Shown piece after piece: positions 1-64,000 of a DNA stretch of 64,000 nt (position 1 is its first letter; each line of letters starts with the position of its first letter). Below the pieces are notes generated by a model. The model was not told the origin of the DNA. It was given only the letters and a program-made list of their open reading frames with translations, and searched no databases. This stretch comes from Nocardioides caldifontis (lineage in GTDB: Bacteria; Actinomycetota; Actinomycetes; Propionibacteriales; Nocardioidaceae), in NCBI RefSeq assembly GCF_008087345.1, contig NZ_VHIB01000018.1, positions 1 to 64,000 on the forward strand, given 5' to 3'. A program made the translations under genes and the position numbers.

Positions 1-62
1 GTCATCGGTGTGTCCTTCTTCGAGTCGGTTGTGAGAGATCACTCGAAGGATCACCCGATGAC
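1..62. repeat. Imperfect inverted repeat, possible divergent transposase 5' ends
   Basis: Positions 1-25 and 41-62 form an imperfect inverted repeat, and each arm reads outward as a purine-rich stretch followed by ATG (ATG at 58 on plus, ATG at 5 on minus). The plus reading ends after 23 codons (stop ending at 129) and the minus reading leaves the window after two codons. The AAGGATCACCCGATG arrangement is what I would expect at the start of some actinobacterial IS256-type transposase genes, but too little sequence is present to prove it. From 63 to 224 I see no gene. Confidence 0.35.
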
Positions 63-224
63 CGCGTTCACGTTCTCAGCGACGCGCTACCGGGATCTCG
101 TCGTACACCACTCTGCTGGACTCCACTGACCTCTGCTGCCAGATCGGCGAAGGAAGGGCAGATGACCGGTTTGTAGGCGCGCGCTGTGGCGCGGTCCTGG
201 TGCTTACGACGACTGCGTGCGTAG

Positions 225-1677
225 CTATCGGGCTTGCTGGCTCTGGTGGTACTCGACGGCCTCGGGCAGTTCGTCGAACTGAAGCAATTCGCCGGTGAGC
301 TCGGTGAGAAGGTCCCGAGCTTCGGCGGGTGTGGCGTAGAAGAACTCGCGACGCGGGTTGACGCGGTTGACGCGTCGGTCGGCGAGGCGTTGATGCATTT
401 GGGATTCGATGGCGACGGCGTCCTCGGAGAAGAAAAGCGCGTGGACGTCGAAGTTGAACGGACGGAGGCGTCGCTGAGTTCGCGGATGCGGTCCATGGGT
501 TCGAGGCGGCGCGTCATGCCGACCTTGATCATCTTCTGCCGAGGGCGCCGATGTTGGAGATGACGTATACGTACCCGGCTCGGATGTTCGCGGCACGATA
601 GTCGACGTCGGACAGCGCCTGTTCGACGTCGGCGAGCTGGGTGCGCAGCCGTGCGGCACCTTCGGCGTCGCCCTTGACCTCGAGTGCGGCGAGGGCGTTG
701 AGGTAGTGCTGCTTCTCCTTGTCGAGCCGTTCCCGTTCGCGCTGGATCTCGTGCTGCACTTTGCGTTCTTCGCGAAGCCGTTCTTTCTCCTCGCGCTCCT
801 GCTCCTTCTCGCGGGCGAGCATCTCCTGGTAGTCCGCGGTCAGCTCGAGCTCTTGGACTCGGAGCCGGTGGTTGGCCGGGGAGACCCGGATCGACATTGA
901 GGCTCCAAGCTTCGCGATCGTGAACGCGACCTTCTCCAACCGGTCAATGGCAGTGGGGAGCTTGTACGGCTTGAGGCCGCGGACGAGGTTGTCAGCTTCG
1001 GCGTTGTAGGCCCGCAGCATGAGCTTGGATATGTCGCGGACCATCTTGCGGCCCTCGGCGGCCGACCCGTTGACCTGCCAACTAGTGGTCGCCTCGATGG
1101 CTCCGCCGTCAGCGCGCACCATCGTTTTGATCTGTCCCTGGACACGCGCCAACGCGTCCCTGAAGGCGACCGAGTCGCTGAGCGGATGGCGGTACCGGTA
1201 GACGCCGACCTCTTGCAGGATCTCGTCCTCCTGGGTGACAACAACCCGCTGGCGGAGATCGGCCAGTTGCCGCTCCATCTCGGTGCGCTCGGCGGTCAGG
1301 CGCGCACGTTGCGCGTCGACCTCGACGCGCAGCTGGTCGCGTTGCCGGCTCAGCTCGGCGACATCGAGGACGCCCAGCCGTGCCATGTCGGCGCGCAATC
1401 GGTCCAGTTCTTCAGCTTGTTGCTTCGCGACGTTGCGTGCCCCGAACAACGGCACCTTGGACTCAGACGCCGCTGGTGCCGCTTGGGCAGTTGGCTGAGC
1501 AACTGACTGGGGAGCGGGTGCCGATGCCCCCGCCGTCGGTGTCGCCGGCGCAGCCGTCTGCTGACCCTGCACCGCAGGGTTGGATGCGCGGTGGTCGGTC
1601 CAGCTGCTGCCGTCCCAATACCGCAGTTGCCGGGCGTCGTGCGGATCCGGGTACCAGTTCGCCGGCGTACTAGTCAT
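225..1677 (-). pseudogene. DUF2510/DUF4041 protein with C-terminal T5orf172 (GIY-YIG-like) domain, two frameshifts
   Basis: The start at 1677 (MTSTPANW) follows AGGAGG at good distance. Residues about 6-32 carry a DUF2510 module (WYPDP, YWDGSSWT), then a Pro/Ala linker, a coiled coil, a DUF4041 body and a second highly charged coiled coil (REKEQEREEKERLREER). The end is a T5orf172/GIY-YIG-like domain starting GYVYVISNIGA. The frame breaks near 540 and again near 463; joining three frames restores QKMIKVGMTRRLEPMDRIRE, SDASV and PFNFDVHALFF through to the stop at 225. Each break equals one missing base. Such proteins are common on actinobacterial mobile elements and may be nucleases. The gene is either decayed or carries two sequencing errors; as read it yields a product lacking the terminal domain. 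Confidence 0.8.
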
Positions 1678-1797
1678 GGGGTTCCTCCTGCTCTTCGAGC
1701 CGCCCCTGTTCGGCTCGACCGTGAACGCATTCGACCACAACACCGTGTCCCGTGCCGGGTCTGATGGAGGCTCTCATTCCACGAGAGGATGAGAGTC

Positions 1798-2118
1798 ATG
1801 GCAGCACCGAGGAAGTACCCCGAGGAGCTTCGGGAGCGGGCGATCGAGATGGCGGTCAGTCTGCGGCGTGATCCAGCGACTCGTAGCGGGGCGTTGCGAC
1901 GGGTGGGTGACCAGCTCGGGATCAACCCTGAGACGTTGCGGAACTGGGTCCAGCAGGCCGAGATCGATGCCGGCGAGCGGGCGGGCACGACGACCGCTGA
2001 GGCCAAGCGGATCGCCGATTTGGAGCGCGAGGTCAAGGAGCTTCGTCGCGCCAACGACATCTTGAAGACGGCATCGGCGTTTTTCGCCGCGGCGGAGCTC
2101 GACCGCAAGATCAAGTGA
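1798..2118 (+). CDS. IS3-family transposase OrfA
   Basis: A 106-residue DNA-binding subunit. Residues 1-60 form a helix-turn-helix of the transposase_8 type (PRKYPEELRERAIEMAV, then LGINPETLRNWVQQAE), and residues about 70-95 form the leucine-zipper-like coiled coil (IADLEREVKELRRANDIL) that pairs OrfA with OrfAB. ATG 1798 has AGAGG nine bases upstream; ATG 1789 is an in-frame alternative with a poorer site. The stop overlaps the GTG start of orfB in GTGA. IS3 elements usually make an OrfAB fusion by -1 frameshifting; I did not see a clear A6G slippery run, so translational coupling is equally possible. Confidence 0.88.
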   Translation: MAAPRKYPEELRERAIEMAVSLRRDPATRSGALRRVGDQLGINPETLRNWVQQAEIDAGERAGTTTAEAKRIADLEREVKELRRANDILKTASAFFAAAELDRKIK

Positions 2119-3062
2119 GCACGGCGGTGGTCGTGGACTACATCGACGAGCACCGCGCCCAGCACGGGGTCGAGCCGATCTGTGAGGTCCTCACCGAGGC
2201 CGGTATGCAGATCGCCCCGAGCACCTACTACGCCGCCAAGAAGCGGCCACCCTCGGCCAGGAGCGTCAGCGACGCCGCCACGACCGAGGTCCTCACCCAG
2301 GTCCATGCCGAGAACTACGGGGTCTACGGGGTGCGCAAGATGCACGCCGAGCTCAACCGCCAAGGTCACCAGGTGGCTCGGTGCACCGTCCCGCGGCTGA
2401 TGAGGACCGCTGGGCTGCGCGGGATCTCGCGCGCGAAGGGACCGCGCACCACCATCCCCGGCACGGGTCCGGACACCCGTCCCGATCTGGTGCAGCGAGC
2501 GTTCACCGCCACCGCGCCGGATCACTTATGGGTTGCCGACATCACCTACTGCCGGACCTTCGCCGGCTGGGTCTACGCCGCGTTCGTCATCGACGTCTTC
2601 TCCCGCCGCGTGGTCGGCTGGCAGCTGGCGAAGAACCTTCGCACCGACCTCGCTCTCGACGCCCTGGAGATGGGGCTGTGGACCCGCGCCCGGGCCGGCC
2701 ACGACACCACCGGCGTCATTGCGCACTCCGACAAGGGCGTCCAATACCTTGCGGTGCGCTACACCCAACGGCTCGCCGAAGCCGGCGCCGTCGCCTCGGT
2801 CGGATCCACCGGCGACAGCTACGACAACGCCCTGGCCGAGGCGTTCAACTCCCTGTTCAAGGCCGAGCTGGTCCGCAACAAGGGACCCTGGCGATCCATC
2901 GACGACCTCGAGATCGCCGTCGCGGAGTACATCGACTGGTTCAACCACCGACGCCTCCACGGCGAGATCGGCACCGTCCCACCCGTCGAACTCGAGAACG
3001 ACTACTACCGGCACAACACCGCCCCGGCTACCGTCGAGGCGTCAGTTGGGAGTCTCCACTAG
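2115..3062 (+). CDS. IS3-family transposase OrfB (DDE integrase core)
   Basis: A 315-residue transposase catalytic subunit. An N-terminal HTH_21-type region (STYYAAKKRPP, YGVYGVRKMHAELNRQG) is followed by an rve integrase core. The DDE residues are visible as D in WVADITYC (about residue 142), D in IAHSDKGVQY (about 205) and E in EAFNSLFKAEL (about 241), with the usual final WFNHRRLHGEIG motif. It starts at GTG 2115 inside the orfA stop. The reading frame ends 15 bases before the right terminal repeat edge. No truncation or frameshift is apparent. Confidence 0.9.
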   Translation: MSTAVVVDYIDEHRAQHGVEPICEVLTEAGMQIAPSTYYAAKKRPPSARSVSDAATTEVLTQVHAENYGVYGVRKMHAELNRQGHQVARCTVPRLMRTAGLRGISRAKGPRTTIPGTGPDTRPDLVQRAFTATAPDHLWVADITYCRTFAGWVYAAFVIDVFSRRVVGWQLAKNLRTDLALDALEMGLWTRARAGHDTTGVIAHSDKGVQYLAVRYTQRLAEAGAVASVGSTGDSYDNALAEAFNSLFKAELVRNKGPWRSIDDLEIAVAEYIDWFNHRRLHGEIGTVPPVELENDYYRHNTAPATVEASVGSLH

Positions 3063-3912
3063 ACCCGGCACGGGACAGCTGGCTGGCCGTAACCTGCCGC
3101 GCGGAGTCGGCGGTGATCTCAGGCTCAGCGGCGTAGAACGCGTCGGAGGCATGGAGTGGGCGCAGGAACCGGGCCAGGCGTTGCTGTGCGGCCGCCAGGT
3201 CGTCAGGTGTCGAGACCAGCGACACCGGCTCCACCACCGTCGACGGCGCCGCCTGCCGCACGCGAGGGGTCGCCTCTTCGGGGCTCGCGGTCGTGGCATG
3301 CCACGTCGCGACCCGGGCTGTCTGGGAGAGCACCATGCGCTTCTCGTCCAGCCTCATCGCGTCATCCGGTCGCTGATGCTCAGCCAGCAGGCCGACCTCC
3401 TCAAGGCGGGAATCGAGTACGACGACCGCTTCTAGGGCCACCGACACGTCGCGCATCACCCACCAGCCGGCCCCCGGATCGGTGCGCCAAGGCTGCTCGG
3501 CGGCCGCCGAGAGCGCATGAGAGGCCGCAAGCAGCTCGATGGCCGCCGCTCGCCACGCCTCGACCGTCGGATCGGTCGAGGCGGGAGCGAGGTAGTCGGC
3601 TGGGGAGCGGCGCTCGTCGAGGGGGAGCGTGGGGAGTGCGACGGCGATGTTGTCCACCAGCGTCGCCAGCTTCTCGTCCAGCCCAGCCAGTGTCGGCATC
3701 GGCGTACGGGCCGGCAGGTGGTCCGGCGGCGGGTACCAGCTGTCCTGGCCGACGTCGTAAAGCCGCTGCCGCAGCGCGTCGACCACTGCCTCGCGGCAAT
3801 GCAGCAGCCGGTCGACCGCGGCCTCGTCGGCCGGGATCACGTCATCGCGGATCAGGTTGTTCAGCGCCTGCGCCGCGTTCTCGGTGTGCTCGCCATAGGT
3901 GGAGACCGTCAT
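3028..3912 (-). pseudogene. Hypothetical protein truncated at its C-terminus by the IS3 element
   Basis: The start ATG 3912 overlaps the stop of a 15-codon upstream frame in ATGA. About 278 native codons remain (3078-3912); the last 16 codons and stop (from 3077 down) are read from the right end of the IS3 element. The protein is mostly helical, with no signal peptide or membrane segment. Notable stretches are TYGEHTENAAQALNNL near the N-terminus and an acidic, alanine-rich centre. I do not recognise the family; neighbours (helicase, small unknown genes) suggest a cargo or maintenance gene of an integrative element. How much was lost cannot be told from this window. Confidence 0.6.
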
Positions 3913-3956
3913 CGCGGGTCACCAGCCGGGCACCGTACGGGCCAAGTCGTTGCCAT
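3909..3956 (-). CDS. 15-codon upstream frame coupled to the next gene
   Basis: ATG 3956 opens MATTWPVRCPAGDPR and stops at TGA 3911-3909, overlapping the downstream ATG at 3912 in ATGA. Its ATG is the last part of a 42-bp sequence repeated in front of the gene starting at 4571. It could be a leader peptide that couples translation of the following gene, or the original start region of a gene whose frame has moved. No Shine-Dalgarno sequence is seen directly before it. Confidence 0.35.
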   Translation of the reverse strand: MATTWPVRCPAGDPR

Positions 3957-3995
3957 GCCCGGAGAAGCAACCGCCGAGGTGTCGGATCGGACACC
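3954..3995 (-). promoter_or_regulatory. 42-bp duplicated gene leader, copy A
   Basis: Read on the minus strand it begins GGTGTCCGAT and ends TCCGGGCATG, the last three bases being the ATG at 3956. It matches copy B (4569-4610) without gaps at 35 of 42 positions, counted by eye. Both copies end exactly at an ATG. The conserved core is GGTTGCTTC about eight bases before the ATG. It is not a normal Shine-Dalgarno region; it may be a promoter plus leader copied with small genes of the element. Confidence 0.6.
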
Positions 3996-4053
3996 GCGGC
4001 GGGAAATGCTTGTGGAGACGGCCGACTACCTACCCGGCGGTCCGGGGAGCGGT

Positions 4054-4571
4054 CTACCGGCTCCGCGATGCCCTCGGCGTCCGGCCGGCTCTCATCCGAG
4101 CCGGGCGGGTGCAGTGCGCCGGCCTGCAGCAGCCCGCGACGGGCCGTACTGAGGCGGCGTTGCGCGCCGGGGTGGGGTCGGGGTCCCCGAAATGGCTCGG
4201 GTCACCCGGGTCGATCAGCGTGACCCGGTGCCCGTAGTCGGCGTACATCTTGGCGATCGAGGCCGGATCTGTGGCCACGTACACGTCATCGAGCCACTCG
4301 TTGCGGTTGGTGTCCTCGGCGAAGCCGTCGATGAGGGGCCGGCCCGCCCGTCGCGCCCGTCGAGGCGGGGGCCGACCAGGGAGGGGGTGGTCGAGTCCTG
4401 CATGGCGGCCACCGCCTGCTCGTACGACGAGTACGGGCCCACGACTTCCGGCCGCGGGTGCACGGAGTCGGCGAGCCAGCCCAGGGTCACCCACCATCCC
4501 GACGCCTCGGGGCCGCCGTGCGCGTTGAGATAGTCGGTCCAGGTCGCATCGTTGGGCAGCGCGTTGGTCAT
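4054..4571 (-). pseudogene. Small hypothetical protein, frameshifted
   Basis: Translation from ATG 4571 (MTNALPNDATWTDYLNAHGG) stays in one frame to about 4345 (LVGPRLDGRDGRAG). Sense then resumes in another frame as PLIDGFAEDTNRNEWLDDVY and VATDPASIAKMYADYGHRVT, running to a stop at 4054. One base is missing (or two added) in a GC-rich run around 4335-4350. The family is not recognised; the protein is small, soluble and acidic. It shares the 42-bp leader with the gene to its left, so the two probably belong to the same expression unit of an integrative element. Confidence 0.55.
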
Positions 4572-4610
4572 GTCCGAAGAAGCAACCTCCGACGTGCAGT
4601 ATCGGACACC
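4569..4610 (-). promoter_or_regulatory. 42-bp duplicated gene leader, copy B
   Basis: Minus-strand reading GGTGTCCGATACTGCACG ... GGTTGCTTCTTCGGACATG, ending at ATG 4571. It is the partner of copy A at 3954-3995 (35 of 42 identical, no gaps). Differences cluster in the middle and at two third-base-like positions near the ATG. Confidence 0.6.
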
Positions 4611-4694
4611 TTGATCCTGACGTGACTACAGTCGAGGCCGCGGCGGACCGCCGTGAGCGAGGCGGTGGGGGAAGGTGGCCGTGCCCCCCTCCGC

Positions 4695-5099
4695 CTACTG
4701 CTCGCTCTTCGCGACGCGCGTCTCCCATGCCGTGGCGGGCTTCCACCAGCGGGGTCGGGCGTAGCCGACCACGGTGATGTCGTCCGGGCTGAGGCCGTGC
4801 TGGGTGAGCAACTGGTACTCGACCTGATGCCAAGGGGCGAGGTCGGTGGCGGTACTTCGGGTACTGGAGTGGGAGCCCGTCGATCTCCTCCCAGTCTCCA
4901 AGAAGGAGGGCTGAGTGCCCGTCGGGCCGACGTCGCGGGGTAGGCACTCTTCGATTTCCGCGACGATCGCGTTGGCGAGGACTGTGTGATCTTCGTCGGT
5001 CGCCAAAGGTGTGGTCGTGGCTTGCAGCGAGAGATAGTCGCGCCGTCGTCGGCCGTGATGCCAGGCGAGGCGCAGCCGTCGGGTGGCCGTGCTGGTTAT
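4695..5099 (-). pseudogene. Small hypothetical protein with lost start codon and compensating frameshifts
   Basis: A strong AAGGAGG (5112-5106) is followed after six bases by ATA at 5099 where ATG would be expected; the frame then reads ITSTATRRLRLAWHHGRRRR. The end, APWHQVEYQLLTQHGLSP to WETRVAKSEQ, is in the same frame. Between about 4905 and 4860 sense appears in a second frame (LGDWEEIDGLPLQYPKY), so two opposite indels probably shift and restore the frame. An open frame continues upstream to 5294 but without a ribosome site. The family is unknown. With a changed start codon it is probably silent or weakly expressed. Confidence 0.45.
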
Positions 5100-5375
5100 G
5101 GTCGGCCTCCTTGGTTGGCTTCTGAGTGTTCCCGACAGGTCCGATACAACTCCGCGGCCGCGGTCAGGATGCCGCGCCTGTGAAGGCCTGGACAAGGTCG
5201 CGATCGGCTGGTGGACCTGATGACCAGCGGGCTCGGTCCACCGCTTCACGTTTGCGCCGTGGTACCACCGTGGGGAACGAAGTTTCGGTTCCACCGGCTT
5301 TACCAGCGCCCCGACCGGCTGGTCGAGCAGGTTGCCGGTGACCTCGCGGACCCGGCCGCGGTCATCGCAGGGTTC

Positions 5376-5717
5376 CTAGGTGACAGTGGCAACGCCGCGG
5401 CGCAGCAGCCGGCGGGCTGAGTCGAGGCGCAGCGTGTGCTGGAGCACCTGCGAGTCCGCCAGGAGCACGGTGAGGCGCTGCTCGAGGTCGGCCAGACCGG
5501 ACCGCAGGTCGCCGATCTGCACCGGAACGTAGCGGGCCGGACGCCGCTGCCCGAAGTCGGTGAGCTCGGCACGGGCCATGCCCAGGAACGGCAACACCAT
5601 GGCGTGCCCCTCCTGCCCGGTCGCGTCCTCGAGCGCGGCGAGCAGCGAGACCGCGTAGACGAAGTCCGGGGACGCGTCGTACACCTCACTGGTGCGATAG
5701 GTGGCGGGACTAGTCAT
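5376..5717 (-). CDS. Hypothetical protein, integrative-element type
   Basis: A 113-residue soluble protein starting MTSPATYRTSEVYDASPDF; ATG 5717 has AAAGGA upstream. Residues 20-50 are helical (YAVSLLAALEDATGQEGH), and the C-terminal half is a long helix rich in Leu and Arg (LADLEQRLTVLLADSQVLQH) that could mediate dimerisation. It sits directly downstream of the helicase fragment on the same strand with a 150-base gap, so it was probably part of that transcription unit. I do not recognise the family and no catalytic motif is visible. Confidence 0.6.
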   Translation of the reverse strand: MTSPATYRTSEVYDASPDFVYAVSLLAALEDATGQEGHAMVLPFLGMARAELTDFGQRRPARYVPVQIGDLRSGLADLEQRLTVLLADSQVLQHTLRLDSARRLLRRGVATVT

Positions 5718-5870
5718 CGGGCGTGGTCCTTTCGAGAGAGGTCGCCAGCAGGTTCGACCCCGCTGACCAGTGGAGCAGAGTCCGCCAGCACGGCGCATCC
5801 GGCGCGCCCGAACCGGTGGAGAACAGCCGCGCAGCACGGCCTGTGGAGAGGATTGGGATCTGCGCCGTGC

Positions 5871-8330
5871 TCATCGCGACCACCCCACAGGGACGGGCGG
5901 CCGAGGGTCCTCGTCCGGCCGCGGCCGTGGGGGAGCGGGTGGAGGCGCGATCGCGGGCCGCCCCGCCTGGCCAGCCGGCTCGGGCACCGTCGTGGGCGTG
6001 CGGGGCTGGGATCCGTTAGGCGCGGAGGGCTGCTCAGCGGCTTGCACGAATGAGGCCTTCTCGGCGCTGTCGGCGGCCAGCTCGGCCGAGAGCCGGTCCC
6101 GCGTCGCGCGCACCTCGGTCAACTCTCTGGCACGCGGGAAGACATCGACCAGCCCAGCCTGGGCACGCTCTGCGTCGCGGTTGATCTTGCCTGTGTCCAT
6201 CTCGACGTCGTCGAGCACCCGCTCCAGGCGCCGGGGGAGGTTCTCGACCCGCGTAACCAGGCCGATGCTCGGTTGGCGCACGTCGCCGGCCTCGACGAGC
6301 AGATGCACTCGCGGGATCTCGACGAGCGAGACGACGTACCTGGGCTGGCCCATCCACGAGTCCGCGGACACCTGCAGATGTAGGCCTCCGACGTCGCCGA
6401 GCGGTTGCGGGTCGCGCTGGTACGGCTGCACCGCTAGCAGGGCCCGCTGCAGCTCAGGGGCGGCATCTGCACGCTTGTCGTACGCCGCGCCGTTGATCCG
6501 CATCGAGAACGCATCCCCGTCGGTGTCGCGGCGCAGCGGCAGCGCCGCGATCAGCTGCTCGCGGTCGGTCGCCAGCCGCTCCAGCCGCGGCTTGGCCTCC
6601 CGGATCGTCGCCGCGAGACTGCGCTGGGCTGCCGCCCAGGCGCGCTCCAGGCGCTCCAGCTTGGTCGCATCCGTCTCGGCCTTGGCCAGCTCCATGATCC
6701 GCGGGTCACCCGATGCGAGGGCTTTGACCTCGGCGTAGGAGAGGGCAGAGTCGCCGATGTCCTCGATCTCGCGCACATCCAGCCGGCCGCGCATCAGCTG
6801 GTTGATGAACTTCGCCTTCCGCCCCACCGTCTGCCACAGGTAGGTGTCGAAGCTCGACTCGGTGACATACCGGTACACCCGGACGGACTCGTTCAGGTTG
6901 CCCTGCCGCATGATGCGGCCGTCGCGCTGCGCCAGGTCGGCGGGCCGCCACGGGCAGTCGACGTGATGCAACGCGACCGCGCGGCGCTGCACGTTGGTGC
7001 CGACGCCCATCTTCTCGGTCGACCCGATGAGCACCGCGACGTGGCCGGTGCGGGCTTGCTCGAACAGCCGCGCCTTCGCGCGGTCGTTGTTGGACTCGTG
7101 CATGAACCTCACCTTCGGCGCCGGTACGCCACGGGCGACGAGCTGGGCCTTGAGCTCCTCATAGGCGTTCCAGCCTGCCCCGGTCGGCGTACCCAGGTCG
7201 CAGAACACCAGCTGCAGGGCGCCTGGCTCCGGGTCGTTGCCGAAGGCGATGTCGGCGTGGTCGTGGTAGATGCCGGCGACACGTTCGGCGACCGCGTCGA
7301 CCTTCGAGGGCTCCCGGTCCAAGTACGCCCCCAGGCCGTCGATCTGGTGGTCGATGAGCCGCAGGTCGAGCGCGGCAGCGCGGCCGTGGCCGCTGATCTT
7401 GAGCATGTTGTCTTCGCTCGGATCGACCGCCCGCGAGGAGACGGCGTCGGCCCGCTTGGCGAGCAGCGCCATAAAGTCGACCAGCTCCTGGCTCGGCGGC
7501 ACCACCACCGCTCCGCCCTCGAGGTCGGGGGTGGGCAGGTGGAGGTCGTCTGCGGTCTTCACGTCGGCGACCTGGTTCCACAGCCGCAGCAGTTCGGGGA
7601 CGTTGTTGAATTTCGCGAACCGGGCCTTCATCCGGAACCCCGTCCCGGACGGGGAGAGCTCGAGGTCGGTGACGACCTGCCCGAAGGTGGCCGCCCAGGT
7701 GTCGAAGTCGCTGATCCCCGCCGCCTCCAGGTCAGCGGGGGCGAGGTAGCGCAGCATCGTGTACGCCTCGGCCACGGAGTTGGCGATCGGGGTGGCGGTC
7801 ATGAACGTCGCGACCCGGCGGCCGTGGCGGCCGCGTAGGTAAGACATCTTCAAGTCCAGGTCGGTGGCCCGGTTCGACCCGTCCACGGCCACACCGGGGA
7901 TGTTGGAGGCCAGCCGGAGGTTCTTGTAGCCGTGCGCCTCGTCCACGCACAGGTAGTCGATCCCGGTGGCCTCGAAGGTGATCGCCGGGTCGCGTTCGAC
8001 GTCGCGCAGCTTCTTCAACCGCTCCTCGGCCCGCGCGAGGGTGCCCTCCAGCCGCTTCACCGACAGGCCGCGCTCGGACTTCGAGGCTGCGAGCCACATC
8101 CGCAACTGCGTCAGCTGCTCGTCGAGGTAGGCCTCCTCGGTGTCCCTGGAGACCGGGATCTTCTCGAACGCCGACCTGGACATGATGACCGCGTCCCACT
8201 CACCGGTCGCGGCGCGGGCGACGAACAGCTGGCGCTTGTCCTTGACCAGGTCCTCGGTGCCGCACGTCAGAATCCGGGCCTGCGGGTAGGCCTGCAACCA
8301 CTCCCAGCCGAACTGGTCCTGTTGACTGCA
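5871..8330 (-). pseudogene. SNF2/DEAD-like helicase, C-terminal portion, N-terminus lost
   Basis: About 820 codons of a large superfamily-2 helicase of the type found on actinobacterial plasmids and integrative elements, often joined to an N6-adenine methylase part. Visible motifs are the Walker B box CVDEAHGYKNL, motif III MTATPIANS, and motif VI region QRDGRIMRQG, followed by a long coiled-coil and a Pro-rich tail (APPPAPPRPRPDEDPRPP). Family sequence runs back to QFGWEWLQAYPQARIL and then breaks near 8330; upstream codons are antisense to the recombinase element. Walker A and any methylase domain are therefore missing and the protein cannot hydrolyse ATP normally. The long open frame is otherwise undamaged, so the truncation may be recent. 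Confidence 0.8.
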
Positions 8331-8457
8331 CTTCGGAACCCGCCCAGAAGTTGCCGAGTGTACTGCCCCCGTTGTCCCCGGGCCGGTTCCCCATAGGGCA
8401 GGCGTCATCCGGCAGGGACACCCGCGCAGGCGGGTTTGAGCGGAGGCGCTGCACACC

Positions 8458-9687
8458 ATGGTGGGCGAGATTCGACGGGCTCTGATGGACGGGGGCGAGC
8501 AGCTCCCTCGCACGGGAGCCGTACGCGCCGGCGAGACGGCGTCGCTGCCGTTCGTGGTGGTCGACGCGCATGGCGAGGAGGTCGAGCCGTTCTCGGCGTT
8601 CTTGCGGGACCTGATGCTTACCGACATGAGCCCGCTCACCGCCCGCTCCTACGCCCAGGACCTGCTGCGCTGGTGGCGGCTGCTTCACGCGCTTGAGGTC
8701 GACTGGGATCGCGCGACGCGCGCCGACGTCGAGGTATTGGTCGGCTGGATGCGAACAGCCGACAACCCGCAACGACGGCGCGGGCCGTCGACATCGACGT
8801 CGACGGCGTCGGTCAACCACCGCACCGGCAAGCGCGCGCTCGGGTCGGGGTACGCCCCGGCGACCATCAACCACACCCTCTCGGTGCTGTCCTCGTTCTA
8901 CATCTTCCACGCCCAGTTCGGCCGCGGCCAAACCAGGAACCCGGTGCCGGCTAGCTCGACTCGCCGCGCACGACTGGCGCACCGCAGCCCGCTCGAACCA
9001 CGGCCGCAACAGCGCCGCGCGCCGCTGCGACAGAAGCCACCGGCGCTGGTCCCCCGTTCTCTCCCAGACGAGCTGGCCGCCGAACTGCTCGCTGCGATGC
9101 GCAACACGCGCGACCGGGCGCTGCTGGCCTCGTTCCTTTCCACCGGGGCCAGGGCCAGCGAACTGCTCGGCGTCACCGGCGACCGGGTGGACTGGACCCG
9201 ACAGCAGCTCTGGGTGATCAGCAAGGGCACCCGCGCCCTGCAGCCAGTGCCCAGCTCGCCGGAGGCGCTGCGCCTGCTGGCGGTCTACTTCGACGAGCGC
9301 GGCACACCCGCCGGCGACGAGGTCATCTGGCGCGCCCTGCGCGGCCAGCCACGGCCGCTGTCGTACTTCGCCGCACGGAGGGTGGTGCAACGCGCGAACG
9401 ATCAGCTGGGCACGGACTGGACGCTGCACGATCTGCGGCACACCACGATCGAACGGATGACCGCCGACCCGAACCTCACCCTGGAGGACGTCATGACCGT
9501 CACCAGGCACCAGCATGTGGCCTCCCTGGACCCGTACCTGCGGCCCCGGGTCGAGGAGGTCTTCGACCGGCTCCAACAGCACTACACCGCGCCCCGACCG
9601 GCGACCACGCCGACGCCGGGATACGACCACGCCGACTTCAAGACCGTGTTCGGTGGCGGCAGTTCGGCGGGTGAGGTCGATGGCTGA
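8458..9687 (+). CDS. Tyrosine recombinase/integrase
   Basis: A 409-residue site-specific recombinase. Residues about 45-165 form the SAM-like core-binding domain (FLRDLMLTDMSPLTARSYA), and the catalytic domain follows from about 215. The catalytic residues are visible: R in STGARASELLG, K in VISKGTRAL, H..R in LHDLRHTTIE, H in VTRHQHV and Y in SLDPYL. The segment between the domains is rich in Arg and Pro (RPQQRRAPLRQK). ATG 8458 is the only sensible start. It overlaps the next gene by eight bases. All catalytic residues are present, so it may be active although the element is broken. Confidence 0.85.
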   Translation: MVGEIRRALMDGGEQLPRTGAVRAGETASLPFVVVDAHGEEVEPFSAFLRDLMLTDMSPLTARSYAQDLLRWWRLLHALEVDWDRATRADVEVLVGWMRTADNPQRRRGPSTSTSTASVNHRTGKRALGSGYAPATINHTLSVLSSFYIFHAQFGRGQTRNPVPASSTRRARLAHRSPLEPRPQQRRAPLRQKPPALVPRSLPDELAAELLAAMRNTRDRALLASFLSTGARASELLGVTGDRVDWTRQQLWVISKGTRALQPVPSSPEALRLLAVYFDERGTPAGDEVIWRALRGQPRPLSYFAARRVVQRANDQLGTDWTLHDLRHTTIERMTADPNLTLEDVMTVTRHQHVASLDPYLRPRVEEVFDRLQQHYTAPRPATTPTPGYDHADFKTVFGGGSSAGEVDG

Positions 9688-10593
9688 GCGACGACACACC
9701 AAGCAACGCGCGCTGCACCCCGAAGCCCCGCCGCGCCCACGTCGGCAACTGACTGCCCGGCAGGTGATCACTCCGTCACCATCCCCGGCCCCCGCGGTCC
9801 CACCCCGCCCCCACGGGAACCTGGACACCGCGACCGCGGAACAGATCGCTGCGATCGCCGACGAGATCTGGCCGGTCAGCCAATCGCGCTCCTCCGAACG
9901 CCGCGCTGGGCTGCGTCATCTGCTCGCATACCTGGCCCAGTACCCGGGCGGGACCTGGCAGGAGCAGTGGCTCGCATCCGGGCTGGACGCCGGCATCACC
10001 CAGGTTCGCGACCTCTTCACGCTGCCGTCGCACCGCGAGCACGCCGGCCACGCGCTGAAGATGCTGTTCTGCCTGCGGGTGATTCACCCGTCCCTTCCTG
10101 CATTCCGCAGAAACAGGTTCAAACACTACTTCCAGGACTTCGAGGCCGCCCAAGCCGATCCGGACCTCGAGCGGTTCTCGACACTGGTTGATCAGACGAA
10201 CACCTCGCTCCACTACAAGCGCTGCGCGAGGATGGATGTTGCCGGCGCGCTGACTACCCAAGGCATCGAGCTGGCCGACCTGACCGCCGAAGGGTTGCTG
10301 CACCATGCGGTCGAGACCCGCCGCGGGCGCTACGGCGCCGGCTACGAGCACCACATCGGACACCTCGCCTGGCAGGTTCTGCACGGGTGCGGGCACTTCG
10401 GTCCCGGTGTCCCCGCCACGCTGCGTGGCGCGATGCGCGCCCCAGCGATGACGCCGGCTCAGCTGGTCGATTCCTATGACCTGGCCAACCAGGATGTCGC
10501 CGAGATGCTGACCCGTTACCTGACCCGCCGCAGCCACGACCTGGACTACTCGACCCTGCGAGGGCTTGCGCGAGACCTGTGCGACATCTTTTG
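9680..10593 (+). pseudogene. Second recombinase-like protein of the element, C-terminus cut off
   Basis: ATG 9680 starts MAERRHTKQRALHP within the end of the preceding integrase. About 304 codons remain, up to LRGLARDLCDIFW, where the frame enters an ISL3-type end (GGCTCTCC from 10594); 22 meaningless codons follow to a stop at 10660. Full-length relatives are expected to be roughly twice as long, with their own recombinase-like catalytic part downstream. The remaining part has a Pro-rich N-terminus and a helical body (EHAGHALKMLFCLRVIHPS). It is probably non-functional. Confidence 0.65.
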
Positions 10594-10838
10594 GGCTCTC
10601 CTGACTCATCCGTGGGTTCTCATCCACCCGGGAGGACCGGGCGGTGTCGGCCGTCGCTGAGCATGGCCAGGGCGATGAGGGCGTCGGGGCTAGCGAAGCC
10701 GAAGGCCCCCCGGGTGATCAGGCAGATCTTCGGTGTTGACCGACTCGATGCGCCCGTTAGACAGGCCGCGTTCGATCGCGGCGATGATCGAGTCTCGGTG
10801 GGCGACAATGCGGCGTTCGAGGCTTACGAGGGCGTCCC
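10594..10838 (-). pseudogene. ISL3-family transposase remnant (3' end and terminus)
   Basis: Starts at an ISL3-like terminus (GGCTCTCCTGACTCATCC). On the minus strand, from about 10838 downwards, the sequence reads RDALVSLERRIVAHRDSI, then IAAIERGLSNGRIESVNT, and after a one-base shift ITRGAFGFASPDALIALAML and the stop at 10620. This is the C-terminal end of an ISL3-type transposase of a different subgroup from the element at 14230. Only the last 70 or so codons remain. It was inserted into the recombinase element and then cut by the IS5 remnant. Confidence 0.75.
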
Positions 10839-11173
10839 GATGTCGTCGTGGCCGACCGCGCCTACACCAACGGCGTCAACCGGCGCATGCTGGCCGCGCG
10901 CGGCGTCAAGACGGTCATCCCACAGAAGGCCACCGAGATCGCCGCCCGACACGGAAGGGCTCGGCCGGCGGGAGACCGCCCGCCCTCGATCCCGAGATCT
11001 ATAAGGGCCGCAACGTCGTGGATCGCTCCTTCAACCAGTCGAAGCAGCGGCGGGGCCTGGCGACCCGCTACGACAAGCTCGCCATCTCACCTACCGGGCC
11101 GCAGCCGTGCTCGAGGGCTGCATCCGCTGGCTCCACCTATTGGGAGACGCCCTGTCCGGACCGCGTCCTCCTC
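10839..11173 (+). pseudogene. IS5-family transposase remnant with frameshifts
   Basis: Plus-strand sense fragments read VVVADRAYTNGVNRRMLAAR and VKTVIPQKATEIAARHGR, then in a second frame PALDPEIYKGRNVVDRSFNQ and KQRRGLATRYDKLAI, then in a third frame TYRAAAVLEGCIRWLHLLGD. This is the C-terminal half of an IS5-group DDE transposase (the NVVDRSFN..KQRRGLATRYDK motif is diagnostic). At least two frameshifts are present and the 5' half is missing. Confidence 0.78.
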
Positions 11174-11891
11174 ACTGGGCATGCCGGTCCACAAAGCTTC
11201 AGGCTCCTCGAGGTCTGTGCGATGCGCCGCGGCCACGTCACCGGATGCCGATCCCCGTATGCGGAACAGTTCGACGCCTCCGGGGGTAATCTTGGACTCT
11301 CCCTTGTCCCATGCTTGTTGTCGCCACCCAATGCCGGAAAGGAGGCGTGCCAACAGGTTCGGGCCCGTCGGAGGGACCGCGGTAACGAATCGAGCCGTTC
11401 GACTGCGCCCTTGCTACCCGACTTCAACTGGCTGACGGATCCCGCAAGAGGGAAGTTGTCGCAGGTCACACTCTCCGAGGTTTCCCTGGGAGACGCGGCG
11501 GGTAGCCGATCAGCCGGGAGGAACGTGCCACTTGGACCTGATATCGGACCACCGCCTCGCCACTGGCCAGGCGTCCTGCGGAGGTGATTCGTCCCACCGG
11601 CCGCTCGCTAATATGCGGGCGGCCTGCCTCCTGCCGGCTGCGGTCGCCGACCCTGCGAGGAGCCCCACCACCAGTCACCGGGCCGGTTGCACGGCGACCA
11701 CTCGAAGGGCCCCGGCACGGTGCGTGGGCGGATGATCCCCGTCGTAGGACTTTATAGGTGTGGGGGATCGTCTCCCAGGCGGCCGGTTCCATCGATGGGG
11801 TCGCTCCGTGGGTGTGGTGCCTGGTGTTGCCGTGGGGCTCCGAGCTGATTGCTGCCGACGAGATGCCGTGCTGACCGGGATCGTGCGACGG
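11174..11891. other. Long stretch without a convincing gene
   Basis: No frame here has a convincing combination of start, ribosome site and family signature. A minus-strand frame at 11087-11353 includes GIGWRQQAWDKGESKITPGG and looks slightly protein-like, so a decayed gene is possible. The part from about 11740 to 11891 must contain the promoter of the following membrane-protein gene. I see no terminal repeats or RNA gene. Confidence 0.4.
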
Positions 11892-12956
11892 ATGCCCGGA
11901 AGCGGCCCGATCCGCCCTTGGCTGCTGGCCTTCGCGAGTTACGTCGTAACGATCTTGGCCTTGACGGCCCTCGGCGCACCGTCACCGCCACTCTTCGCCG
12001 CCATTGTCGCGGGCTGCCTCGCGGCGCGGCGATTGCCCGACCAGCCGCAACTCCCGGGGCCGATGCGTGACCTCGGCATGGGCCTGGTGGGTGCCGCTGC
12101 AGGCGCCAACGTCGACAGCGACGTGCTCGACACCATCGTCGACCAGCCGGTTGCGGTGGTGGGAGGGGTAGCGGCCACGCTGGTGATCACAATGCTCGTC
12201 GGACAGCTGCTACGACTCGACCCTGAGGTGGACGGCCCGACCGCGGCCTTCGCCTCGATCGCCGGCGGGGCGTCGGGGGTGTCGCTCGCAGCCCGGGAAT
12301 TCGGGGCGGACGACGCCGTCGTCATGTCCATCCAGTATCTGCGGGTGGTGCTCGTCCTGGTGAGCGTGCCGGTGGTTGCGCCGATGCTGGGCGACGCGGG
12401 CGGGGCCCACCTCGGTGCGCCCGGCGCGAGCGACGCGCTGTCGCAGCACGTCTACACCCTCGCGGCCCTGGGGATCGGTCTGGGGCTGGCGCGTGTGCTG
12501 CGGTTCAGTGCCTCGGCGATCCTGCTGACGCTAGTCGTGTCGAGTGCACTCGCACTGTCGGGCGTCTTCGCGAACCCCGGCGTGCCCGGCTGGGCACTCG
12601 CCGTCGGATACACGATTGTCGGTGCCAACGTGGGTCTTGGCCTTACCCGCGAGCGACTGCGGCGGCTCGCCCGGCTCTTCCCGCTGGCGATGGGGCAAAT
12701 CCTGGTCGGGGTCGTGGCCTGTGGCGTGGTGGGCATTGTGTTTGCCGACGCGATCGGGATCGCGCGCATCGATGGCTACCTCGCCACGAGCCCCGGTGGC
12801 TTGCCGGCTGTGGTCGCGGTGGCGGTCGACTCAGGTGAGGAGGTCGGTCTCATTCTGACGATGCAGTTTCTGCGGGTGTTCGTCGCACTGGCGTGCGCGC
12901 CGCTGATCGGCCCCCTGCTGCGGCGCCGGTCCCCGCCTACCCGGCCGGCGGCGTGA
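11892..12956 (+). CDS. AbrB-family membrane protein (putative transporter)
   Basis: A 354-residue integral membrane protein of the AbrB/PF05145 family (the name comes from early ammonia-monooxygenase annotation and does not imply that reaction). About nine to ten hydrophobic helices are visible, in two homologous halves; conserved family pieces are LGAPSPPLFAAIVAGCLAA, GMGLVGAAAGANV, and in the second half GWALAVGYTIVGANVGLGLT and LATSPGGLPAVVAVAV. ATG 11892 is chosen; GTG 11868 in the same frame is an alternative giving eight more residues. Neither has a strong ribosome site. It is isolated among pseudogenes and IS remnants. The transported substrate is unknown. Confidence 0.82.
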   Translation: MPGSGPIRPWLLAFASYVVTILALTALGAPSPPLFAAIVAGCLAARRLPDQPQLPGPMRDLGMGLVGAAAGANVDSDVLDTIVDQPVAVVGGVAATLVITMLVGQLLRLDPEVDGPTAAFASIAGGASGVSLAAREFGADDAVVMSIQYLRVVLVLVSVPVVAPMLGDAGGAHLGAPGASDALSQHVYTLAALGIGLGLARVLRFSASAILLTLVVSSALALSGVFANPGVPGWALAVGYTIVGANVGLGLTRERLRRLARLFPLAMGQILVGVVACGVVGIVFADAIGIARIDGYLATSPGGLPAVVAVAVDSGEEVGLILTMQFLRVFVALACAPLIGPLLRRRSPPTRPAA

Positions 12957-13122
12957 GCACCGATGCCGCCTCGAGTCCCACACCGCCCTGGCCCTGTGGC
13001 TGTGCCAGAAACCGGGGTTCAGGCCCGAGCATAGTGGTGATTCCCGTAGGGGCGACGCGATTGTCGGAGGAGGGATCCGGCTGTGGTCACGCTCCGCGAG
13101 CCCATCCGCCCGCGGGACATAG

Positions 13123-13580
13123 CTAACGGCGTTGCCGTCCGTTACGGTCGGCAGCCCAGACGGTCCTGGGACGCGGCGGGGCCGACAAGCTCCTTTGCGA
13201 CACCGCGCCGCCCGGCCAGAGCCGGCGCAAGTCCTGGTAGTGGATGAGGCTGCCGACCAAGCCGACGCCACCACCCCAGGCTGCGGTCGTGCCGCGCGTT
13301 GCCAGCTGCGCCCGCAGCAACGCGACCAAGTCGGCCGGACCGCGATGCTGGTACTCGACCATGGCCTCAGTGTCGAGCCTCGCGGGCCGAAAGCCCGCCG
13401 GGTAAACAACAACCCGAGGACCTCGGTGCGGCTGCGCGGACAATAGCTGATGACGTGCGCGGCCACGTCTCGCACTCGCCGACCCGCACAAAGGCTGGGC
13501 ACCCCCACTGCTCGACCAACGCGACTCGAGGAAGTCAGCCATGTCGTCCGCTCGGGAGCTGCCATTGCCATGGCGTCCAT
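13123..13580 (-). pseudogene. Maleylpyruvate isomerase-like (DinB/mycothiol family) pseudogene
   Basis: On the minus strand, GVPSLCAGRRVRDVAAHVIS (from about 13480) is the family signature of mycothiol-dependent maleylpyruvate isomerase-like N-terminal domains. The continuation, EAMVEYQHRGPADLVALLRA and GGGVGLVGSLIHYQDLRR, is in another frame (about 13392-13224). Beyond that similarity fades. At least one frameshift and a degenerate C-terminus make it a pseudogene. Intact members are about 200-260 residues and use or are predicted to use mycothiol, which fits an actinobacterial host. The segment 12957-13122 between this and the membrane-protein gene shows nothing else. Confidence 0.6.
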
Positions 13581-14221
13581 GACCACGTCGTAACCATGTA
13601 GCTTCGGATCCGCGCTCACCTCAAGCGGTCGAGTCACGGACAGCCTCGCCGATTCCCTAGAACTAGATGTGTTGATGGCCGCCCCGCTTGACGATCGCGT
13701 CGTCATTCGTCGCATCGTCGTCCCTGCTGGAAGCAACCGGCACCAGCGCGACGCGGCCTCTGCATTTGGCACGGACGACCTCACTACAGTTCATGACCAA
13801 CGGGACGTCCGCAAGCAGGGCTGTCACTTGAGAAGAACTCGGCGCGTGCCGCTTCCCACTCCCCGGGATCGATGCCGCCTTTACGGTTGGCAAAGACACC
13901 GATCATGACGTCGTCGCTCGTCAGTCCGTCAATGGCAAATCCATCATGGCGAACGGCCAGGGCCCTCCACCGACTGGTAACCCTCCGCCGGACGCAAGCG
14001 TCAGGGCCCTGAGATCGAGCCGCCTTCGCCGTAGCCGTTCGGCTACCGCACGTCTCGGCTCCCTGGCCGGAGGCAGCTCGGCGACGTGGTTCCCAATAGA
14101 GCCACGTTGGCCTACCGGTCTCGTGCCTACGGTGCCCGTAGTCGATCTCGGTCGGCGTGCCCCGCGAACAACGGGTCCGGCTTGTCAATACGCGTATCCA
14201 TACGCCGGCACGTCGACTGGC
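13581..14221. other. Stretch without a convincing gene
   Basis: Short open frames occur on both strands, but none has a ribosome site and a coherent protein. A minus-strand segment reading RHDGFAIDGLTSDDVMIGVF and FANRKGGIDPGEWEAARAEF (about 13990-13840) could be a fragment of a decayed gene that I cannot identify. The ISL3 element begins directly after the 8-base target duplicate ending at 14229. Confidence 0.35.
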
Positions 14222-14229
14222 CCATTGAC

Positions 14230-15652
14230 GGCTCTTCACAATCCAGGGTGTAGTCGTGGCCTGAAGCCTCCGGACTCCAGCAGCGATCTAGCGATGTAGT
14301 TGGTGAGGTTGCGGAACCCGAGGGCGGAGCCGCGGAGGTGTTCCAGGCGACCGTTGATGGCCTCGGTCGGACCGTTGCTGGTGCCCGGTCGTTCGAAGTA
14401 GGCCAGCACGTCAGCTGCGCGCTTCTTCAACGTCCGCCCTAGCGTGACGAGCTCGGCCAGCGCCCGCGGGACGCCGTGGCTGAGCGACTCGATCAGCTTG
14501 ACCATGAGCTTGCGACCGTGGGCGCGATCTGGGTGCCGGTAGGCGGTGATCATCCGCTGGTAGATCCACCAGGTCACCTCGACCTCGACGTGGGCGTCGG
14601 TGGCGAAGAGGGTCTCGAGCCGGTCCTTCTGCTTGTCGGTGAGGAGGGCACGTCCGGTGTGTAGCGTCCTGCGTGCGTTGTAGAGCGGGTCGTCCTTGCG
14701 GCCACGGTGGCCGTGCAGGTTCTGCTGAACACGGCGTCGGCAGCGGTCCAATGCGTCGCCGGCCAGGCGGACCACGTGGAAGGGATCCATCACCGCGACC
14801 GCGTCGGGGACTTCCTCGGATGCCGCGGTCTTGAAGCCGGTGAACCCGTCCATCGCGACGACCTCGATCTGATCGCGCCATGCCTGCGGGCGCTCAGCAA
14901 GCCAGGTCTTGAACGCTGCCTTGGAGCGGCCCTCGACCATGTCCAACAAGCGTGCTGGGCCGGTGCCGTCACGGATGGGCGTGAGGTCGATGAGCACCTT
15001 GACGTACTTGTCCCCGCGCCGCGTGTGACGCCATACGTGCTCGTCGACGCCGAGGACCTTGACGCCGTCGAAGCGGTGCGCGTCGTCGATCAGGACGCGC
15101 TTGCCCTCAGCGAGGACGGCGTCATTGGCGGTGTTCCACGCGACACCGAGCCCGTCGGCGACCCGAGCGACGGTGAGGTGGGCGACCACGATCCCTTCCA
15201 GCGCCCACCGCAGCCACGGCGCGAGAGCTTCGCTCGCGGCTCGGCGGCGCGGGTGGTGTCTTGGCGCCACACGTGCCCGCAGCCCGTGCATCGGTAGCGC
15301 CGGATCGTGATGACCAGCGTGGTCGGGCGCCAACCCAACGGCTCGTGTGCCAGCCGCCGCTGGACGGTGTCACGCGGGGCGCCCTCGCAGCCACAGCGGC
15401 GGCACCACTGATCGGGTTCAACAACCCGACAAGCGAGGACCGCGCGGCCCGGTTCGAGCCGTTGGCCAGTGACCTCAAGGCCGAGGTCATCGAGCCGGGC
15501 GAACGTGGTCAGGTCAGGGCGCGCGAAGGTAGCGTCAGACAAGTCGAGGTCTTCCAGGTGGCTGGCGTAGGAACCGCCATTCTCGGGAGACCTCGACGTC
15601 TACCCGGCCACCGGCCCCGGTCCGCTCGCTACACCGTCAACTGTGAAGAGCC
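14230..15652 (-). mobile_element. ISL3-family insertion sequence with 8-bp target duplication
   Basis: The ends are GGCTCTTCACA (14230-14240) and its inverted copy TGTGAAGAGCC ending at 15652; the similarity extends inward to a shared GGTGTAG. The element is flanked by an exact 8-bp direct repeat, CCATTGAC, at 14222-14229 and 15653-15660, which is the target-duplication length of ISL3 elements. The transposase on the minus strand is frameshifted, so the copy is probably no longer autonomous. Ninety bases of its right end recur exactly, in inverted orientation, at 26055-26144. Confidence 0.93.
14236..15542 (-). pseudogene. ISL3-family transposase with one frameshift
   Basis: TTG 15542 opens the gene. 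The N-terminal zinc-ribbon cysteines are visible (CRRCGCEG and CTGCGHVW), then DTTRAAEPRAKLSRR, after which one base is missing near 15207. Sense resumes as LRWALEGIVVAHLTVARVAD and runs to the stop at 14236. Catalytic-region motifs are KVLGVDEHVWRH, EVVAMDGFTGFK and SNGPTEAINGRLEHLRG. Joined, the protein would be about 435 residues, normal for ISL3. The break leaves the catalytic part without its DNA-binding N-terminus. Confidence 0.85.
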
Positions 15653-15791
15653 CCATTGACGGGTGAGTTCATCGGAACTAACGTGGCGGCTCAGCCGCAC
15701 GGTCGACAACCTACCGGAGGGATGAACTCATGGGATTCATCCCGACCGCGGCGCCTGTCGGCCGACCTAGATTCATGTCAGGGGTGCATTA
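15653..15791 (+). promoter_or_regulatory. Leader region of the catabolic island with a GCGGCT-C-AGCCGC palindrome
   Basis: The 139 bases between the ISL3 element and the first gene contain a perfect palindrome, GCGGCT C AGCCGC (15686-15698), which could be an operator. No clear -35/-10 pair stands out. The insertion lies close enough that the island may have lost or gained its promoter by the ISL3 event. Confidence 0.35.
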
Positions 15792-16637
15792 GTGGGCAAT
15801 CGCTTGGTCACCTTTTCCGAGGTTCCAAAACTTCTCTCCGGCGCTCGGAGCGTCACATTGGGGGGAATGCTCCTGGAGAACCGCCCAGCTACATTGGTGC
15901 GCGCGCTCCTGCGGGAGGGCGTGAAGGACCTCTTTGTAACCTCCGCCCCCGCCGCCTCGTGGGATGCGGATATCCTTTTAGCGACGGAGAGAGTGGCCAG
16001 AATCCGAATACCGCATATCTCGCTGGGTTCCCTTGGTTTAGCCCCTGGCCTCCGTCGGGCCGTTGGTCAGGGCCTTACCATCGATGAGGTCGATGAAGCC
16101 ACGTTAATCGGTGGCTACATGGCGGCAGCCGCTAACTCTCGGTTGCAAGTCCTCGACCACCTCGGTCGCAATGATGTTCTAGACGGCAACCCCTTGATCG
16201 TCGAATCGGGGGGGCTCCGCGGCGTGGAACCTCTCCGAGTCGACCTCGCCCTTATCCATGCGCCATTGGGCGACGCGTCCGGAAACTTATGCCACTTCGG
16301 GAGTCGCTACGCCGACCTTCTCATGGCCCGATCCGCCCGCGTCGTTGTTGCCCAAGTGGACCGAATAGTTCCGCGGACGACGACCGCCAGGATGGGGATA
16401 TCCGTGCCAGGCTATCTAGTCGACGCCATCCTTGAGGCACCCTATGGTGCGCATCCGACCGGCAGTGCTGGCGCGTACGTCGCGGATATGGATCACCTTG
16501 ATGGATATCGGTCCCAGGTCACTGCCGGGGACGTGGACGAGTACTTGAAGCGGTTCTGTAATCACGAATCCGTTGACGCCTACATCGCCGAGGTCGGGGA
16601 GGCCCGTCTCGAGCATTTGGCCAGGTTGGCGGCATGA
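15792..16637 (+). CDS. CoA-transferase family I alpha subunit, IpdA/GctA-like
   Basis: A 281-residue family I CoA-transferase alpha subunit, related to glutaconate CoA-transferase GctA and to IpdA, which with IpdB opens the last steroid ring. Recognisable parts are VTLGGMLLENRPATLVRALL, the Gly-rich SLGSLGLAPGLRRAVGQGL and LALIHAPLGDASGN. It starts at GTG 15792 and overlaps the beta subunit in ATGA, as expected for a heteromeric enzyme. Codon use and base composition are less GC-rich than in the operons after 29 kb. Whether it transfers CoA or hydrolyses a ring is not decided by the sequence. Confidence 0.82.
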   Translation: MGNRLVTFSEVPKLLSGARSVTLGGMLLENRPATLVRALLREGVKDLFVTSAPAASWDADILLATERVARIRIPHISLGSLGLAPGLRRAVGQGLTIDEVDEATLIGGYMAAAANSRLQVLDHLGRNDVLDGNPLIVESGGLRGVEPLRVDLALIHAPLGDASGNLCHFGSRYADLLMARSARVVVAQVDRIVPRTTTARMGISVPGYLVDAILEAPYGAHPTGSAGAYVADMDHLDGYRSQVTAGDVDEYLKRFCNHESVDAYIAEVGEARLEHLARLAA

Positions 16638-17389
16638 CCACGCCTGAGGCCTCGGTAAAGGAGCGTATCGCAATCCTCCTCTCTCGCGAGTTGGAGGACG
16701 ACTGGGTCGCCTGCACGGGGGTCGGATCCACCATCCCCCTCGCCGCCTGCATGCTGGCCCAAGCGGCTCACGCTCCGTCCCTGACCGTCCTCGCTGGAGG
16801 GATATTCGTCGATCCGAGGCGTTTAGTCCCGGAGTTCTGCGCCGGATACGATGCTCAGCCCGAACACATCGCCGACATGTCTGACCTGTTTGCAATTACG
16901 GAACTTGGCATCGACGTCATCTTCTACAGCGGAATGCAGATTGATCACCACGCGAACATCAACCTGCATCGGGTGAAGATGAGTAGCGGTTCCGTCCTTC
17001 GCGGCCCCGGAATCGCCAACACTAGTTTTGGCCACACTGCACGTCGCGTATTCCTGTGGACGGAAAGACACGACGCCAGGACGTTGAGAGAAAACGTTGA
17101 CTTCGTTTCGGTTGCAGGACATCGATACAAGGGATTGACACGCCAGGAGTTGGGTCTGCCGAATCAAGGACCGACAATCCTCGTGACCTCGGAAGTCCTC
17201 TTTCGACCTGATCACGAAGGGCTGTTGCAACCAGTCGGCATCCACGGATCAGCGGACTGGTCATCCGTCTCGGCAGCGACCGGATGGGAGTTGGGACCTG
17301 CGGATGTGCCCACTCTCGACCCGATCGAGGATGCGGAGTTGACGCTGTTGCGCAAGGTCGTAGACCCCATGGGAATGCTGAGGCGCTGA
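16634..17389 (+). CDS. CoA-transferase family I beta subunit, IpdB/GctB-like
   Basis: A 251-residue partner of the preceding subunit. It contains the family segments WVACTGVGSTIPLAACMLAQ, GIDVIFYSGMQIDHHANINL and VLRGPGIANTSFGHTARRV, ending DAELTLLRKVVDPMGMLRR. The Glu that forms the acyl-CoA anhydride in classical family I beta subunits is not obvious at the usual place; IpdB proteins also lack it, which favours an IpdAB-like reaction over simple CoA transfer, though this is inference. The next gene starts in the stop codon (TGATG). Confidence 0.8.
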   Translation: MTTPEASVKERIAILLSRELEDDWVACTGVGSTIPLAACMLAQAAHAPSLTVLAGGIFVDPRRLVPEFCAGYDAQPEHIADMSDLFAITELGIDVIFYSGMQIDHHANINLHRVKMSSGSVLRGPGIANTSFGHTARRVFLWTERHDARTLRENVDFVSVAGHRYKGLTRQELGLPNQGPTILVTSEVLFRPDHEGLLQPVGIHGSADWSSVSAATGWELGPADVPTLDPIEDAELTLLRKVVDPMGMLRR

Positions 17390-18453
17390 TGTTCTTGTCA
17401 GAGGTCGAAGCGAAGAGTGTTCTTCGGCAGTACGGAGTCAAGATCCCGGACGGAGCGGTCTTCCAGCCTTCGGACGCGTTCGCGGTTCCGACTGGGGACG
17501 GTCCGTGGTTCGTCAAGGCACAAGTCCGCCGCGGCGGACGCGGGAAGGCGGGATTGGTCACCAAGATTCGTGACAGAGACCTCGCGCAAGCCGAGGTCGC
17601 TCACCTTGGGGCCATGGGCGGCGGCGTGCCGGTGCTAGTGGAGGCTGCCGTTGCAGGCGTGGAGCGATATGTAGCCATCGGCATGGATGCTGCTGCCTGC
17701 TCTCCGGTGCTGGTCCTGGGCAGTCGTGGCGGTGTCGACGTCGAGGAGGCGGAGGCCGGCACCCTGGCCACGCTGCAGGTCGACCTGTCTCGAGGCGTAC
17801 TGCCCCATGACGGGGTCCGACTCGCCAAGGCACTCGGCTGGACGCGTGATGAGTTGAAGCGCGTCGGCGGTGTTTGCGCAGCATTGTGGCGGGCGTTTCT
17901 CGCGTCGGAGGCCCAGCTGGTGGAGGTCAACCCCTGCATTTGGACTGGTTCTGACTTTGTGGCTGCTGACGCCAAGCTCCTCACCTACGCAGGCGATATC
18001 ACCGATGGCCTGGTCTTCTTCGAGCGCGAAGGTGCGGTCGCTGTCCTGTCAGCCGGGGCGGGCCTCGGAATGGCCATCGGTGACGCCTTGACCGCCGCCG
18101 GCCCAGGTCCGGCCAACTTCGCCGACATCGCGGGAGGTGTTTCTGACGAGCGCGTCAAGGCGCTAGCGACCCGCGTCGCCGAGCGGACTCAAGCCGAACA
18201 CGTACGCGCGATGCTCATTGTGTTCTCGCTTAGTCATACCCCCCTCGAACGCGTCCTTCGGCCGCTCCACGACGCTTTGTCGCGTGTGGAGGTCCGCGTC
18301 CCGACGGTCGCCTTCCTCTCCGGTGCAATACCAGGCGACGAGCAGGAAGCCCAGCGGCTCACCGGAGCCCTCGAGGCCATGGGCATCGAGCTGGTCGAGA
18401 CAGCAGAAGCAGCTGTCCAGCGAGCAACGGTGTTGGGGGCAGTAGAAGCATGA
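17389..18453 (+). CDS. SucC-like acid-CoA ligase, beta (ATP-grasp) subunit
   Basis: A 354-residue ATP-grasp subunit of a succinyl-CoA-synthetase-like enzyme. The N-terminus MFLSEVEAKSVLRQYGVKIP and the segment FVKAQVRRGGRGKAGLV are typical of SucC; EAQLVEVNPCIW holds the metal-site Asn-Pro region. The C-terminal CoA-ligase domain follows from about 235 (AGLGMAIGDALTAAGP, NFADIAGGVSDERVKAL). It starts at ATG 17389 inside the stop of the CoA-transferase gene. It is somewhat shorter than housekeeping SucC (about 390) and sits in a catabolic operon, so it probably acts on a pathway-specific acid rather than succinate. Confidence 0.82.
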   Translation: MFLSEVEAKSVLRQYGVKIPDGAVFQPSDAFAVPTGDGPWFVKAQVRRGGRGKAGLVTKIRDRDLAQAEVAHLGAMGGGVPVLVEAAVAGVERYVAIGMDAAACSPVLVLGSRGGVDVEEAEAGTLATLQVDLSRGVLPHDGVRLAKALGWTRDELKRVGGVCAALWRAFLASEAQLVEVNPCIWTGSDFVAADAKLLTYAGDITDGLVFFEREGAVAVLSAGAGLGMAIGDALTAAGPGPANFADIAGGVSDERVKALATRVAERTQAEHVRAMLIVFSLSHTPLERVLRPLHDALSRVEVRVPTVAFLSGAIPGDEQEAQRLTGALEAMGIELVETAEAAVQRATVLGAVEA

Positions 18454-19325
18454 GCATCCTGATTGGGCCCGAGACCAAGGTCGTGGTGCAAGGAGCCACC
18501 GGTAGACAGGGTCAGCGCCAACTATCGGTTCTGCAGCAGGCAGGTCACCCCGCAGTCGCGGGCGTCAGCCCTGGACGAGGCGGTGACACGGTTCTCGGAA
18601 CACCGCTGTTCGACACGGTCTCCGAAGCGGTACAGGCGACAGGGTGCGACGCCACAATCCTGCATGTCCCTCCAACCGAGGGTGCGGCGCTCTCCGCTGG
18701 TCTCGAAGCGGTGGAGGCCGGCATCGCAGTCATCGCGGCAATCCCGGAGGGGATTCCTGTCCTCGAGGCAACGCGGCTAGTCCAATCAGCCCGGTCAGCG
18801 GGAACCGTAGTCATCGGGCCGAACGGCATAGGTGCCGCTTCTCCCGGTCAATGTCTGCTGGGAATGGTCGCCACATCCTTCACGCTCCCTGGCCCCATTG
18901 GTGTCGTATCCCGGAGCGGAACCCTCACGCTGGAGACTCATCGGTCGCTGACCGCAGCCGGGCTGGGACAGAGCACCATCGTGTCGATGGGAGGGGATCC
19001 GGTGGTCGGACTCACCCAGAGCGAGTATCTGGCCAAGTTCGAGGACGATCCCGACACAAGTGCCGTTGTCCTCATCGGGGAACCAGGCGGCAGCATGGAA
19101 TCGCAGGCAGCGGCCTTCATCCCGTCGATGAGCAAGCCGGTGGTCGTCTACGTGGCCGGGCTCTGTGCACCCGAGGGCAAACGCATGGGCCATCTCGGTG
19201 CACTCATGACGGGTGGAGGCACGTCGGCCCAGGCCAAGGCGGACCAGTTCAGGGAAGCAGGCGCCGTGGTGGTCGGCAGCCTATGGGACATCGTGCCCGC
19301 TGTCGGTGATTTAGTTGCGTCCTGA
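18450..19325 (+). CDS. SucD-like acid-CoA ligase, alpha subunit
   Basis: A 291-residue alpha subunit: CoA-binding Rossmann domain (VVVQGATGRQGQRQLSVLQQ) followed by the ligase domain with VVIGPNGIGAASPGQCLLGM and the phosphohistidine loop, here RMGHLGALMTGGGTSAQAK (His about 248; SucD usually has GHAGAI). The partner SucC-like gene overlaps in ATGA. Together they would make an (ADP- or GDP-forming) acyl-CoA synthetase that interconverts an organic acid and its CoA thioester. Confidence 0.82.
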   Translation: MSILIGPETKVVVQGATGRQGQRQLSVLQQAGHPAVAGVSPGRGGDTVLGTPLFDTVSEAVQATGCDATILHVPPTEGAALSAGLEAVEAGIAVIAAIPEGIPVLEATRLVQSARSAGTVVIGPNGIGAASPGQCLLGMVATSFTLPGPIGVVSRSGTLTLETHRSLTAAGLGQSTIVSMGGDPVVGLTQSEYLAKFEDDPDTSAVVLIGEPGGSMESQAAAFIPSMSKPVVVYVAGLCAPEGKRMGHLGALMTGGGTSAQAKADQFREAGAVVVGSLWDIVPAVGDLVAS

Positions 19326-20061
19326 CTTCTCGGGGGGCCCGCTGAGCCCAGACGAGGTTCTTGTCACGAAGCATGGAGCGTTCGTGAACGTGACGTTGAA
19401 TCGACCACAGACGTTGAACGCAATAACGTCGTCGATGAAGACACGACTTCTCGAGATCGTCGCCGAAGCCGAGAGCGACCCCTCACTCACCGTCTTGGTA
19501 CTCCGAGGCGCAGGGCGGGCATTCTGCTCAGGTGCGGATCTCAGCGAACTTGACAACACGGCCCAATGGGACACTGTCAGTTCACTTCGACGTCTCGAGA
19601 CCACTCAGGCGGTCGTACAGGCCGTGCGGCGAAGCCGCCTCGGAATCGTGACCGTCATCCACGGTGTAGCCGCCGGAGGAGGGGTGGCCCTGGCGCTCGC
19701 AGGTGATGTCGTCCTCGCCTCGCAAGATGCCTCTCTTCGGCTCGTCTTCGGGCAACGGCATCTGGTGCCGGACGCGGCCCTGTCCGACTTGCTTATCTCA
19801 GCAGTCGGCGCGCGCAAGGCGCTCTCCTTGAGCTTGCTTTCGCAGAACCTCACCGCGGACGAGGCGATGACTCTTGGTCTAGTCGACAAGGTGTGCAGCC
19901 GCGACGAGCTGGACCGGACCGTGAACCAGACGGTCGATTCCTTGGCCGAGGCTGGCCCAGAAACGGTGCTTCTTATGAAGCGGCTTTTCGTTCACGAGGA
20001 TCCCGTTCGAAAAGCCGTTGAGGGCATGGCCCAAGCCTTGGCGTTCAAACACGCCGAATGA
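19315..20061 (+). CDS. Enoyl-CoA hydratase/isomerase family protein
   Basis: A 248-residue crotonase. The oxyanion-hole segments are RAFCSGADLSEL and HGVAAGGGVALALAGDVVLA. The second region reads RLVFGQRHLVPDAALSDLL, where the usual catalytic Glu pair of hydratases is not clear (Pro-Asp-Ala-Ala), so isomerase or C-C hydrolase activity is possible. TTG 19315, overlapping the previous stop by 11 bases, is the only start that keeps the N-terminal strand; no strong ribosome site is seen. Confidence 0.78.
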   Translation: MRPDFSGGPLSPDEVLVTKHGAFVNVTLNRPQTLNAITSSMKTRLLEIVAEAESDPSLTVLVLRGAGRAFCSGADLSELDNTAQWDTVSSLRRLETTQAVVQAVRRSRLGIVTVIHGVAAGGGVALALAGDVVLASQDASLRLVFGQRHLVPDAALSDLLISAVGARKALSLSLLSQNLTADEAMTLGLVDKVCSRDELDRTVNQTVDSLAEAGPETVLLMKRLFVHEDPVRKAVEGMAQALAFKHAE

Positions 20062-20064
20062 TCA

Positions 20065-20079
20065 GACCGATAAGTCGAC
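20065..20079. promoter_or_regulatory. GACCGATAAGTCGA operator-like site before the TRAP genes
   Basis: GACCGATAAGTCGAC lies between the hydratase stop and the ribosome site of the TRAP substrate-binding protein. The first 14 bases are identical to 50316-50329, and related sites occur at 51216 and 62096. The arms GAC/GTC with a six-base centre suggest a dimeric repressor. A 14-base match by itself can occur by chance in 64 kb; its position in a promoter gap is the main support. Confidence 0.4.
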
Positions 20080-20098
20080 CTTAATGAGGAGGCACCAA

Positions 20099-21148
20099 GT
20101 GAAGAGATCAGTTCAAGCAGTTGCGTTTTCCATCGCCGCGGCAAGTCTGCTGTCAGCTTGCGGGGGTAACGACGACGCCGGGGGGGAAGGTGGGGAAGGT
20201 GGCGAGTCGGTCGAGCTGAAAGTCGCCGACCACTTCCCCGAATCAAACCCTCACGCCGCAGACGGCTCGCTCGCGTTTATCGACCACCTTGAAGGGGCTG
20301 CTCCAGAGTCTGTGGACCTTTCGGTCCAGTATCTAGGCGCAGAGCAGTTGGCTGGGGCCGACGAGCTCTTCAACGCCGTGCGCGACGGCACCACCGACAT
20401 CGCTGCTGCGGTCATGTCGTACGTGACGACAGAGATCCCGGAGGCGGAGGTCGCCCAACTTCCCGGGGCCTTCGGGACCGCCGAGGAGGGCGCGCAGGCC
20501 TTCTGGGAACTCGTCAACGGACCCCTGCAGGAGAAGTTCATTGACAAGGGCACACGGCCCTTGTTTGGCACCTGCCTTCCTCCCTACCAGATCGCCACCA
20601 CCGAGAAGAAGCTTGGCGATCCCGCCGATGTAGAGGGAATGCCTCTTCGGAGCTCGGGGGGTGCGGTGACGCTGACCATCGAGAAACTAGGCGGCACCCC
20701 CGTGGAGCTGCCGGCGCCCGAGATGTACCTGGCCATGCAACGCGGCACCGTGGAAGGAGCGCTCGCACCGATCTCCAGTCTGCCCTCCTACAAGATCGAG
20801 GAGGTCGCCGACTACACGACCACCAATCTTGCGCTGGGCAGCGCCTGCACCGTGTGGCTCATCAACGAGGAGGTGTGGGGCGGCCTCTCCAGCGACACGC
20901 AGGACGCCATTGTCGAAGCGGCGGAGCTTACCCAAGCAGACATCGGGAAGGCGATGGACGAGGCCGACGTGGCCTCGGCCGACGCGCTGACCGAAGGCGG
21001 TGTTGAGCTCTACGAGGTACCCGATGTGGCGGCTTTCGAGGCGCGTCTGGGGAGCGTTGCGGAGGAGTGGGCATCGGATGCGGACTCGAAGGGCTACGAA
21101 GGGACAGCGACGCTCGACGCTTGGCGGGAGATCACAGGTGCGGAGTGA
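20099..21148 (+). CDS. dctP: TRAP transporter substrate-binding protein (lipoprotein)
   Basis: A 349-residue DctP-type binding protein. GTG 20099 has AGGAGG upstream. The N-terminus VKRSVQAVAFSIAAASLLSA is a lipoprotein signal with lipobox LLSAC; the mature protein begins after a Gly/Glu-rich linker. Family features are VELKVADHFPESNPHA, LFNAVRDGTTDIAAAVMSY and the conserved turn VEGMPLRSSGGAVTLTIEK (the Arg binds the substrate carboxylate in the family). DctQ and DctM follow. TRAP systems import organic acids with a sodium or proton gradient; the ligand is unknown but is likely the acid consumed by this island. Confidence 0.9.
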   Translation: MKRSVQAVAFSIAAASLLSACGGNDDAGGEGGEGGESVELKVADHFPESNPHAADGSLAFIDHLEGAAPESVDLSVQYLGAEQLAGADELFNAVRDGTTDIAAAVMSYVTTEIPEAEVAQLPGAFGTAEEGAQAFWELVNGPLQEKFIDKGTRPLFGTCLPPYQIATTEKKLGDPADVEGMPLRSSGGAVTLTIEKLGGTPVELPAPEMYLAMQRGTVEGALAPISSLPSYKIEEVADYTTTNLALGSACTVWLINEEVWGGLSSDTQDAIVEAAELTQADIGKAMDEADVASADALTEGGVELYEVPDVAAFEARLGSVAEEWASDADSKGYEGTATLDAWREITGAE

Positions 21149-21188
21149 GACCCGGTTATGACGAGTCGCCGCGCAGCCCGAGACGGCC

Positions 21189-21764
21189 ATGCCGGCTGAG
21201 CCGGAACTGCGCCCATTCGATGCGCACGGACGTCATGGTTTCCTCCGAGGATTCGACCGTGCCCTTCGCGGCACGCAAGTCCTCTTGTCCGCCGCCGGAG
21301 GCGTCATCGTCATCTTGATGATGCTTGCCATCACTGTCGATGTGGTCGGCCGACGCTACTTAGACTCACCACTGAGCGGCACCTACGAGACGGTCGAAGA
21401 CTTCTTGATGGTCGGCCTCGCATGGCTTTGTCTACCGGCCGTCCAGCGAGCCGGCGGCAATGTCCGCGTCGGGATCATCGTGGACCGGTTTTCCGCCAGG
21501 CGCCGGTACTGGCTCGCCGCTGCACCCAATGCGGCGGTGGCGGTCACACTAGGGGGACTCGCCTGGGCGGCGTTGGAGCGGGGCTTTGACCTGTGGGGGG
21601 AGACGACTTACAACACCGTGATCCCCCTTTCGCTAGGGCTCTCCTGGCTCATGATGGGATTCGGTCTCGCGGCGACGTGCCTCCAGAGCGTCGCGAGCGT
21701 ATTGCTACCTGTCGCCACGGCGGATGAAGCCGACTTGGCACATGCGCCAGGAAAGTTGCGGTGA
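21189..21764 (+). CDS. dctQ: TRAP transporter small permease
   Basis: A 191-residue membrane protein with four hydrophobic helices (GGVIVILMMLAITVDVVGRR, FLMVGLAWLCLPAVQ, WLAAAPNAAVAVTLGGLAW, LSLGLSWLMMGFGLAATCL). The family signature VDVVGRRYLDSPLSGTYE is present. It sits 40 bases after dctP and ends five bases before dctM. It is the small integral subunit that stabilises the large permease. Confidence 0.88.
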   Translation: MPAEPELRPFDAHGRHGFLRGFDRALRGTQVLLSAAGGVIVILMMLAITVDVVGRRYLDSPLSGTYETVEDFLMVGLAWLCLPAVQRAGGNVRVGIIVDRFSARRRYWLAAAPNAAVAVTLGGLAWAALERGFDLWGETTYNTVIPLSLGLSWLMMGFGLAATCLQSVASVLLPVATADEADLAHAPGKLR

Positions 21765-21768
21765 TCCG

Positions 21769-23061
21769 ATGGTCATCGTATTGACTCTCGGACTCTTGTT
21801 CATCCTGCTCCTGGTGGGAACGCCCATCGCCTACGCGCTCCTCCTTGCCGGGACGCTCGGCCTTTGGCTCGAGGTGGGATGGGATTCGCTGACAGCGACT
21901 GTGCTTTCAATCTCCCACGCTGAAACCGCGAGTTTCACCCTATCAACCGTGCCCATGTTCATCCTCATGGCAGAATTTCTGTCACAGAGCCGGTTGACTG
22001 GTGACATGTTCACCGCCATTGCGCGCTGGCTGGGGTCAGTGCGCGGTGGCTTGGCCGCCTCGACCGTGGCAGCCAATGCTGTGTTCGGGGCGATGTCCGG
22101 GTCGAGCGTTGCTGCCGCCGGACTCCTGGGCCGTGTGTCGGTCCCTCAAATGCGGAAGCATGGATACGACGAGCGCCTCTCCTTGGGAACCGTTGCCTCT
22201 TCTGGGACCCTCGCAGTGCTTATTCCACCCAGCATCGCGCTGATCGTGTACGGCGTCGCCACTGAGGTATCCATCGGCCGCCTATTTGCCGCAGCCCTCA
22301 TACCAGGCCTTATTGTGGCGGTCGGCTTCGCCATTCTCGTCCTGGCGTGGGTCTTCGTATCGCCCTCGAGCGCGCCGCCTGCAGAGCGCTACACATTCAG
22401 GGAGAAACTGGCCGCGACTGTACCGGCACTCCCCGCGATCCCCCTGATTGCCCTGGTCCTCTTCGTCTTGTACTCCGGCGTGGCCACCCCGACGGAGGCG
22501 GGCGCTCTCGGTGCAGCTGCGGCATTGGCGATCGCGGTGATCTTCGGGGGATTGCGGATGCGTGGATTTGTCGCGGCGGTTGCGTCCACCGTGGCCATCA
22601 ATGCGATGATCATGATGATCATTGTCGGAGCAACAGTCTTCAGCCGATTCTTGTCGATAAGTGGCACTGCCCAAAGCTTGGTGACGACCATAAACGAATC
22701 TGGTTTGCCGTCCATCGGGGTCCTGATCCTCCTCCTTGCGCTGTACCTCATCTTGGGCTTCTTTGTGGACCAGACAGCGATCCTGCTGATGACACTTCCG
22801 GTCACATTCCCGGTGATCATGGAACTGGGGTATGACCCGGTTTGGTTCGGCATCATCGTGACACTGACGGTTGAGATAGGCCTTATTACGCCGCCGCTCG
22901 GCTTGAACGTGCTCGTCACTCACGCCGCCGCTGGCGGCGAATTGAGTGACATTTTCAAAGGCGCACTGATCTTCATGGTCGTCCCGGTGATTGTATTGAT
23001 CGGCTTCATTGCCTTCCCTGACGCCATCACGACTTTCGGCAACATCATCTATAGAGAATGA
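21769..23061 (+). CDS. dctM: TRAP transporter large permease
   Basis: A 430-residue permease with a dozen or so membrane segments. Family signatures are TVPMFILMAEFLSQSRLT, AAGLLGRVSVPQMRKHGYD, SSGTLAVLIPPSIALIVYG and the late ILLMTLPVTFPVIMELGYDP with ITPPLGLNVLVTHAAA. ATG 21769 follows the dctQ stop directly; an upstream frame extension lies over dctQ and is not used. It is the ion-coupled transport subunit of the preceding DctPQ proteins. Confidence 0.92.
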   Translation: MVIVLTLGLLFILLLVGTPIAYALLLAGTLGLWLEVGWDSLTATVLSISHAETASFTLSTVPMFILMAEFLSQSRLTGDMFTAIARWLGSVRGGLAASTVAANAVFGAMSGSSVAAAGLLGRVSVPQMRKHGYDERLSLGTVASSGTLAVLIPPSIALIVYGVATEVSIGRLFAAALIPGLIVAVGFAILVLAWVFVSPSSAPPAERYTFREKLAATVPALPAIPLIALVLFVLYSGVATPTEAGALGAAAALAIAVIFGGLRMRGFVAAVASTVAINAMIMMIIVGATVFSRFLSISGTAQSLVTTINESGLPSIGVLILLLALYLILGFFVDQTAILLMTLPVTFPVIMELGYDPVWFGIIVTLTVEIGLITPPLGLNVLVTHAAAGGELSDIFKGALIFMVVPVIVLIGFIAFPDAITTFGNIIYRE

Positions 23062-23074
23062 TCGGGGTATAGAG

Positions 23075-24244
23075 GTGGACTTTAACGAACCACAGGAACG
23101 TCGTGACATCCGGAATGCGGTGGCCGAGATTACCGCCCGCTTCAACGACGACTACTGGCTTGCTTGCGATCGTGACGAAGTGTTCCCCTATGAGTTCTAC
23201 CAAGCGATGGCCGATGCGGGCTGGCTGGGTGTCCTGGCCCCGTTGGAGTCCGGCGGCGGATCGCTGGGAATCGCCGACGTCTGCACCATCATGGAGCAGG
23301 TCGCCTACTCCGGAGCCGCAATGGCGGGGTGCACGGCCATGCATCCCACCATCTTCGCCATGAATATCATCGCTACCTTCGGGCAAGAAGAGCTCAAGGC
23401 AGCGGTGCTACCGACGATGGCCGACGGGAGTTCGCACGTCTCGTTTGCAATCACCGAGCCGAACTCTGGTTCGGACACGACACGTATCACCACATTCGCA
23501 CACCGAGACGAGGCAGGAGATTTCGTCGTCAGCGGACAGAAGGTGTGGATATCGAAGTCAACTATGGCTGATGCCATGCTGATCCTAGTACGGACGACCC
23601 CACGTGAGGACGTCACAAGGCCCAGCGACGGGCTGACCATGCTGTATGCCGACATCGACCGAGACCGGGTGCTAACCAGAAAGATCGACAAGATGGGCCG
23701 CGCCGCGGTGGATTCTTGCGAGATGTTCATCGACGAGTTGCGAGTACCAGCTCATCGAGTCATTGGAGAGGTCGACCGCGGGTTCTACGCTTTGCTCCAA
23801 GGGTTGAACGCCGAGCGGATCGTCATTGCGGCCGAGGCGCTTGGGCTGGGGCGCCGCGCCCTGGAAACAGCAGTCAGATACGCCAAAGAGAGGGAGGTCT
23901 TCGGACGCCCCATCGGACAAAACCAAGGAATTCAGTTCCCCCTTGCGGAGTCACTCATGGAGTTGGACGCTGCGTCGCTGGTCGTGCAACATGCGGCCTG
24001 GAAGTACGATCAAGGACTCGAATGTGGAAAGGAAGCCAACAGCGCGAAGTACCTGTGCGGGGCTGCTGGATTTCGCGCGGCCGATCGAGCTGTCCAGACG
24101 CACGGCGGCTTCGGATACGCCAAGGAGTATCACGTCGAGAGATACTTCCGAGAGTCCCGCGTTATGCGCATCGCTCCCATCAGCGAGGCGATGATTCTCA
24201 ACTACATCTCCCACCGCGTGCTCGGGATGCCCAAGTCGTACTGA
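23075..24244 (+). CDS. Acyl-CoA dehydrogenase
   Basis: A 389-residue FAD-dependent acyl-CoA dehydrogenase. The N-terminal helical domain (GWLGVLAPLESGGGSLGI), the middle beta domain (FAITEPNSGSDTTRI) and the C-terminal helices (TAVRYAKEREVFGRPIGQNQ, THGGFGYAKEYHVERYFRES) are all present. The end reads RIAPISEAMILNY...LGMPKSY, a subgroup in which the usual (Y)EG(T) catalytic Glu motif is absent; the base must come from elsewhere. GTG 23075 is 13 bases after dctM; a longer frame into dctM lacks a ribosome site. Confidence 0.85.
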   Translation: MDFNEPQERRDIRNAVAEITARFNDDYWLACDRDEVFPYEFYQAMADAGWLGVLAPLESGGGSLGIADVCTIMEQVAYSGAAMAGCTAMHPTIFAMNIIATFGQEELKAAVLPTMADGSSHVSFAITEPNSGSDTTRITTFAHRDEAGDFVVSGQKVWISKSTMADAMLILVRTTPREDVTRPSDGLTMLYADIDRDRVLTRKIDKMGRAAVDSCEMFIDELRVPAHRVIGEVDRGFYALLQGLNAERIVIAAEALGLGRRALETAVRYAKEREVFGRPIGQNQGIQFPLAESLMELDAASLVVQHAAWKYDQGLECGKEANSAKYLCGAAGFRAADRAVQTHGGFGYAKEYHVERYFRESRVMRIAPISEAMILNYISHRVLGMPKSY

Positions 24245-24278
24245 TGAGCCCTCACGGACTCCCGAAGGGTTGACCATC

Positions 24279-25688
24279 ATGCAACAACCCCGCGTGCAGG
24301 GGACAATCTCGTTAGCGCCGGTGAGCGAAGCTGACTGGCCCAGCATCCAGCTCGAGAAACTGCGCCACCGACTCCGATACTGCTACGAGCGCAGCGAGTT
24401 CTACCGCCGGTTGTGGGGTGAAGTGGGAATCGACGACGCCTGGATCGACTCACTACAGAACGGCGCTGAGTTCTCGCGACAGATGCCCTTTACCACCAAA
24501 CAGATGATCTTGGACGATCAGGCCAGTGAACCGCCTTTCGGCGGTCGCCTCTGCGTGGCGGAATCGGAACTGGTCGCGGTCAGTAGTTCCGGCGGTACCT
24601 CGGGCGGCAGACGTGAGCTACAACCCCTCACCAGAATCGACGTGGTGCGCGCCTCCCGGGCGCGGACGGCCTTCGCTGGCTGCTGGACGGCGGGACTTCG
24701 ACCCGGCGGAGTGGTACCGGTCCTCTTTCCGGTAGGCCCCGCCGGGGGAACCTGGTTCCCCCTGGACTGGATCAAGCAGGTCGGCGCTAGACCGCTAATG
24801 GTCATGCAGTTGCCCACCCGGGAGAAGCTCGAAGAAATGGTGACACACCGTGCGACCTTTCTCGGACACGTGCTTCCGAGCTACCTGAACGTCCTGGCTA
24901 TCGAGGCTCGGAATGCGGGCATCGATCCGCGCCGAGACCTGACGAGTCTCGCAGGGATCATGTTGGCTGGAGAGTCGTACCCCGTCGCCTGGCTGGAAGC
25001 GATGAGCGACTTCTGGGGGGTGCCGATCCACGAGAACTACGGCAGTACGCAAGCTACAGGTCACCATGCCTGGACTTGCGAGCGGGGACTCGCGGCCGAT
25101 GGCAGGCAGAGAGGTGTCCTGCACGTTGACGAGTTGTCGTTCTACACCGAGGTCCTGCGACCAGGGACGAGCCAGCCGGTTCAGCCGGGAGAAAGAGGAG
25201 AACTGGTCATCACGACGTTGGATGCAGTCGCGGCGCCCTACATGAGGTATCGAACCGGCGATTCAGCGGTGTACCTGGGTGAGTCTGTTTGTCCGTGCGG
25301 GCGCGCCGGAGCGTGTATCGAGGCGGGAACCATCGGCCGTATCGATGATCAGGTCAAGATTAAGGGGAACGTCGTGACTTTCACGGCGATCGAGAGCATC
25401 GTCTTCGAGACCCCGGGCGTGAAGGACTTCCGCATGCGGATCGGCACTTCTGCTGACGGCCGCACCAAGGTGGGGCTGACCCTGTGGGTGAGCGGCCACT
25501 CTGACCGCTCGATAGAAAAGGACGTCGCCACCAGACTCCACGGCCTAATGAACGTGTCAATCGACGTCGCCCGAGCCAGGGAGAGCCAACCCGCGGACGC
25601 GAATGACTCGGCGGCCTACAAGAAGGTTCAGCGAATCGCGGACGCGCGCAGGATCGAGTTCCCCGACCGGGACGGGGCACGCCGGTGA
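24279..25688 (+). CDS. Phenylacetate-CoA-ligase-like (PaaK family) acyl-CoA ligase
   Basis: A 469-residue AMP-forming ligase of the PaaK group. The phosphate-binding loop SSSGGTSGGRR is near residue 108, YGSTQATGHHAW and APYMRYRTGD are the A5 and A7 motifs, and a cysteine cluster CPCGRAGAC follows, as in many PaaK relatives. The C-terminal lysine region is AAYKKVQRIAD. ATG 24279 is chosen with GAAGGG upstream. It would activate an aromatic or other carboxylate brought in by the TRAP system. The next small frame starts in its stop (GTGA). Confidence 0.85.
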   Translation: MQQPRVQGTISLAPVSEADWPSIQLEKLRHRLRYCYERSEFYRRLWGEVGIDDAWIDSLQNGAEFSRQMPFTTKQMILDDQASEPPFGGRLCVAESELVAVSSSGGTSGGRRELQPLTRIDVVRASRARTAFAGCWTAGLRPGGVVPVLFPVGPAGGTWFPLDWIKQVGARPLMVMQLPTREKLEEMVTHRATFLGHVLPSYLNVLAIEARNAGIDPRRDLTSLAGIMLAGESYPVAWLEAMSDFWGVPIHENYGSTQATGHHAWTCERGLAADGRQRGVLHVDELSFYTEVLRPGTSQPVQPGERGELVITTLDAVAAPYMRYRTGDSAVYLGESVCPCGRAGACIEAGTIGRIDDQVKIKGNVVTFTAIESIVFETPGVKDFRMRIGTSADGRTKVGLTLWVSGHSDRSIEKDVATRLHGLMNVSIDVARARESQPADANDSAAYKKVQRIADARRIEFPDRDGARR

Positions 25689-25888
25689 CCGCCTCCCAAG
25701 GCCACGCGAGCGACATCTCATCCATGAACGAGGCCGTAGAGCCACTTCTGCGCGCTTCCCGCTCGGACGACGTCGCGGTCGCCACGTGCGCCCTCCAAGC
25801 CCTGACGGTACTCGTCGAGGGACTCAGCCACTTGGATCCGGCGAACTTTGCTTCGTACGAAGGGTTCATCATCCGATCTCCCGATTGA
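25685..25888 (+). CDS. Small hypothetical protein, possibly a truncated gene
   Basis: A 67-residue frame starting at GTG 25685 in the GTGA overlap with the ligase stop. It is mostly helical (CALQALTVLVEGLSHLD) and acidic, with no cysteine and no membrane segment. Translational coupling suggests it is real. Its stop lies about 25 bases before an ISL3-like terminus, so a longer original gene cut by insertion is possible. The family is unknown. Confidence 0.5.
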   Translation: MTASQGHASDISSMNEAVEPLLRASRSDDVAVATCALQALTVLVEGLSHLDPANFASYEGFIIRSPD

Positions 25889-25913
25889 GACTCTGTCACA
25901 ACTTCGTGGAACC

Positions 25914-26054
25914 GGCTTCTCCGAGTCCAGGGTGCAGGCCCTGAAGCCGTCGGTCTCGAGTAAGCACCGGGTGGTGTGGTTAGTGAGGTGCGAACCCCTA
26001 GGGCGATGCCGCGACCAGCAAGTCGCATGACCCGCCGATCCACAAGTCTTAACT
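25914..26054 (-). mobile_element. ISL3-type remnant, transposase 3' end
   Basis: Begins GGCTTCTCCGAGTCCAGGGT, a diverged copy of the left end of the ISL3 element (GGCTCTTCACAATCCAGGGT at 14230). Minus-strand reading gives HLTNHTTRCLLETDGFRACT, matching the NLTNYIARSLLESGGFRPRL end of the full transposase. Only this 3' tail is left. Confidence 0.7.
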
Positions 26055-26144
26055 GGCTCTTCACAGTTGACGGTGTAGCGAGCGGACCGGGGCCGGTGGC
26101 CGGGTAGACGTCGAGGTCTCCCGAGAATGGCGGTTCCTACGCCA
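26055..26144 (+). mobile_element. Solo right end of the ISL3 element
   Basis: Ninety bases identical, by eye, to the reverse complement of 15563-15652, starting at the terminal GGCTCTTCACAGTTGACGG. The terminus points left towards the catabolic island, so both identical ISL3 ends face the island. The copy ends abruptly at 26144, where IS3-type sequence begins. Confidence 0.88.
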
Positions 26145-26351
26145 TGGAACACCCGGCTCGAGCTAGCAAACGCGATCTTCGAGTACCTCGAGATCTGGCA
26201 CAACCGGAAGCGTCGTCACAGCCAACTCGGATGGCTCACGCCGATAGAGTTCGAGAGGAACCGCATCATCACCGTGGCATGAGATCCAACGAATCTCGAC
26301 TCCGCGGAACCGGGGGCAGACCAGAGCCTCCACGAAACCCGGGGCGATTCA
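26145..26351 (+). pseudogene. IS3-family transposase C-terminal remnant with right terminus
   Basis: Plus-strand sense reads WNTRLELANAIFEYLEIWHN, RKRRHSQLGWLTPIEFERNR and stops at 26280-26282; this is the invariant end of IS3-type OrfB proteins. The terminus is the reverse complement of TGAATCGCCCCGGGTTTCGT, ending at 26351. The 5' part of the element is missing and replaced by the ISL3 end. Confidence 0.8.
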
Positions 26352-26399
26352 GTCCCCAACGTCCCCGGAGTAGGCCTTGAGCATCTCTGGATGTGTCAT
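26352..26399 (-). pseudogene. First 16 codons of a gene cut by the IS3 remnant
   Basis: ATG 26399 follows AGGAGG with five bases between, a strong start. It reads MTHPEMLKAYSGDVGD and then meets TGA, which is the first three bases of the IS terminus. The downstream part of the gene is not found in the window. The family is not recognisable from 16 residues. Confidence 0.55.
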
Positions 26400-27154
26400 C
26401 GGTCCTCCTGGTCGATCACGGTCGAGCCGCTCCGGTGGCGGCCCGGGCGCCGGCGGCGTTCACACCCGAGTACCCAGGAAGGCCGAAGTCATCCGCACAT
26501 CCGCACGGTAATCAGTCTTGTTCAGCTCCGGACCAGCAGGACAGGAACGAGGCTGCCTTCGGCACCCAAGGGCACGGCATGCGTTTGATCGGCCGACGGC
26601 TAGGGTGACGAACGGTCTCGCCGATGACCTAACTGAACACTGGCTGGTGCGTCCCTGGGGCGCACGCCCCCGAGGAAACGGGAGGCAACCCGAGGCAACG
26701 GGACACCGCTTTCACGCTCAGGACGGCGGTGCGTGCGTGCTTTGAGCGTGGTGTCCCTACGGTTCAACGCCCCCCTCGCGCACGTACGTGAGTGGCTGGC
26801 CCCGGGTCTTCGGATCCGGGGCTTCGTCCATTCCGGCCAACGAGACGCCGGGGCTTGGTAACAGCTTGGTGCCTCGCGATGTTCGGTTGTCGCCGCTGCT
26901 GCGGCGTGGTCCTCCTGGTGCTGATGGGTGGGTGTTGTCGGTCACCTATGTCGCATGGCAGCCGTTGGGCGATCACTTCACGCGACGGAATCGACGCGCT
27001 GTACTTGCCGAGACGGTCGGGCGCCGTCGTTGACACGCTGGCGGCGCTACTGGCGCCGGGCGAACTGTCGTGGGTCCGGCGAGCGTCGGTGCCCGTCGGC
27101 AGTCGGGTCAGTGTTGCGATCGAACGCGGCCTCCCGGCGTGATTGGCTGGGGGT
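26400..27154. other. Gene-poor stretch with two strong hairpins
   Basis: No convincing coding frame. At 26701-26756 GGACACC...CACGCTCA pairs with TGAGCGTG...GGTGTCC as a long imperfect hairpin, and just before it CGAGGAAACGGGAGGCAACC carries short tandem AGGCAAC repeats. At 26800-26821 CCCCGGGTC-TTCG-GATCCGGGG makes a 9-bp stem (one G-U pair) with a UUCG loop. A sequence GGTTCAACGC at 26761 resembles a tRNA T-arm, but no tRNA folds around it. Possible uses are a terminator, a structured RNA or a former attachment site. Confidence 0.4.
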
Positions 27155-27967
27155 GTGTCGAAGAAGAGCCGGAAGAGGAAGAGCAGTGTGTCTAGGTCCG
27201 GGGGTGTGGACCTGGCGTTGCTCCAGGCGCTGGTGGCGAACGCCGGCCGCGATGCGTTCGCGGGGATGTTGGATGAGCCGACGCCGCAGGTGCGGGAGGT
27301 GCCGGAGCGGGTGCGGGGCTTCCGGGTGAGGGTCGATCTGATGTACGCCAAGCCGCCGATCGGAGTTGCATGTCGTGTTGCAGTCGCGATGGGCTGGGAG
27401 GACGGCCATCTGCACAGGTTCGGGGTCGGCGTGGACCAGCGTGCTCGTGCCTACTTCGTCACCGGGTTCGATCTCAGCGACGGTGACGAAGGCGTCGCTG
27501 AGGACGAGGTACGACTCGACCAGGTGGTGTCTGCCAAGGGCGATCGGGTCTTCTATGACTACGACTTCGGCGATGGGTGGGAGCACGTGCTGGTGGTCGA
27601 AGAGGTTCTCGACGACCCTCCATCGGATCCGGTCTGTCTGAAGGGCAAGAGGGCCTGCGCGCCGGAGGATTGTGGCGGCCTGGCGGGCTACGAGGAGCTC
27701 GCCGATTGGGTTCGTGGCGGATATGACTCTCGTGTGAGGCCCATGGGGCTCGGTGCCGAGGAGATGCGGGACTGGCTGCCCCAGGGCTGGCATCCGGACC
27801 GTTTCTGGGTGGACGAGACCAACGTCGCTGGCCTCGCTGGCTTGCGGGTTGAGCGCTTCAGCGCTGCGGAGTGCCAGGATGGCATCGCGGCGCGCGACAC
27901 GGCCGGAGCACATGCCTGTGACACCCTCACGCGCCCCCCTCAAGAGGGCGTCTGCGGGTCTCTGTAG
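27155..27967 (+). CDS. pRiA4b ORF-3-like protein with altered centre
   Basis: About 270 residues. After a basic N-terminus (KKSRKRKSS) comes a pRiA4b ORF-3/IS1096-TnpR-like domain: RVDLMYAKPPI, AMGWEDGHLHRFGVG, FYDYDFGDGWEHVLVVEEVL and CGGLAGYEEL. Between PPI and AMGW the expected core (W-R-R... LHVVLQ) is shortened; LHVVLQS is readable only in another frame (27366-27395), so a deletion and a compensating shift are likely. The last 25 codons run over the 3' end of the convergent ligase and are unlike the family. Start GTG 27155 is preferred over TTG 27143. Function unknown; the family is common on mobile elements. Confidence 0.6.
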   Translation: MSKKSRKRKSSVSRSGGVDLALLQALVANAGRDAFAGMLDEPTPQVREVPERVRGFRVRVDLMYAKPPIGVACRVAVAMGWEDGHLHRFGVGVDQRARAYFVTGFDLSDGDEGVAEDEVRLDQVVSAKGDRVFYDYDFGDGWEHVLVVEEVLDDPPSDPVCLKGKRACAPEDCGGLAGYEELADWVRGGYDSRVRPMGLGAEEMRDWLPQGWHPDRFWVDETNVAGLAGLRVERFSAAECQDGIAARDTAGAHACDTLTRPPQEGVCGSL

Positions 27968-29511
27968 CGCTGCCGCAGCTCGCGCTTGAGCACCTTGCCA
28001 GCCGCGCTCACCGGCAGGTCGTCCACGAACACGACCGACTTGGGCGCCTTGAAGTGGGCGAGACGGTCACGCACGAACTCGATCAGCTCCGCCTCATCGA
28101 AGGCGGCCCCGGGCTTGCGGATGACGATCGCGCACGGGACCTCCACCCAGTAGTCGTCGCCCACGCCGATCACGGCGCATTGTTCCACGCCGCTGTGCTG
28201 GTAGATGATGTTCTCGATCTCGGTGGGGTATACGTTAAGCCCACCCGAGATGATCATGTCCTTCTTGCGGTCGGTGATGGTGAGGAAGCCATCCTCGTCG
28301 AAGTGGCCGACGTCGCCGGTGTGGAACCAACCGTCGATGATCGTCTCACTCGTTCGCATCTGCTGCCTCCAGTAGCCCGCGGGATGCTCGGTCAGCACGA
28401 CCACCTCGCCGAGCTCTCCCGTGGGCATCGGGGCTCCCTGGTCGTCGACGACACGCACCACGTTGTTGCGCTGCACCCGGCCACAACTTCCCGGCTTGCG
28501 CGAGTGCCACTCCGCGGTGAGCTGGGTGCAAGTCATGGATGTCCCGTTGCCGAGCAGCTCCGTGAGGCCGTACATCTGGTTGAGCACGTTCCCGAGCGTC
28601 GCCTCGGCGCGCTTGGCGATCTCGACGGGAATCGGCGATGCGGCGTACCACACCGCCTTGATCGGAGCCCTCCGCCACGTGTCGAGCGCTTCGGGGTGGT
28701 CCTCGATGTGCCGCAGCAGTCCGATGATGATGGTGGGCGCAAGAAGGCTGTAGGTCACCTGGTTCTCGGCGCACATGTCGAGGAACTCGGCAGGATTCCA
28801 TCCTTCGACGCATACGACGGTGCCGCCGCGGGCGAGGAAGGGCCACACGAAGCCGATAGCCATGTGGGTGAACGGCGTGACCGGCAGGTAGCGGTCTTCC
28901 TCGGACACGCCGGACAGTTGGTTGAGTAACGTGGTCGCCGTGTGCAACGCGAAGTGGCTGTGCGTAATGGGCACGCCCTTGGGCATGCCCGTCGTGGCGG
29001 AGGTGTACATGAGCCGGTAGAGGGTCTCAGACGGAACGACCGTGTCCGGTTCTGCGTCGCTCGCGGCATCGAGCAGGTTGTCGAAGTTGACGGCCCAGTC
29101 GGGGACCGCCTCGTCCCCGTCGGGGATGCACAGCAGGTGAGTGCAGGTCGTGAGTTGGTCCCGAACCGACTCCAGGAGCGCCGCCTGCTTCGGCCTGAAG
29201 ATGACGGCACGCGACTCACTGTCGTTCAGGTGCCATGCCACCTCCTGGGGAGAAAGGCGGGTGTTGAGGGGGACCGTGGCGATGCCGAACTTGGCCTGAC
29301 CGCCCTCGCACTCCACCCAGCGATCGGAGTTGTGCTGCAAGATCGCCGAGTGATCACCGATGTCGAGGCCCAACTCCCGAAGGGCGTTGCCTACTCGATT
29401 GAACGACCGATTCATCTCGGCGTACGTCTGTACCCGCCCTTGGTGCACCAGCGCCGGCCGATCGCCGAACTCCTGCAACGCCGGACGGATGAACCTCTCG
29501 AAGAAAGACAT
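27940..29511 (-). CDS. Long/medium-chain acyl-CoA ligase (AMP-forming)
   Basis: A 523-residue ANL-superfamily ligase. Motifs: LMYTSATTGMPKGVPITH (A3; Ala replaces the usual Gly in SGTTG), NQMYGLTELLG (A5), GWFHTGDVGHFDEDGFL (A7), DRKKDMIISGGLNVYPTEIE (A8) and the acyl-transfer lysine in SAAGKVLKRELRQ. ATG 29511 has GGGAG upstream; the frame extends 15 codons further without a ribosome site. It is divergent from the Atu-like operon, separated by 266 bases. It probably activates a fatty or isoprenoid acid. Confidence 0.9.
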   Translation of the reverse strand: MSFFERFIRPALQEFGDRPALVHQGRVQTYAEMNRSFNRVGNALRELGLDIGDHSAILQHNSDRWVECEGGQAKFGIATVPLNTRLSPQEVAWHLNDSESRAVIFRPKQAALLESVRDQLTTCTHLLCIPDGDEAVPDWAVNFDNLLDAASDAEPDTVVPSETLYRLMYTSATTGMPKGVPITHSHFALHTATTLLNQLSGVSEEDRYLPVTPFTHMAIGFVWPFLARGGTVVCVEGWNPAEFLDMCAENQVTYSLLAPTIIIGLLRHIEDHPEALDTWRRAPIKAVWYAASPIPVEIAKRAEATLGNVLNQMYGLTELLGNGTSMTCTQLTAEWHSRKPGSCGRVQRNNVVRVVDDQGAPMPTGELGEVVVLTEHPAGYWRQQMRTSETIIDGWFHTGDVGHFDEDGFLTITDRKKDMIISGGLNVYPTEIENIIYQHSGVEQCAVIGVGDDYWVEVPCAIVIRKPGAAFDEAELIEFVRDRLAHFKAPKSVVFVDDLPVSAAGKVLKRELRQRYRDPQTPS

Positions 29512-29777
29512 GAAGCACCACTCCCTGAGACAGATGGAAACCAAGCCGTGCTGCAAGCGCCGCGGTCAAGCACCAGGTGTGCTCGTCGACGGCGGTAGCG
29601 CGACTGCTTTGAAACGACGTTATCAGACGCACCAGTCAAAGATCGACCGTGTGGTTGGCAGGCCCGTCGGCTGCGACGGTCGTCCTCATGGTGGTTGCGT
29701 GCCATCTTCGGGACGGCTAACCTGACGGGACTGTCAATTCCTTGGTGGCCCTGCGCCCGTGACCTACAGGAGCCCCC
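29512..29777. promoter_or_regulatory. Divergent promoter region
   Basis: The 266 bases between the ligase (minus) and the Atu-like operon (plus) must carry both promoters. I see no coding frame and no strong palindrome. The plus-strand gene has ACAGGAG before its GTG at 29778. Confidence 0.4.
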
Positions 29778-30869
29778 GTGCGCTTCACTGACGAGCACCG
29801 CGCCTTCCGGAAACTGGTGCGCGACGTGGTCGACAAAGAGATCGCGCCCTACGTGGACGAATGGGAGCGAGACGGCACGTTCCCGGCGCACGAGCTGTTC
29901 CCCAAGCTCGGCGAACTCGGTCTGCTCGGGTTGCAGTACGACCCCGACTTCGGGGGGCAGGGTGCCGACCACCTGTACTCCGTGATCCTCGCCGAGGAAC
30001 TGCACCGGTCCGGTTGCGCGGGGATTCCGATGGCGATCGGCGTACAGACGATGATGGCCACGCCGTCGCTGCACGAGTTCGGCAGCGACGAGCTCAAGCG
30101 CCGCTACCTCGAACCGGCCATCCGGGGCGAGGCGGTCTGCTCCATCGCGGTGACCGAGCCCGGCGCCGGCTCGGACGTGGCAGGGCTTCGCACCCGAGCC
30201 GTACGCGACGGCGACCACTGGATCATTAACGGCAGCAAGCTCTACATCACCAACGGCACCCAAGCCGACTGGCTGTGCCTGCTCGCGCGCACCTCTGATG
30301 AGGGCGGCTACCGAGGGATGTCGCAGATCATCGTGGAGACCAGCACGCCCGGGTTCTCCGTGTCTCGCAAACTGGACAAGCTCGGCAACCGGTCCTCCGA
30401 CACCGCCGAGCTGTTCTTCGACGACGTCCGGGTGCCGGTGAGCAACACGATCGGTGAGATCGGCCGCGGCTTCCAGCAACAGATGGCCCAGTTCGTCATC
30501 GAGCGCGTGTTCGCCGCCTACGGCGCGGTCGGCAGCTGCCGGTGGGCGCTGGAGCGTACTCGCGACTACCTGCGGCAGCGGGAGGTCTTCGGCCAGCCGC
30601 TGCTGGCCAACCAGTACATCGGGTTTCGCCTGGCAGAGCTGTCTGCTCAGGTGGAGCTGCTGCAGTCGCACAACTACGCCTGCGCACAGGCGTACATGGA
30701 CGGCGAGGACATCACCCGGGCCGCCACGGTGGCCAAGCTCACGGCGGGCCGGCTGATGCGCGAGGTGGCCGACACCTGCCTGCAGTTCCACGGCGGCCTG
30801 GGCTACATGGAGGAGACCTGGACGTCCCGGTTCTTCCGCGACACCCGCCTGGCCTCCATCGGCGGCGGT
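29778..30869 (+). pseudogene. Acyl-CoA dehydrogenase lacking its C-terminal end, fused to AtuA
   Basis: From GTG 29778 the first 363 codons are a standard acyl-CoA dehydrogenase: LGELGLLGLQYDPDFGGQGA, AVTEPGAGSDVAGLRTRAV, RDYLRQREVFGQPLLANQ and FHGGLGYMEETWTSRFFRDT. The expected ending, RLASIGGGxDEVM with the catalytic Glu and about 18 further residues, is replaced after IGGG by DYLAELTMLILGRQ, which is AtuA sequence. The frame stays open across the junction (about 30864-30871). The dehydrogenase therefore lacks its catalytic base and final helix. A deletion between two genes through a short GGCGGTGA-like identity, or an assembly error, would explain it. Confidence 0.8.
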
Positions 30870-32581
30870 GACTACCTCGCCGAGCTCACCATGTTGATCC
30901 TCGGCCGCCAGCGTTCCATCGACCCGGCCGCGGGCTATGCCCGCTCCTTCCTGACCCAGCTGGAGGACTGCCTCGCTGACGCACTCAGCCGCGGGGTGCG
31001 GATCGTCAGCAACGCCGGCGGGCTCAACCCGCGGGGCCTGGCCGACGCGGTCGGTGAGCTCGGCGCTCGGCTGGGGGTCCCGGTCCGGGTCGCCACCGTC
31101 AGCGGTGACGACCTGATGCCCCGGCTAGCCCAGCTGGGCTCCGCCGGCCGCCTGCGGGTCGGCGAGCGGCCACCGGCAGCCGGTGACCTGGGGCCGGTGA
31201 ACGAGGAGTTGCCCGACGTACTGACCGCCAACGCCTATCTCGGCTGCTGGGGGGAGTCGTGCGGGCACTGGAGGCCGGTGCCGACGTCGTCGTCACCGGG
31301 CGCGTCACCGATGCCAGCCTCGTCGTCGGCCCAGCCGCCTGGCACCATGGCTGGAGCGCCGACGACCTTGACGCGCTGGCCGGCGCCACTGTTGCCGGAC
31401 ACGTGCTCGAATGCGGCACGCAAGCAACCGGTGGGAACTTCAGCTTCTTCACCGAGCTGCTCGATGCCGACCCCGGCTGCCTGGACCACATTGGTTTCCC
31501 GCTCGCCGAAATCGCCGCCGACGGCACGGCGATCATCACCAAGCACCCCGGCACCGGCGGAGCGGTGACCGTCGAGACGGTCACCGAGCAGCTGCTCTAC
31601 GAACTCACCGGCAGCCGCTACGGCGGCCCCGACGTCGTCACCCGGTTCGACGGCCCGCGGTTGCGCCAGGTCGCGCGCGACCGCGTCGAGGTCACCGGGG
31701 CACGCGGCCTGCCGCCAGGAGAGTGGCTGAAGGTGGCGACGAACCGTCTCGGTGGCTTCCGCAACGCCATGACCCTGCCGCTGGCCGGGCTGGACGTCGA
31801 CCGCAAGGCCGATCTGCTGCGTCGACAACTGGCTCCCGTGCTGGCGGACGTGGCCGAGGCGGTGGTGACCCTGGCGCGCACGGACTCTCCGGACGCCGAG
31901 GCCGAGGAAGAGGCCAGCGCCGTGCTGCAGGTGACCGTGAAGGATCCCGACCGCAACAAAGTGGGCAAGGAGTTCACCGTGCCCGTGATCGAGTTGGCCC
32001 TGGCCACCGTCCCCGGCTTCTTCGCCGCAGGCGCCCCGCCCAGCCCGTCGGCCTACGGCGTCTACGCGCCGGCATGGGTGCGGGTCGATGACGTCGCTCA
32101 AGTGGTTGGCCTGCCTGACGGCGGCACGGAGAGGGTCCCTTCGACGCGGCCGCAGCCGGTAAGTACGTCGGAGGATGAGCCGCCGGGGCCTGTGGAGCCG
32201 GCGGGCGACAGCGGCGGCCCGGAGCCCGCCCGACCCACCCGCCGCGTCCCGCTGGGCTGCGTCGTCGGCGCCCGCAGTGGCGACAAGGGGGGTGCCGCGA
32301 CCCTCGGCGTCTACGCCCGCAGCGACGAGGGTTACGCCTGGCTGTCGAGTTTCCTCACCGCTGAGCGGGTGCGTGAGCTGCTGCCCGAGGCCTCCGGCCT
32401 GCCGGTGACCCGTGAACTGCTGCCCGGGTTCCGCGCGCTGATCTTCCAGCTGCCTGGCCTGCTCGGCGAGGGCGTGGCCGCCAGCACTCGATTCGATCCC
32501 CAGGCTAAGGCCGTGGGGGAGTGGCTGCGTTCTCGCTTGGTCGATGTCCCGATGTCCCTGCTACCGGAAGGAAGAACGTGA
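30867..32581 (+). pseudogene. atuA: AtuA (acyclic terpene utilisation) protein, N-terminus lost and frameshifted
   Basis: AtuA/DUF1446 sequence begins at DYLAELTMLILGRQ without the usual first 35-45 residues (which carry the signature before GDYLAE). It continues RIVSNAGGLNPRGLADAVGE to DVLTANAYLGCWG, and then the frame breaks in a run of six G (about 31248-31253). Sense continues as VVRALEAGADVVVTGRVTDA to 32581; the last 100 residues (VPLGCVVGARSGDKGGAATL) are the AtuA-like ferredoxin-fold domain. AtuA is essential for citronellol/geraniol growth in Pseudomonas but its reaction is unknown. The stop overlaps the next GTG. Confidence 0.82.
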
Positions 32582-34158
32582 CCATCCTCGCCGACCGCGC
32601 CGCGGAGAACCGTACCGCGCTCCTCGATCGCCTCGCCGAACTGGGCGAGCTGCGCGCACAGGCCAACCTGGGCGGCGGCGAGAGTGCCGTGGCCCGCCAC
32701 CGGGCCCGTGGCAAGCTCACCGTCCGCGAACGCATCGAGCTACTGCTGGACCGGGACAGCCCGTTCCTCGAGCTGTCGCCGTACGCGGCGTGGGGCACCG
32801 ACTTCCCCGTGGGGGCCAGCGTGGTCACCGGCATCGGTGTCGTCGAAGGCGTCGAAGTGATGATCTCGGCGAACGACGCGACGGTGCGGGGAGGAACGAG
32901 CAACCCCTACACCTTCCGCAAGACCCAGCGCGCGCACGAGATCGCCGAGACCAACCGGCTGCCGTTCATCAGCCTGGTCGAGTCCGGGGGCGCGGACCTG
33001 CCCACCCAGTCGGAGATCTTCATCCCCGGCGGGCGCGCGTTCCGCAACCTGACCCGACTGTCCTCGCAGGGCATTCCTACCGTCGCCCTGGTCTTCGGCA
33101 ACAGCACGGCCGGCGGCGCCTACGTGCCCGGCATGAGCGACCATGTCGTGATGATCGAGGGCCGCAGCAAGGTGTTCCTTGCCGGGCCGCCGCTGGTGAA
33201 GATGGCCACCGGGGAGGAGGCCGAGGACGAGTCCCTCGGCGGAGCGTCGATGCACGCCCGCACCTCCGGCAGCGCCGACCACCTGGCCGTCGACGAGCTC
33301 GACGCGATCCGGCTCGGGCGGCAGATCGTACGCAATCTCGACTGGCGCAAGGCCGGCCCCGGCCCGTCCCGGCCCGCCGACCCCCCGCTGTTCGGCCCAG
33401 AGGAGCTGCTCGACCTCGCCCCCGCGGACCTGCGCCAGCCGCTGGATCCCCGCGACGTGCTAGCCCGGGTCGTCGATGGCAGCCGCTTCGACGAGCACAA
33501 GCCGCTCTACGGCACGTCGTTGGTCACCGGGTGGGCAAGCATCCACGGCTATCCGATCGGCGTGCTGGCCAACGCCCGTGGCGTGTTGTTCCGGGAGGAC
33601 GCGCAGAAGGCCGCGCAGTTCATCCAGCTGGCCAACCAGGTTGACACCCCGCTGCTGTTCCTGCAGAACACGACCGGCTACATGGTCGGCACCGAGTACG
33701 AGCAGAACGGCATCGTCAAGGCTGGCTCGCAGATGATCAACGCTGTCTCCAACAGCACGGTGCCGCACCTGACGATGAACATCGGCGCCTCGTACGGCGC
33801 CGGGAACTACGGCATGTGCGGGCGGTCCTACGATCCTCGTTTCCTGTTCGCCTGGCCCAATGCCAAGAGCGCGGTGATGGGGGCGGCGCAGCTGGCAGGA
33901 GTGCTCGATATCGTCGGAAGAGCCAGCGCGCAGGCCCGTGGCCGCGACTACGACGAGGAGGCCGCGGCTGCGATGCGGGCCGCGGTGGAGCAGCAGATCG
34001 AGGCCGAGTCGGTAGCGCTCTTTCTCTCTGGCCGGGTCTACGACGACGGGATCATCGACCCGCGCGACACCCGCACCGTCCTCGGGCTGGCGCTGTCGGT
34101 GATTCACAACGCACCTCTCAGAGGACTGCACGACGGATGGGGGGTGTTCCGCCTGTGA
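32578..34158 (+). CDS. Acyl-CoA carboxylase, carboxyltransferase (beta) subunit
   Basis: A 526-residue biotin-dependent carboxyltransferase of the methylcrotonyl/geranyl-CoA carboxylase type. N-terminal half: RGKLTVRERIELLLDRDSPF, GRSKVFLAGPPLVKMATGEE, GASMHARTSGSADHLAVDE. C-terminal half: LLFLQNTTGYMVGTEYEQNG and MNIGASYGAGNYGMCGRSYD, where the oxyanion glycines lie. GTG 32578 overlaps the AtuA stop and the biotin-carboxylase start overlaps this stop, both as GTGA. In Atu/Liu pathways this enzyme carboxylates the gamma-methyl of a 3-methyl-2-enoyl-CoA. Methylcrotonyl or geranyl preference cannot be read safely here. Confidence 0.9.
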   Translation: MTILADRAAENRTALLDRLAELGELRAQANLGGGESAVARHRARGKLTVRERIELLLDRDSPFLELSPYAAWGTDFPVGASVVTGIGVVEGVEVMISANDATVRGGTSNPYTFRKTQRAHEIAETNRLPFISLVESGGADLPTQSEIFIPGGRAFRNLTRLSSQGIPTVALVFGNSTAGGAYVPGMSDHVVMIEGRSKVFLAGPPLVKMATGEEAEDESLGGASMHARTSGSADHLAVDELDAIRLGRQIVRNLDWRKAGPGPSRPADPPLFGPEELLDLAPADLRQPLDPRDVLARVVDGSRFDEHKPLYGTSLVTGWASIHGYPIGVLANARGVLFREDAQKAAQFIQLANQVDTPLLFLQNTTGYMVGTEYEQNGIVKAGSQMINAVSNSTVPHLTMNIGASYGAGNYGMCGRSYDPRFLFAWPNAKSAVMGAAQLAGVLDIVGRASAQARGRDYDEEAAAAMRAAVEQQIEAESVALFLSGRVYDDGIIDPRDTRTVLGLALSVIHNAPLRGLHDGWGVFRL

Positions 34159-36191
34159 GCGACCAGCACACGCTGCGGAGCGTCCTGGTGGCCAACCGCG
34201 GCGAGATCGCCCGCCGAGTGTTCGCCACCGCCCGGGCCATGGGGCTGCGCACCGTCGCGGTGTACTCCGATGTCGACGCAGACGCCCCGTACGTCGCCGA
34301 CGCCGACGTAGCCGTCCGGCTACCGGGCAACACCCCGTCCGAGACCTATCTGGATGCCGACCTCGTGGTCGCCGCGGCGCTGAGGGCGGGCGCGGACTGC
34401 GTCCACCCGGGCTACGGGTTCCTGTCCGAGAACGCAGATTTCGCCCGGGCGGTGCAGTCAGCGGGACTGGTCTTCGTGGGTCCCAGCGCAGAGGCCATCG
34501 AAGCCATGGGCAGCAAGCTTGCCGCCAAGGAGCTCATGCAGCGGGCCGGGGTGCCGACCCTGCCCGGCGTGGACGCCACCGGCCTCTCCGGAACGGAGCT
34601 GGAGAAGGCAGCCGCCGACGTCGGCTACCCGCTCCTGGTCAAGGCATCCTTCGGTGGCGGCGGTCGCGGCATGCGGGAGGTACGCGACCCGAGCGACCTC
34701 GCGGATGCTGTCGCGGGTGCCGGTCGCGAGGCGGCGTCCGCCTTCGGCAACGGCACCGTGTTCCTGGAGCGGCTGGTCGAGCGGCCCCGCCACGTCGAGG
34801 TTCAGATCTTCGGCGACAGCCACGGACACACGGTGGCGCTCTTTGAGCGGGAGTGCTCCATCCAGCGCCGCCACCAGAAGGTGGTCGAGGAGGCGCCGTC
34901 CCCCGCGGTCGACCCGGACCTGCGTGATCGGCTGCAGGAGGCGGCCGTCGCCGCCGCCCGCGCCATCGACTACGTCGGCGCGGGCACGGTCGAGTTCCTG
35001 CTCGACGAGTGGGGCGACTTCTTCTTCCTCGAGGTCAACACCCGCCTGCAGGTGGAGCACCCCGTCACCGAGGCCGTCACCGGGCTGGACCTGGTCCGGT
35101 TGCAGTTCGACGTCGCGGCGGGCCGGCCGTTGCCCTCCGAGGCACTGACGCCGACCCTGACCGGCTGCGCGATCGAGGTGCGGCTCTACGCCGAGGACCC
35201 GTCCCGCAGCTGGCTGCCCCAGTCGGGGCGACTCGAGGACTTCCACGTCCCCGCCGAGGCCGAGTTCCGGCTGCCAGACGGGCCGGGAGTCCGGCTGGAC
35301 AGCGGCGTCGCCCCCGGCGTCGAGGTCGGGGTTCACTACGACCCGATGCTCGCCAAGGTCATCGCCTGGGCGCCGGACCGGACCTCGGCCGCGCTCGCAC
35401 TGGCAGGCGCCCTCCAACGCGCCCGGCTTCACGGGCTGACGACCAACCGAGATCTTCTGGTGCGCGTATTGCGCAGCGAGGCCTTCCTCGCCGGCGAGAC
35501 CGAAACCGGGTTCCTGGATCGGCACGGCCTCGACGTCCTCGCCGCGCCGCTGGCCGATGAAGAGGGGCGTCGCCGGCATGCCGTCGTGGCGGCGCTGGCC
35601 GGCGCCGCTCTGCGGCGAGCCGCCGCGCCGGCGCTCGCCGGCCTGCCGTCCGGCTGGCGCAACAACCCGACAGCGCCGCACACCACGGTCTTCGACGCCG
35701 GCACGGTGCGCTACCGCCTTGACCGGACGGGGCTCACCGCCGACGTCGACGGGACGCCGGTGCCGCTGACGGTGCTCGGCACGGACGTCCTGCAGCCGGG
35801 TCGGGTCCGGCTGGAGGTTGAGGCCGACGGGCTGCGCGGCACCTACGACGTGCACGTGGAGGGCGACCGCTCGTTCGTCGACGCGCCTGACGGCTCGACG
35901 ACACTGGTCGAGCAGCCGCGCTTCCCGGAGCCCACGGCGAAGGTGGCCCCCGGGTCGCTCACCGCCGCGATGCCTGGCGCGGTCACCCGGGTGGCCGTGG
36001 CTGAGGGCGATCGCATCGCCGCGGGGCAGCTGGTGCTAGTCCTGGAGGCCATGAAGATGGAGCACCCCGTGGTGGCGCCCGCCGCCGGAGTGGTGCAGGC
36101 CCTGCACGTTCACGTGGGCGCGCAGGTAGAGACAGGCGCGACGCTGGCCGTCGTCGCCGAGACCGAGGAAGGGAACAGCAATGCGTCCTGA
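34155..36191 (+). CDS. Acyl-CoA carboxylase, biotin carboxylase/BCCP (alpha) subunit
   Basis: A 678-residue alpha subunit. Biotin carboxylase domain from residue 8 (VLVANRGEIARRVFATARAM), glycine loop KASFGGGGRGMREV, ATP-grasp residues in ERECSIQRRHQKVVEEAP and FFFLEVNTRLQVEHPVTE. A BT-like linker follows, and the C-terminal BCCP has VLVLEAMKMEHPV with the biotinyl lysine. It pairs with the overlapping carboxyltransferase gene. Together they form the bicarbonate-fixing step of the pathway. Confidence 0.92.
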   Translation: MSDQHTLRSVLVANRGEIARRVFATARAMGLRTVAVYSDVDADAPYVADADVAVRLPGNTPSETYLDADLVVAAALRAGADCVHPGYGFLSENADFARAVQSAGLVFVGPSAEAIEAMGSKLAAKELMQRAGVPTLPGVDATGLSGTELEKAAADVGYPLLVKASFGGGGRGMREVRDPSDLADAVAGAGREAASAFGNGTVFLERLVERPRHVEVQIFGDSHGHTVALFERECSIQRRHQKVVEEAPSPAVDPDLRDRLQEAAVAAARAIDYVGAGTVEFLLDEWGDFFFLEVNTRLQVEHPVTEAVTGLDLVRLQFDVAAGRPLPSEALTPTLTGCAIEVRLYAEDPSRSWLPQSGRLEDFHVPAEAEFRLPDGPGVRLDSGVAPGVEVGVHYDPMLAKVIAWAPDRTSAALALAGALQRARLHGLTTNRDLLVRVLRSEAFLAGETETGFLDRHGLDVLAAPLADEEGRRRHAVVAALAGAALRRAAAPALAGLPSGWRNNPTAPHTTVFDAGTVRYRLDRTGLTADVDGTPVPLTVLGTDVLQPGRVRLEVEADGLRGTYDVHVEGDRSFVDAPDGSTTLVEQPRFPEPTAKVAPGSLTAAMPGAVTRVAVAEGDRIAAGQLVLVLEAMKMEHPVVAPAAGVVQALHVHVGAQVETGATLAVVAETEEGNSNAS

Positions 36192-37779
36192 TCTGTCGGG
36201 GGTCGACCCCCTAGCGTTCAACCTGGCGACCAGGTTGTCGGTGGGCGACATGCTCACCCGCTCGGCATTCCAGTTCCCCGACCGCACCGCCATCGTGCAG
36301 GGCGACGAGGAGATCACCTATGCACGCCTCGACGCCTCCGCCGAGGCCTTCGGACAAGGCCTGCTCGACACCGGCCTCCAGCGGCAGGAGCCCGTGGCCT
36401 TCCTGCTGGGCAACTCCTGGCGGTTCGTGGCCACGTTCTTCGGCTGCGCCAAGTCCGCGCTCGTCGCCCTGCCCGTCAATCTGATGCTGCCCCCGGACGA
36501 AGTGGCGTGGATCCTGGCCGACGCAGGAGTGCGCGCCGTGGTCGCCGACCCGGCATTCGTACCGCTCCTTGAGCAGATACTCCCCGATCTGCCGCAGGTC
36601 ACCACCGTGGTCGTCACCGGGGAGACGTCGGACTCGGTGGCCGGGCGCACCGCGTTGCGCTGGGACGATGTGGCCGCGGACCCGACCCCGTTGCAGGTGG
36701 TGGTCGAGGACCGCGACACCTTGCACTGCCTCTACACCTCGGGCACCACGGCCCGTCCCAAGGGCGTACTGACCAGCCACCTCGCTGTTCACGTGGCGGC
36801 ACTCAGCAGCGCGCTGCAGGTGGGGCACCGGCACGGGAACGAGTTCTCCGTGGCCCCGATCGTGCTGCCGCTGTTCCACACCACGGCACTGGACACGCTG
36901 CTGCTGCCCGTGCTGCTCACCGGCGGCACCGCGATCCTGCCCCCTGGCTTCCAGCCCGAGGCCTACCTGGACATCGTGGAGGGCAGTGGGGCCACGCACC
37001 TGCTGCTGCTGCCCATGATGTGGGCCGCGGTGCTGGCCACGCCGAGGCTCGACGAGCGAGACCTGTCCTCGGTGCGGCTGTGCATGTACGCCATGGCGCT
37101 GATGCCGCAGGAGCGGATCGGTCAGATAGCCGCCGCCTTCCCCAACGCCGACGTACTGCTCGGCTCGGGGCAGACCGAGTGCGTGCCGGCCACGGTGCTT
37201 CAGTGGCCGGCGCACCAGGACACCAAGAGCGCCTCGTGGGGTCCCTCGGTCGTGACCGTCGACACCCGGATGATGGGACCGGGCGGGGACCTCCTGCCCC
37301 GGGGAGAGACCGGGGAGATCGTCTACCGCGGTCCGCACGTGATGAGCGGCTACTGGAACAACCCCGCAGCGAACACCGCTGCCTTCGCTCACGCCTGGTT
37401 CCACAGCGGCGACATCGGGCACCTCGACGAGGAGGGGGTGGTCTGGTTCTCCGATCGGCTCAAGGACATCGTGAAGACCGGCGGGGAGAACGTCTCCTCG
37501 GTCGAGGTCGAGCGGGTGTTGCTCAGCTCCCCGGAGATCACCGAGGCCGCGGTCATCGGCGTACCCGACGACAGATGGGGCGAGGCCGTGACAGCGGTCG
37601 TCGTCGCCGTCGACCCCGACGTCGACCCCACCGCCCTATCGGAGCGGCTGACCGCGTTGTGCCGCGAGCACCTGGCCGGCTTCCAGGTCCCGAAGCGGAT
37701 CGAGGTCCTGACCGGCCTGCCCAAGACGGCGACCGGCAAGATCCAGAAGCACGAGCTGAGGGAGCGTTTCCGTGGCTGA
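36181..37779 (+). CDS. AMP-dependent acyl-CoA ligase
   Basis: A 532-residue ANL ligase. Motifs: CLYTSGTTARPKGVLTSH (A3), LLGSGQTECVPATVLQ (A5; Gly-Gln-Thr-Glu), AWFHSGDIGHLDEEGVVWF (A7), DRLKDIVKTGGENVSSVEVE (A8) and the lysine in TATGKIQKHELRER. ATG 36181 has GGAAGGG upstream and overlaps the carboxylase end by 11 bases. It likely activates the acid substrate of the operon, for example a citronellate-like or other methyl-branched acid. Confidence 0.9.
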   Translation: MRPDLSGVDPLAFNLATRLSVGDMLTRSAFQFPDRTAIVQGDEEITYARLDASAEAFGQGLLDTGLQRQEPVAFLLGNSWRFVATFFGCAKSALVALPVNLMLPPDEVAWILADAGVRAVVADPAFVPLLEQILPDLPQVTTVVVTGETSDSVAGRTALRWDDVAADPTPLQVVVEDRDTLHCLYTSGTTARPKGVLTSHLAVHVAALSSALQVGHRHGNEFSVAPIVLPLFHTTALDTLLLPVLLTGGTAILPPGFQPEAYLDIVEGSGATHLLLLPMMWAAVLATPRLDERDLSSVRLCMYAMALMPQERIGQIAAAFPNADVLLGSGQTECVPATVLQWPAHQDTKSASWGPSVVTVDTRMMGPGGDLLPRGETGEIVYRGPHVMSGYWNNPAANTAAFAHAWFHSGDIGHLDEEGVVWFSDRLKDIVKTGGENVSSVEVERVLLSSPEITEAAVIGVPDDRWGEAVTAVVVAVDPDVDPTALSERLTALCREHLAGFQVPKRIEVLTGLPKTATGKIQKHELRERFRG

Positions 37780-38569
37780 CCAGGAGCTGGTCCACGTCCA
37801 CCACCGCGGGCCCGTCGCGGAGGTCACCCTGGACTCCCCGCACAACCGCAACGCTCTGTCTCGCGCCCTTGTCGAACAGCTGCATGCGGCCTTGGCGCTG
37901 GTCACCGCCGACGATCGGACACGAGTCGTCGTGCTGACGGGAGCCGGCACGGTGTTCTGCTCCGGCGCCGACCTCAAGGAGCAGCGGTCGGGTGCGGCGC
38001 CGTCGGCGCTTGGCCTGCCCGACATCCTGACACTGATCTACGAGAGCCCCATACCTGTGATCGCGCGGGTCAACGGAGCTGCGCGCGCGGGCGGGTTGGG
38101 CCTGATCGCGGCCTGTGACCTCGCGGTCGGACTGGCCGGCGCGACGTTCGGGTTCAGTGAGGTCCGCATCGGCGTGGCCCCGGCCGTCATCGCCGTAGCC
38201 TGCCTGCGCCGGATGGACCGCCGCGCCGCCCGAGAGCTGTTCCTCACCGGAGAGAACTTCGACGGGCTGCGTGCCCGCGACGTCGGCCTGCTGGATCGCG
38301 CGGTTCCCGACGACGAGCTGGACCTGACGGTCGACATGCTGGCCGGGCAGCTGAGCAAGGGTGCCCCCCAGGCACTGGCGATCACCAAGCAGTTGCTGCG
38401 AGACCTCCCCGGCCCGGATCTGCAGGAGGACCTCCGGCGGATGGCTGCGGTCTCCGCCGAGAGGTTCGCGTCGGACGAAGCGCGGGAGGGCATCGCCGCG
38501 CTGTTGGACAAGCGCCCGCCGGTGTGGCTGATTCCGGCGGACGCACCGAGTGGAGGAGGACGACAGTGA
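37772..38569 (+). CDS. Enoyl-CoA hydratase family protein
   Basis: A 265-residue crotonase. Oxyanion-hole motifs VFCSGADLKEQ and VNGAARAGGLGLIAACDLA; the second region is FSEVRIGVAPAVIAVACLRR, in which a Glu (FSEVR) is kept but the later Glu is replaced by Pro-Ala. In Atu/Liu operons the crotonase hydrates the carboxylated product (isohexenyl- or methyl-glutaconyl-CoA). GTG 37772 overlaps the ligase by eight bases. Confidence 0.85.
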   Translation: MADQELVHVHHRGPVAEVTLDSPHNRNALSRALVEQLHAALALVTADDRTRVVVLTGAGTVFCSGADLKEQRSGAAPSALGLPDILTLIYESPIPVIARVNGAARAGGLGLIAACDLAVGLAGATFGFSEVRIGVAPAVIAVACLRRMDRRAARELFLTGENFDGLRARDVGLLDRAVPDDELDLTVDMLAGQLSKGAPQALAITKQLLRDLPGPDLQEDLRRMAAVSAERFASDEAREGIAALLDKRPPVWLIPADAPSGGGRQ

Positions 38570-39735
38570 CGGCGACCGACATCACCGCACCCACCGGCGA
38601 CCCGTGGCGCACACCCGAGCGGGTGGCGCTACGGCGGCTGGCGCGCGACTTCGTCGCCCGGGAGATCGCAACGAACATGGACGAGTGGGAACAGTCCGGC
38701 GAGCTGCCGCGCGATCTGCACCGCAAGACCGCCGACGTCGGTCTCCTCGGCGTCGGGTTCGCCGAGGAGGTGGGCGGCAGCGGCGGCGACGCGATCGACT
38801 CCGCGATCATCACCGAGGAGATCCTGAACGGCGGCGGATCCACCGGTGTGTGTGCCTCGCTGTTCACCCAGGGCATCGCGCTTCCGCACATCGCCGCCAA
38901 CGGCGGCCCCGAGTTGGTCGAGCGCTATGTCCGCCCCACGCTTGCCGGGGAGCTGATCGGATCGCTGGCGGTGTCCGAGCCGGGCGGGGGTTCCGACGTC
39001 GCCAACATCCGCACCCGGGCGGTCCTCGACGGAGACGAGTACGTGGTCAACGGTGCGAAGACCTTCATTACCAGCGGCGTCCGCGCCGACTTCGTCACCG
39101 CCGCGGTGCGCACCGGCGGACCCGGCCACTCCGGGATCTCCCTGCTGGTCATCGACAAGGCCACGTCCGGGTTCACCGTGTCCCGCCGGCTGGACAAGAT
39201 GGGCTGGCGGTGCAGCGACACCGCCGAACTGTCCTTCGCCGACGTCCGGGTCCCGGCCGCGAACCTCGTGGGCGCGGAGAACTCCGGCTTCGTGCAGATC
39301 ATGCAGCAGTTCCAGAACGAGCGGATCGGCCTTGCCGTCCAGGCCTACGCCACCGCGGCCCGCGCCTTGGATCTGGCACTCGGGTGGGCGCGGGACCGGG
39401 AGACGTTCGGGCGACCACTGTCCTCCCGCCAGGTCATCCGGCACAAGCTCGCCGAGATGGCCCGCCAGGTCGACGTCGCGCGGTGCTACACCCGGGCGGT
39501 CGCGCAGCGGTACCTCGCCGGCGAGGACGTCGTCACCGAGGTGTCGATGGCGAAGAACACCGCCGTCTACGCCTGCGACTTCGTGGTGAACGAGGCCGTG
39601 CAGATCTTCGGCGGCATGGGCTACATGCGCGAGTCCGAGGTCGAGCGCCACTACCGGGACGCGCGGATCCTGGGCATCGGTGGCGGGACGAACGAGATCA
39701 TGAACGAAGTCATCAGCAAGAGGATCGGCCTGTGA
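38566..39735 (+). CDS. Acyl-CoA dehydrogenase
   Basis: A 389-residue acyl-CoA dehydrogenase with all domains: VGLLGVGFAEEVGGSGGDA, SLAVSEPGGGSDVANIRT, WARDRETFGRPLSSRQVI, FGGMGYMRESEVERHYRDAR and the end LGIGGGTNEIMNEVISKRIG with the catalytic-region Glu. GTG 38566 has GGAGGAGG upstream. This intact ending shows what the truncated dehydrogenase at 29778 has lost. It is a candidate for citronellyl-CoA-type or isovaleryl-CoA-type oxidation. Confidence 0.9.
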   Translation: MTATDITAPTGDPWRTPERVALRRLARDFVAREIATNMDEWEQSGELPRDLHRKTADVGLLGVGFAEEVGGSGGDAIDSAIITEEILNGGGSTGVCASLFTQGIALPHIAANGGPELVERYVRPTLAGELIGSLAVSEPGGGSDVANIRTRAVLDGDEYVVNGAKTFITSGVRADFVTAAVRTGGPGHSGISLLVIDKATSGFTVSRRLDKMGWRCSDTAELSFADVRVPAANLVGAENSGFVQIMQQFQNERIGLAVQAYATAARALDLALGWARDRETFGRPLSSRQVIRHKLAEMARQVDVARCYTRAVAQRYLAGEDVVTEVSMAKNTAVYACDFVVNEAVQIFGGMGYMRESEVERHYRDARILGIGGGTNEIMNEVISKRIGL

Positions 39736-40796
39736 CCGTAGAGCCGGCCCGGCCGTTTCGGGTCACCGGGGCCGCCCAGAAGCGGGCGTGGGCGGAGAAG
39801 GTGCTGCCCCCGGTGGAGCAGGTCCAGCAGGGGCTGTGGTCCATCCCCGTCCCCATCCCCGACAACCCGCTGCGCTACGTGCTCGTCTACGCACTCGAGC
39901 TGGACGACGGGCTGGCGCTGATCGACGCCGGCTGGGACACTGACGACGCCTGGCTCGCCCTGACCCACGGCTTGGTCACGGCCGGGCACGCCATCGGCGA
40001 CGTCCGCGGCGTGATGGTGACGCACATCCATCCCGACCACTACGGTCTGGCGGGGCGGATCCGCGAGGCGTCGGGTGCGTGGGTGGGACTGCATCCCGAC
40101 GACGCGGCTCTGCTGCCCGCCCGGTACGGGGCCGGCATCACCGACCTGCTCGACGACATGGCCGCGCTGCTGCAGAACTGCGGGGTACCCGAGGACGAGC
40201 TGCAGACCCTGTCCCGCGCTTCGCTGCCGATCGCGGCCTACGTCCGCCAGACCGAGCCCGACCGCCTCATCCGAGACGGCGACCGGCTGCCGTTGCCCGG
40301 CTGGGATCTGCGTGCGGTCCACACGCCCGGCCACTCGCCCGGCCACCTGTGCTTCCACGAGCACCGGCGTCGCGTCCTCTTCTCCGGGGACCACGTCCTT
40401 CCTCGCATCACGCCCAACATCGGGGTGCACGCGCAGTCGAGCGGCAGTCCGCTGGCCGACTTCGTCGACTCCCTGGCACGCGTCGCCGGGCTGGATCACG
40501 AGCTGGACGAGGTGCTGCCCGCGCACGAGTACCGCTTCGCCGGCCTCGCGGCGCGCGTGTCGACGCTGCTGGGCCACCACGACGCGCGGCTGGAGGAGAT
40601 TCACGCCGCCCTGACGGCGGCACCGACGACGTGGGAGCTGACCGCCGCGTTGACCTGGTCGCGCCCCTGGGACCAGGTCTCCGGTTTCATGCGCAGGGCG
40701 GCTGTCGCGGAGACCCTGGCGCACCTGGTCCTGCTGGAGAGCAGGGGACGGGTGGCGCCTGGTCGCGAGAGCCCGTGGCGCTGGGAGCAGCGCTGA
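39732..40796 (+). CDS. Metallo-beta-lactamase-fold hydrolase
   Basis: A 354-residue MBL-fold protein. Metal ligands are in THIHPDHYGLAG (HxHxDH), HTPGHSPGHLC, LFSGDHVLP and PAHEYRF. A helical C-terminal part of about 90 residues resembles that of MBL proteins active on acyl-CoA or lactone substrates. GTG 39732 overlaps the previous stop in GTGA, making it the last gene of the operon. A thioesterase or lactonase role is likely but unproven. Confidence 0.82.
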   Translation: MTVEPARPFRVTGAAQKRAWAEKVLPPVEQVQQGLWSIPVPIPDNPLRYVLVYALELDDGLALIDAGWDTDDAWLALTHGLVTAGHAIGDVRGVMVTHIHPDHYGLAGRIREASGAWVGLHPDDAALLPARYGAGITDLLDDMAALLQNCGVPEDELQTLSRASLPIAAYVRQTEPDRLIRDGDRLPLPGWDLRAVHTPGHSPGHLCFHEHRRRVLFSGDHVLPRITPNIGVHAQSSGSPLADFVDSLARVAGLDHELDEVLPAHEYRFAGLAARVSTLLGHHDARLEEIHAALTAAPTTWELTAALTWSRPWDQVSGFMRRAAVAETLAHLVLLESRGRVAPGRESPWRWEQR

Positions 40797-40812
40797 CGGA
40801 TCTGCCCACCGG

Positions 40813-41499
40813 TCACTCGTGGAGCGCCTCGGTGCCCGCTGCGCCCGCTCGGCCCGTCCGGTCGCCCCCGGGCCAGGCTTGCGGCGCCAGGCCGATCGCC
40901 CCGGCCCACAGCCGAGTGAGTACGTCGACGGCCTCCGCCTCGTCCAGCCGCTCCACCGGGTCCTGCCACAGGTGGGCGAAGGACTCCACCATGGCGCCCA
41001 GGGCGCTGGCCGTCGCTCGCGGCGGCAGCAGCGGATCGGCCAGGCCCAGCTCCTGCAGCCGGATCAGGCCCTCCATACCCCGCTGGACGAACGACTCCCG
41101 GATCTCCAGTCGCAGCCCCCGGAAGTCCTCCCGGACATCCGCCAGAGAGTCCAGCACCCGCAGGATCCGGGAGTGCCGGGTCACGGCCCGCAGGAACGAC
41201 CGGTTCGCGGCCTCGATGCGGGCGTACGCCGCGTCCGGCGGCAGGCGGGCGCCGATCGAGGTCGCGGCGAAGATGTCCTCCGTGACACCGGTGACGATCT
41301 CGCGCAGCAACGCCTCCTTGGAGTCGAACCAGGTGTAGAACGTCCCATGGGAGACCCCGGCGCGCCGGGCCACGGCATCGATGCCGACGGCGGAGAACCC
41401 GCACTCCTCGAACAGCTCCCGCCCAGCCTGCAACAGCGCTGACCTGGTGCGCCGGCCACGCGCGGTGACCGGCGGGGGTCCTGGTTCGGCCGATGTCAT
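40813..41499 (-). CDS. TetR-family transcriptional regulator
   Basis: A 228-residue repressor. The HTH domain spans about 14-60 (LLQAGRELFEECGFSAVGID, VARRAGVSHGTFYTWFDSKE), followed by a helical ligand domain. ATG 41499 has AAGGGA six bases upstream; ATG 41514 is an in-frame alternative. It is divergent from the ligase gene at 41620 and convergent with the Atu-like operon, whose end is 16 bases away. The palindrome at 41567-41592 in the divergent gap is its probable operator; acyl-CoA thioesters are likely ligands. Confidence 0.88.
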   Translation of the reverse strand: MTSAEPGPPPVTARGRRTRSALLQAGRELFEECGFSAVGIDAVARRAGVSHGTFYTWFDSKEALLREIVTGVTEDIFAATSIGARLPPDAAYARIEAANRSFLRAVTRHSRILRVLDSLADVREDFRGLRLEIRESFVQRGMEGLIRLQELGLADPLLPPRATASALGAMVESFAHLWQDPVERLDEAEAVDVLTRLWAGAIGLAPQAWPGGDRTGRAGAAGTEALHE

Positions 41500-41566
41500 G
41501 CGATGTCCCTTCATCCGACGGTTCCGCCGCGCTCCTATCTTGACGCCACAGTCAGGTTTGACCAAA

Positions 41567-41592
41567 CTGCGGGTGACCTGGGTCACCCGCAG
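41567..41592. promoter_or_regulatory. Perfect 12-bp-arm palindrome, probable TetR operator
   Basis: CTGCGGGTGACC and GGTCACCCGCAG are exact inverted repeats separated by TG. They lie between the TetR start (41499) and the ligase start (41620), next to TTGACG at 41540 that could be a -35 element. This is the usual layout for an autoregulating TetR that also controls the divergent gene. Confidence 0.7.
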
Positions 41593-41619
41593 TTGGGGCC
41601 CTCTTTGAAGGGACGGGAC

Positions 41620-43167
<1,548 letters not shown>

Positions 43168-43197
43168 GCCCTTCCGGCGGCCGGGTGGTGGTCCGCC

Positions 43198-43959
43198 TCA
43201 CCAGGTCGCTGAGAGGCCGCCGTCGACCACGAGGGTCTGTCCGGTCATGAACGCCGACCCGGGGCCGGACAGGAAGACTGCGGCGGCGGCCATGTCGGCC
43301 GGGACGCCCCAGCGCCGGACAGGGGTACGCCGCACGACGCGCTGCTGGAACCGCTCGTCGGAGTGCAGGTCGCTGACGAGGTCGGTTTCCACCCAACCGG
43401 GGCACAGGGTGTTGACCGTGACCCCGCGGCGGCCCAGCTCAGCCGCCAGTGAGCGGGTCATGGCGATCATGCCGCCCTTGCTGGCCGCATAGGCACTGGA
43501 GTGGGTGTCGCCCACCAAGCCCATGACGCTGGCCACGTTCACCACCCGACCCCAGCCACGCTCGGCCATCGCCGGAGCCAGTTCGCGCGTGAGTGCGAAG
43601 GCAGCGGTGAGGTTGGTCTGGATCGTGCGGGCCCAGCTCTCGTCGTCCACATCACTGAGGGCCTGGTTCCAGGATCCGCCCGCGTTGTTGATGAGGATAT
43701 CGATCGCGTCGGCAGAGGCCCGGGCTTCGCCCGCGAGGCCCGTCGGCCCGTCGGGGTCCTGCAGATCGGCGGTGAGAACGACGGGGTCGTGTTGGAGGGT
43801 CGAGGCCACCTGGTCGAGGCGTTGGCGGTCTCGGCCCGCAAGGATCACCTGGGCGCCGGCGGCATCGAGCGCCTGGGCCATCGCCTCACCGATCCCACGC
43901 GTTGCTCCGGTGACGAGGGCGGTGCGGCCAGCAAGGCTAAACAACTGGTCGAGTGTCAT
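43198..43959 (-). CDS. Short-chain dehydrogenase/reductase
   Basis: A 253-residue classical SDR. Cofactor loop TGATRGIGEAM, then ILINNAGGSWN, the catalytic Ser region VVNVASVMGL and YAASKGGMIAM with Tyr and Lys; the end MTGQTLVVDGGLSATW is typical. An Arg-containing loop after the second strand (ILAGRDRQRL) suggests NADP(H). It ends 30 bases from the convergent ligase and begins 21 bases after the TetR stop, so it is the last gene of the minus-strand operon. Probably a 3-hydroxyacyl-CoA or ketone oxidoreductase. Confidence 0.88.
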   Translation of the reverse strand: MTLDQLFSLAGRTALVTGATRGIGEAMAQALDAAGAQVILAGRDRQRLDQVASTLQHDPVVLTADLQDPDGPTGLAGEARASADAIDILINNAGGSWNQALSDVDDESWARTIQTNLTAAFALTRELAPAMAERGWGRVVNVASVMGLVGDTHSSAYAASKGGMIAMTRSLAAELGRRGVTVNTLCPGWVETDLVSDLHSDERFQQRVVRRTPVRRWGVPADMAAAAVFLSGPGSAFMTGQTLVVDGGLSATW

Positions 43960-43980
43960 GGATGAGGGCCTTTCAGGCTG

Positions 43981-44607
43981 CTATCGGAATATGTCGAGGA
44001 TGCTTTCGGTGACGAGGGTGAGAACCTTCCTGTCCTCGGATGCCGTCCGCGATCGGAACCAGATCGGGACGAAGTTGATCGACCCGTGCATGCAATGCAG
44101 GGCGACCCGCGGGTCGCGCGGGTGGAGTTGACCCGACGCCACGCCATCCTCGACGACGGCGACGAAGATCTCTTCGTGTTGCCTGCGCCAGTGGCGCTGC
44201 TCCTCGCGCATCGACTCCGGCCAATCCTGGTGCTGCAGGAACAGGCGCGCCATGTGGGGGTCGTCGTGCACGAAGATCTCAAGCTGCTCGAGGATGAGGT
44301 CACGCAACGCGTCCAGAGGGGTCGGCGCCGCGTTGGCGACCGCCGCGAGACGAGCGATGGTCTTCTCCGCGACCGCCTGGAAGCAGGCACTGAAGAGATC
44401 GTCCTTGCTGTCGAAGTAGTGGTACAGCGATGCCTTGGTGAGATCGACCCGGTCGGCGACCATCTCCAGGGAGGTGTTGTGGTAGCCGTGTTCGGACACC
44501 ACTTGGGCGGCGACATTCAAGATCGCATCGATGCGCTGGCTTCGCTTGCGGGCGACTCGGCTCAGGGGCTGCTGTTCGTCATCGGGCTTGGTCGCCGGAC
44601 CGCTCAT
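43981..44607 (-). CDS. TetR-family transcriptional regulator
   Basis: A 208-residue repressor with the HTH at about 24-70 (ILNVAAQVVSEHGYHNTSLE, VDLTKASLYHYFDSKDDLF) and a C-terminal ligand domain resembling KstR2/FadR-type regulators of CoA pathways. ATG 44607 overlaps the CaiB-type gene stop by four bases, so it is cotranscribed with the beta-oxidation genes, an arrangement that gives autoregulation if the operon promoter is its target. Confidence 0.88.
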   Translation of the reverse strand: MSGPATKPDDEQQPLSRVARKRSQRIDAILNVAAQVVSEHGYHNTSLEMVADRVDLTKASLYHYFDSKDDLFSACFQAVAEKTIARLAAVANAAPTPLDALRDLILEQLEIFVHDDPHMARLFLQHQDWPESMREEQRHWRRQHEEIFVAVVEDGVASGQLHPRDPRVALHCMHGSINFVPIWFRSRTASEDRKVLTLVTESILDIFR

Positions 44608-45668
44608 GTTGTCACTCCTGTGGTGGACGAGTCTCCCCCGAGGGCCGCGTCGGCGGAGGCAGTTGCGAAACGCACTGGGTGAGCGTATCTGGCTCCGAAT
44701 CCGCTGCTGCGGATGAGTCCTCGATGCTGAAAGGGAGCGCTGTCGAGCACGTCCTCCGGGCGGAGCACCATGGCAGCGGGCACGTCGACGCGCGTCGTTC
44801 GGGCGATGACGTCTGCGGCTGGAAGGCCGGCGAAGAGCGTTTCCAACCGGTGTCGCAGGCGTTGGTGGTCTTGTTGGCGTCCTTCGAAGGTGGAGCTGCG
44901 TTCGTCAGCGAGGCCGAACTCGTCACAGAACCGCTCCCAGAAGTGCTGCTCGTGCACGATCCCGAGCGCGATGCGGTGCCCGTCGGCGGTGTCGAAGACG
45001 CCGTAGTGCGGCGTGGAACCGAACAGGTCCACCTCCCCAGCCGCGCGGGGAAGGGCCACGGGGAAGGTCCAGGAGGCCATCACGTCGGCCATACTCACGT
45101 CGAGATGGGCGCCCTCGCCGCTGGTGGCGCGACCGACCAGCGCGGCGTTGATCGTCGTGGCCGCCATCAGTCCGGACGCCAAGTCGGCGATGGGCAGCGG
45201 CGGCACGATCGCGGCGCAGGGTCCGTTCTGCGCCAACGTGCCGGCGTCGGCATGGTAGGTGAGATCGTGACCGGGTTTGCCGGCACGCTCGCCGTCTTGG
45301 CCGTATCCCGAGATCGAACAGTAGATCACTCCCGGGTTCGTCTGAGCCACCACCTCGTAGCTCAGGCCGAGGCGTGCCAGGACACCAGGTCGGAAGCCTT
45401 CGACCAGCACGTCGCACTCGCGCGCGAGGTCGAGCACGCGACGCCGTCCGCTGTCTGACTTCAGATCCACCTCCTGGACCTTCTTGCCCGCGTTGACCTC
45501 GGTGTAGAGGGAGGGGAAGGCACGCGCCGGATCACCCCCGGGGGGCTCTATCCGGTGCACCTCGGCACCCATATCGGCCAGCAGCCGGGTCGCGTACGGC
45601 CCCGGCAGCTGCAGGCTGAGGTCGAGGACCCGGATCCCGGTCAGCACCGGCAGCGCCGACTGCCACAT
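44604..45668 (-). CDS. CaiB/BaiF-type (family III) CoA-transferase
   Basis: A 354-residue family III CoA-transferase, related also to alpha-methylacyl-CoA racemase. N-terminal Rossmann part: GIRVLDLSLQLPGPYATRLL, DMGAEVHRIEPPGGDPAR, DVLVEGFRPGVLARLGL, and ISGYGQDGERAGKPGHDLTY, where the catalytic Asp (GHDLTY) is visible. ATG 45668 shares a base with the dehydrogenase stop (TGATG). Transferases of this type load CoA onto an acid from another thioester; a racemase role for methyl-branched acyl-CoA is also possible. Confidence 0.88.
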   Translation of the reverse strand: MWQSALPVLTGIRVLDLSLQLPGPYATRLLADMGAEVHRIEPPGGDPARAFPSLYTEVNAGKKVQEVDLKSDSGRRRVLDLARECDVLVEGFRPGVLARLGLSYEVVAQTNPGVIYCSISGYGQDGERAGKPGHDLTYHADAGTLAQNGPCAAIVPPLPIADLASGLMAATTINAALVGRATSGEGAHLDVSMADVMASWTFPVALPRAAGEVDLFGSTPHYGVFDTADGHRIALGIVHEQHFWERFCDEFGLADERSSTFEGRQQDHQRLRHRLETLFAGLPAADVIARTTRVDVPAAMVLRPEDVLDSAPFQHRGLIRSSGFGARYAHPVRFATASADAALGGDSSTTGVTT

Positions 45669-46831
45669 CAGTACGACCTCGGCAAGTGCAGCACCTGTTG
45701 CGCGATGTGGTTGAGCACCATCTCGCGGCTCACTGGCGCCGTCTTGTGCAGCCGCACGAAGCCCCAGAGGTCCGCCAGGCCGAACTCTGTGGACAGGCCG
45801 TGGCCGCCGTGCACCTGGATCGCGCGGTCCAATGCCTCCCCAGCGGCATCCGCCGCGGCGAACTTCGCGCTGTTGGCGGCGACTCCCGATTCTCGTGGGT
45901 CCATGCCTGCGTCGACCAGCCAAGCCGCCCTCTGGGTCATCAGCCACGCCAGGTCGCGGTGGATCGAGGCCTCCGCGAGCGGGTGCGCCACCCCCTGGTG
46001 TGCTCCGATGGGCACGCCCCACACCACCCGCTCCTGCGCATAGCGGGCGGCCTTGTCCAGCGCATAACGAGCCAGTCCGCAGGCGTGGGCGGCTGTCATG
46101 ATGCGCTCGGGGTTGAGCCCGACGAAGATCTGCCGCAGCCCCTCGCCCTCCTCGCCCAGTAAGCGGTCGGCGGACAACCGCACGTCCTCGAAGGTGAGGG
46201 TGAACTGCTTCTCCGGGGCGTTGACCTGCATCGGGATCGGGTGCATGCTCAGCCCCGCCGCGTCCGTGGGAACGACGAAGAGGCTCAGCCGTCCGCGGCC
46301 GGAGTCGGTGCGCCCCGTGCGGGCCACGACCAGGATCTCACGGCTCTCGTCCACGCCTGAGATGTAGTGCTTGGTGCCGTTGAGCACCCACTCCTCGCCG
46401 TCACGGCTGGCCCGGGTGGCGAGCTGGTGACTGTTGCTCCCGGCTTCGGGTTCGGTGATCGCGAAGGCCATCTTGGCCGACCCCGAGCACAGGTCGGGCA
46501 GCCAACGCTGCTTCTGCTCGGAGGTGCCGTAGGCAGAGATGACCGTGCCGCAGATCGCGGGCGACACGACCAGCAGCAGCAGCGGACAGCCGTGAGCGGC
46601 CAGTTCCTCGCCGACGATCGCCAGCTCGCTGATCCCCAGCCCGCCGCCGCCGTACTCCTCGGGAAGGTTCACCCCGACGAACCCGGCTTGTGCGACTTCG
46701 TTCCACAGCTCCTCACTGCGCGACCCCTCGGCGGCCGTGCGCTGGTAGTAGGCATGGCCGTACTTCTCAGCGATGGCGCGCACCGAAGCGCGAATGTCGC
46801 GGTGCAGTTCGGATGCGGCGAAGTCCATCAT
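45668..46831 (-). CDS. Acyl-CoA dehydrogenase
   Basis: A 387-residue dehydrogenase: VGVNLPEEYGGGGLGISELA, FAITEPEAGSNSHQLATRAS, RYAQERVVWGVPIGAHQGVA, HGGHGLSTEFGLADLWGFVR and the end HKTAPVSREMVLNHIAQQVL...LPRSY. The C-terminal motif is the same TAPVS.E/LPRSY type as the enzyme at 23075, without the usual YEG Glu. Cotranscribed with the GalT-like gene, which ends in its ATG (four-base overlap). Confidence 0.88.
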   Translation of the reverse strand: MMDFAASELHRDIRASVRAIAEKYGHAYYQRTAAEGSRSEELWNEVAQAGFVGVNLPEEYGGGGLGISELAIVGEELAAHGCPLLLLVVSPAICGTVISAYGTSEQKQRWLPDLCSGSAKMAFAITEPEAGSNSHQLATRASRDGEEWVLNGTKHYISGVDESREILVVARTGRTDSGRGRLSLFVVPTDAAGLSMHPIPMQVNAPEKQFTLTFEDVRLSADRLLGEEGEGLRQIFVGLNPERIMTAAHACGLARYALDKAARYAQERVVWGVPIGAHQGVAHPLAEASIHRDLAWLMTQRAAWLVDAGMDPRESGVAANSAKFAAADAAGEALDRAIQVHGGHGLSTEFGLADLWGFVRLHKTAPVSREMVLNHIAQQVLHLPRSY

Positions 46832-47919
46832 GATCCTCCCGAAGGGGCGTCCGGGGATGCCTGGTCGAACGCGAGCCGCAGCGAGGCGGCGAGGTCCTCC
46901 GGGCTACGCGCCATGTAGGGCTCGCCCAGCTGCAGGTTCAGCGCGCCGATGTCGTTCGCGTGCAGTGCGGGGGAGAAGGACAGCCGTGGTGTGAGTACGG
47001 CGTGCAGCCGCCCGCCGTCGGCGGCATCCAGGGTGGCCGGGAAGAAGGACATGTTGAAGCTCGAGATGCCGGTCTCCCCGAGTGCACCCAGCAGCCGGGA
47101 GGTGACCGTGGAGAAGTCCGCCAAGGCCGCGTCGTCGAGGGTGTCGAGCAGCTGATGGTCCGAGAAGACGATGCGCACGTCCGACAGCGCCGAGAGTGAT
47201 ACGAAGTCGGTCAGCACCGTCAAGTGCTCGCTGTCGTACACCCAGCGCTCACCCAGGGCACGCTCGGTCTCGACCAGGTCGTCGAAGTAGGGGCGCCCCC
47301 AACGCTCGAAGTACTCCCGCTGCGCGCGGATCCGCCTTTTGACGTTCTCTCCCGGCTCGTCGGTGACGATCACCTGCAGATGGGGATGGATCTGGGTCGA
47401 CGCAGCGGGCGGCATGTAGTTCCAGCTCAGCAGTGTGAACGGCAGGTCGTTCCCGGCCTCGCGTACCGCCTTCGCGTAGTCACCGGCAAGGCTGATGGCG
47501 TTGCGCAGGACGTCAGGGGACCACGCATCGATCGAGACGAAGTGCTGGGCGCAGATCACCGTCACCGCGCTGAAGGCGTCGTAGGGGGACAGGTTCGGGA
47601 CCAGGGTCGCCTCCCCCCGGCTCAGACGTCCCTCGGCGAAGACATCGGGAGGAAGCTGCGGGGTCACGACCTTCAGGCGCTCGGGACAGAAGGGGCAGAT
47701 CTCGCGGGTGGTCTCGGCAAGCTCTGCGAAGTCCTCCGGTTGAGGTTTGAATCCCACGAAGTGGGCGAGCCGACCGGTGGTGCCCAGCAACGGGTCACGT
47801 CGGATCTCGCTGGTGATCTGAGCAGGCGCCCAGTTCTGGGACGGGTCGAGGTACCGGGTGGTGCGGGGGGAGCGCTCGAAGGCGATCCCGTGGGCGCCCG
47901 GCCGGGCGGCGTCGCTCAC
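46828..47919 (-). CDS. GalT/HIT-superfamily nucleotidyltransferase-like protein
   Basis: A 363-residue protein with galactose-1-phosphate uridylyltransferase-like layout: a zinc-type CPFCPERL near residue 76, a central NLSPYDAFSAVTVICAQHF and the active-site-like HPHLQVIVTDEPGE (HPHxQ) near 178. The second half is a tandem HIT-like domain (SFNMSFFPATLD, LHAVLTPRLSFSPALHANDI). It overlaps the dehydrogenase start and is three bases from the thiolase gene, so it belongs to the beta-oxidation operon. A GalT-like enzyme has no known step in beta-oxidation; a role with nucleotides or adenylates of CoA intermediates is only a guess. Confidence 0.72.
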   Translation of the reverse strand: MSDAARPGAHGIAFERSPRTTRYLDPSQNWAPAQITSEIRRDPLLGTTGRLAHFVGFKPQPEDFAELAETTREICPFCPERLKVVTPQLPPDVFAEGRLSRGEATLVPNLSPYDAFSAVTVICAQHFVSIDAWSPDVLRNAISLAGDYAKAVREAGNDLPFTLLSWNYMPPAASTQIHPHLQVIVTDEPGENVKRRIRAQREYFERWGRPYFDDLVETERALGERWVYDSEHLTVLTDFVSLSALSDVRIVFSDHQLLDTLDDAALADFSTVTSRLLGALGETGISSFNMSFFPATLDAADGGRLHAVLTPRLSFSPALHANDIGALNLQLGEPYMARSPEDLAASLRLAFDQASPDAPSGGS

Positions 47920-47922
47920 CGC

Positions 47923-49086
47923 TCACCGCCCCAGGATGTGCACTGTGGCCGCCGCGACGTCGCCGCCCAGCCAACCACCGGCGTTCTCGGTGATCCCGAT
48001 CCGGGCACCCTCGACCTGGCGCCCACCGGCCCGGCCCCTGAGCTGGTCGGCCACCTCGACCACCTGCGCCACGCCGGTGACACCCACCGGGTGGCCCTTG
48101 CAGACCAAGCCTCCGCTGGGATTCGTCGGCAGGTCGCCTCCCACGCTCAGCCGTCCCTTGCGTACCGCGAAGACACCCTCCCCCGAGGCGAGCAGGCCCA
48201 GCTCCTCCAGCGCGATGAGCTCGGCAGGCGCGGTGGCGTCGTGCACCTCGGCCAGGTTCACGTCGCCGGGTGAGACCCCCGACTGGTCGAAGGCCAACCG
48301 CGCCGCATGGGCGACGGCCGGCTCGGAGTGCCGTCCTCGACCGGAGACCAGGCTGGAGGCGAGCAGCCGCACCGCCGTGGCTTCGCGGGTGGGCTCGATG
48401 GTGAGGACGAGCGCTGCCGCGCCGTTGCCGATGGGCGAGCACATCGGCAGGGTGAGCGGGTCGTTGATCAGCCTGGCCTCGAGAACCTCCTCGACGGTGA
48501 TGGGAGCCGTGAACTGAGCGACCGGGTTGTGGGAGGCGTGACGCCTGTTCTTCACGACCAGCGCGGCGAAGTCCTCAGGGCGTGCCTCGTGGTCGCTCAT
48601 ATAGTCACGTGCCAACTGCGCATAGATGTCCATGAACAGCGAGCCGCTGCCACGGACTTCGGGCGACTCCTCCTCCAGCCGCTCTTGGTCCACCGCTGCG
48701 GCCAAGGCGATCATCGGGCGTTGCTTGTCCTCGCTGGCCATCTTCTCGGCTCCGACGACGAGCACGGTCCCGGCCCGGCCAGCGCGCAGCGCGGTGTCCG
48801 CGAGGTGGAGCGCCGTGGAGCCGCTGGCGCAGGCGTTCTCGCAGTTGACGATGGGCACACCGCTCAGGTCGAACTGGCGCAGCAGCACCTGGCCGCGAAT
48901 CATCTCCTGCCCGGTGAGCAGGCCGCTGGCAGCGTTGCCGACGTAGACGGCGTCGATCTGATCCAGTCCGACGGCCGCGTCCTCGAGGGCGGCACGGACG
49001 GCGTGCTCGACCTGGTCGGCGGACCGGGTACTGGGGGAGCGGTCGAAGACGGCGATGCCGGTGCCCGCGACGAAGGTGTCTGTCAT
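47923..49086 (-). CDS. Thiolase (SCP-x type acetyl-CoA acyltransferase)
   Basis: A 387-residue thiolase-fold enzyme. The nucleophile is present in NCENACASGSTALHLA; the second half has VNLAEVHDATAPAELIALEE (SCP-x type; His in EVHDA), and LPTNPSGGLVCKGHPVGVTG with the GHP histidine. ITENAGGWLGGD replaces the usual C-terminal CxG, as in SCP-x thiolases. ATG 49086 overlaps the stop of the second thiolase. It likely cleaves a 3-ketoacyl-CoA with a branched or cyclic side chain. Confidence 0.88.
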   Translation of the reverse strand: MTDTFVAGTGIAVFDRSPSTRSADQVEHAVRAALEDAAVGLDQIDAVYVGNAASGLLTGQEMIRGQVLLRQFDLSGVPIVNCENACASGSTALHLADTALRAGRAGTVLVVGAEKMASEDKQRPMIALAAAVDQERLEEESPEVRGSGSLFMDIYAQLARDYMSDHEARPEDFAALVVKNRRHASHNPVAQFTAPITVEEVLEARLINDPLTLPMCSPIGNGAAALVLTIEPTREATAVRLLASSLVSGRGRHSEPAVAHAARLAFDQSGVSPGDVNLAEVHDATAPAELIALEELGLLASGEGVFAVRKGRLSVGGDLPTNPSGGLVCKGHPVGVTGVAQVVEVADQLRGRAGGRQVEGARIGITENAGGWLGGDVAAATVHILGR

Positions 49087-50243
49087 CGCTCGGCGCCCCA
49101 GCGCTCGATCAGCGTCGCGTTCGCCTGACCGCCACCCTCGCACATGGTCTGCAGCCCGTAGCGACCGCCACGTTCATCGAGCACCGACATCAGGCTGACC
49201 ATCAGGCGGGCGCCCGAGCCGCCGAGGGGATGGCCCAGGGCCATCGCCCCGCCATGCACGTTGACATGCTCGTCGTACCACTGTTCGGAGATGTTCAGTT
49301 CGTTCCGCCAAGCCAGCACGACGCTCGCGAACGCCTCGTTGATCTCGACCGCGTCGAGGTCGTCCACCACGAGGCCGGCTCGGTCGAGAACCTTGCGGGT
49401 GGCCGGGGCCGGAGCCGTCAGCATCATCACCGGGTCGTCACCGGCCAGCGCCATCGAGACCATCCGCGCACGGGGGGTCAGGCCCAGCTCCCGCGCCCGC
49501 TCGCCACTCATCAGCAGCAGCGCCGCAGCGCCGTCGGTGATCTGGGAGGAGGTCGCCGCGGTGATCACGCCGTCCTCTCTGAAGACCGGCTTCAGCGAGG
49601 CGATCCTGGCAGGGTCGGGTTCGCGGATCCCCTCATCTTGGTCCACCAGTGTCTCGCCCACCTGGACGGGGGTGATCTCGCGCGCGAAGACTCCTGCCTC
49701 CCGTGCCGCGATGGCGGTGCGGTGGGACCGCACAGCCAGCGCGTCCAGGTCCGAGCGCGAGAACCCCCACTTCTCCGCGATCCGCTCGGCCGACTCGCCC
49801 TGCGAGACCAAGGAATGCGCTGCCAGCAGCTGTTCGCTGTAGGGGGAGCCCTGGAAGGTGGCAGCGGAGCCGATCGGAATCCGGCTCATCGACTCCACGC
49901 CACACGCGATGGCAACGTCGTAATTGCCGGAGGCGATCCCTTGAGCGGCGAAGTGCACCGCCTGCTGGCTCGAGCCACACTGGCGATCGACGGTGACCGC
50001 TGGCACCGATACGGGCAGTCCCGCCGCCAGCCACGCGTTGCGAGTGACGTTGGTGGACTGTTCGCCGACCTGCCCTACGCAGCCGCCGATCACGTCGTCG
50101 ACTGTCGCCGGGTCGATTCCCGTGCGGTCGACGAGCGCGCCGAGCACATGGGCCAACAGGTCAACCGCATGCACTCCGGCCAAACCGCCTCCCCGCTTGC
50201 CCATCGGGCTGCGGACACCATCGACGATCACGACCTCGTTCAC
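49083..50243 (-). CDS. Acetyl-CoA acetyltransferase (thiolase)
   Basis: A 386-residue classical thiolase with all catalytic parts: VDRQCGSSQQAVHFA (nucleophile Cys), DAVEINEAFASVVLAW (NEAF), VNVHGGAMALGHPLGGSGAR (GHP His) and LQTMCEGGGQANATLIERWG (base Cys in CEGGG). First gene of the minus-strand operon. It resembles FadA5/FadA6-type thiolases used in steroid and fatty-acid degradation. ATG 50243 is preceded by GAGCAGCCC without a strong Shine-Dalgarno, downstream of the operator-like site at 50315. Confidence 0.92.
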   Translation of the reverse strand: MNEVVIVDGVRSPMGKRGGGLAGVHAVDLLAHVLGALVDRTGIDPATVDDVIGGCVGQVGEQSTNVTRNAWLAAGLPVSVPAVTVDRQCGSSQQAVHFAAQGIASGNYDVAIACGVESMSRIPIGSAATFQGSPYSEQLLAAHSLVSQGESAERIAEKWGFSRSDLDALAVRSHRTAIAAREAGVFAREITPVQVGETLVDQDEGIREPDPARIASLKPVFREDGVITAATSSQITDGAAALLLMSGERARELGLTPRARMVSMALAGDDPVMMLTAPAPATRKVLDRAGLVVDDLDAVEINEAFASVVLAWRNELNISEQWYDEHVNVHGGAMALGHPLGGSGARLMVSLMSVLDERGGRYGLQTMCEGGGQANATLIERWGAER

Positions 50244-50314
50244 AGGGCTGCTCCTTCACTCTGCGCGATCTCTCGCGCGGCTGTCTTCGGGTTGTGCGAG
50301 ACTCTACAATCCTT

Positions 50315-50330
50315 CGACCGATAAGTCGAT
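50315..50330. promoter_or_regulatory. TCGAC-CGATAA-GTCGA palindrome in the divergent promoter
   Basis: TCGAC and GTCGA are exact inverted arms around CGATAA. The site lies between the thiolase operon (minus, start 50243) and the Nudix operon (plus, start 50359), so one regulator could control both. GAGACTCTA lies just to its left (50309 region), and the same word follows the related site at 62096. It is the most symmetrical of the four GACCGA-type sites. Confidence 0.6.
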
Positions 50331-50358
50331 ATCCGTCTGAGTGGATGGGAGAGTGGAC

Positions 50359-51201
50359 ATGGTGGGCACTGAAGGTGAGGTCGTGACCCCGCGCAGAGCG
50401 GCGAGCGTGGTCGTGGTCCGCGACGGCGACGAAGGGGTCGAGGTGCTCCTGCTGCGCAGGACGTCGAAGGCGGCGTTCGCGCCAGACCGGTTCGTCTTCC
50501 CGGGAGGCAGCGTTGACGACAGCGATCAGCGTGTGCCGCTGATCGGTCCGCCGCAGGTGGACGAGCGTGGCCGGGCGGCGGCGCCCGCCGAGATGGTCGA
50601 CCAGGTCGCGGGTGTCGTCGACGACGTCTTCGTCGCCGGGGTGCGGGAAACGTGCGAGGAGGCGCTGATACTGCTGGCCCTCGACAGCAGTGGCGCTCCT
50701 GCGAGCGTCGATCACGCCCGCGCCGTGCGTGCTGCGATGGCGAGCGGAGCCTCGCTCGCCGAGGCGTTCGATCAGAGAGCGCTGCGTCTGGATCCCGCGT
50801 CCCTCGTCTACCACGACCGGTGGATCACTCCCGAAGGCGCACCGCGCCGGTTCGACACCTTCTTCTATTACGCCGCCACGCCGGCGGGACAGATCTCGGA
50901 GCACGACCGGAGTGAGGCCGTCGACTCCGTTTGGGTCCGCCCCAACGAGGTCCTGCATAGCGAGGAGTGGACGCCACGCCTGCTGCCGCCGACTCGATAT
51001 CACCTGTCCCTGTGCGAGCAGCACGCGGACGCGGCGGCGGTTCTGGCGGCCGCACGAGCCGACGCGGTTCACGAGCCGGTCCGCGCGCGACTGGTCTCCG
51101 ACGGGGCCGGCGGCACGGCCGTGGTGGTGCGGCCCGGTGCAGCGCCGGTGCCGTTGGGGGCGCTGCCGTGGCGGGAGCCCGGGACGAACGAGGGCCGCTG
51201 A
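50359..51201 (+). CDS. Nudix hydrolase, NUDT19/CoA-diphosphatase-like
   Basis: A 280-residue protein. RAASVVVVRDGDEGVEVLLL and FAPDRFVFPGGSVDDSDQR open the Nudix fold; the Nudix helix VFVAGVRETCEEALILLAL (REx2EE) comes only after a 45-residue insertion, which is the layout of NUDT19/NUDT7-type acyl-CoA or CoA hydrolases. ATG 50359 with GGGAGAG upstream is preferred over GTG 50341. Being the first gene of a CoA-catabolic operon, it may trim dead-end acyl-CoAs or control CoA levels. Confidence 0.8.
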   Translation: MVGTEGEVVTPRRAASVVVVRDGDEGVEVLLLRRTSKAAFAPDRFVFPGGSVDDSDQRVPLIGPPQVDERGRAAAPAEMVDQVAGVVDDVFVAGVRETCEEALILLALDSSGAPASVDHARAVRAAMASGASLAEAFDQRALRLDPASLVYHDRWITPEGAPRRFDTFFYYAATPAGQISEHDRSEAVDSVWVRPNEVLHSEEWTPRLLPPTRYHLSLCEQHADAAAVLAAARADAVHEPVRARLVSDGAGGTAVVVRPGAAPVPLGALPWREPGTNEGR

Positions 51202-51213
51202 ACCGTAGACAAC

Positions 51214-51232
51214 TTGACCGATAAGACGTAAA
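51214..51232. promoter_or_regulatory. GACCGATAAG-type site before the aldolase operon
   Basis: TTGACCGATAAGACGTAAA in the 92-base gap between the Nudix gene and the Ltp2-like gene. GACCGATAAG is identical to the sites at 20065 and 50316; the right arm is imperfect. TTGACC could also serve as a -35 element, with an AT-rich stretch (TTTACTAACTATT, 51249-51261) downstream. Confidence 0.45.
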
Positions 51233-51293
51233 CTGTCTGCTCGGTTGAAGATTTACTAACTATTAGAGTCCGTACATGAGAGAGGAGCCGTGC

Positions 51294-52442
51294 ATGCGTG
51301 AGGTTGCCATCGCCGGGGTCGGGTACACCCCGCTATCCCGCAACTCTGGCCGCACCGTCTTGTCCTTGGCTGCCGAAGCCACCCGCAACGCGTTGGCTGA
51401 CGCCGGCATGTCGAAGGACGACGTAGACGGCGTGGCGAGCTTCTCGGTGCTCAACGACTCAGTGAGTTGCGAGGCGGTGGCCACTGCGCTGGCGCTGCCC
51501 AAGCTGCGGTACGTGCTGGACTTCCAGCAGGGCGGTCAGTCGCCGAGCATTATCACCTATCAGGCGGCCATCGCCGTGGCGACCGGGCAGGCGGAGGCGG
51601 TCCTGGTCTTCCGCGCCCTCAACGGCCGCTCGGGAATCCGGGTCGGCAGTGGCGCCTTCGCCGGCGGCGCCGCGCAGTTCCGCTACCCCATCGGTTACAA
51701 CGCCTACCTGATGTACATCGCCATGTGGGCACGTCGTTACATGCACGAGGTCGGTGCGACCGAGGCGGACCTGGCAGCGGTGGCCATCGCCCAGCGGGCG
51801 TACGCGGAGTTGAACGACCGCGCGATCCTGCGCAAGCCGCTGGACATGGATGCCTACCTAAACAGCCCGTGGATCGCGGACCCGTTCCGTGCCGCCGACT
51901 GCACCACCGAGGTCGACGGAGCCTGCGCGGTTCTCGTGACCACGCTCGAGCGGGCCCGCGACCTTGCGCACCCCCCGGTCCGGGTCGCATCGGGTGCGTA
52001 CGCCGCCGGACCTCGTCCTGGTCTCGACATCGGCGACCAGCTGCTGACCGACGACTTCACCCGCAACTACGGCTACCTGCTGCGCGATGAGCTGTTCGGG
52101 CGCGCCGGGATCGGTCCGGGCGACGTCGACGTCGCCGAGATCTACGACTGCTTCACCAGCACGGTGCTGATGACCATCGAGGGGCTCGGTCTCGCGGAGC
52201 GCGGGGGAGCGGGCGAGTTCATCCGCTCCGGCGCGACCGCGATCGACGGCTCGCTGCCGATGAACACCCACGGCGGGCTGCTCGCCGAGGGATACCTGCA
52301 CGGAATGAACACGATCACCGAGGCCGTGCTGCAGGTCCAGGGCCGCTGTGGCGAACGTCAGGCACCTCGTCACGAGGTTGCCGTGGTCACCTCCGGCGCC
52401 CTCAACGACGGGTCGGCTCTGATCCTCACCGCCGACCGCTAG
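51294..52442 (+). CDS. Ltp2-like thiolase-fold aldolase (lipid-transfer protein family)
   Basis: A 382-residue thiolase-fold protein without the nucleophilic Cys: the loop reads VLDFQQGGQSPSIITYQAA. The C-terminal half has VDVAEIYDCFTSTVLMTIEG and SLPMNTHGGLLAEGYLHGMN, the Tyr- and HGMN-containing pattern of Ltp2, the retro-aldolase that with the DUF35 protein ChsH2 removes the last steroid side-chain piece. ATG 51294 (GAGGAG upstream) is preferred over ATG 51276. Two DUF35 partners are encoded at 57570 and 63056. Substrate unknown. Confidence 0.85.
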   Translation: MREVAIAGVGYTPLSRNSGRTVLSLAAEATRNALADAGMSKDDVDGVASFSVLNDSVSCEAVATALALPKLRYVLDFQQGGQSPSIITYQAAIAVATGQAEAVLVFRALNGRSGIRVGSGAFAGGAAQFRYPIGYNAYLMYIAMWARRYMHEVGATEADLAAVAIAQRAYAELNDRAILRKPLDMDAYLNSPWIADPFRAADCTTEVDGACAVLVTTLERARDLAHPPVRVASGAYAAGPRPGLDIGDQLLTDDFTRNYGYLLRDELFGRAGIGPGDVDVAEIYDCFTSTVLMTIEGLGLAERGGAGEFIRSGATAIDGSLPMNTHGGLLAEGYLHGMNTITEAVLQVQGRCGERQAPRHEVAVVTSGALNDGSALILTADR

Positions 52443-52476
52443 ACCTCTGACCTTTTCCTTTTCCTTAGGAGCCGAA

Positions 52477-53523
52477 ATGTCCGTTCTCCCCACCCGATAC
52501 ACCGAGCTCGTCGGCATCGAGCACCCGATCATCCAAGAGGGGATGGGCCCCTTCAAGACCGTGGCCCTGGCGGCGGCGGTGAGCAACGCCGGCGGGATGG
52601 GCACCATCAGCATGCCCGGTATGTCCCAGGAACCGAGCGAGGGCGCAGCGATCATGCGCAGCCACATCGCCGCCTGCGCCGAGCTCACCGACAAGCCGTT
52701 CGCGGTCAACGTCCCTGTCGGCGCTGACGACACCGGCACGGTGCTACCAATCACCGAGGCCTACATCAACGCCGTGATCGAGGCACGTGAAGCCAGCAGC
52801 AAGGTGGGCCAGCAGCTGAAGGTGCTCACCACCAGCGCCGGCTTCCCGGGAGCCTTCGCGGCGCGGATCAAGGACGCCGGCCTGATCCACCAGCACAAGG
52901 TCGGCAGCACGCGCCAAGCGATCAAGGCCGAAGAGGCCGGCGCCGACGTCATCATCGCCTCCGGCTACGAGATGGGCGGCCACACGCACCACTCACCCGT
53001 CCACACATTCGTGCTCCTGCCCAACGTCACCGCGGCGGTGTCGGTGCCCGTGCTGCTCTCGGGCGGTGCCCGCGACGGACGGACCCTGGCAGCCGCGCTG
53101 ACCCTCGGCGCGTCGGGGGTCGCGATGGGCACGCGATTCATCGCCTCGGCCGACAACACCGACTGGCACCCGTCCGTCCCGCAGTTCATCGTCGACGCGC
53201 GAGAGGGTGACGACCTGGTGTTCCCCGGCGTCTACGGCCCGGCTCGCGGCCTCCGCAACCCCGCCACGGACCGTCTGCTGGAAATCGTCGCCAACAAAGA
53301 GATGACGACCGACGAGCTGACCGAGTGGAAGGACCACGCCCTGCAGCTCGCGCAGTCCACCGGCGACTTCGAGAAGGGTCTTGTCGCAGCGGGCCAGGTC
53401 TCCAGCGGTATCCAGGACGTGATCGACGTAGCCACCTTCGTCCCCCAGATGGCCCAGGATGCCAGCGACATCCTTCAGCGACTCGTGCAGGGCCTCACGC
53501 CCGCCAGCGCCGCCAGGGTGTGA
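52477..53523 (+). CDS. Nitronate monooxygenase-like flavoprotein
   Basis: A 348-residue FMN TIM barrel of the 2-nitropropane dioxygenase/FabK type. EHPIIQEGMGPFKTVALAAA and NAGGMGTISMPGM form the N-terminal part, ASGYEMGGHTHHSPVHTFVL the phosphate/His loop, and VPVLLSGGARDGRTLAAALT plus LGASGVAMGTRFIASADNT the flavin-phosphate site. The family includes IpdC, a hydroxyacyl-CoA reductase of late steroid degradation, so an acyl-CoA redox step is more likely here than nitroalkane oxidation. It follows the aldolase by 34 bases. Confidence 0.85.
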   Translation: MSVLPTRYTELVGIEHPIIQEGMGPFKTVALAAAVSNAGGMGTISMPGMSQEPSEGAAIMRSHIAACAELTDKPFAVNVPVGADDTGTVLPITEAYINAVIEAREASSKVGQQLKVLTTSAGFPGAFAARIKDAGLIHQHKVGSTRQAIKAEEAGADVIIASGYEMGGHTHHSPVHTFVLLPNVTAAVSVPVLLSGGARDGRTLAAALTLGASGVAMGTRFIASADNTDWHPSVPQFIVDAREGDDLVFPGVYGPARGLRNPATDRLLEIVANKEMTTDELTEWKDHALQLAQSTGDFEKGLVAAGQVSSGIQDVIDVATFVPQMAQDASDILQRLVQGLTPASAARV

Positions 53524-53532
53524 CGGTCTCCC

Positions 53533-54588
53533 GTGGTAGGCGATTCCGCGCCGATTGCGTCTGGAACTCCTAACAGAGGCCTGGTGCTGCTCGGGGGAGA
53601 CCTGGACCTCGTCCAGGACGTGACCCGCCGCGCCGAGGCCGCCGGCTTCGACTCGGTCTGGACGACTGAGTTCTACGAGCGCACGGCGGTCGTATCCCTG
53701 GCGGCCATGTCGATGGTGTCCTCTCGTGTGGTCCTCGGCAGCGCGATCGCCTATGCGGTCGGGCGCTCGCCGCTCGTGCTGTCCGCCGAAGCGCGTGACC
53801 TCGATGAGCTCAGCGGTGGGCGCCTGATCCTGGGGTTGGGCACCGGCACGCGGACGATGCAGCGGGACTGGCACGGCAGCGATCCGACGGCTCCGGCACG
53901 GAGGGTGGAGGAGCTGGTTCCGCTGCTGCGTCGACTGTGGTCGATGGACGACACCGGCGTGTCACACGATGGGGATTTCTATCATCTCGCCCTGAGCCCC
54001 ACTGCGGCGGTGCGCCCACCGTTGCGAGCCGACATTCCGGTTTACCTTGCCGGCGTCAACCCGCGGATGGTGCGGGCAGCCGGCTCCGTGGCCGACGGTC
54101 TGGTCGGGCACCCGATCTTCAGTCGCCGCTACGTGGAGGACGTCGTGCGTCCGGCCCTCGACGACGGCGCAGTTCGCGCCGACCGAAGCCGCTCAGTGCC
54201 CATCGCGGGCTACGTCATCTGCAGCATCAACGAGGATCCCGATCTGGCGCTGCGTTGGGCGAAGGCGCAGATCGGCTTCTACGCCGTCGTACGCACCTAT
54301 CTGCCCGCGTTCGCCGTGCACGGCCTCGAGTCGATGGCGGCGGATGCTCGCGCAGCGTGGTCGCGACGCGACATGGACGCCATGATCGCCGCCGTTCCCG
54401 ACGACGTAGTGGAGTTGTTCGCGGTGGCCGGCACCTCGGACGAGGTCGCCCAGCAGCTGCACGAGCGGTTCGACGGACTGTACGAGCAGACGTTGCTGTA
54501 CTCCCCGAGTTTCGGCTTGGATGCGGCGCAGCTGCAGGGCAACGTCGAAGCCATCATGGAGCTTCTCGCCCCCGGAGGGGCGGCATAA
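53533..54588 (+). CDS. LLM-class (F420-type) oxidoreductase
   Basis: A 351-residue luciferase-like monooxygenase fold. Conserved parts: RRAEAAGFDSVWTTEFYERT, LGSAIAYAVGRSPLVLSAEA, LDELSGGRLILGLGTGTRTM and ADIPVYLAGVNPRMVRAAGS. GTG 53533 is nine bases after the previous stop. In actinobacteria most such enzymes use F420, but FMN use cannot be excluded. It could reduce or dehydrogenate an acyl-CoA intermediate. Confidence 0.82.
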   Translation: MVGDSAPIASGTPNRGLVLLGGDLDLVQDVTRRAEAAGFDSVWTTEFYERTAVVSLAAMSMVSSRVVLGSAIAYAVGRSPLVLSAEARDLDELSGGRLILGLGTGTRTMQRDWHGSDPTAPARRVEELVPLLRRLWSMDDTGVSHDGDFYHLALSPTAAVRPPLRADIPVYLAGVNPRMVRAAGSVADGLVGHPIFSRRYVEDVVRPALDDGAVRADRSRSVPIAGYVICSINEDPDLALRWAKAQIGFYAVVRTYLPAFAVHGLESMAADARAAWSRRDMDAMIAAVPDDVVELFAVAGTSDEVAQQLHERFDGLYEQTLLYSPSFGLDAAQLQGNVEAIMELLAPGGAA

Positions 54589-54593
54589 CAGCG

Positions 54594-55607
54594 GTGGGGC
54601 TCGCCGGCTGGGCGGTCGCGGAGTTCGGAAGTGGGCCGGAGCGTCTCGATGTGCCGCTCGGAGTCCACCTCGCGGCGCGGGCCGCCGTGAACCACGCAGG
54701 TCTGAGCCGCGCCGACATCACCGGGGTGGTGCTCGCCGGCTCCGACGCCTTGGACGGCCGCCTGATCTCGTCGATGCACATGGCCGGACCGGCTGGAGGC
54801 TACCTCAAAGACGAGACGAAGGTCGTCGACGATCCGAGCGTCGCACTCGCCTCGGCGGTGTGGCGCGTCTCCTCGGGAGCCGACCGAGCGGTACTCGTCG
54901 TCTCCTGGCACAGCCCCGCAGAGTCCGATCCCTTCAACGCCGTCTCGCCCGACCCCGAGCCGGTGTTCTCCAGACCCGTCGGCGCGCACCCGCTGGCGGC
55001 CGAAGCCCTGGCGGTCACTCGCTGGCTGCACGCCCACGGACTCAGCGCCGACCGCTTCGACTCCCTCACGGCGTTCCTGACCCCCGACAAGGCCGACGAC
55101 GACCGGCTCTGGTTCACCCCGCTCAGGGCGGCGCACGTCGCCCCCGTCGACGGGGCCGCAGTGGCGGTGCTAGTCTCGGCCGCCGGGGCGCGCGCGGAGA
55201 TCAAGGCTGTCGACTTCGCCAGCGACAGCGGGCTGCCGCTCGAGCAGCATCCAGACCCGGTGGGCAGGCTGCGGCAGCGGATGCTGGCGCGCACCGGTAG
55301 CGACCCCGCTCATGCCGAGGTCATCGAGACCACCGACCGGACGGTCTTCCGTCTGGTGATGGCCGCCAACGCGCTCGGTCTGGGGCAGCCGAGCGAGGTC
55401 GCCGACGCCGTCATCGAGGGCGGGTTGTCGCACCTGCAGCCCTCAGGTGGGCTGTTCCGCCGCAACGCCGGCTATGCCGCCGGACTGGAACGGATCGTGT
55501 GCGCCGCCGAGGCAGTCGAGCGCGGCGCCTTGAGCGCACTTGCGCACTGTTCGTACGGTCGAGCCGGACAGGGGCACTCGCTCACAGTGCTGGGGGCGCC
55601 GTCATGA
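54594..55607 (+). CDS. Thiolase-fold protein without catalytic cysteine (short)
   Basis: A 337-residue, shorter than usual thiolase-fold protein. HLAARAAVNHAGLSRADITG and VWRVSSGADRAVLVVSWHSP mark the N-terminal half; at the Cys loop there is MAGPAGGYLKDETK, with no cysteine. The end reads QPSGGLFRRNAGYAAGLERI, so the GHP histidine is missing too. GTG 54594 is placed after GGAGGGG. Its stop overlaps the next thiolase-fold gene, suggesting a heteromeric complex, as in BbsAB-type or DUF35-thiolase systems. Confidence 0.72.
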   Translation: MGLAGWAVAEFGSGPERLDVPLGVHLAARAAVNHAGLSRADITGVVLAGSDALDGRLISSMHMAGPAGGYLKDETKVVDDPSVALASAVWRVSSGADRAVLVVSWHSPAESDPFNAVSPDPEPVFSRPVGAHPLAAEALAVTRWLHAHGLSADRFDSLTAFLTPDKADDDRLWFTPLRAAHVAPVDGAAVAVLVSAAGARAEIKAVDFASDSGLPLEQHPDPVGRLRQRMLARTGSDPAHAEVIETTDRTVFRLVMAANALGLGQPSEVADAVIEGGLSHLQPSGGLFRRNAGYAAGLERIVCAAEAVERGALSALAHCSYGRAGQGHSLTVLGAPS

Positions 55608-56806
55608 GCCTCACCAGACCCGGCGTCGTGGGCGTCGGAATGACGCCGATGCGCACTCGCCGGCCCGACACCGACCTCTTCGGACTCATTCGCGATGCTT
55701 CCGTCGCTGCCTTGGGCGACGCAGATGTGAGCATGGCCGACGTCGATCTGGTAGTGCTCTCGCAAGGCCCGGACGCCCTGTACGGCATCGGACATCCCGA
55801 ACAGGAACTCGTCGACGTGCTCGCCGCTCGCGGCAAGCGGGTGGTGAGGGTGCAAACCGGTGGGGCCACCGGCACGTCCGCGGCGCAGATGGCCTGGTGC
55901 GCCATCGCTGCCGGAGAGTCCCAATGCGCGCTGGTGGTCGGGGCCGACAAGATGGGCGACTCCCAACAGTCGGCACAACACGTCCTCAACCTCATCTGGG
56001 ATCCGGCCTACGAGGCTCGCCTGCCGTTGAACACGATCTCGATGACCGCGCTACAGGCCCAGCGCTATCTCCACCGCCATGGCATCGGCTTGCGCCGTGG
56101 CGAGGAGGCATGGGCACAGATCGCCTCCAGGTTGCGGAACAACGGAGCACTCAACCCCGCAGCCCAACTGCGGAACCCGGTCACCCCTGACGAGGTGCTC
56201 TCCAGCCCACTGCTGTTCGCACCGATCCGGCGCGACATGGCCTGTCCCCAGACCTCAGGCGGCGCCGCCGTGGTCATGGTTTCGGCCGAGCGCGCAGCCA
56301 CCATCGCCCGACCGGTGGCGTGGATCGACGGGTTCGCGGCCCGCTCCAACACCTACTTCCTGGGCGACAAGATGGGTGCAGCCGGCGACAACGATCACGG
56401 CTCGTTCCTCGAGCTGTCGCGTGCCGCGGCGGCCGCCTACGCCCAGGCGGGCATCACCGACCCGGCTCGTCAGATCGACGTCGCGGAGCCCTACATCCCC
56501 TTCGCCACGATGGAGCCGATCGCCGTCGAGGCGCTCGGGTTCTCCGAACCGGGCCAGGGCATCGCCGACGCGGAGAAGGGCCGGTTCGATCGCGGCGGCG
56601 AGATCCCTGTGTGCCCCTCGGGCGGCGTGCTCTGTGCGGCCCCCATCAGTGTCAGCGCCCTCGTACGGTTCGCCGAAGGGGCGCTCCAGGTCCGCGGACG
56701 CGCCGGGGATCACCAGATTGATGGGTGTCGCACCGCCGTCGTGACCGGTGCTGGCGGCTCGATCCAGTTCGCGGGCGTAGCCGTACTTCGGGGGGAGGAC
56801 TCGTGA
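55604..56806 (+). CDS. Thiolase-fold protein without catalytic cysteine
   Basis: A 400-residue thiolase/Ltp-like protein. RPGVVGVGMTPMRTRRPDTD and VSMADVDLVVLSQGPDALYG are N-terminal family pieces. The Cys loop is VQTGGATGTSAAQMAWCAIA, where Ala stands at the nucleophile position. The second half has IDVAEPYIPFATMEPIAVEA and VCPSGGVLCAAPISVSALVR, without GHP. It overlaps both neighbours in four bases. With the preceding protein and the DUF35 gene at 57570 it probably forms a non-decarboxylating C-C bond enzyme such as an aldolase. Confidence 0.76.
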   Translation: MSLTRPGVVGVGMTPMRTRRPDTDLFGLIRDASVAALGDADVSMADVDLVVLSQGPDALYGIGHPEQELVDVLAARGKRVVRVQTGGATGTSAAQMAWCAIAAGESQCALVVGADKMGDSQQSAQHVLNLIWDPAYEARLPLNTISMTALQAQRYLHRHGIGLRRGEEAWAQIASRLRNNGALNPAAQLRNPVTPDEVLSSPLLFAPIRRDMACPQTSGGAAVVMVSAERAATIARPVAWIDGFAARSNTYFLGDKMGAAGDNDHGSFLELSRAAAAAYAQAGITDPARQIDVAEPYIPFATMEPIAVEALGFSEPGQGIADAEKGRFDRGGEIPVCPSGGVLCAAPISVSALVRFAEGALQVRGRAGDHQIDGCRTAVVTGAGGSIQFAGVAVLRGEDS

Positions 56807-57567
56807 CACGGGTAGGACAGGTCCTCATCGATCGCGTCGGTAGCGTCGTGCATGCGCGGCTCGACCGGCCCGACGTGCGCAACTGCATCGACTTCGGCAT
56901 CATCGAGGGGCTCGAGCGCGCAGTCGAGATGGCGCGTGCAGACGCGTCGGTGCTGGTCGTTCGTGGATCCGGTGGGCACTTCTGCGCAGGCGCCGACCTC
57001 GACCTCGTGCGTGGCCTGATCGGCGACCGGGAGGGACTAGAGGCCTACGTGACGCGGCTGAGCGAGGTCCTCGACGCGATCGAAGCAGGCCCGTTCGCGA
57101 GTCTGGCGGCCATCGAAGGGTACGCGGTCGCCGGCGGCTGCGAGATGCTGCTGGCGTGCGACGTGGTGCTCGCTTCGACCGAAGCCCGCATCGGCGACCG
57201 GCACCTGGAGCATGCTCTTCTGCCCGGTGCCGGCGGCTCGGTCCGGCTGGTCCGTGCCCTGCCTCGGGCATACGCCCGGTGGCTCCTGCAGAGCGGCGAG
57301 ATGATCTCGGGCGACCAGGCTCAAGCATGGGGCTTGGCCGCGTTGGCCGTGCCGCCGGACGAATTCGAGTCCGAGCTCGACCGGGTCGTCAACCGTCTCG
57401 CCTCACGGGACAGGGTCGCGATGACCGCAGTCCGCGAGATGGCCCGCTGCGCCGAGGACGAGCCGCCAGCAGCCGCCATGCAGCGTGAGCGAGAGCTCTT
57501 CCTCGACCACATCACCACGAGTCCGAACGTCCGCGAGCAACTCGATGGCTTCGTGAAGAGGAGCTGA
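56803..57567 (+). CDS. Enoyl-CoA hydratase/isomerase
   Basis: A 254-residue crotonase: GGHFCAGADLDLVRGL and IEGYAVAGGCEMLLACDVVL form the oxyanion hole; IGDRHLEHALLPGAGGSVRL holds a Glu (HLEHA) and the usual PGAGG, so hydratase activity is plausible. GTG 56803 overlaps the thiolase-fold stop in GTGA. Upstream of an aldolase, a hydratase would supply the 3-hydroxyacyl-CoA that is cleaved. Confidence 0.87.
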   Translation: MTRVGQVLIDRVGSVVHARLDRPDVRNCIDFGIIEGLERAVEMARADASVLVVRGSGGHFCAGADLDLVRGLIGDREGLEAYVTRLSEVLDAIEAGPFASLAAIEGYAVAGGCEMLLACDVVLASTEARIGDRHLEHALLPGAGGSVRLVRALPRAYARWLLQSGEMISGDQAQAWGLAALAVPPDEFESELDRVVNRLASRDRVAMTAVREMARCAEDEPPAAAMQRERELFLDHITTSPNVREQLDGFVKRS

Positions 57568-57569
57568 CC

Positions 57570-58043
57570 ATGGGCGACGCCCTGACCAGTCACGTCGTGA
57601 TCCCGGGGGCCTGGCACCTCGACTTCCGGCACGCGGCGGGGCCGGCGGCGAGCCGGTTCCTCACCACTGTGCGGGAGCGGGGGGTGTTGACGGCCTCGCC
57701 GTGTCCTGCCTGCGGCCGGATCCGAGTGCCCCCCCGCGACTTCTGCGAAGAATGTTTCGCTGCTACCTCCGACGACTGGCCGGACGTGGGGCCACACGCC
57801 GTCGTCGAGGCGGCGACCATCGGCTACACCAGCTTCCCGGGCTATCCGGAGCCGCCGTATGCCCTGGTCTACGCGCGCCCCGAAGGCGCGGATACAGCCA
57901 TCGGAAACTTCCTCCAGGGGATAGATCTGAGTGACTACCACGTGGCGCTGGAGCGGATGCACATCGGTGCCGCCGTCACTGCCGTGTTCGAGGGCGAGCG
58001 CTCCGGGCTCGTCACCGACTTCCACTGGGCCCTAGCCGACTGA
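57570..58043 (+). CDS. DUF35 zinc-ribbon/OB-fold protein (thiolase partner)
   Basis: A 157-residue Zn-ribbon OB-fold protein. The ribbon is CPACGRIRVPPRDFCEEC (residues about 45-62); the OB fold follows (VVEAATIGYTSFPGYPEPPY, FLQGIDLSDYHVALERMHIG). DUF35 proteins such as ChsH2 and BbsA bind thiolase-fold partners. It lies two bases after the hydratase, in the same operon as three such partners. Confidence 0.85.
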   Translation: MGDALTSHVVIPGAWHLDFRHAAGPAASRFLTTVRERGVLTASPCPACGRIRVPPRDFCEECFAATSDDWPDVGPHAVVEAATIGYTSFPGYPEPPYALVYARPEGADTAIGNFLQGIDLSDYHVALERMHIGAAVTAVFEGERSGLVTDFHWALAD

Positions 58044-58061
58044 TTCATGAAGGAGTGACCT

Positions 58062-59255
58062 ATGCCCGCCACCGACCGTTCACAGCAGGGGATCGAGCTC
58101 GACGTCCCCTGGTGCTTCACCGACGACCACCGCTCGTGGCGCACGGTGCTACGCAACTTCACCACCAGCGTGCTCGCGCCGACCGTGGCGCAGCGCACCA
58201 TCGACGCCACGTTCGACGAATCGATCATCGATGGCTTGGGCGAACTGGGCGTCTTCGGCCTTCGCGTGAGTGAGGAGTACGGCGGCTCCGGCTCCGACAT
58301 CACCTCCTTCTGCCTGGCTGTCGAGGAGATCACGCGGGTCGACGGCGGCGTCGGCGCCAGCGCGCACGTACAAGGCATCGCCTGCGCACTGTTCGAACGG
58401 CTCGCCAACGACGAACAGAAGAAGGAGATCCTTCCACAGGCGGCGCGTGGCGAGATCTTCATCTCCTTCGGTCTCACCGAGCCCAGCGGTGGCTCCGACG
58501 CCGGCAACATCCGTACCGCCGCCGTGAGGGACGGCGACGGGTGGCGCCTGAACGGATCGAAGGCCTTCATCACCAACCCGGGCACGCCGCGATCGAAGTA
58601 CGTGATCCTCTTCGCCGCGACCGGTCCCGGCCGGCCCGGTCGCCCGGAGGTCTCAGCCTTCCTGGTCCCTCTGGATGCACCCGGAGTCGAGGTCGGTCCC
58701 GCCTACGACAAGATCGGATGGCGCACTTCCGACACGCATCCGCTGTACTTCGATGACGTCCACCTGGGGCCGGACGCGCTCCTGGGCGACGCCGGTCGCG
58801 GATACCGTGAGGCGTTGGGGTTCCTCACCTGGGCCCGCCTGCCGATCGCGTCGGCATCGGTAGGCATCGCCCAGGGGTGCCTCGACGCCACGCTGGATTT
58901 CGTCCAGACGCGCGAGTCGTTCAATCAGCGCCTCGGCGACCACCAGGCCGTCGGATTCAAGGTCGCTCGGATGGCTGCGGCAACCGCCGCGGCCCGATCG
59001 ATCACCTACGACGCCTGTTGGAAGATGGACCACGGCCACCCCTACGAGCAGGAGGCGGCGATGTGCAAGCTGGTCGCCTCCGAGATCTGCAACAAGGTGG
59101 CCTACGACGCCACGCAGCTGCATGGTGGAGCGGGTTTCATGATGGATTCGACGGTGACGCGACTCTATGGAGACGCCCGGGTGATGACCATCGGTGAAGG
59201 TGCATCCGAGGTCCAGCAGATGCTGATCGGTCGAAGCCTCGGCCTCAAGGTGTAG
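58062..59255 (+). CDS. Acyl-CoA dehydrogenase
   Basis: A 397-residue dehydrogenase: LGVFGLRVSEEYGGSGSDIT, FGLTEPSGGSDAGNIRTAAV, FVQTRESFNQRLGDHQAVGF, LHGGAGFMMDSTVTRLYGDA and the final MTIGEGASEVQQMLIGRSLG with the catalytic-region Glu. It has a longer N-terminus (about 20 residues) than its paralogues. AGGAGTGACC precedes ATG 58062. It is the last gene before a strong terminator hairpin. Confidence 0.9.
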   Translation: MPATDRSQQGIELDVPWCFTDDHRSWRTVLRNFTTSVLAPTVAQRTIDATFDESIIDGLGELGVFGLRVSEEYGGSGSDITSFCLAVEEITRVDGGVGASAHVQGIACALFERLANDEQKKEILPQAARGEIFISFGLTEPSGGSDAGNIRTAAVRDGDGWRLNGSKAFITNPGTPRSKYVILFAATGPGRPGRPEVSAFLVPLDAPGVEVGPAYDKIGWRTSDTHPLYFDDVHLGPDALLGDAGRGYREALGFLTWARLPIASASVGIAQGCLDATLDFVQTRESFNQRLGDHQAVGFKVARMAAATAAARSITYDACWKMDHGHPYEQEAAMCKLVASEICNKVAYDATQLHGGAGFMMDSTVTRLYGDARVMTIGEGASEVQQMLIGRSLGLKV

Positions 59256-59294
59256 GAGACGGCCCGTGCCGGGGCGTCGGCACGGCTGATCCGA

Positions 59295-59334
59295 CGATTC
59301 GGCCAGCGGCCCGGGGGGGCCGCTGGCCGAATCG
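59295..59334. terminator. 17-bp perfect hairpin between convergent operons
   Basis: CGATTCGGCCAGCGGCC (59295-59311) pairs completely with 59318-59334 around a six-base loop. There is no T-run, as is usual for actinobacterial terminators. It stands between the dehydrogenase stop (59255) and the end of the convergent CoA-transferase genes (59442) and could stop transcription from both sides. The rest of this 186-base gap shows nothing else. Confidence 0.82.
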
Positions 59335-59441
59335 CGTGACGACACCACCGCACTCCACAGGCGACGGCGCGACCCGACCACCCATCGTCGTCAGATCCCT
59401 CGGCCGCCGACGGGTGCCCCCAGCACCCCGCGGATCCCGAC

Positions 59442-60233
59442 TCAGTCCAGGCGCAGGCGTCGCAGCACACCGCCGGGATCCACCCGTTCGCGGAGCATGG
59501 TGAGTTCCTCGTCGGTCGGCGACGGCGTCAGGGGAACCTCGCCGGGTGTCGACGACGGCAGGTCGAACCCGGTGCGTTTGCGGACCTCGTCGGGGGTGTG
59601 CCCAGGATGCACCGACTTGAGCCGGAGCGTGTCGTCATCGCCGAAGTCCAAGACCGCCAGCGGAGTCACCACCAGTTGGGGGCCGTCGGAATGCGGGTCG
59701 CAGAACTCTCGACGCGCAGCCGTGCGCCCCGGTGCGCTGACATGATCCACCTCGTCGATGAAGATCCGCTTGTCGTGGCGCTGCACGAAGATCATGGTGC
59801 GCGTGAAGTAGGCCGCGAAGACCAGCCCGACCGTTCCTGGACCGCGGACCCGCAGCTTCGGGTAGTCACGTCCGATACCGACCATGTTCACGTTCCCGTG
59901 GCGGTCGACCTGCATGCCACCGAAGATCCCCACGGTGGGCGCCTTGCGCCAACCACCGAGCTCGAAGTCGACGATGTCCTCGAGGCGAAAGGAGTGCTCC
60001 GCGCTGTCGAGGGTCACCGGGTCGGCAGTCGACTTCACCAGTGGCGCCGCCGAGTTGATCGCACCGCCGCCGCCGCTGAGCCAGTTGAGGTCGGGGGCGT
60101 GCATCAGGCGGGCGAGCTGGAAGGCCGCCATCGGAATCTGCGAGTTGGCGCCACAGGCACCCCACTCCTCGTTGCGCAAACCGCGCGCCAAGGTGACGGC
60201 CATCAGCTCGCTCGTGGTAATCGTCTCGGTCAT
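59442..60233 (-). CDS. CoA-transferase family I beta subunit, IpdB-like
   Basis: A 263-residue beta subunit. WGACGANSQIPMAAFQLARL, TVGIFGGMQVDRHGNVNMVG, KLRVRGPGTVGLVFAAYFTR and LAVLDFGDDDTLRLKSVHPG are close in pattern to IpdB of steroid degraders, including the VHPGxTPDEVRxxTxFD end. ATG 60233 overlaps the alpha-subunit stop by four bases. In IpdAB this heterodimer hydrolytically opens a cyclic beta-diketone CoA ester; the same or a related ring opening is plausible here. Confidence 0.85.
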   Translation of the reverse strand: MTETITTSELMAVTLARGLRNEEWGACGANSQIPMAAFQLARLMHAPDLNWLSGGGGAINSAAPLVKSTADPVTLDSAEHSFRLEDIVDFELGGWRKAPTVGIFGGMQVDRHGNVNMVGIGRDYPKLRVRGPGTVGLVFAAYFTRTMIFVQRHDKRIFIDEVDHVSAPGRTAARREFCDPHSDGPQLVVTPLAVLDFGDDDTLRLKSVHPGHTPDEVRKRTGFDLPSSTPGEVPLTPSPTDEELTMLRERVDPGGVLRRLRLD

Positions 60234-61132
60234 GCTTCGCTCCGTCCGGCGTGAGCAGTGGGATCGACACGCAGCGTGCCGAGCAGACGCTGCACTCCTA
60301 CACGTTCCAAGTACTCGTGGTGATCTTGCGGTTCGTTCACATACCTCGTCATCCACTCCTCGGGGGAGCGCACGTATTCCTCCAGCATGCGCTCGTCACG
60401 TCCGTAGTGACCCGCCGACGAGGTGGGGTGTGCGGCGAAGGGAAGCGCGACGACGGCCGAGACCATGAAGCTCGGAACGGTCACCTGTTTGTGCCGGCCC
60501 GACCTGGCGTAGTCGTCGGGCACGATCTCGTCGGTGACCACGATCGCGGTCTTCGACGCTCGCAGGATCAGGTCGTCCTGATAGATCGGACCGTCCAAGA
60601 AGACGTTGCCGAAGCGGTCGCAGCGTGGCGCGTGCACGATCCCCACGTCGGGGCGCATCGCCGGGATCGCCACGTGCTCGTGGCCGGAGTAGGGATCCAC
60701 CACGGTGCGGAAGAGGTCCGGCGACAACGCGCGCGTGCCGGTCGCCTCGTGGCCGCGCGGCAGTGGCATGAAGGGCAGATTCGCCGCCGCTGCCTTGAGC
60801 CCATAGATGGTGAACGGCTCGTCGACGTCGTGCACCACGATCGTGGAGCTCTCGGCGGCAGCACGGAACGCGGGCGCCAGCCCGAAGTCCTCGAGCCCGA
60901 CGTACGCCGTGTAGACCTCGGCGACGGCCCCGGCAGCGACAAGAACCTCGACGGGAAGACCGGCCGACACGTTCGGCAGTAGGCGGAGGTTGCGTCGCTT
61001 GTTGCGGGCGAGCTCACGGATGATCGGCATAGGCGACGCGTGCGCATGGATGCCGCCGATCGCGACCAGGTCGCCGTCGCTCACCAGGTCGGCCGCGGAA
61101 GCGACGTCGATCACCTTGCTGCGTCGGTTCAT
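60230..61132 (-). CDS. CoA-transferase family I alpha subunit, IpdA-like
   Basis: A 300-residue alpha subunit: VSDGDLVAIGGIHAHASPMP, YVGLEDFGLAPAFRAAAESS, YGLKAAAANLPFMPLPRGHE and VGIVHAPRCDRFGNVFLDGP. The AAANLPFMP stretch is typical of IpdA rather than GctA. ATG 61132 overlaps the LLM gene stop by four bases. Its length agrees with known IpdA proteins (about 290). Confidence 0.85.
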   Translation of the reverse strand: MNRRSKVIDVASAADLVSDGDLVAIGGIHAHASPMPIIRELARNKRRNLRLLPNVSAGLPVEVLVAAGAVAEVYTAYVGLEDFGLAPAFRAAAESSTIVVHDVDEPFTIYGLKAAAANLPFMPLPRGHEATGTRALSPDLFRTVVDPYSGHEHVAIPAMRPDVGIVHAPRCDRFGNVFLDGPIYQDDLILRASKTAIVVTDEIVPDDYARSGRHKQVTVPSFMVSAVVALPFAAHPTSSAGHYGRDERMLEEYVRSPEEWMTRYVNEPQDHHEYLERVGVQRLLGTLRVDPTAHAGRSEA

Positions 61133-62064
61133 ACCATCTCCTCAGTGGTCACGGCCGACTGGAATCGTGCGCGAACCAGCGTGGCCACATCCATGATCCG
61201 GGGCATCTGGTCTTCCAGGTCGGAGCCTGCGATGCGGCAGATCACATCGGTGACGCCGGCCTCGACGAAGGTGGCGATCTCCTCGGCACACTGGTCGACG
61301 TCACCGGCAATGCAGTAGCGGCGCATGGGCTTGGGGTCCATGGCGTAGACGTCGCCGATGAAGGCGCTGGCGTCTCGCCATGCGCGGTCGGCGTCGTCGT
61401 CCACCCGGATATAGACGTGCAAGCCGGCGGTCAGCTCCTCCGGGGCGCGGCCGGCGTCCGCCGCCATGGCGAGCAGCGCCGACCATCGCTCGGCATAGCG
61501 CTCGGGCGTGACGAAGGCCCCCAGCCAGCCATCGCCGAACCGCGCGGTGCGCGCCAAGGCGGCGTCCGCCCGTCCACCGTGCCACAGCGGGATGCGGCTC
61601 TGCACTGGAGGCGGCTGGAGGCCATGCGGGTTGTCGGGGCGCCACATCTCGCGCAGCGACCCCATCAGTTCGGTGGTCCTGCGACCGCGCTCTGCCATCG
61701 GTACGTCAGCCAGTTCGAACTCGGCGCGATTCTCGCCTCCCACACCGAGACCGAGGAGGACGCGTCCTTCGCTGAGTGCGTCGATGGTGGCCACGGACTT
61801 GGCGACCCAGGCGGGGTGCCGGAGCACTCCGAGCAGCACTCCCGACGCGACCGTCACCTCTCGGGTCACGACTGCGGTGGCCGCCATCATCGACAAGCAC
61901 TCATACAGCGGGACGTGAAAGCTCAAGTGGTCGCCGAACCACACCGAGGAGTAGCCGAGCTCCTCTGCCAACACGGCAGAGCCGACCACGTCGCTCGCAG
62001 TTCGCAGGGGCGACCCGAAGTTGTTGAGTCCTACCCCGAAGCGCAGCGGTTGCGTCACGCGCAT
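61129..62064 (-). CDS. LLM-class (F420-type) oxidoreductase
   Basis: A 311-residue luciferase-like protein. RFGVGLNNFGSPLRTASDVV, ELGYSSVWFGDHLSFHVPLY, IDALSEGRVLLGLGVGGENR and HGGRADAALARTARFGDGWL are family segments. It is the first gene of the minus-strand IpdAB-like operon and diverges from the hydratase at 62193. F420 dependence is inferred from the actinobacterial background only. Confidence 0.83.
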   Translation of the reverse strand: MRVTQPLRFGVGLNNFGSPLRTASDVVGSAVLAEELGYSSVWFGDHLSFHVPLYECLSMMAATAVVTREVTVASGVLLGVLRHPAWVAKSVATIDALSEGRVLLGLGVGGENRAEFELADVPMAERGRRTTELMGSLREMWRPDNPHGLQPPPVQSRIPLWHGGRADAALARTARFGDGWLGAFVTPERYAERWSALLAMAADAGRAPEELTAGLHVYIRVDDDADRAWRDASAFIGDVYAMDPKPMRRYCIAGDVDQCAEEIATFVEAGVTDVICRIAGSDLEDQMPRIMDVATLVRARFQSAVTTEEMV

Positions 62065-62093
62065 TTCCTTCCATACGACCAGAGGGTTGACGT

Positions 62094-62110
62094 TCGACCG
62101 ACAGGTTGAG
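62094..62110. promoter_or_regulatory. TCGAC-CGACAG-GTTGA site in the divergent promoter
   Basis: TCGACCGACAGGTTGA resembles the palindrome at 50315 (TCGACCGATAAGTCGA) at 13 of 16 positions and is likewise followed or preceded by GAGACTCTA. It lies between the LLM/IpdAB operon (minus) and the hydratase/DUF35/dehydrogenase operon (plus). Confidence 0.5.
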
Positions 62111-62192
62111 ACTCTAGCCGCAGCAGGACGCCCGCGCTAGGGCGGTAAGACGTCGCGTCGAGGTTCGATGCGACAGAGCAAAGGAGACAGCA

Positions 62193-63029
62193 GTGACAGC
62201 AACGCACTCGGAGACCACCGGCACGTCCACCTTGCTCGTAGAACGGATGGCGTTGAGTTCCGGCCCCGGAGTGATGGCGTTGGTAACCCTGAACCGGCCC
62301 GACGAGATGAACCCGCTCGACTGGGACACCGTCAAGAGCCTCAGGACCATCTTCGACGAGCTCGGACACGACGACGAGGTCCGCGTCGTGGCGATCACCG
62401 GCGCCGGTCGCGCGTTCAGCGCCGGAGGCGACATGAAGAAATACCAGCAGCTTCAGCGCGACACCCAGGGGTTTCCCCAGTTCTTGGCCGACATCCACGA
62501 GACGTTCGCCGCCATCAGCCAGTACCCCAAGCCCTACATCGCGCTGGTCAACGGAGTCGCCGTCGCCGGAGGTATCGAGCTCGTGCTGTCGTGCGACCTC
62601 GCGCTCGCCTCGACGTCCGCGCGGATCGGTGACGCCCACCTCCCGTTCGGCCAGATGGGGGGCGGCGGCGTCCTCACCCTGCTGCCGGGCGCCGTCGGCC
62701 CGGCCCGGGCGCGCGAGCTGATCTTCACCGGACGCATGCTCAAGCCCCAGGAGGCGTTGGAGTGGGGCCTGGTCTCGCAGGTCGTCGAGAACGACGACCT
62801 GGTGGCGGCTGGCCTCCGTTTCGCCGAGCAGGTGGCGGCGAAGTCGCCGCTGGCCGTACGCAACGCCAAGCAGGTCCTCAACTCCGCGTACTGGGAGGGA
62901 ACGGGCATCCCTAGCGGCATGCGCCTGGAGCGGGAGGTCACCGCCCGCTACTGCCTGACTAGTTCCGACGCCCCCGAGGGTCTCGACGCGTTCGAGTCCA
63001 AGCGCACACCCCAATTCACCGGGCGCTAA
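62193..63029 (+). CDS. Enoyl-CoA hydratase/isomerase
   Basis: A 278-residue crotonase: RAFSAGGDMKKYQQLQRDTQ and VNGVAVAGGIELVLSCDLAL give the oxyanion hole; DAHLPFGQMGGGGVLTLLPG lacks an obvious Glu pair but keeps the Gly-rich turn. GTG 62193 has AAAGGAGA upstream. It heads an operon with the DUF35 protein and a dehydrogenase. Confidence 0.87.
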   Translation: MTATHSETTGTSTLLVERMALSSGPGVMALVTLNRPDEMNPLDWDTVKSLRTIFDELGHDDEVRVVAITGAGRAFSAGGDMKKYQQLQRDTQGFPQFLADIHETFAAISQYPKPYIALVNGVAVAGGIELVLSCDLALASTSARIGDAHLPFGQMGGGGVLTLLPGAVGPARARELIFTGRMLKPQEALEWGLVSQVVENDDLVAAGLRFAEQVAAKSPLAVRNAKQVLNSAYWEGTGIPSGMRLEREVTARYCLTSSDAPEGLDAFESKRTPQFTGR

Positions 63030-63055
63030 GCCCAGTTGATCAGCCAGGAGGATCC

Positions 63056-63475
63056 GTGTCCAACCCCACCGACTATGCCCAGCCGCCAGCCCCCCAGGTC
63101 GATCCCGACAGCGCCGCCTACTGGAAGGGTCTGGCCGAACACCAGGTACGGCTGCCGGGATGCGCCACCTGCGGCAAGGTCCGCTATCCCCCGCTCGATT
63201 CCTGCCCTTACTGCGGGCAGCCGGGGGGAGAGGAGCAGGTGCTGTCCGGAGTAGGCGCGGTGTACTCCTTCATCGTCCTGCACCGCACGTTCCACCCTGC
63301 TTTCGAGGCCGACCTTCCCTTCGCCATCGCCGTGGTCGACCTCGAGGACGGGCCCAGGATCGCCGCCCGCATCGAGGGCCCGCCGGAGGCAGTGAGCATC
63401 GGCATGCGGGTCCAGGCGACCTATTTCGACCGCGAGTCGTGGACCGAGCTGCGCTTCACGCCGCAGGACAACTAG
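63056..63475 (+). CDS. DUF35 zinc-ribbon/OB-fold protein
   Basis: A 139-residue protein with the Zn ribbon CATCGKVRYPPLDSCPYC (residues about 36-53) and OB fold (VYSFIVLHRTFHPAFEADLP, VVDLEDGPRIAARIEG). GTG 63056 has AGGAGGA upstream. The shape is that of ChsH2-type partners of Ltp aldolases or thiolases; which thiolase-fold protein it binds is not evident, as none is adjacent on this side within the window. Confidence 0.85.
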   Translation: MSNPTDYAQPPAPQVDPDSAAYWKGLAEHQVRLPGCATCGKVRYPPLDSCPYCGQPGGEEQVLSGVGAVYSFIVLHRTFHPAFEADLPFAIAVVDLEDGPRIAARIEGPPEAVSIGMRVQATYFDRESWTELRFTPQDN

Positions 63476-63491
63476 AACCGAGGAGACAAAG

Positions 63492-64000
63492 ATGTCCACC
63501 CACACCCACAACGAGGCCACGTCCGACTGGGCCGCGGTGATCCACAAGTTCGGTCGGGACAAGGTACTGCCACGCAGCAGTGAACTTGACGCCCACCCTC
63601 AGGACATGGAGCTCATCAGGTCCCTGCTGCTGGAAGTCGGTCGGATCGGGCTGTATGGAACGGTGATCTCGCCGGAGTACGGCGGCACGGGCCCGAGCAG
63701 CCTGGCTCTGCATGAGGCGGTCGACGCCTTCGCCTACCACAACGCCGGCCTCGCCATGTCGACCATGCCGACCTACCTGACCGCCCGGGCGCTGATGTCG
63801 TTCGGCACCGATGAGCAGAAGTCTCGCTGGCTGCCCAAGATCGCGGCTGGAGAGGTCATCACCTCCTGGGCCGTTACCGAGCCGGACACCGGTTCCGACG
63901 TCGCCAACATCACCACGAAGGCGGTCCGTGATGGCGACGGGTGGCGGATCAGTGGCACGAAGATGTTCATCACCAACGCCAGCATCGCCGACGCCGTGCT
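63492..64000 (+). CDS. Acyl-CoA dehydrogenase, N-terminal part (runs off the window)
   Basis: ATG 63492 has GAGGAGA upstream. The first 169 codons show the N-terminal and part of the middle domain: EVGRIGLYGTVISPEYGGTG, MSTMPTYLTARALMSFGTDE, WAVTEPDTGSDVANITTKAV and GTKMFITNASIADAV. The C-terminal domain lies beyond 64000. It is 16 bases after the DUF35 gene and in the same operon. Confidence 0.88.
   Translation, partial: MSTHTHNEATSDWAAVIHKFGRDKVLPRSSELDAHPQDMELIRSLLLEVGRIGLYGTVISPEYGGTGPSSLALHEAVDAFAYHNAGLAMSTMPTYLTARALMSFGTDEQKSRWLPKIAAGEVITSWAVTEPDTGSDVANITTKAVRDGDGWRISGTKMFITNASIADAV

Follow-up and report, generated by a model that had tools for sequence, protein, structure and literature searches.

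Thiolase-fold proteins are accompanied by DUF35 proteins in several described systems. The PhlABC/MucABC-type acyltransferases and the archaeal thiolase/HMG-CoA synthase/DUF35 complex work via a nucleophile cysteine, and BbsA-BbsB, the benzoylsuccinyl-CoA thiolase, combines a DUF35 protein with a thiolase-fold partner. Ltp2-ChsH2, a steroid C3 side-chain aldolase, and Sal-Shy, a bile acid C5 side-chain aldolase, each have a DUF35 component, and the catalytic roles of the Ltp2 and Sal residues used below are taken from PMC12329534. The Ltp3-Ltp4 pair of Mycobacterium tuberculosis (Rv3523-Rv3522, adjoining Rv3521) is termed a heteromeric aldol-lyase (PMC6678751), and ltp3 and ltp4 are elsewhere cited as genes of an aldol-lyase acting on C24-branched sterol side chains; on an assayed Ltp3-Ltp4 complex, the literature, mostly freely readable papers, gave only genetics and review statements.

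We compared with these systems a gene run of Nocardioides caldifontis lying in a 64,000-nucleotide stretch of contig NZ_VHIB01000018.1 (the window), which displays the following features:

47923 to 49086, minus strand: canonical SCP2-type thiolase whose nucleophile is Cys86; it is divergent to the run and lies outside the trio described below (PF22691 and PF00108; alignment)
51294 to 52442, plus strand: Ltp2-like thiolase-fold aldolase lacking the nucleophile cysteine, 382 aa (PDB match, subfamily score and motif positions)
52477 to 53523, plus strand: NMO-family FMN protein of the nitronate monooxygenase/FabK fold (PF03060, 1.2e-48; PDB matches FabK and PA1024)
53533 to 54588, plus strand: luciferase-like (LLM) flavin/F420 oxidoreductase (PF00296, 1.3e-59; TIGR03617, 198 bits against a cut-off of 278)
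54594 to 55607, plus strand: ThA, Ltp4-type partner thiolase-fold subunit, 337 aa (subfamily score, AlphaFold2 model and conservation)
55604 to 56806, plus strand: ThB, Ltp3-type thiolase-fold subunit, 400 aa, with Gly87 for the cysteine (subfamily score, AlphaFold2 model and 80 homologs)
56803 to 57567, plus strand: crotonase-fold protein (PF00378, 1.3e-35; alignment)
57570 to 58043, plus strand: DUF35 protein of the ThB-associated type with a C4 zinc ribbon (PF12172, 6.4e-08; PDB 3IRB, 3.2e-08; DUF35 proteins of other genomes)
58062 to 59255, plus strand: acyl-CoA dehydrogenase that closes the run (PF00441, 1.1e-44)
63056 to 63475, plus strand: second DUF35 protein, ChsH2 type (6OK1_B, 2e-19; 9MYR_B, 1.7e-19; match to a DUF35 protein of locus L070)

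The thiolase-like, crotonase and first DUF35 genes form a single collinear run, in which ThA and the crotonase-fold gene start with GTG and ThB with ATG, and ThA/ThB and ThB/crotonase each overlap by 4 nt. Purifying selection is seen across the genes of the run, with dN/dS of 0.03-0.25 against two relatives (0.09-0.25 for ThA and ThB, 0.09-0.13 for ThB by itself), and the arrangement is found again in dozens of genomes, both of which argue that it is not due to chance. The initial annotation had correctly described overlapping thiolase-like genes followed by crotonase and DUF35 genes, and its label of "hydratase" for the product of 56803 is doubtful: going by the usual positions of the Glu pair in the family, the first crotonase glutamate is retained and the second is a histidine in the window protein and its orthologs, leaving it without the two catalytic glutamates of a crotonase-type enoyl-CoA hydratase.

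Pfam, AlphaFold2 fold matches and alignment to Cys86 of the canonical thiolase, our reference for the nucleophile position, bear out the earlier claim that 51294, ThA and ThB have thiolase folds without a nucleophilic cysteine. Thiolase_C_1 is matched by 51294 (6.7e-36) and ThB (3.2e-27); ThA has no Pfam match and recovers no thiolase in a PDB sequence search. The models of ThA (pLDDT 82, thiolase matches up to Z 35.9 with 6ET9) and ThB (pLDDT 90, Z 56.9 to 6ESQ) are full-length thiolase folds whose top matches are DUF35-bound thiolase complexes. Aligned to Cys86 are Gly81 in 51294, Gly87 in ThB and approximately Val78 in ThA, where the alignment is weak, and none of the three thus has the nucleophile of a thiolytic SCP2-type thiolase. 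The GPAGGYLK segment of ThA, earlier taken for the nucleophile loop, sits about 10 residues upstream of the aligned position, although it is right that no cysteine is found there either. Cys214, invariant among ThB relatives (80/80), was considered as a nucleophile and is an improbable one, as it does not align with any thiolase catalytic cysteine, although it may lie elsewhere in the active site.

The product of 51294 fits the Ltp2 aldolase pattern, as had been proposed. Its match to 6OK1_A (7.6e-73) spans the whole protein, and it retains Y284 and Y334, the equivalents of the catalytic Y294 and Y344 of Thermomonospora curvata Ltp2, and scores 337.1 bits, below the NCBIfam cut-off of 469, with the Ltp2-type steroid aldolase subfamily PRK07855. 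Its motif is YDCF, unlike the YDHF of Ltp2, and recalls the YDC(F/Y) motif of Sal with its tyrosine and cysteine; Cys286 occupies the position of the Sal catalytic acid Cys304, and therefore fits an aldolase rather than arguing against one. The second tyrosine is kept in 51294, whereas Sal has a glutamine, and the MaoC-DUF35 fusion of the Sal-Shy system is not seen. A ChsH2-type DUF35 is present, although the protein at 63056 is a free one encoded 11 kb away and lacks the hydratase-domain fusion of ChsH2.

ThA and ThB belong with the mycobacterial pair in a broad sense, being two adjacent Cys-less thiolase-fold genes with a DUF35 gene. Among related loci, a partner thiolase-fold gene lies immediately upstream of ThB in 73 of 80, and all 73 of these have a DUF35 gene within 3.5 kb. 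A Mycolicibacterium locus (L139) scores over the cut-offs for the Ltp4 and Ltp3 subfamilies (PRK07937, 642.3/419 bits; PRK08313, 755.7/514 bits), and its order LLM-DUF35-ThA-ThB is that of the mycobacterial Rv3520c-Rv3521-ltp4-ltp3 (numbering per PMC6429209); the window likewise has an LLM gene beside the trio. Similarity of the window proteins to this branch is lower: ThA reaches 33.6 bits with PRK07937 and about 20-28% identity to Ltp4, and ThB 295.3 bits with PRK08313 and about 35-40% identity to Ltp3, both below the same cut-offs. In the tree, ThA-type relatives group apart from ThB-type ones, each in a clade of its own, and the subgroups of the two broadly correspond; the window proteins fall outside the Ltp3 clade. 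These sequence comparisons place ThA/ThB as a divergent pair within a widespread family of Cys-less pairs with DUF35. The trio of 54594, 55604 and 57570, proposed earlier as a unit, is indeed conserved and its best-known relatives are aldol-lyases, and the accompanying idea of a kind of enzyme not yet described is not borne out: Ltp3-Ltp4 had been so described, and mycobacterial loci carry the same trio.

The two DUF35 proteins speak against a single one serving all three thiolase-like proteins, as the initial annotation implied. The protein at 57570 is closest to DUF35 genes beside ThB elsewhere (37-45% identity for the nearest seven) and is likely the partner of ThA/ThB; it is single with four cysteines, whereas the mycobacterial DUF35 is a tandem lacking these cysteines. 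The protein at 63056 matches the DUF35 adjoining an Ltp2-like gene in L070 (31%, 3.7e-19), and from that locus we infer that it is probably 51294's own partner, a better candidate than 57570.

With Ltp3, ThB shares the glycine at the nucleophile position (80/80 relatives), the tyrosine (Tyr297; 79/80) where Ltp2 has its catalytic base, and the Gln388 pattern (80/80); asparagine occupies the thiolase catalytic histidine position in 79/80. The active site of ThB differs from that of Ltp3, with changes at two near-invariant family residues, N337 to Cys and N346 to Ala, of which the latter is restricted to the window and N. furvisabuli, and it has threonine for the histidine at 381. In ThB we see no general acid that would correspond to Tyr344 of Ltp2. 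ThA has neither the nucleophilic cysteine nor the base tyrosine; among its relatives Arg300 and Gln326 are invariant and His318 is near-invariant.

We consider it reasonably probable that ThA, ThB and the DUF35 protein at 57570 constitute a heteromeric Cys-less C-C lyase of the Ltp3/Ltp4 type, a retro-aldolase. ThB would be the catalytic subunit, its Tyr297 taking the proton from the beta-hydroxyl of a 3-hydroxyacyl-CoA so that retro-aldol cleavage yields a short acyl-CoA and a carbonyl product; ThA would complete the dimer and shape the active site, and the DUF35 protein would flank the dimer as in Ltp2-ChsH2. The setting may be a CoA-dependent degradation pathway with the separate aldolase 51294, probably with DUF35 63056, and acyl-CoA dehydrogenases, flavin enzymes and an IpdAB-like pair as potential further members.

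A different enolate reaction on acyl-CoA, such as decarboxylation, hydrolysis or isomerisation, is an unlikely reading; the T381 and N346A residues of the window clade, unlike those of Ltp2 and Ltp3, and the slow malonyl-CoA decarboxylation by related SLP proteins (PMC12329534) favour it, but among relatives that share the trio, the closest with functional studies are described as aldol-lyases. Less likely still is that catalysis was lost in this lineage and that the pair now serves neighbouring enzymes only by binding or channelling acyl-CoA intermediates: ThA does lack recognisable thiolase catalytic residues and has a very long branch, and the loss of Asn346 is confined as noted above, but ThB keeps E295, E304, R355 and Q388 along with Tyr297 and evolves under the low dN/dS given above, and the G030 ortholog retains Asn346.

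An acyl-transfer or condensing enzyme of the PhlABC, MucABC or thiolase/HMG-CoA synthase-like kind, with DUF35 as scaffold, is least likely of all and improbable. The top structural matches include DUF35-bound multi-component enzymes (6ESQ, PhlC and MucABC), and thiolase-fold subunits occur with DUF35 in both cases, as a complex there and as neighbouring genes in the window. The nucleophile cysteine of those enzymes is, however, missing from ThA and ThB, and the thiolase histidine is replaced by Ala/Asn; the C88S variant of CsATase is deposited as 9SKM. In the comparison with BbsA-BbsB, ThB matches 7PXP (5.4e-18), but ThB and 51294 score 69.8 and 125.5 bits against the BbsB equivalog cut-off of 750.

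For the substrate, we checked HsaA as the sole ring-degradation marker: the window genome has a partial match below the cut-off and G030 none, and full matches occur in each of the three genomes that carry the mycobacterial-type block. A sterol-degrading host was set aside for want of a full match in the window genome and G030, and a sterol substrate for ThA/ThB is, by this single marker, unsupported because HsaA is partial or absent. The acyclic-terpene cluster (AtuA/biotin carboxylase) at about 29.8-41 kb was discarded as part of the pathway, as it lies outside the block common to G030. Having retained only Tyr297 and lost the family Asn346, with no general acid visible in ThB, the heteromeric lyase might instead, and this we regard as a tentative and rather doubtful extension, have a catalytic layout unlike that of Ltp2, Sal or Ltp3, possibly an active site shared through ThA His318/Gln326, acting on non-sterol alicyclic or branched acyl-CoA within a catabolic gene set common to several phyla.

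A thiolase-like gene pair that is hard to recognise is thus placed in a single widespread family, made up of Cys-less thiolase-fold proteins that occur in pairs with DUF35, which we found in Actinomycetota, Pseudomonadota and Bacillota among the loci examined. To our knowledge, no branch of it other than the sterol-degrading Ltp3-Ltp4 one has been given a role. The placement yields testable predictions: Tyr297 would be the base, the two aldolases would each have their own DUF35 protein, and C-C cleavage of a CoA thioester would proceed without a nucleophilic cysteine.

We found the genes for three thiolase-fold proteins (the Ltp2-like 51294, ThA and ThB), a crotonase and a DUF35 protein in a single plus-strand run, with 4-nt overlaps at ThA/ThB and ThB/crotonase; two further features of the window are listed with them:

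51294-52442, plus strand, Ltp2-like protein
54594-55607, plus strand, ThA
55604-56806, plus strand, ThB
56803-57567, plus strand, crotonase
57570-58043, plus strand, DUF35 protein
59442-61132, minus strand, IpdAB/AibAB-like CoA-transferase-fold pair (alpha subunit: PDB 6CO6, 7.6e-28; 5MZW, 5.4e-27)
63056-63475, plus strand, second DUF35 protein, of ChsH2 type, at the window edge, flanked by a crotonase (62193-63029) on one side and an acyl-CoA dehydrogenase on the other

The first five ORFs lie where the initial annotation placed them, and the three thiolase folds it proposed are borne out by Pfam thiolase domains (51294, ThB) and by AlphaFold2 models built from alignments of relatives (ThB: pLDDT 90, Z 56.9 to 6ESQ; ThA, which has no Pfam match: pLDDT 82, Z 35.9 to 6ET9). 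The residue opposite Cys86 of the window's canonical SCP2-type thiolase (47923-49086) is Gly81 for 51294, Gly87 for ThB and, approximately, Val78 for ThA. The nucleophilic Cys is indeed missing from 51294 and ThB, and also from ThA, although the GPAGGYLK motif quoted as the ThA nucleophile loop lies upstream of the aligned position; the co-occurrence of such Cys-less proteins with DUF35 in one operon is confirmed.

Scanning named genomes with a ThB alignment recovered 80 loci, the closest relative being from Nocardioides furvisabuli (97% identity) and further ones (36-45%) from Actinomycetota, Pseudomonadota, Bacillota and one Chloroflexi MAG. All 80 have Gly at the nucleophile position and Gln388, and 79 retain Tyr297. 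Where thiolases have their His, 79 carry Asn, but the window and N. furvisabuli proteins have Ala346 instead; position 381 is His in most, whereas the window clade has Thr or Ser there. Through Tyr284 of 51294, Tyr297 lines up with Tyr294, the catalytic base in T. curvata Ltp2. ThB can therefore supply the base for a retro-aldol mechanism like that of Ltp2, but no general acid is evident. ThA has Thr247 instead of the Tyr, and Arg300, Gln326 and His318 are among its most conserved polar residues. Both proteins are under purifying selection, given dN/dS of 0.09-0.13 (ThB) and 0.16-0.25 (ThA).

A thiolase-fold partner gene lies immediately upstream of ThB in 73 of the 80 loci, each time with a DUF35 gene no more than 3.5 kb away; of the other seven, several are short contigs or begin near the gene. 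The Mycolicibacterium rhodesiae proteins exceed the NCBIfam cut-offs of PRK07937 and PRK08313, and their gene order (LLM-DUF35-ThA-ThB) matches M. tuberculosis Rv3520c-Rv3521-ltp4-ltp3 (PMC6429209). From family scores and gene order, this is probably an Ltp3/Ltp4 locus and Rv3521 a predicted DUF35 protein. Ltp3-Ltp4 is described as a heteromeric aldol-lyase removing sterol C24 branches (PMC6678751; PMC8708139 likewise cites ltp3/ltp4 as aldol-lyase genes). The window proteins score below the cut-offs (ThB 295 bits vs 514, PRK08313; ThA 34 vs 419, PRK07937) and are therefore not filed as Ltp3/Ltp4. In a maximum-likelihood tree ThA-type and ThB-type proteins split apart, and window ThB clusters with L070-L073, of which three are proteobacterial loci and the fourth belongs to an actinobacterial MAG (support 95/95), outside a 71-row clade containing Ltp3 (100/100); ThA is unsurely placed because its branch is very long (3.6 changes per column). 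Ltp3/Ltp4 loci carry tandem or double DUF35 upstream, whereas those nearest the window read ThA-ThB-DUF35 with a single DUF35. Divergent from one such locus, L073:1237-2661 (minus) encodes a single 475-aa protein in which the C-terminal domain of KAS III is joined to a DUF35 OB domain. Phylum-wide matches show that small actinomycetotal genomes of other classes (e.g., G700:C4:24300-25843, G433, G494) can hold as many as five members of this thiolase-like family, several of them as adjacent tandem pairs.

The Ltp2-like 51294 aligns over its full length with 6OK1_A (7.6e-73) and retains both catalytic Tyr (Y284, Y334); the Cys of its YDCF motif corresponds to a catalytic residue of Sal (PMC12329534). 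The initial annotation named the DUF35 gene at 57570 but not the one at 63056-63475. The latter matches both ChsH2(DUF35) (2e-19) and Shy(DUF35) (1.7e-19), whereas 57570 best matches 3IRB (ChsH2 only 0.33); L070 carries both systems, its DUF35 adjoining the Ltp2-like gene resembling 63056 and that adjoining ThB resembling 57570. These matches and pairings make a separate DUF35 for each aldolase the most likely arrangement, with 63056 the likely partner of 51294. In both crotonases (56803-57567 and 62193-63029) and their orthologs, His occupies the second catalytic Glu position of hydratases. This makes the 'hydratase' label of 56803 doubtful; rather than hydratases, both could be hydrolases or have another function known from the crotonase fold.

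Neighboring genes encode acyl-CoA dehydrogenases, CoA-transferase III, TetR, thiolases, NMO-family and LLM-family flavin proteins and the IpdAB/AibAB-like pair. This pair suggests a step of ring opening or decarboxylation. L070 carries a comparable set of genes, and the whole has the look of a pathway for CoA-dependent catabolism. HsaA, the sole marker tested, gives no support for sterols as substrate, since it is a partial, below-cut-off match in the host genome and absent in G030, a genome from the same class but a different family. Regions 43183-59269 and 59441-64000 are collinear with G030 (about 80-86% DNA identity). At a threshold of E 1e-20, ThA has no match in the 244 other genomes that were sampled from the order, which suggests horizontal transfer. 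Between N. furvisabuli and the window, dS across 47923-61132 varies strongly among neighboring genes (0.06 to 0.48), suggesting recombination inside the cluster. Adjoining the shared block but outside it is an AtuA, biotin carboxylase, carboxyltransferase and acyl-CoA ligase cluster of acyclic terpene utilisation type (29778-41338). Inside a CoA catabolic operon, a 363-aa protein (46828-47919, minus; 84% identical in G030) has no Pfam or strong NCBIfam match; its CPFC and HPHLQ motifs recall HIT/GalT proteins. The G030 ortholog of acyl-CoA dehydrogenase 58062 is interrupted beyond residue 235 by an insert of about 3.4 kb (L025:14595-18006), seemingly a 1.7 kb insertion element with inverted ends that is present as two tandem copies.

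The reading in the initial annotation is partly supported: it was right to suspect a heteromeric aldolase of Cys-less thiolase-fold proteins with DUF35, but proposed it as an undescribed kind, and Ltp3-Ltp4 was already known. We infer the assembly of ThA with ThB, its reaction and the choice of catalytic subunit; the window pair is a divergent variant of the Ltp3-Ltp4 kind.
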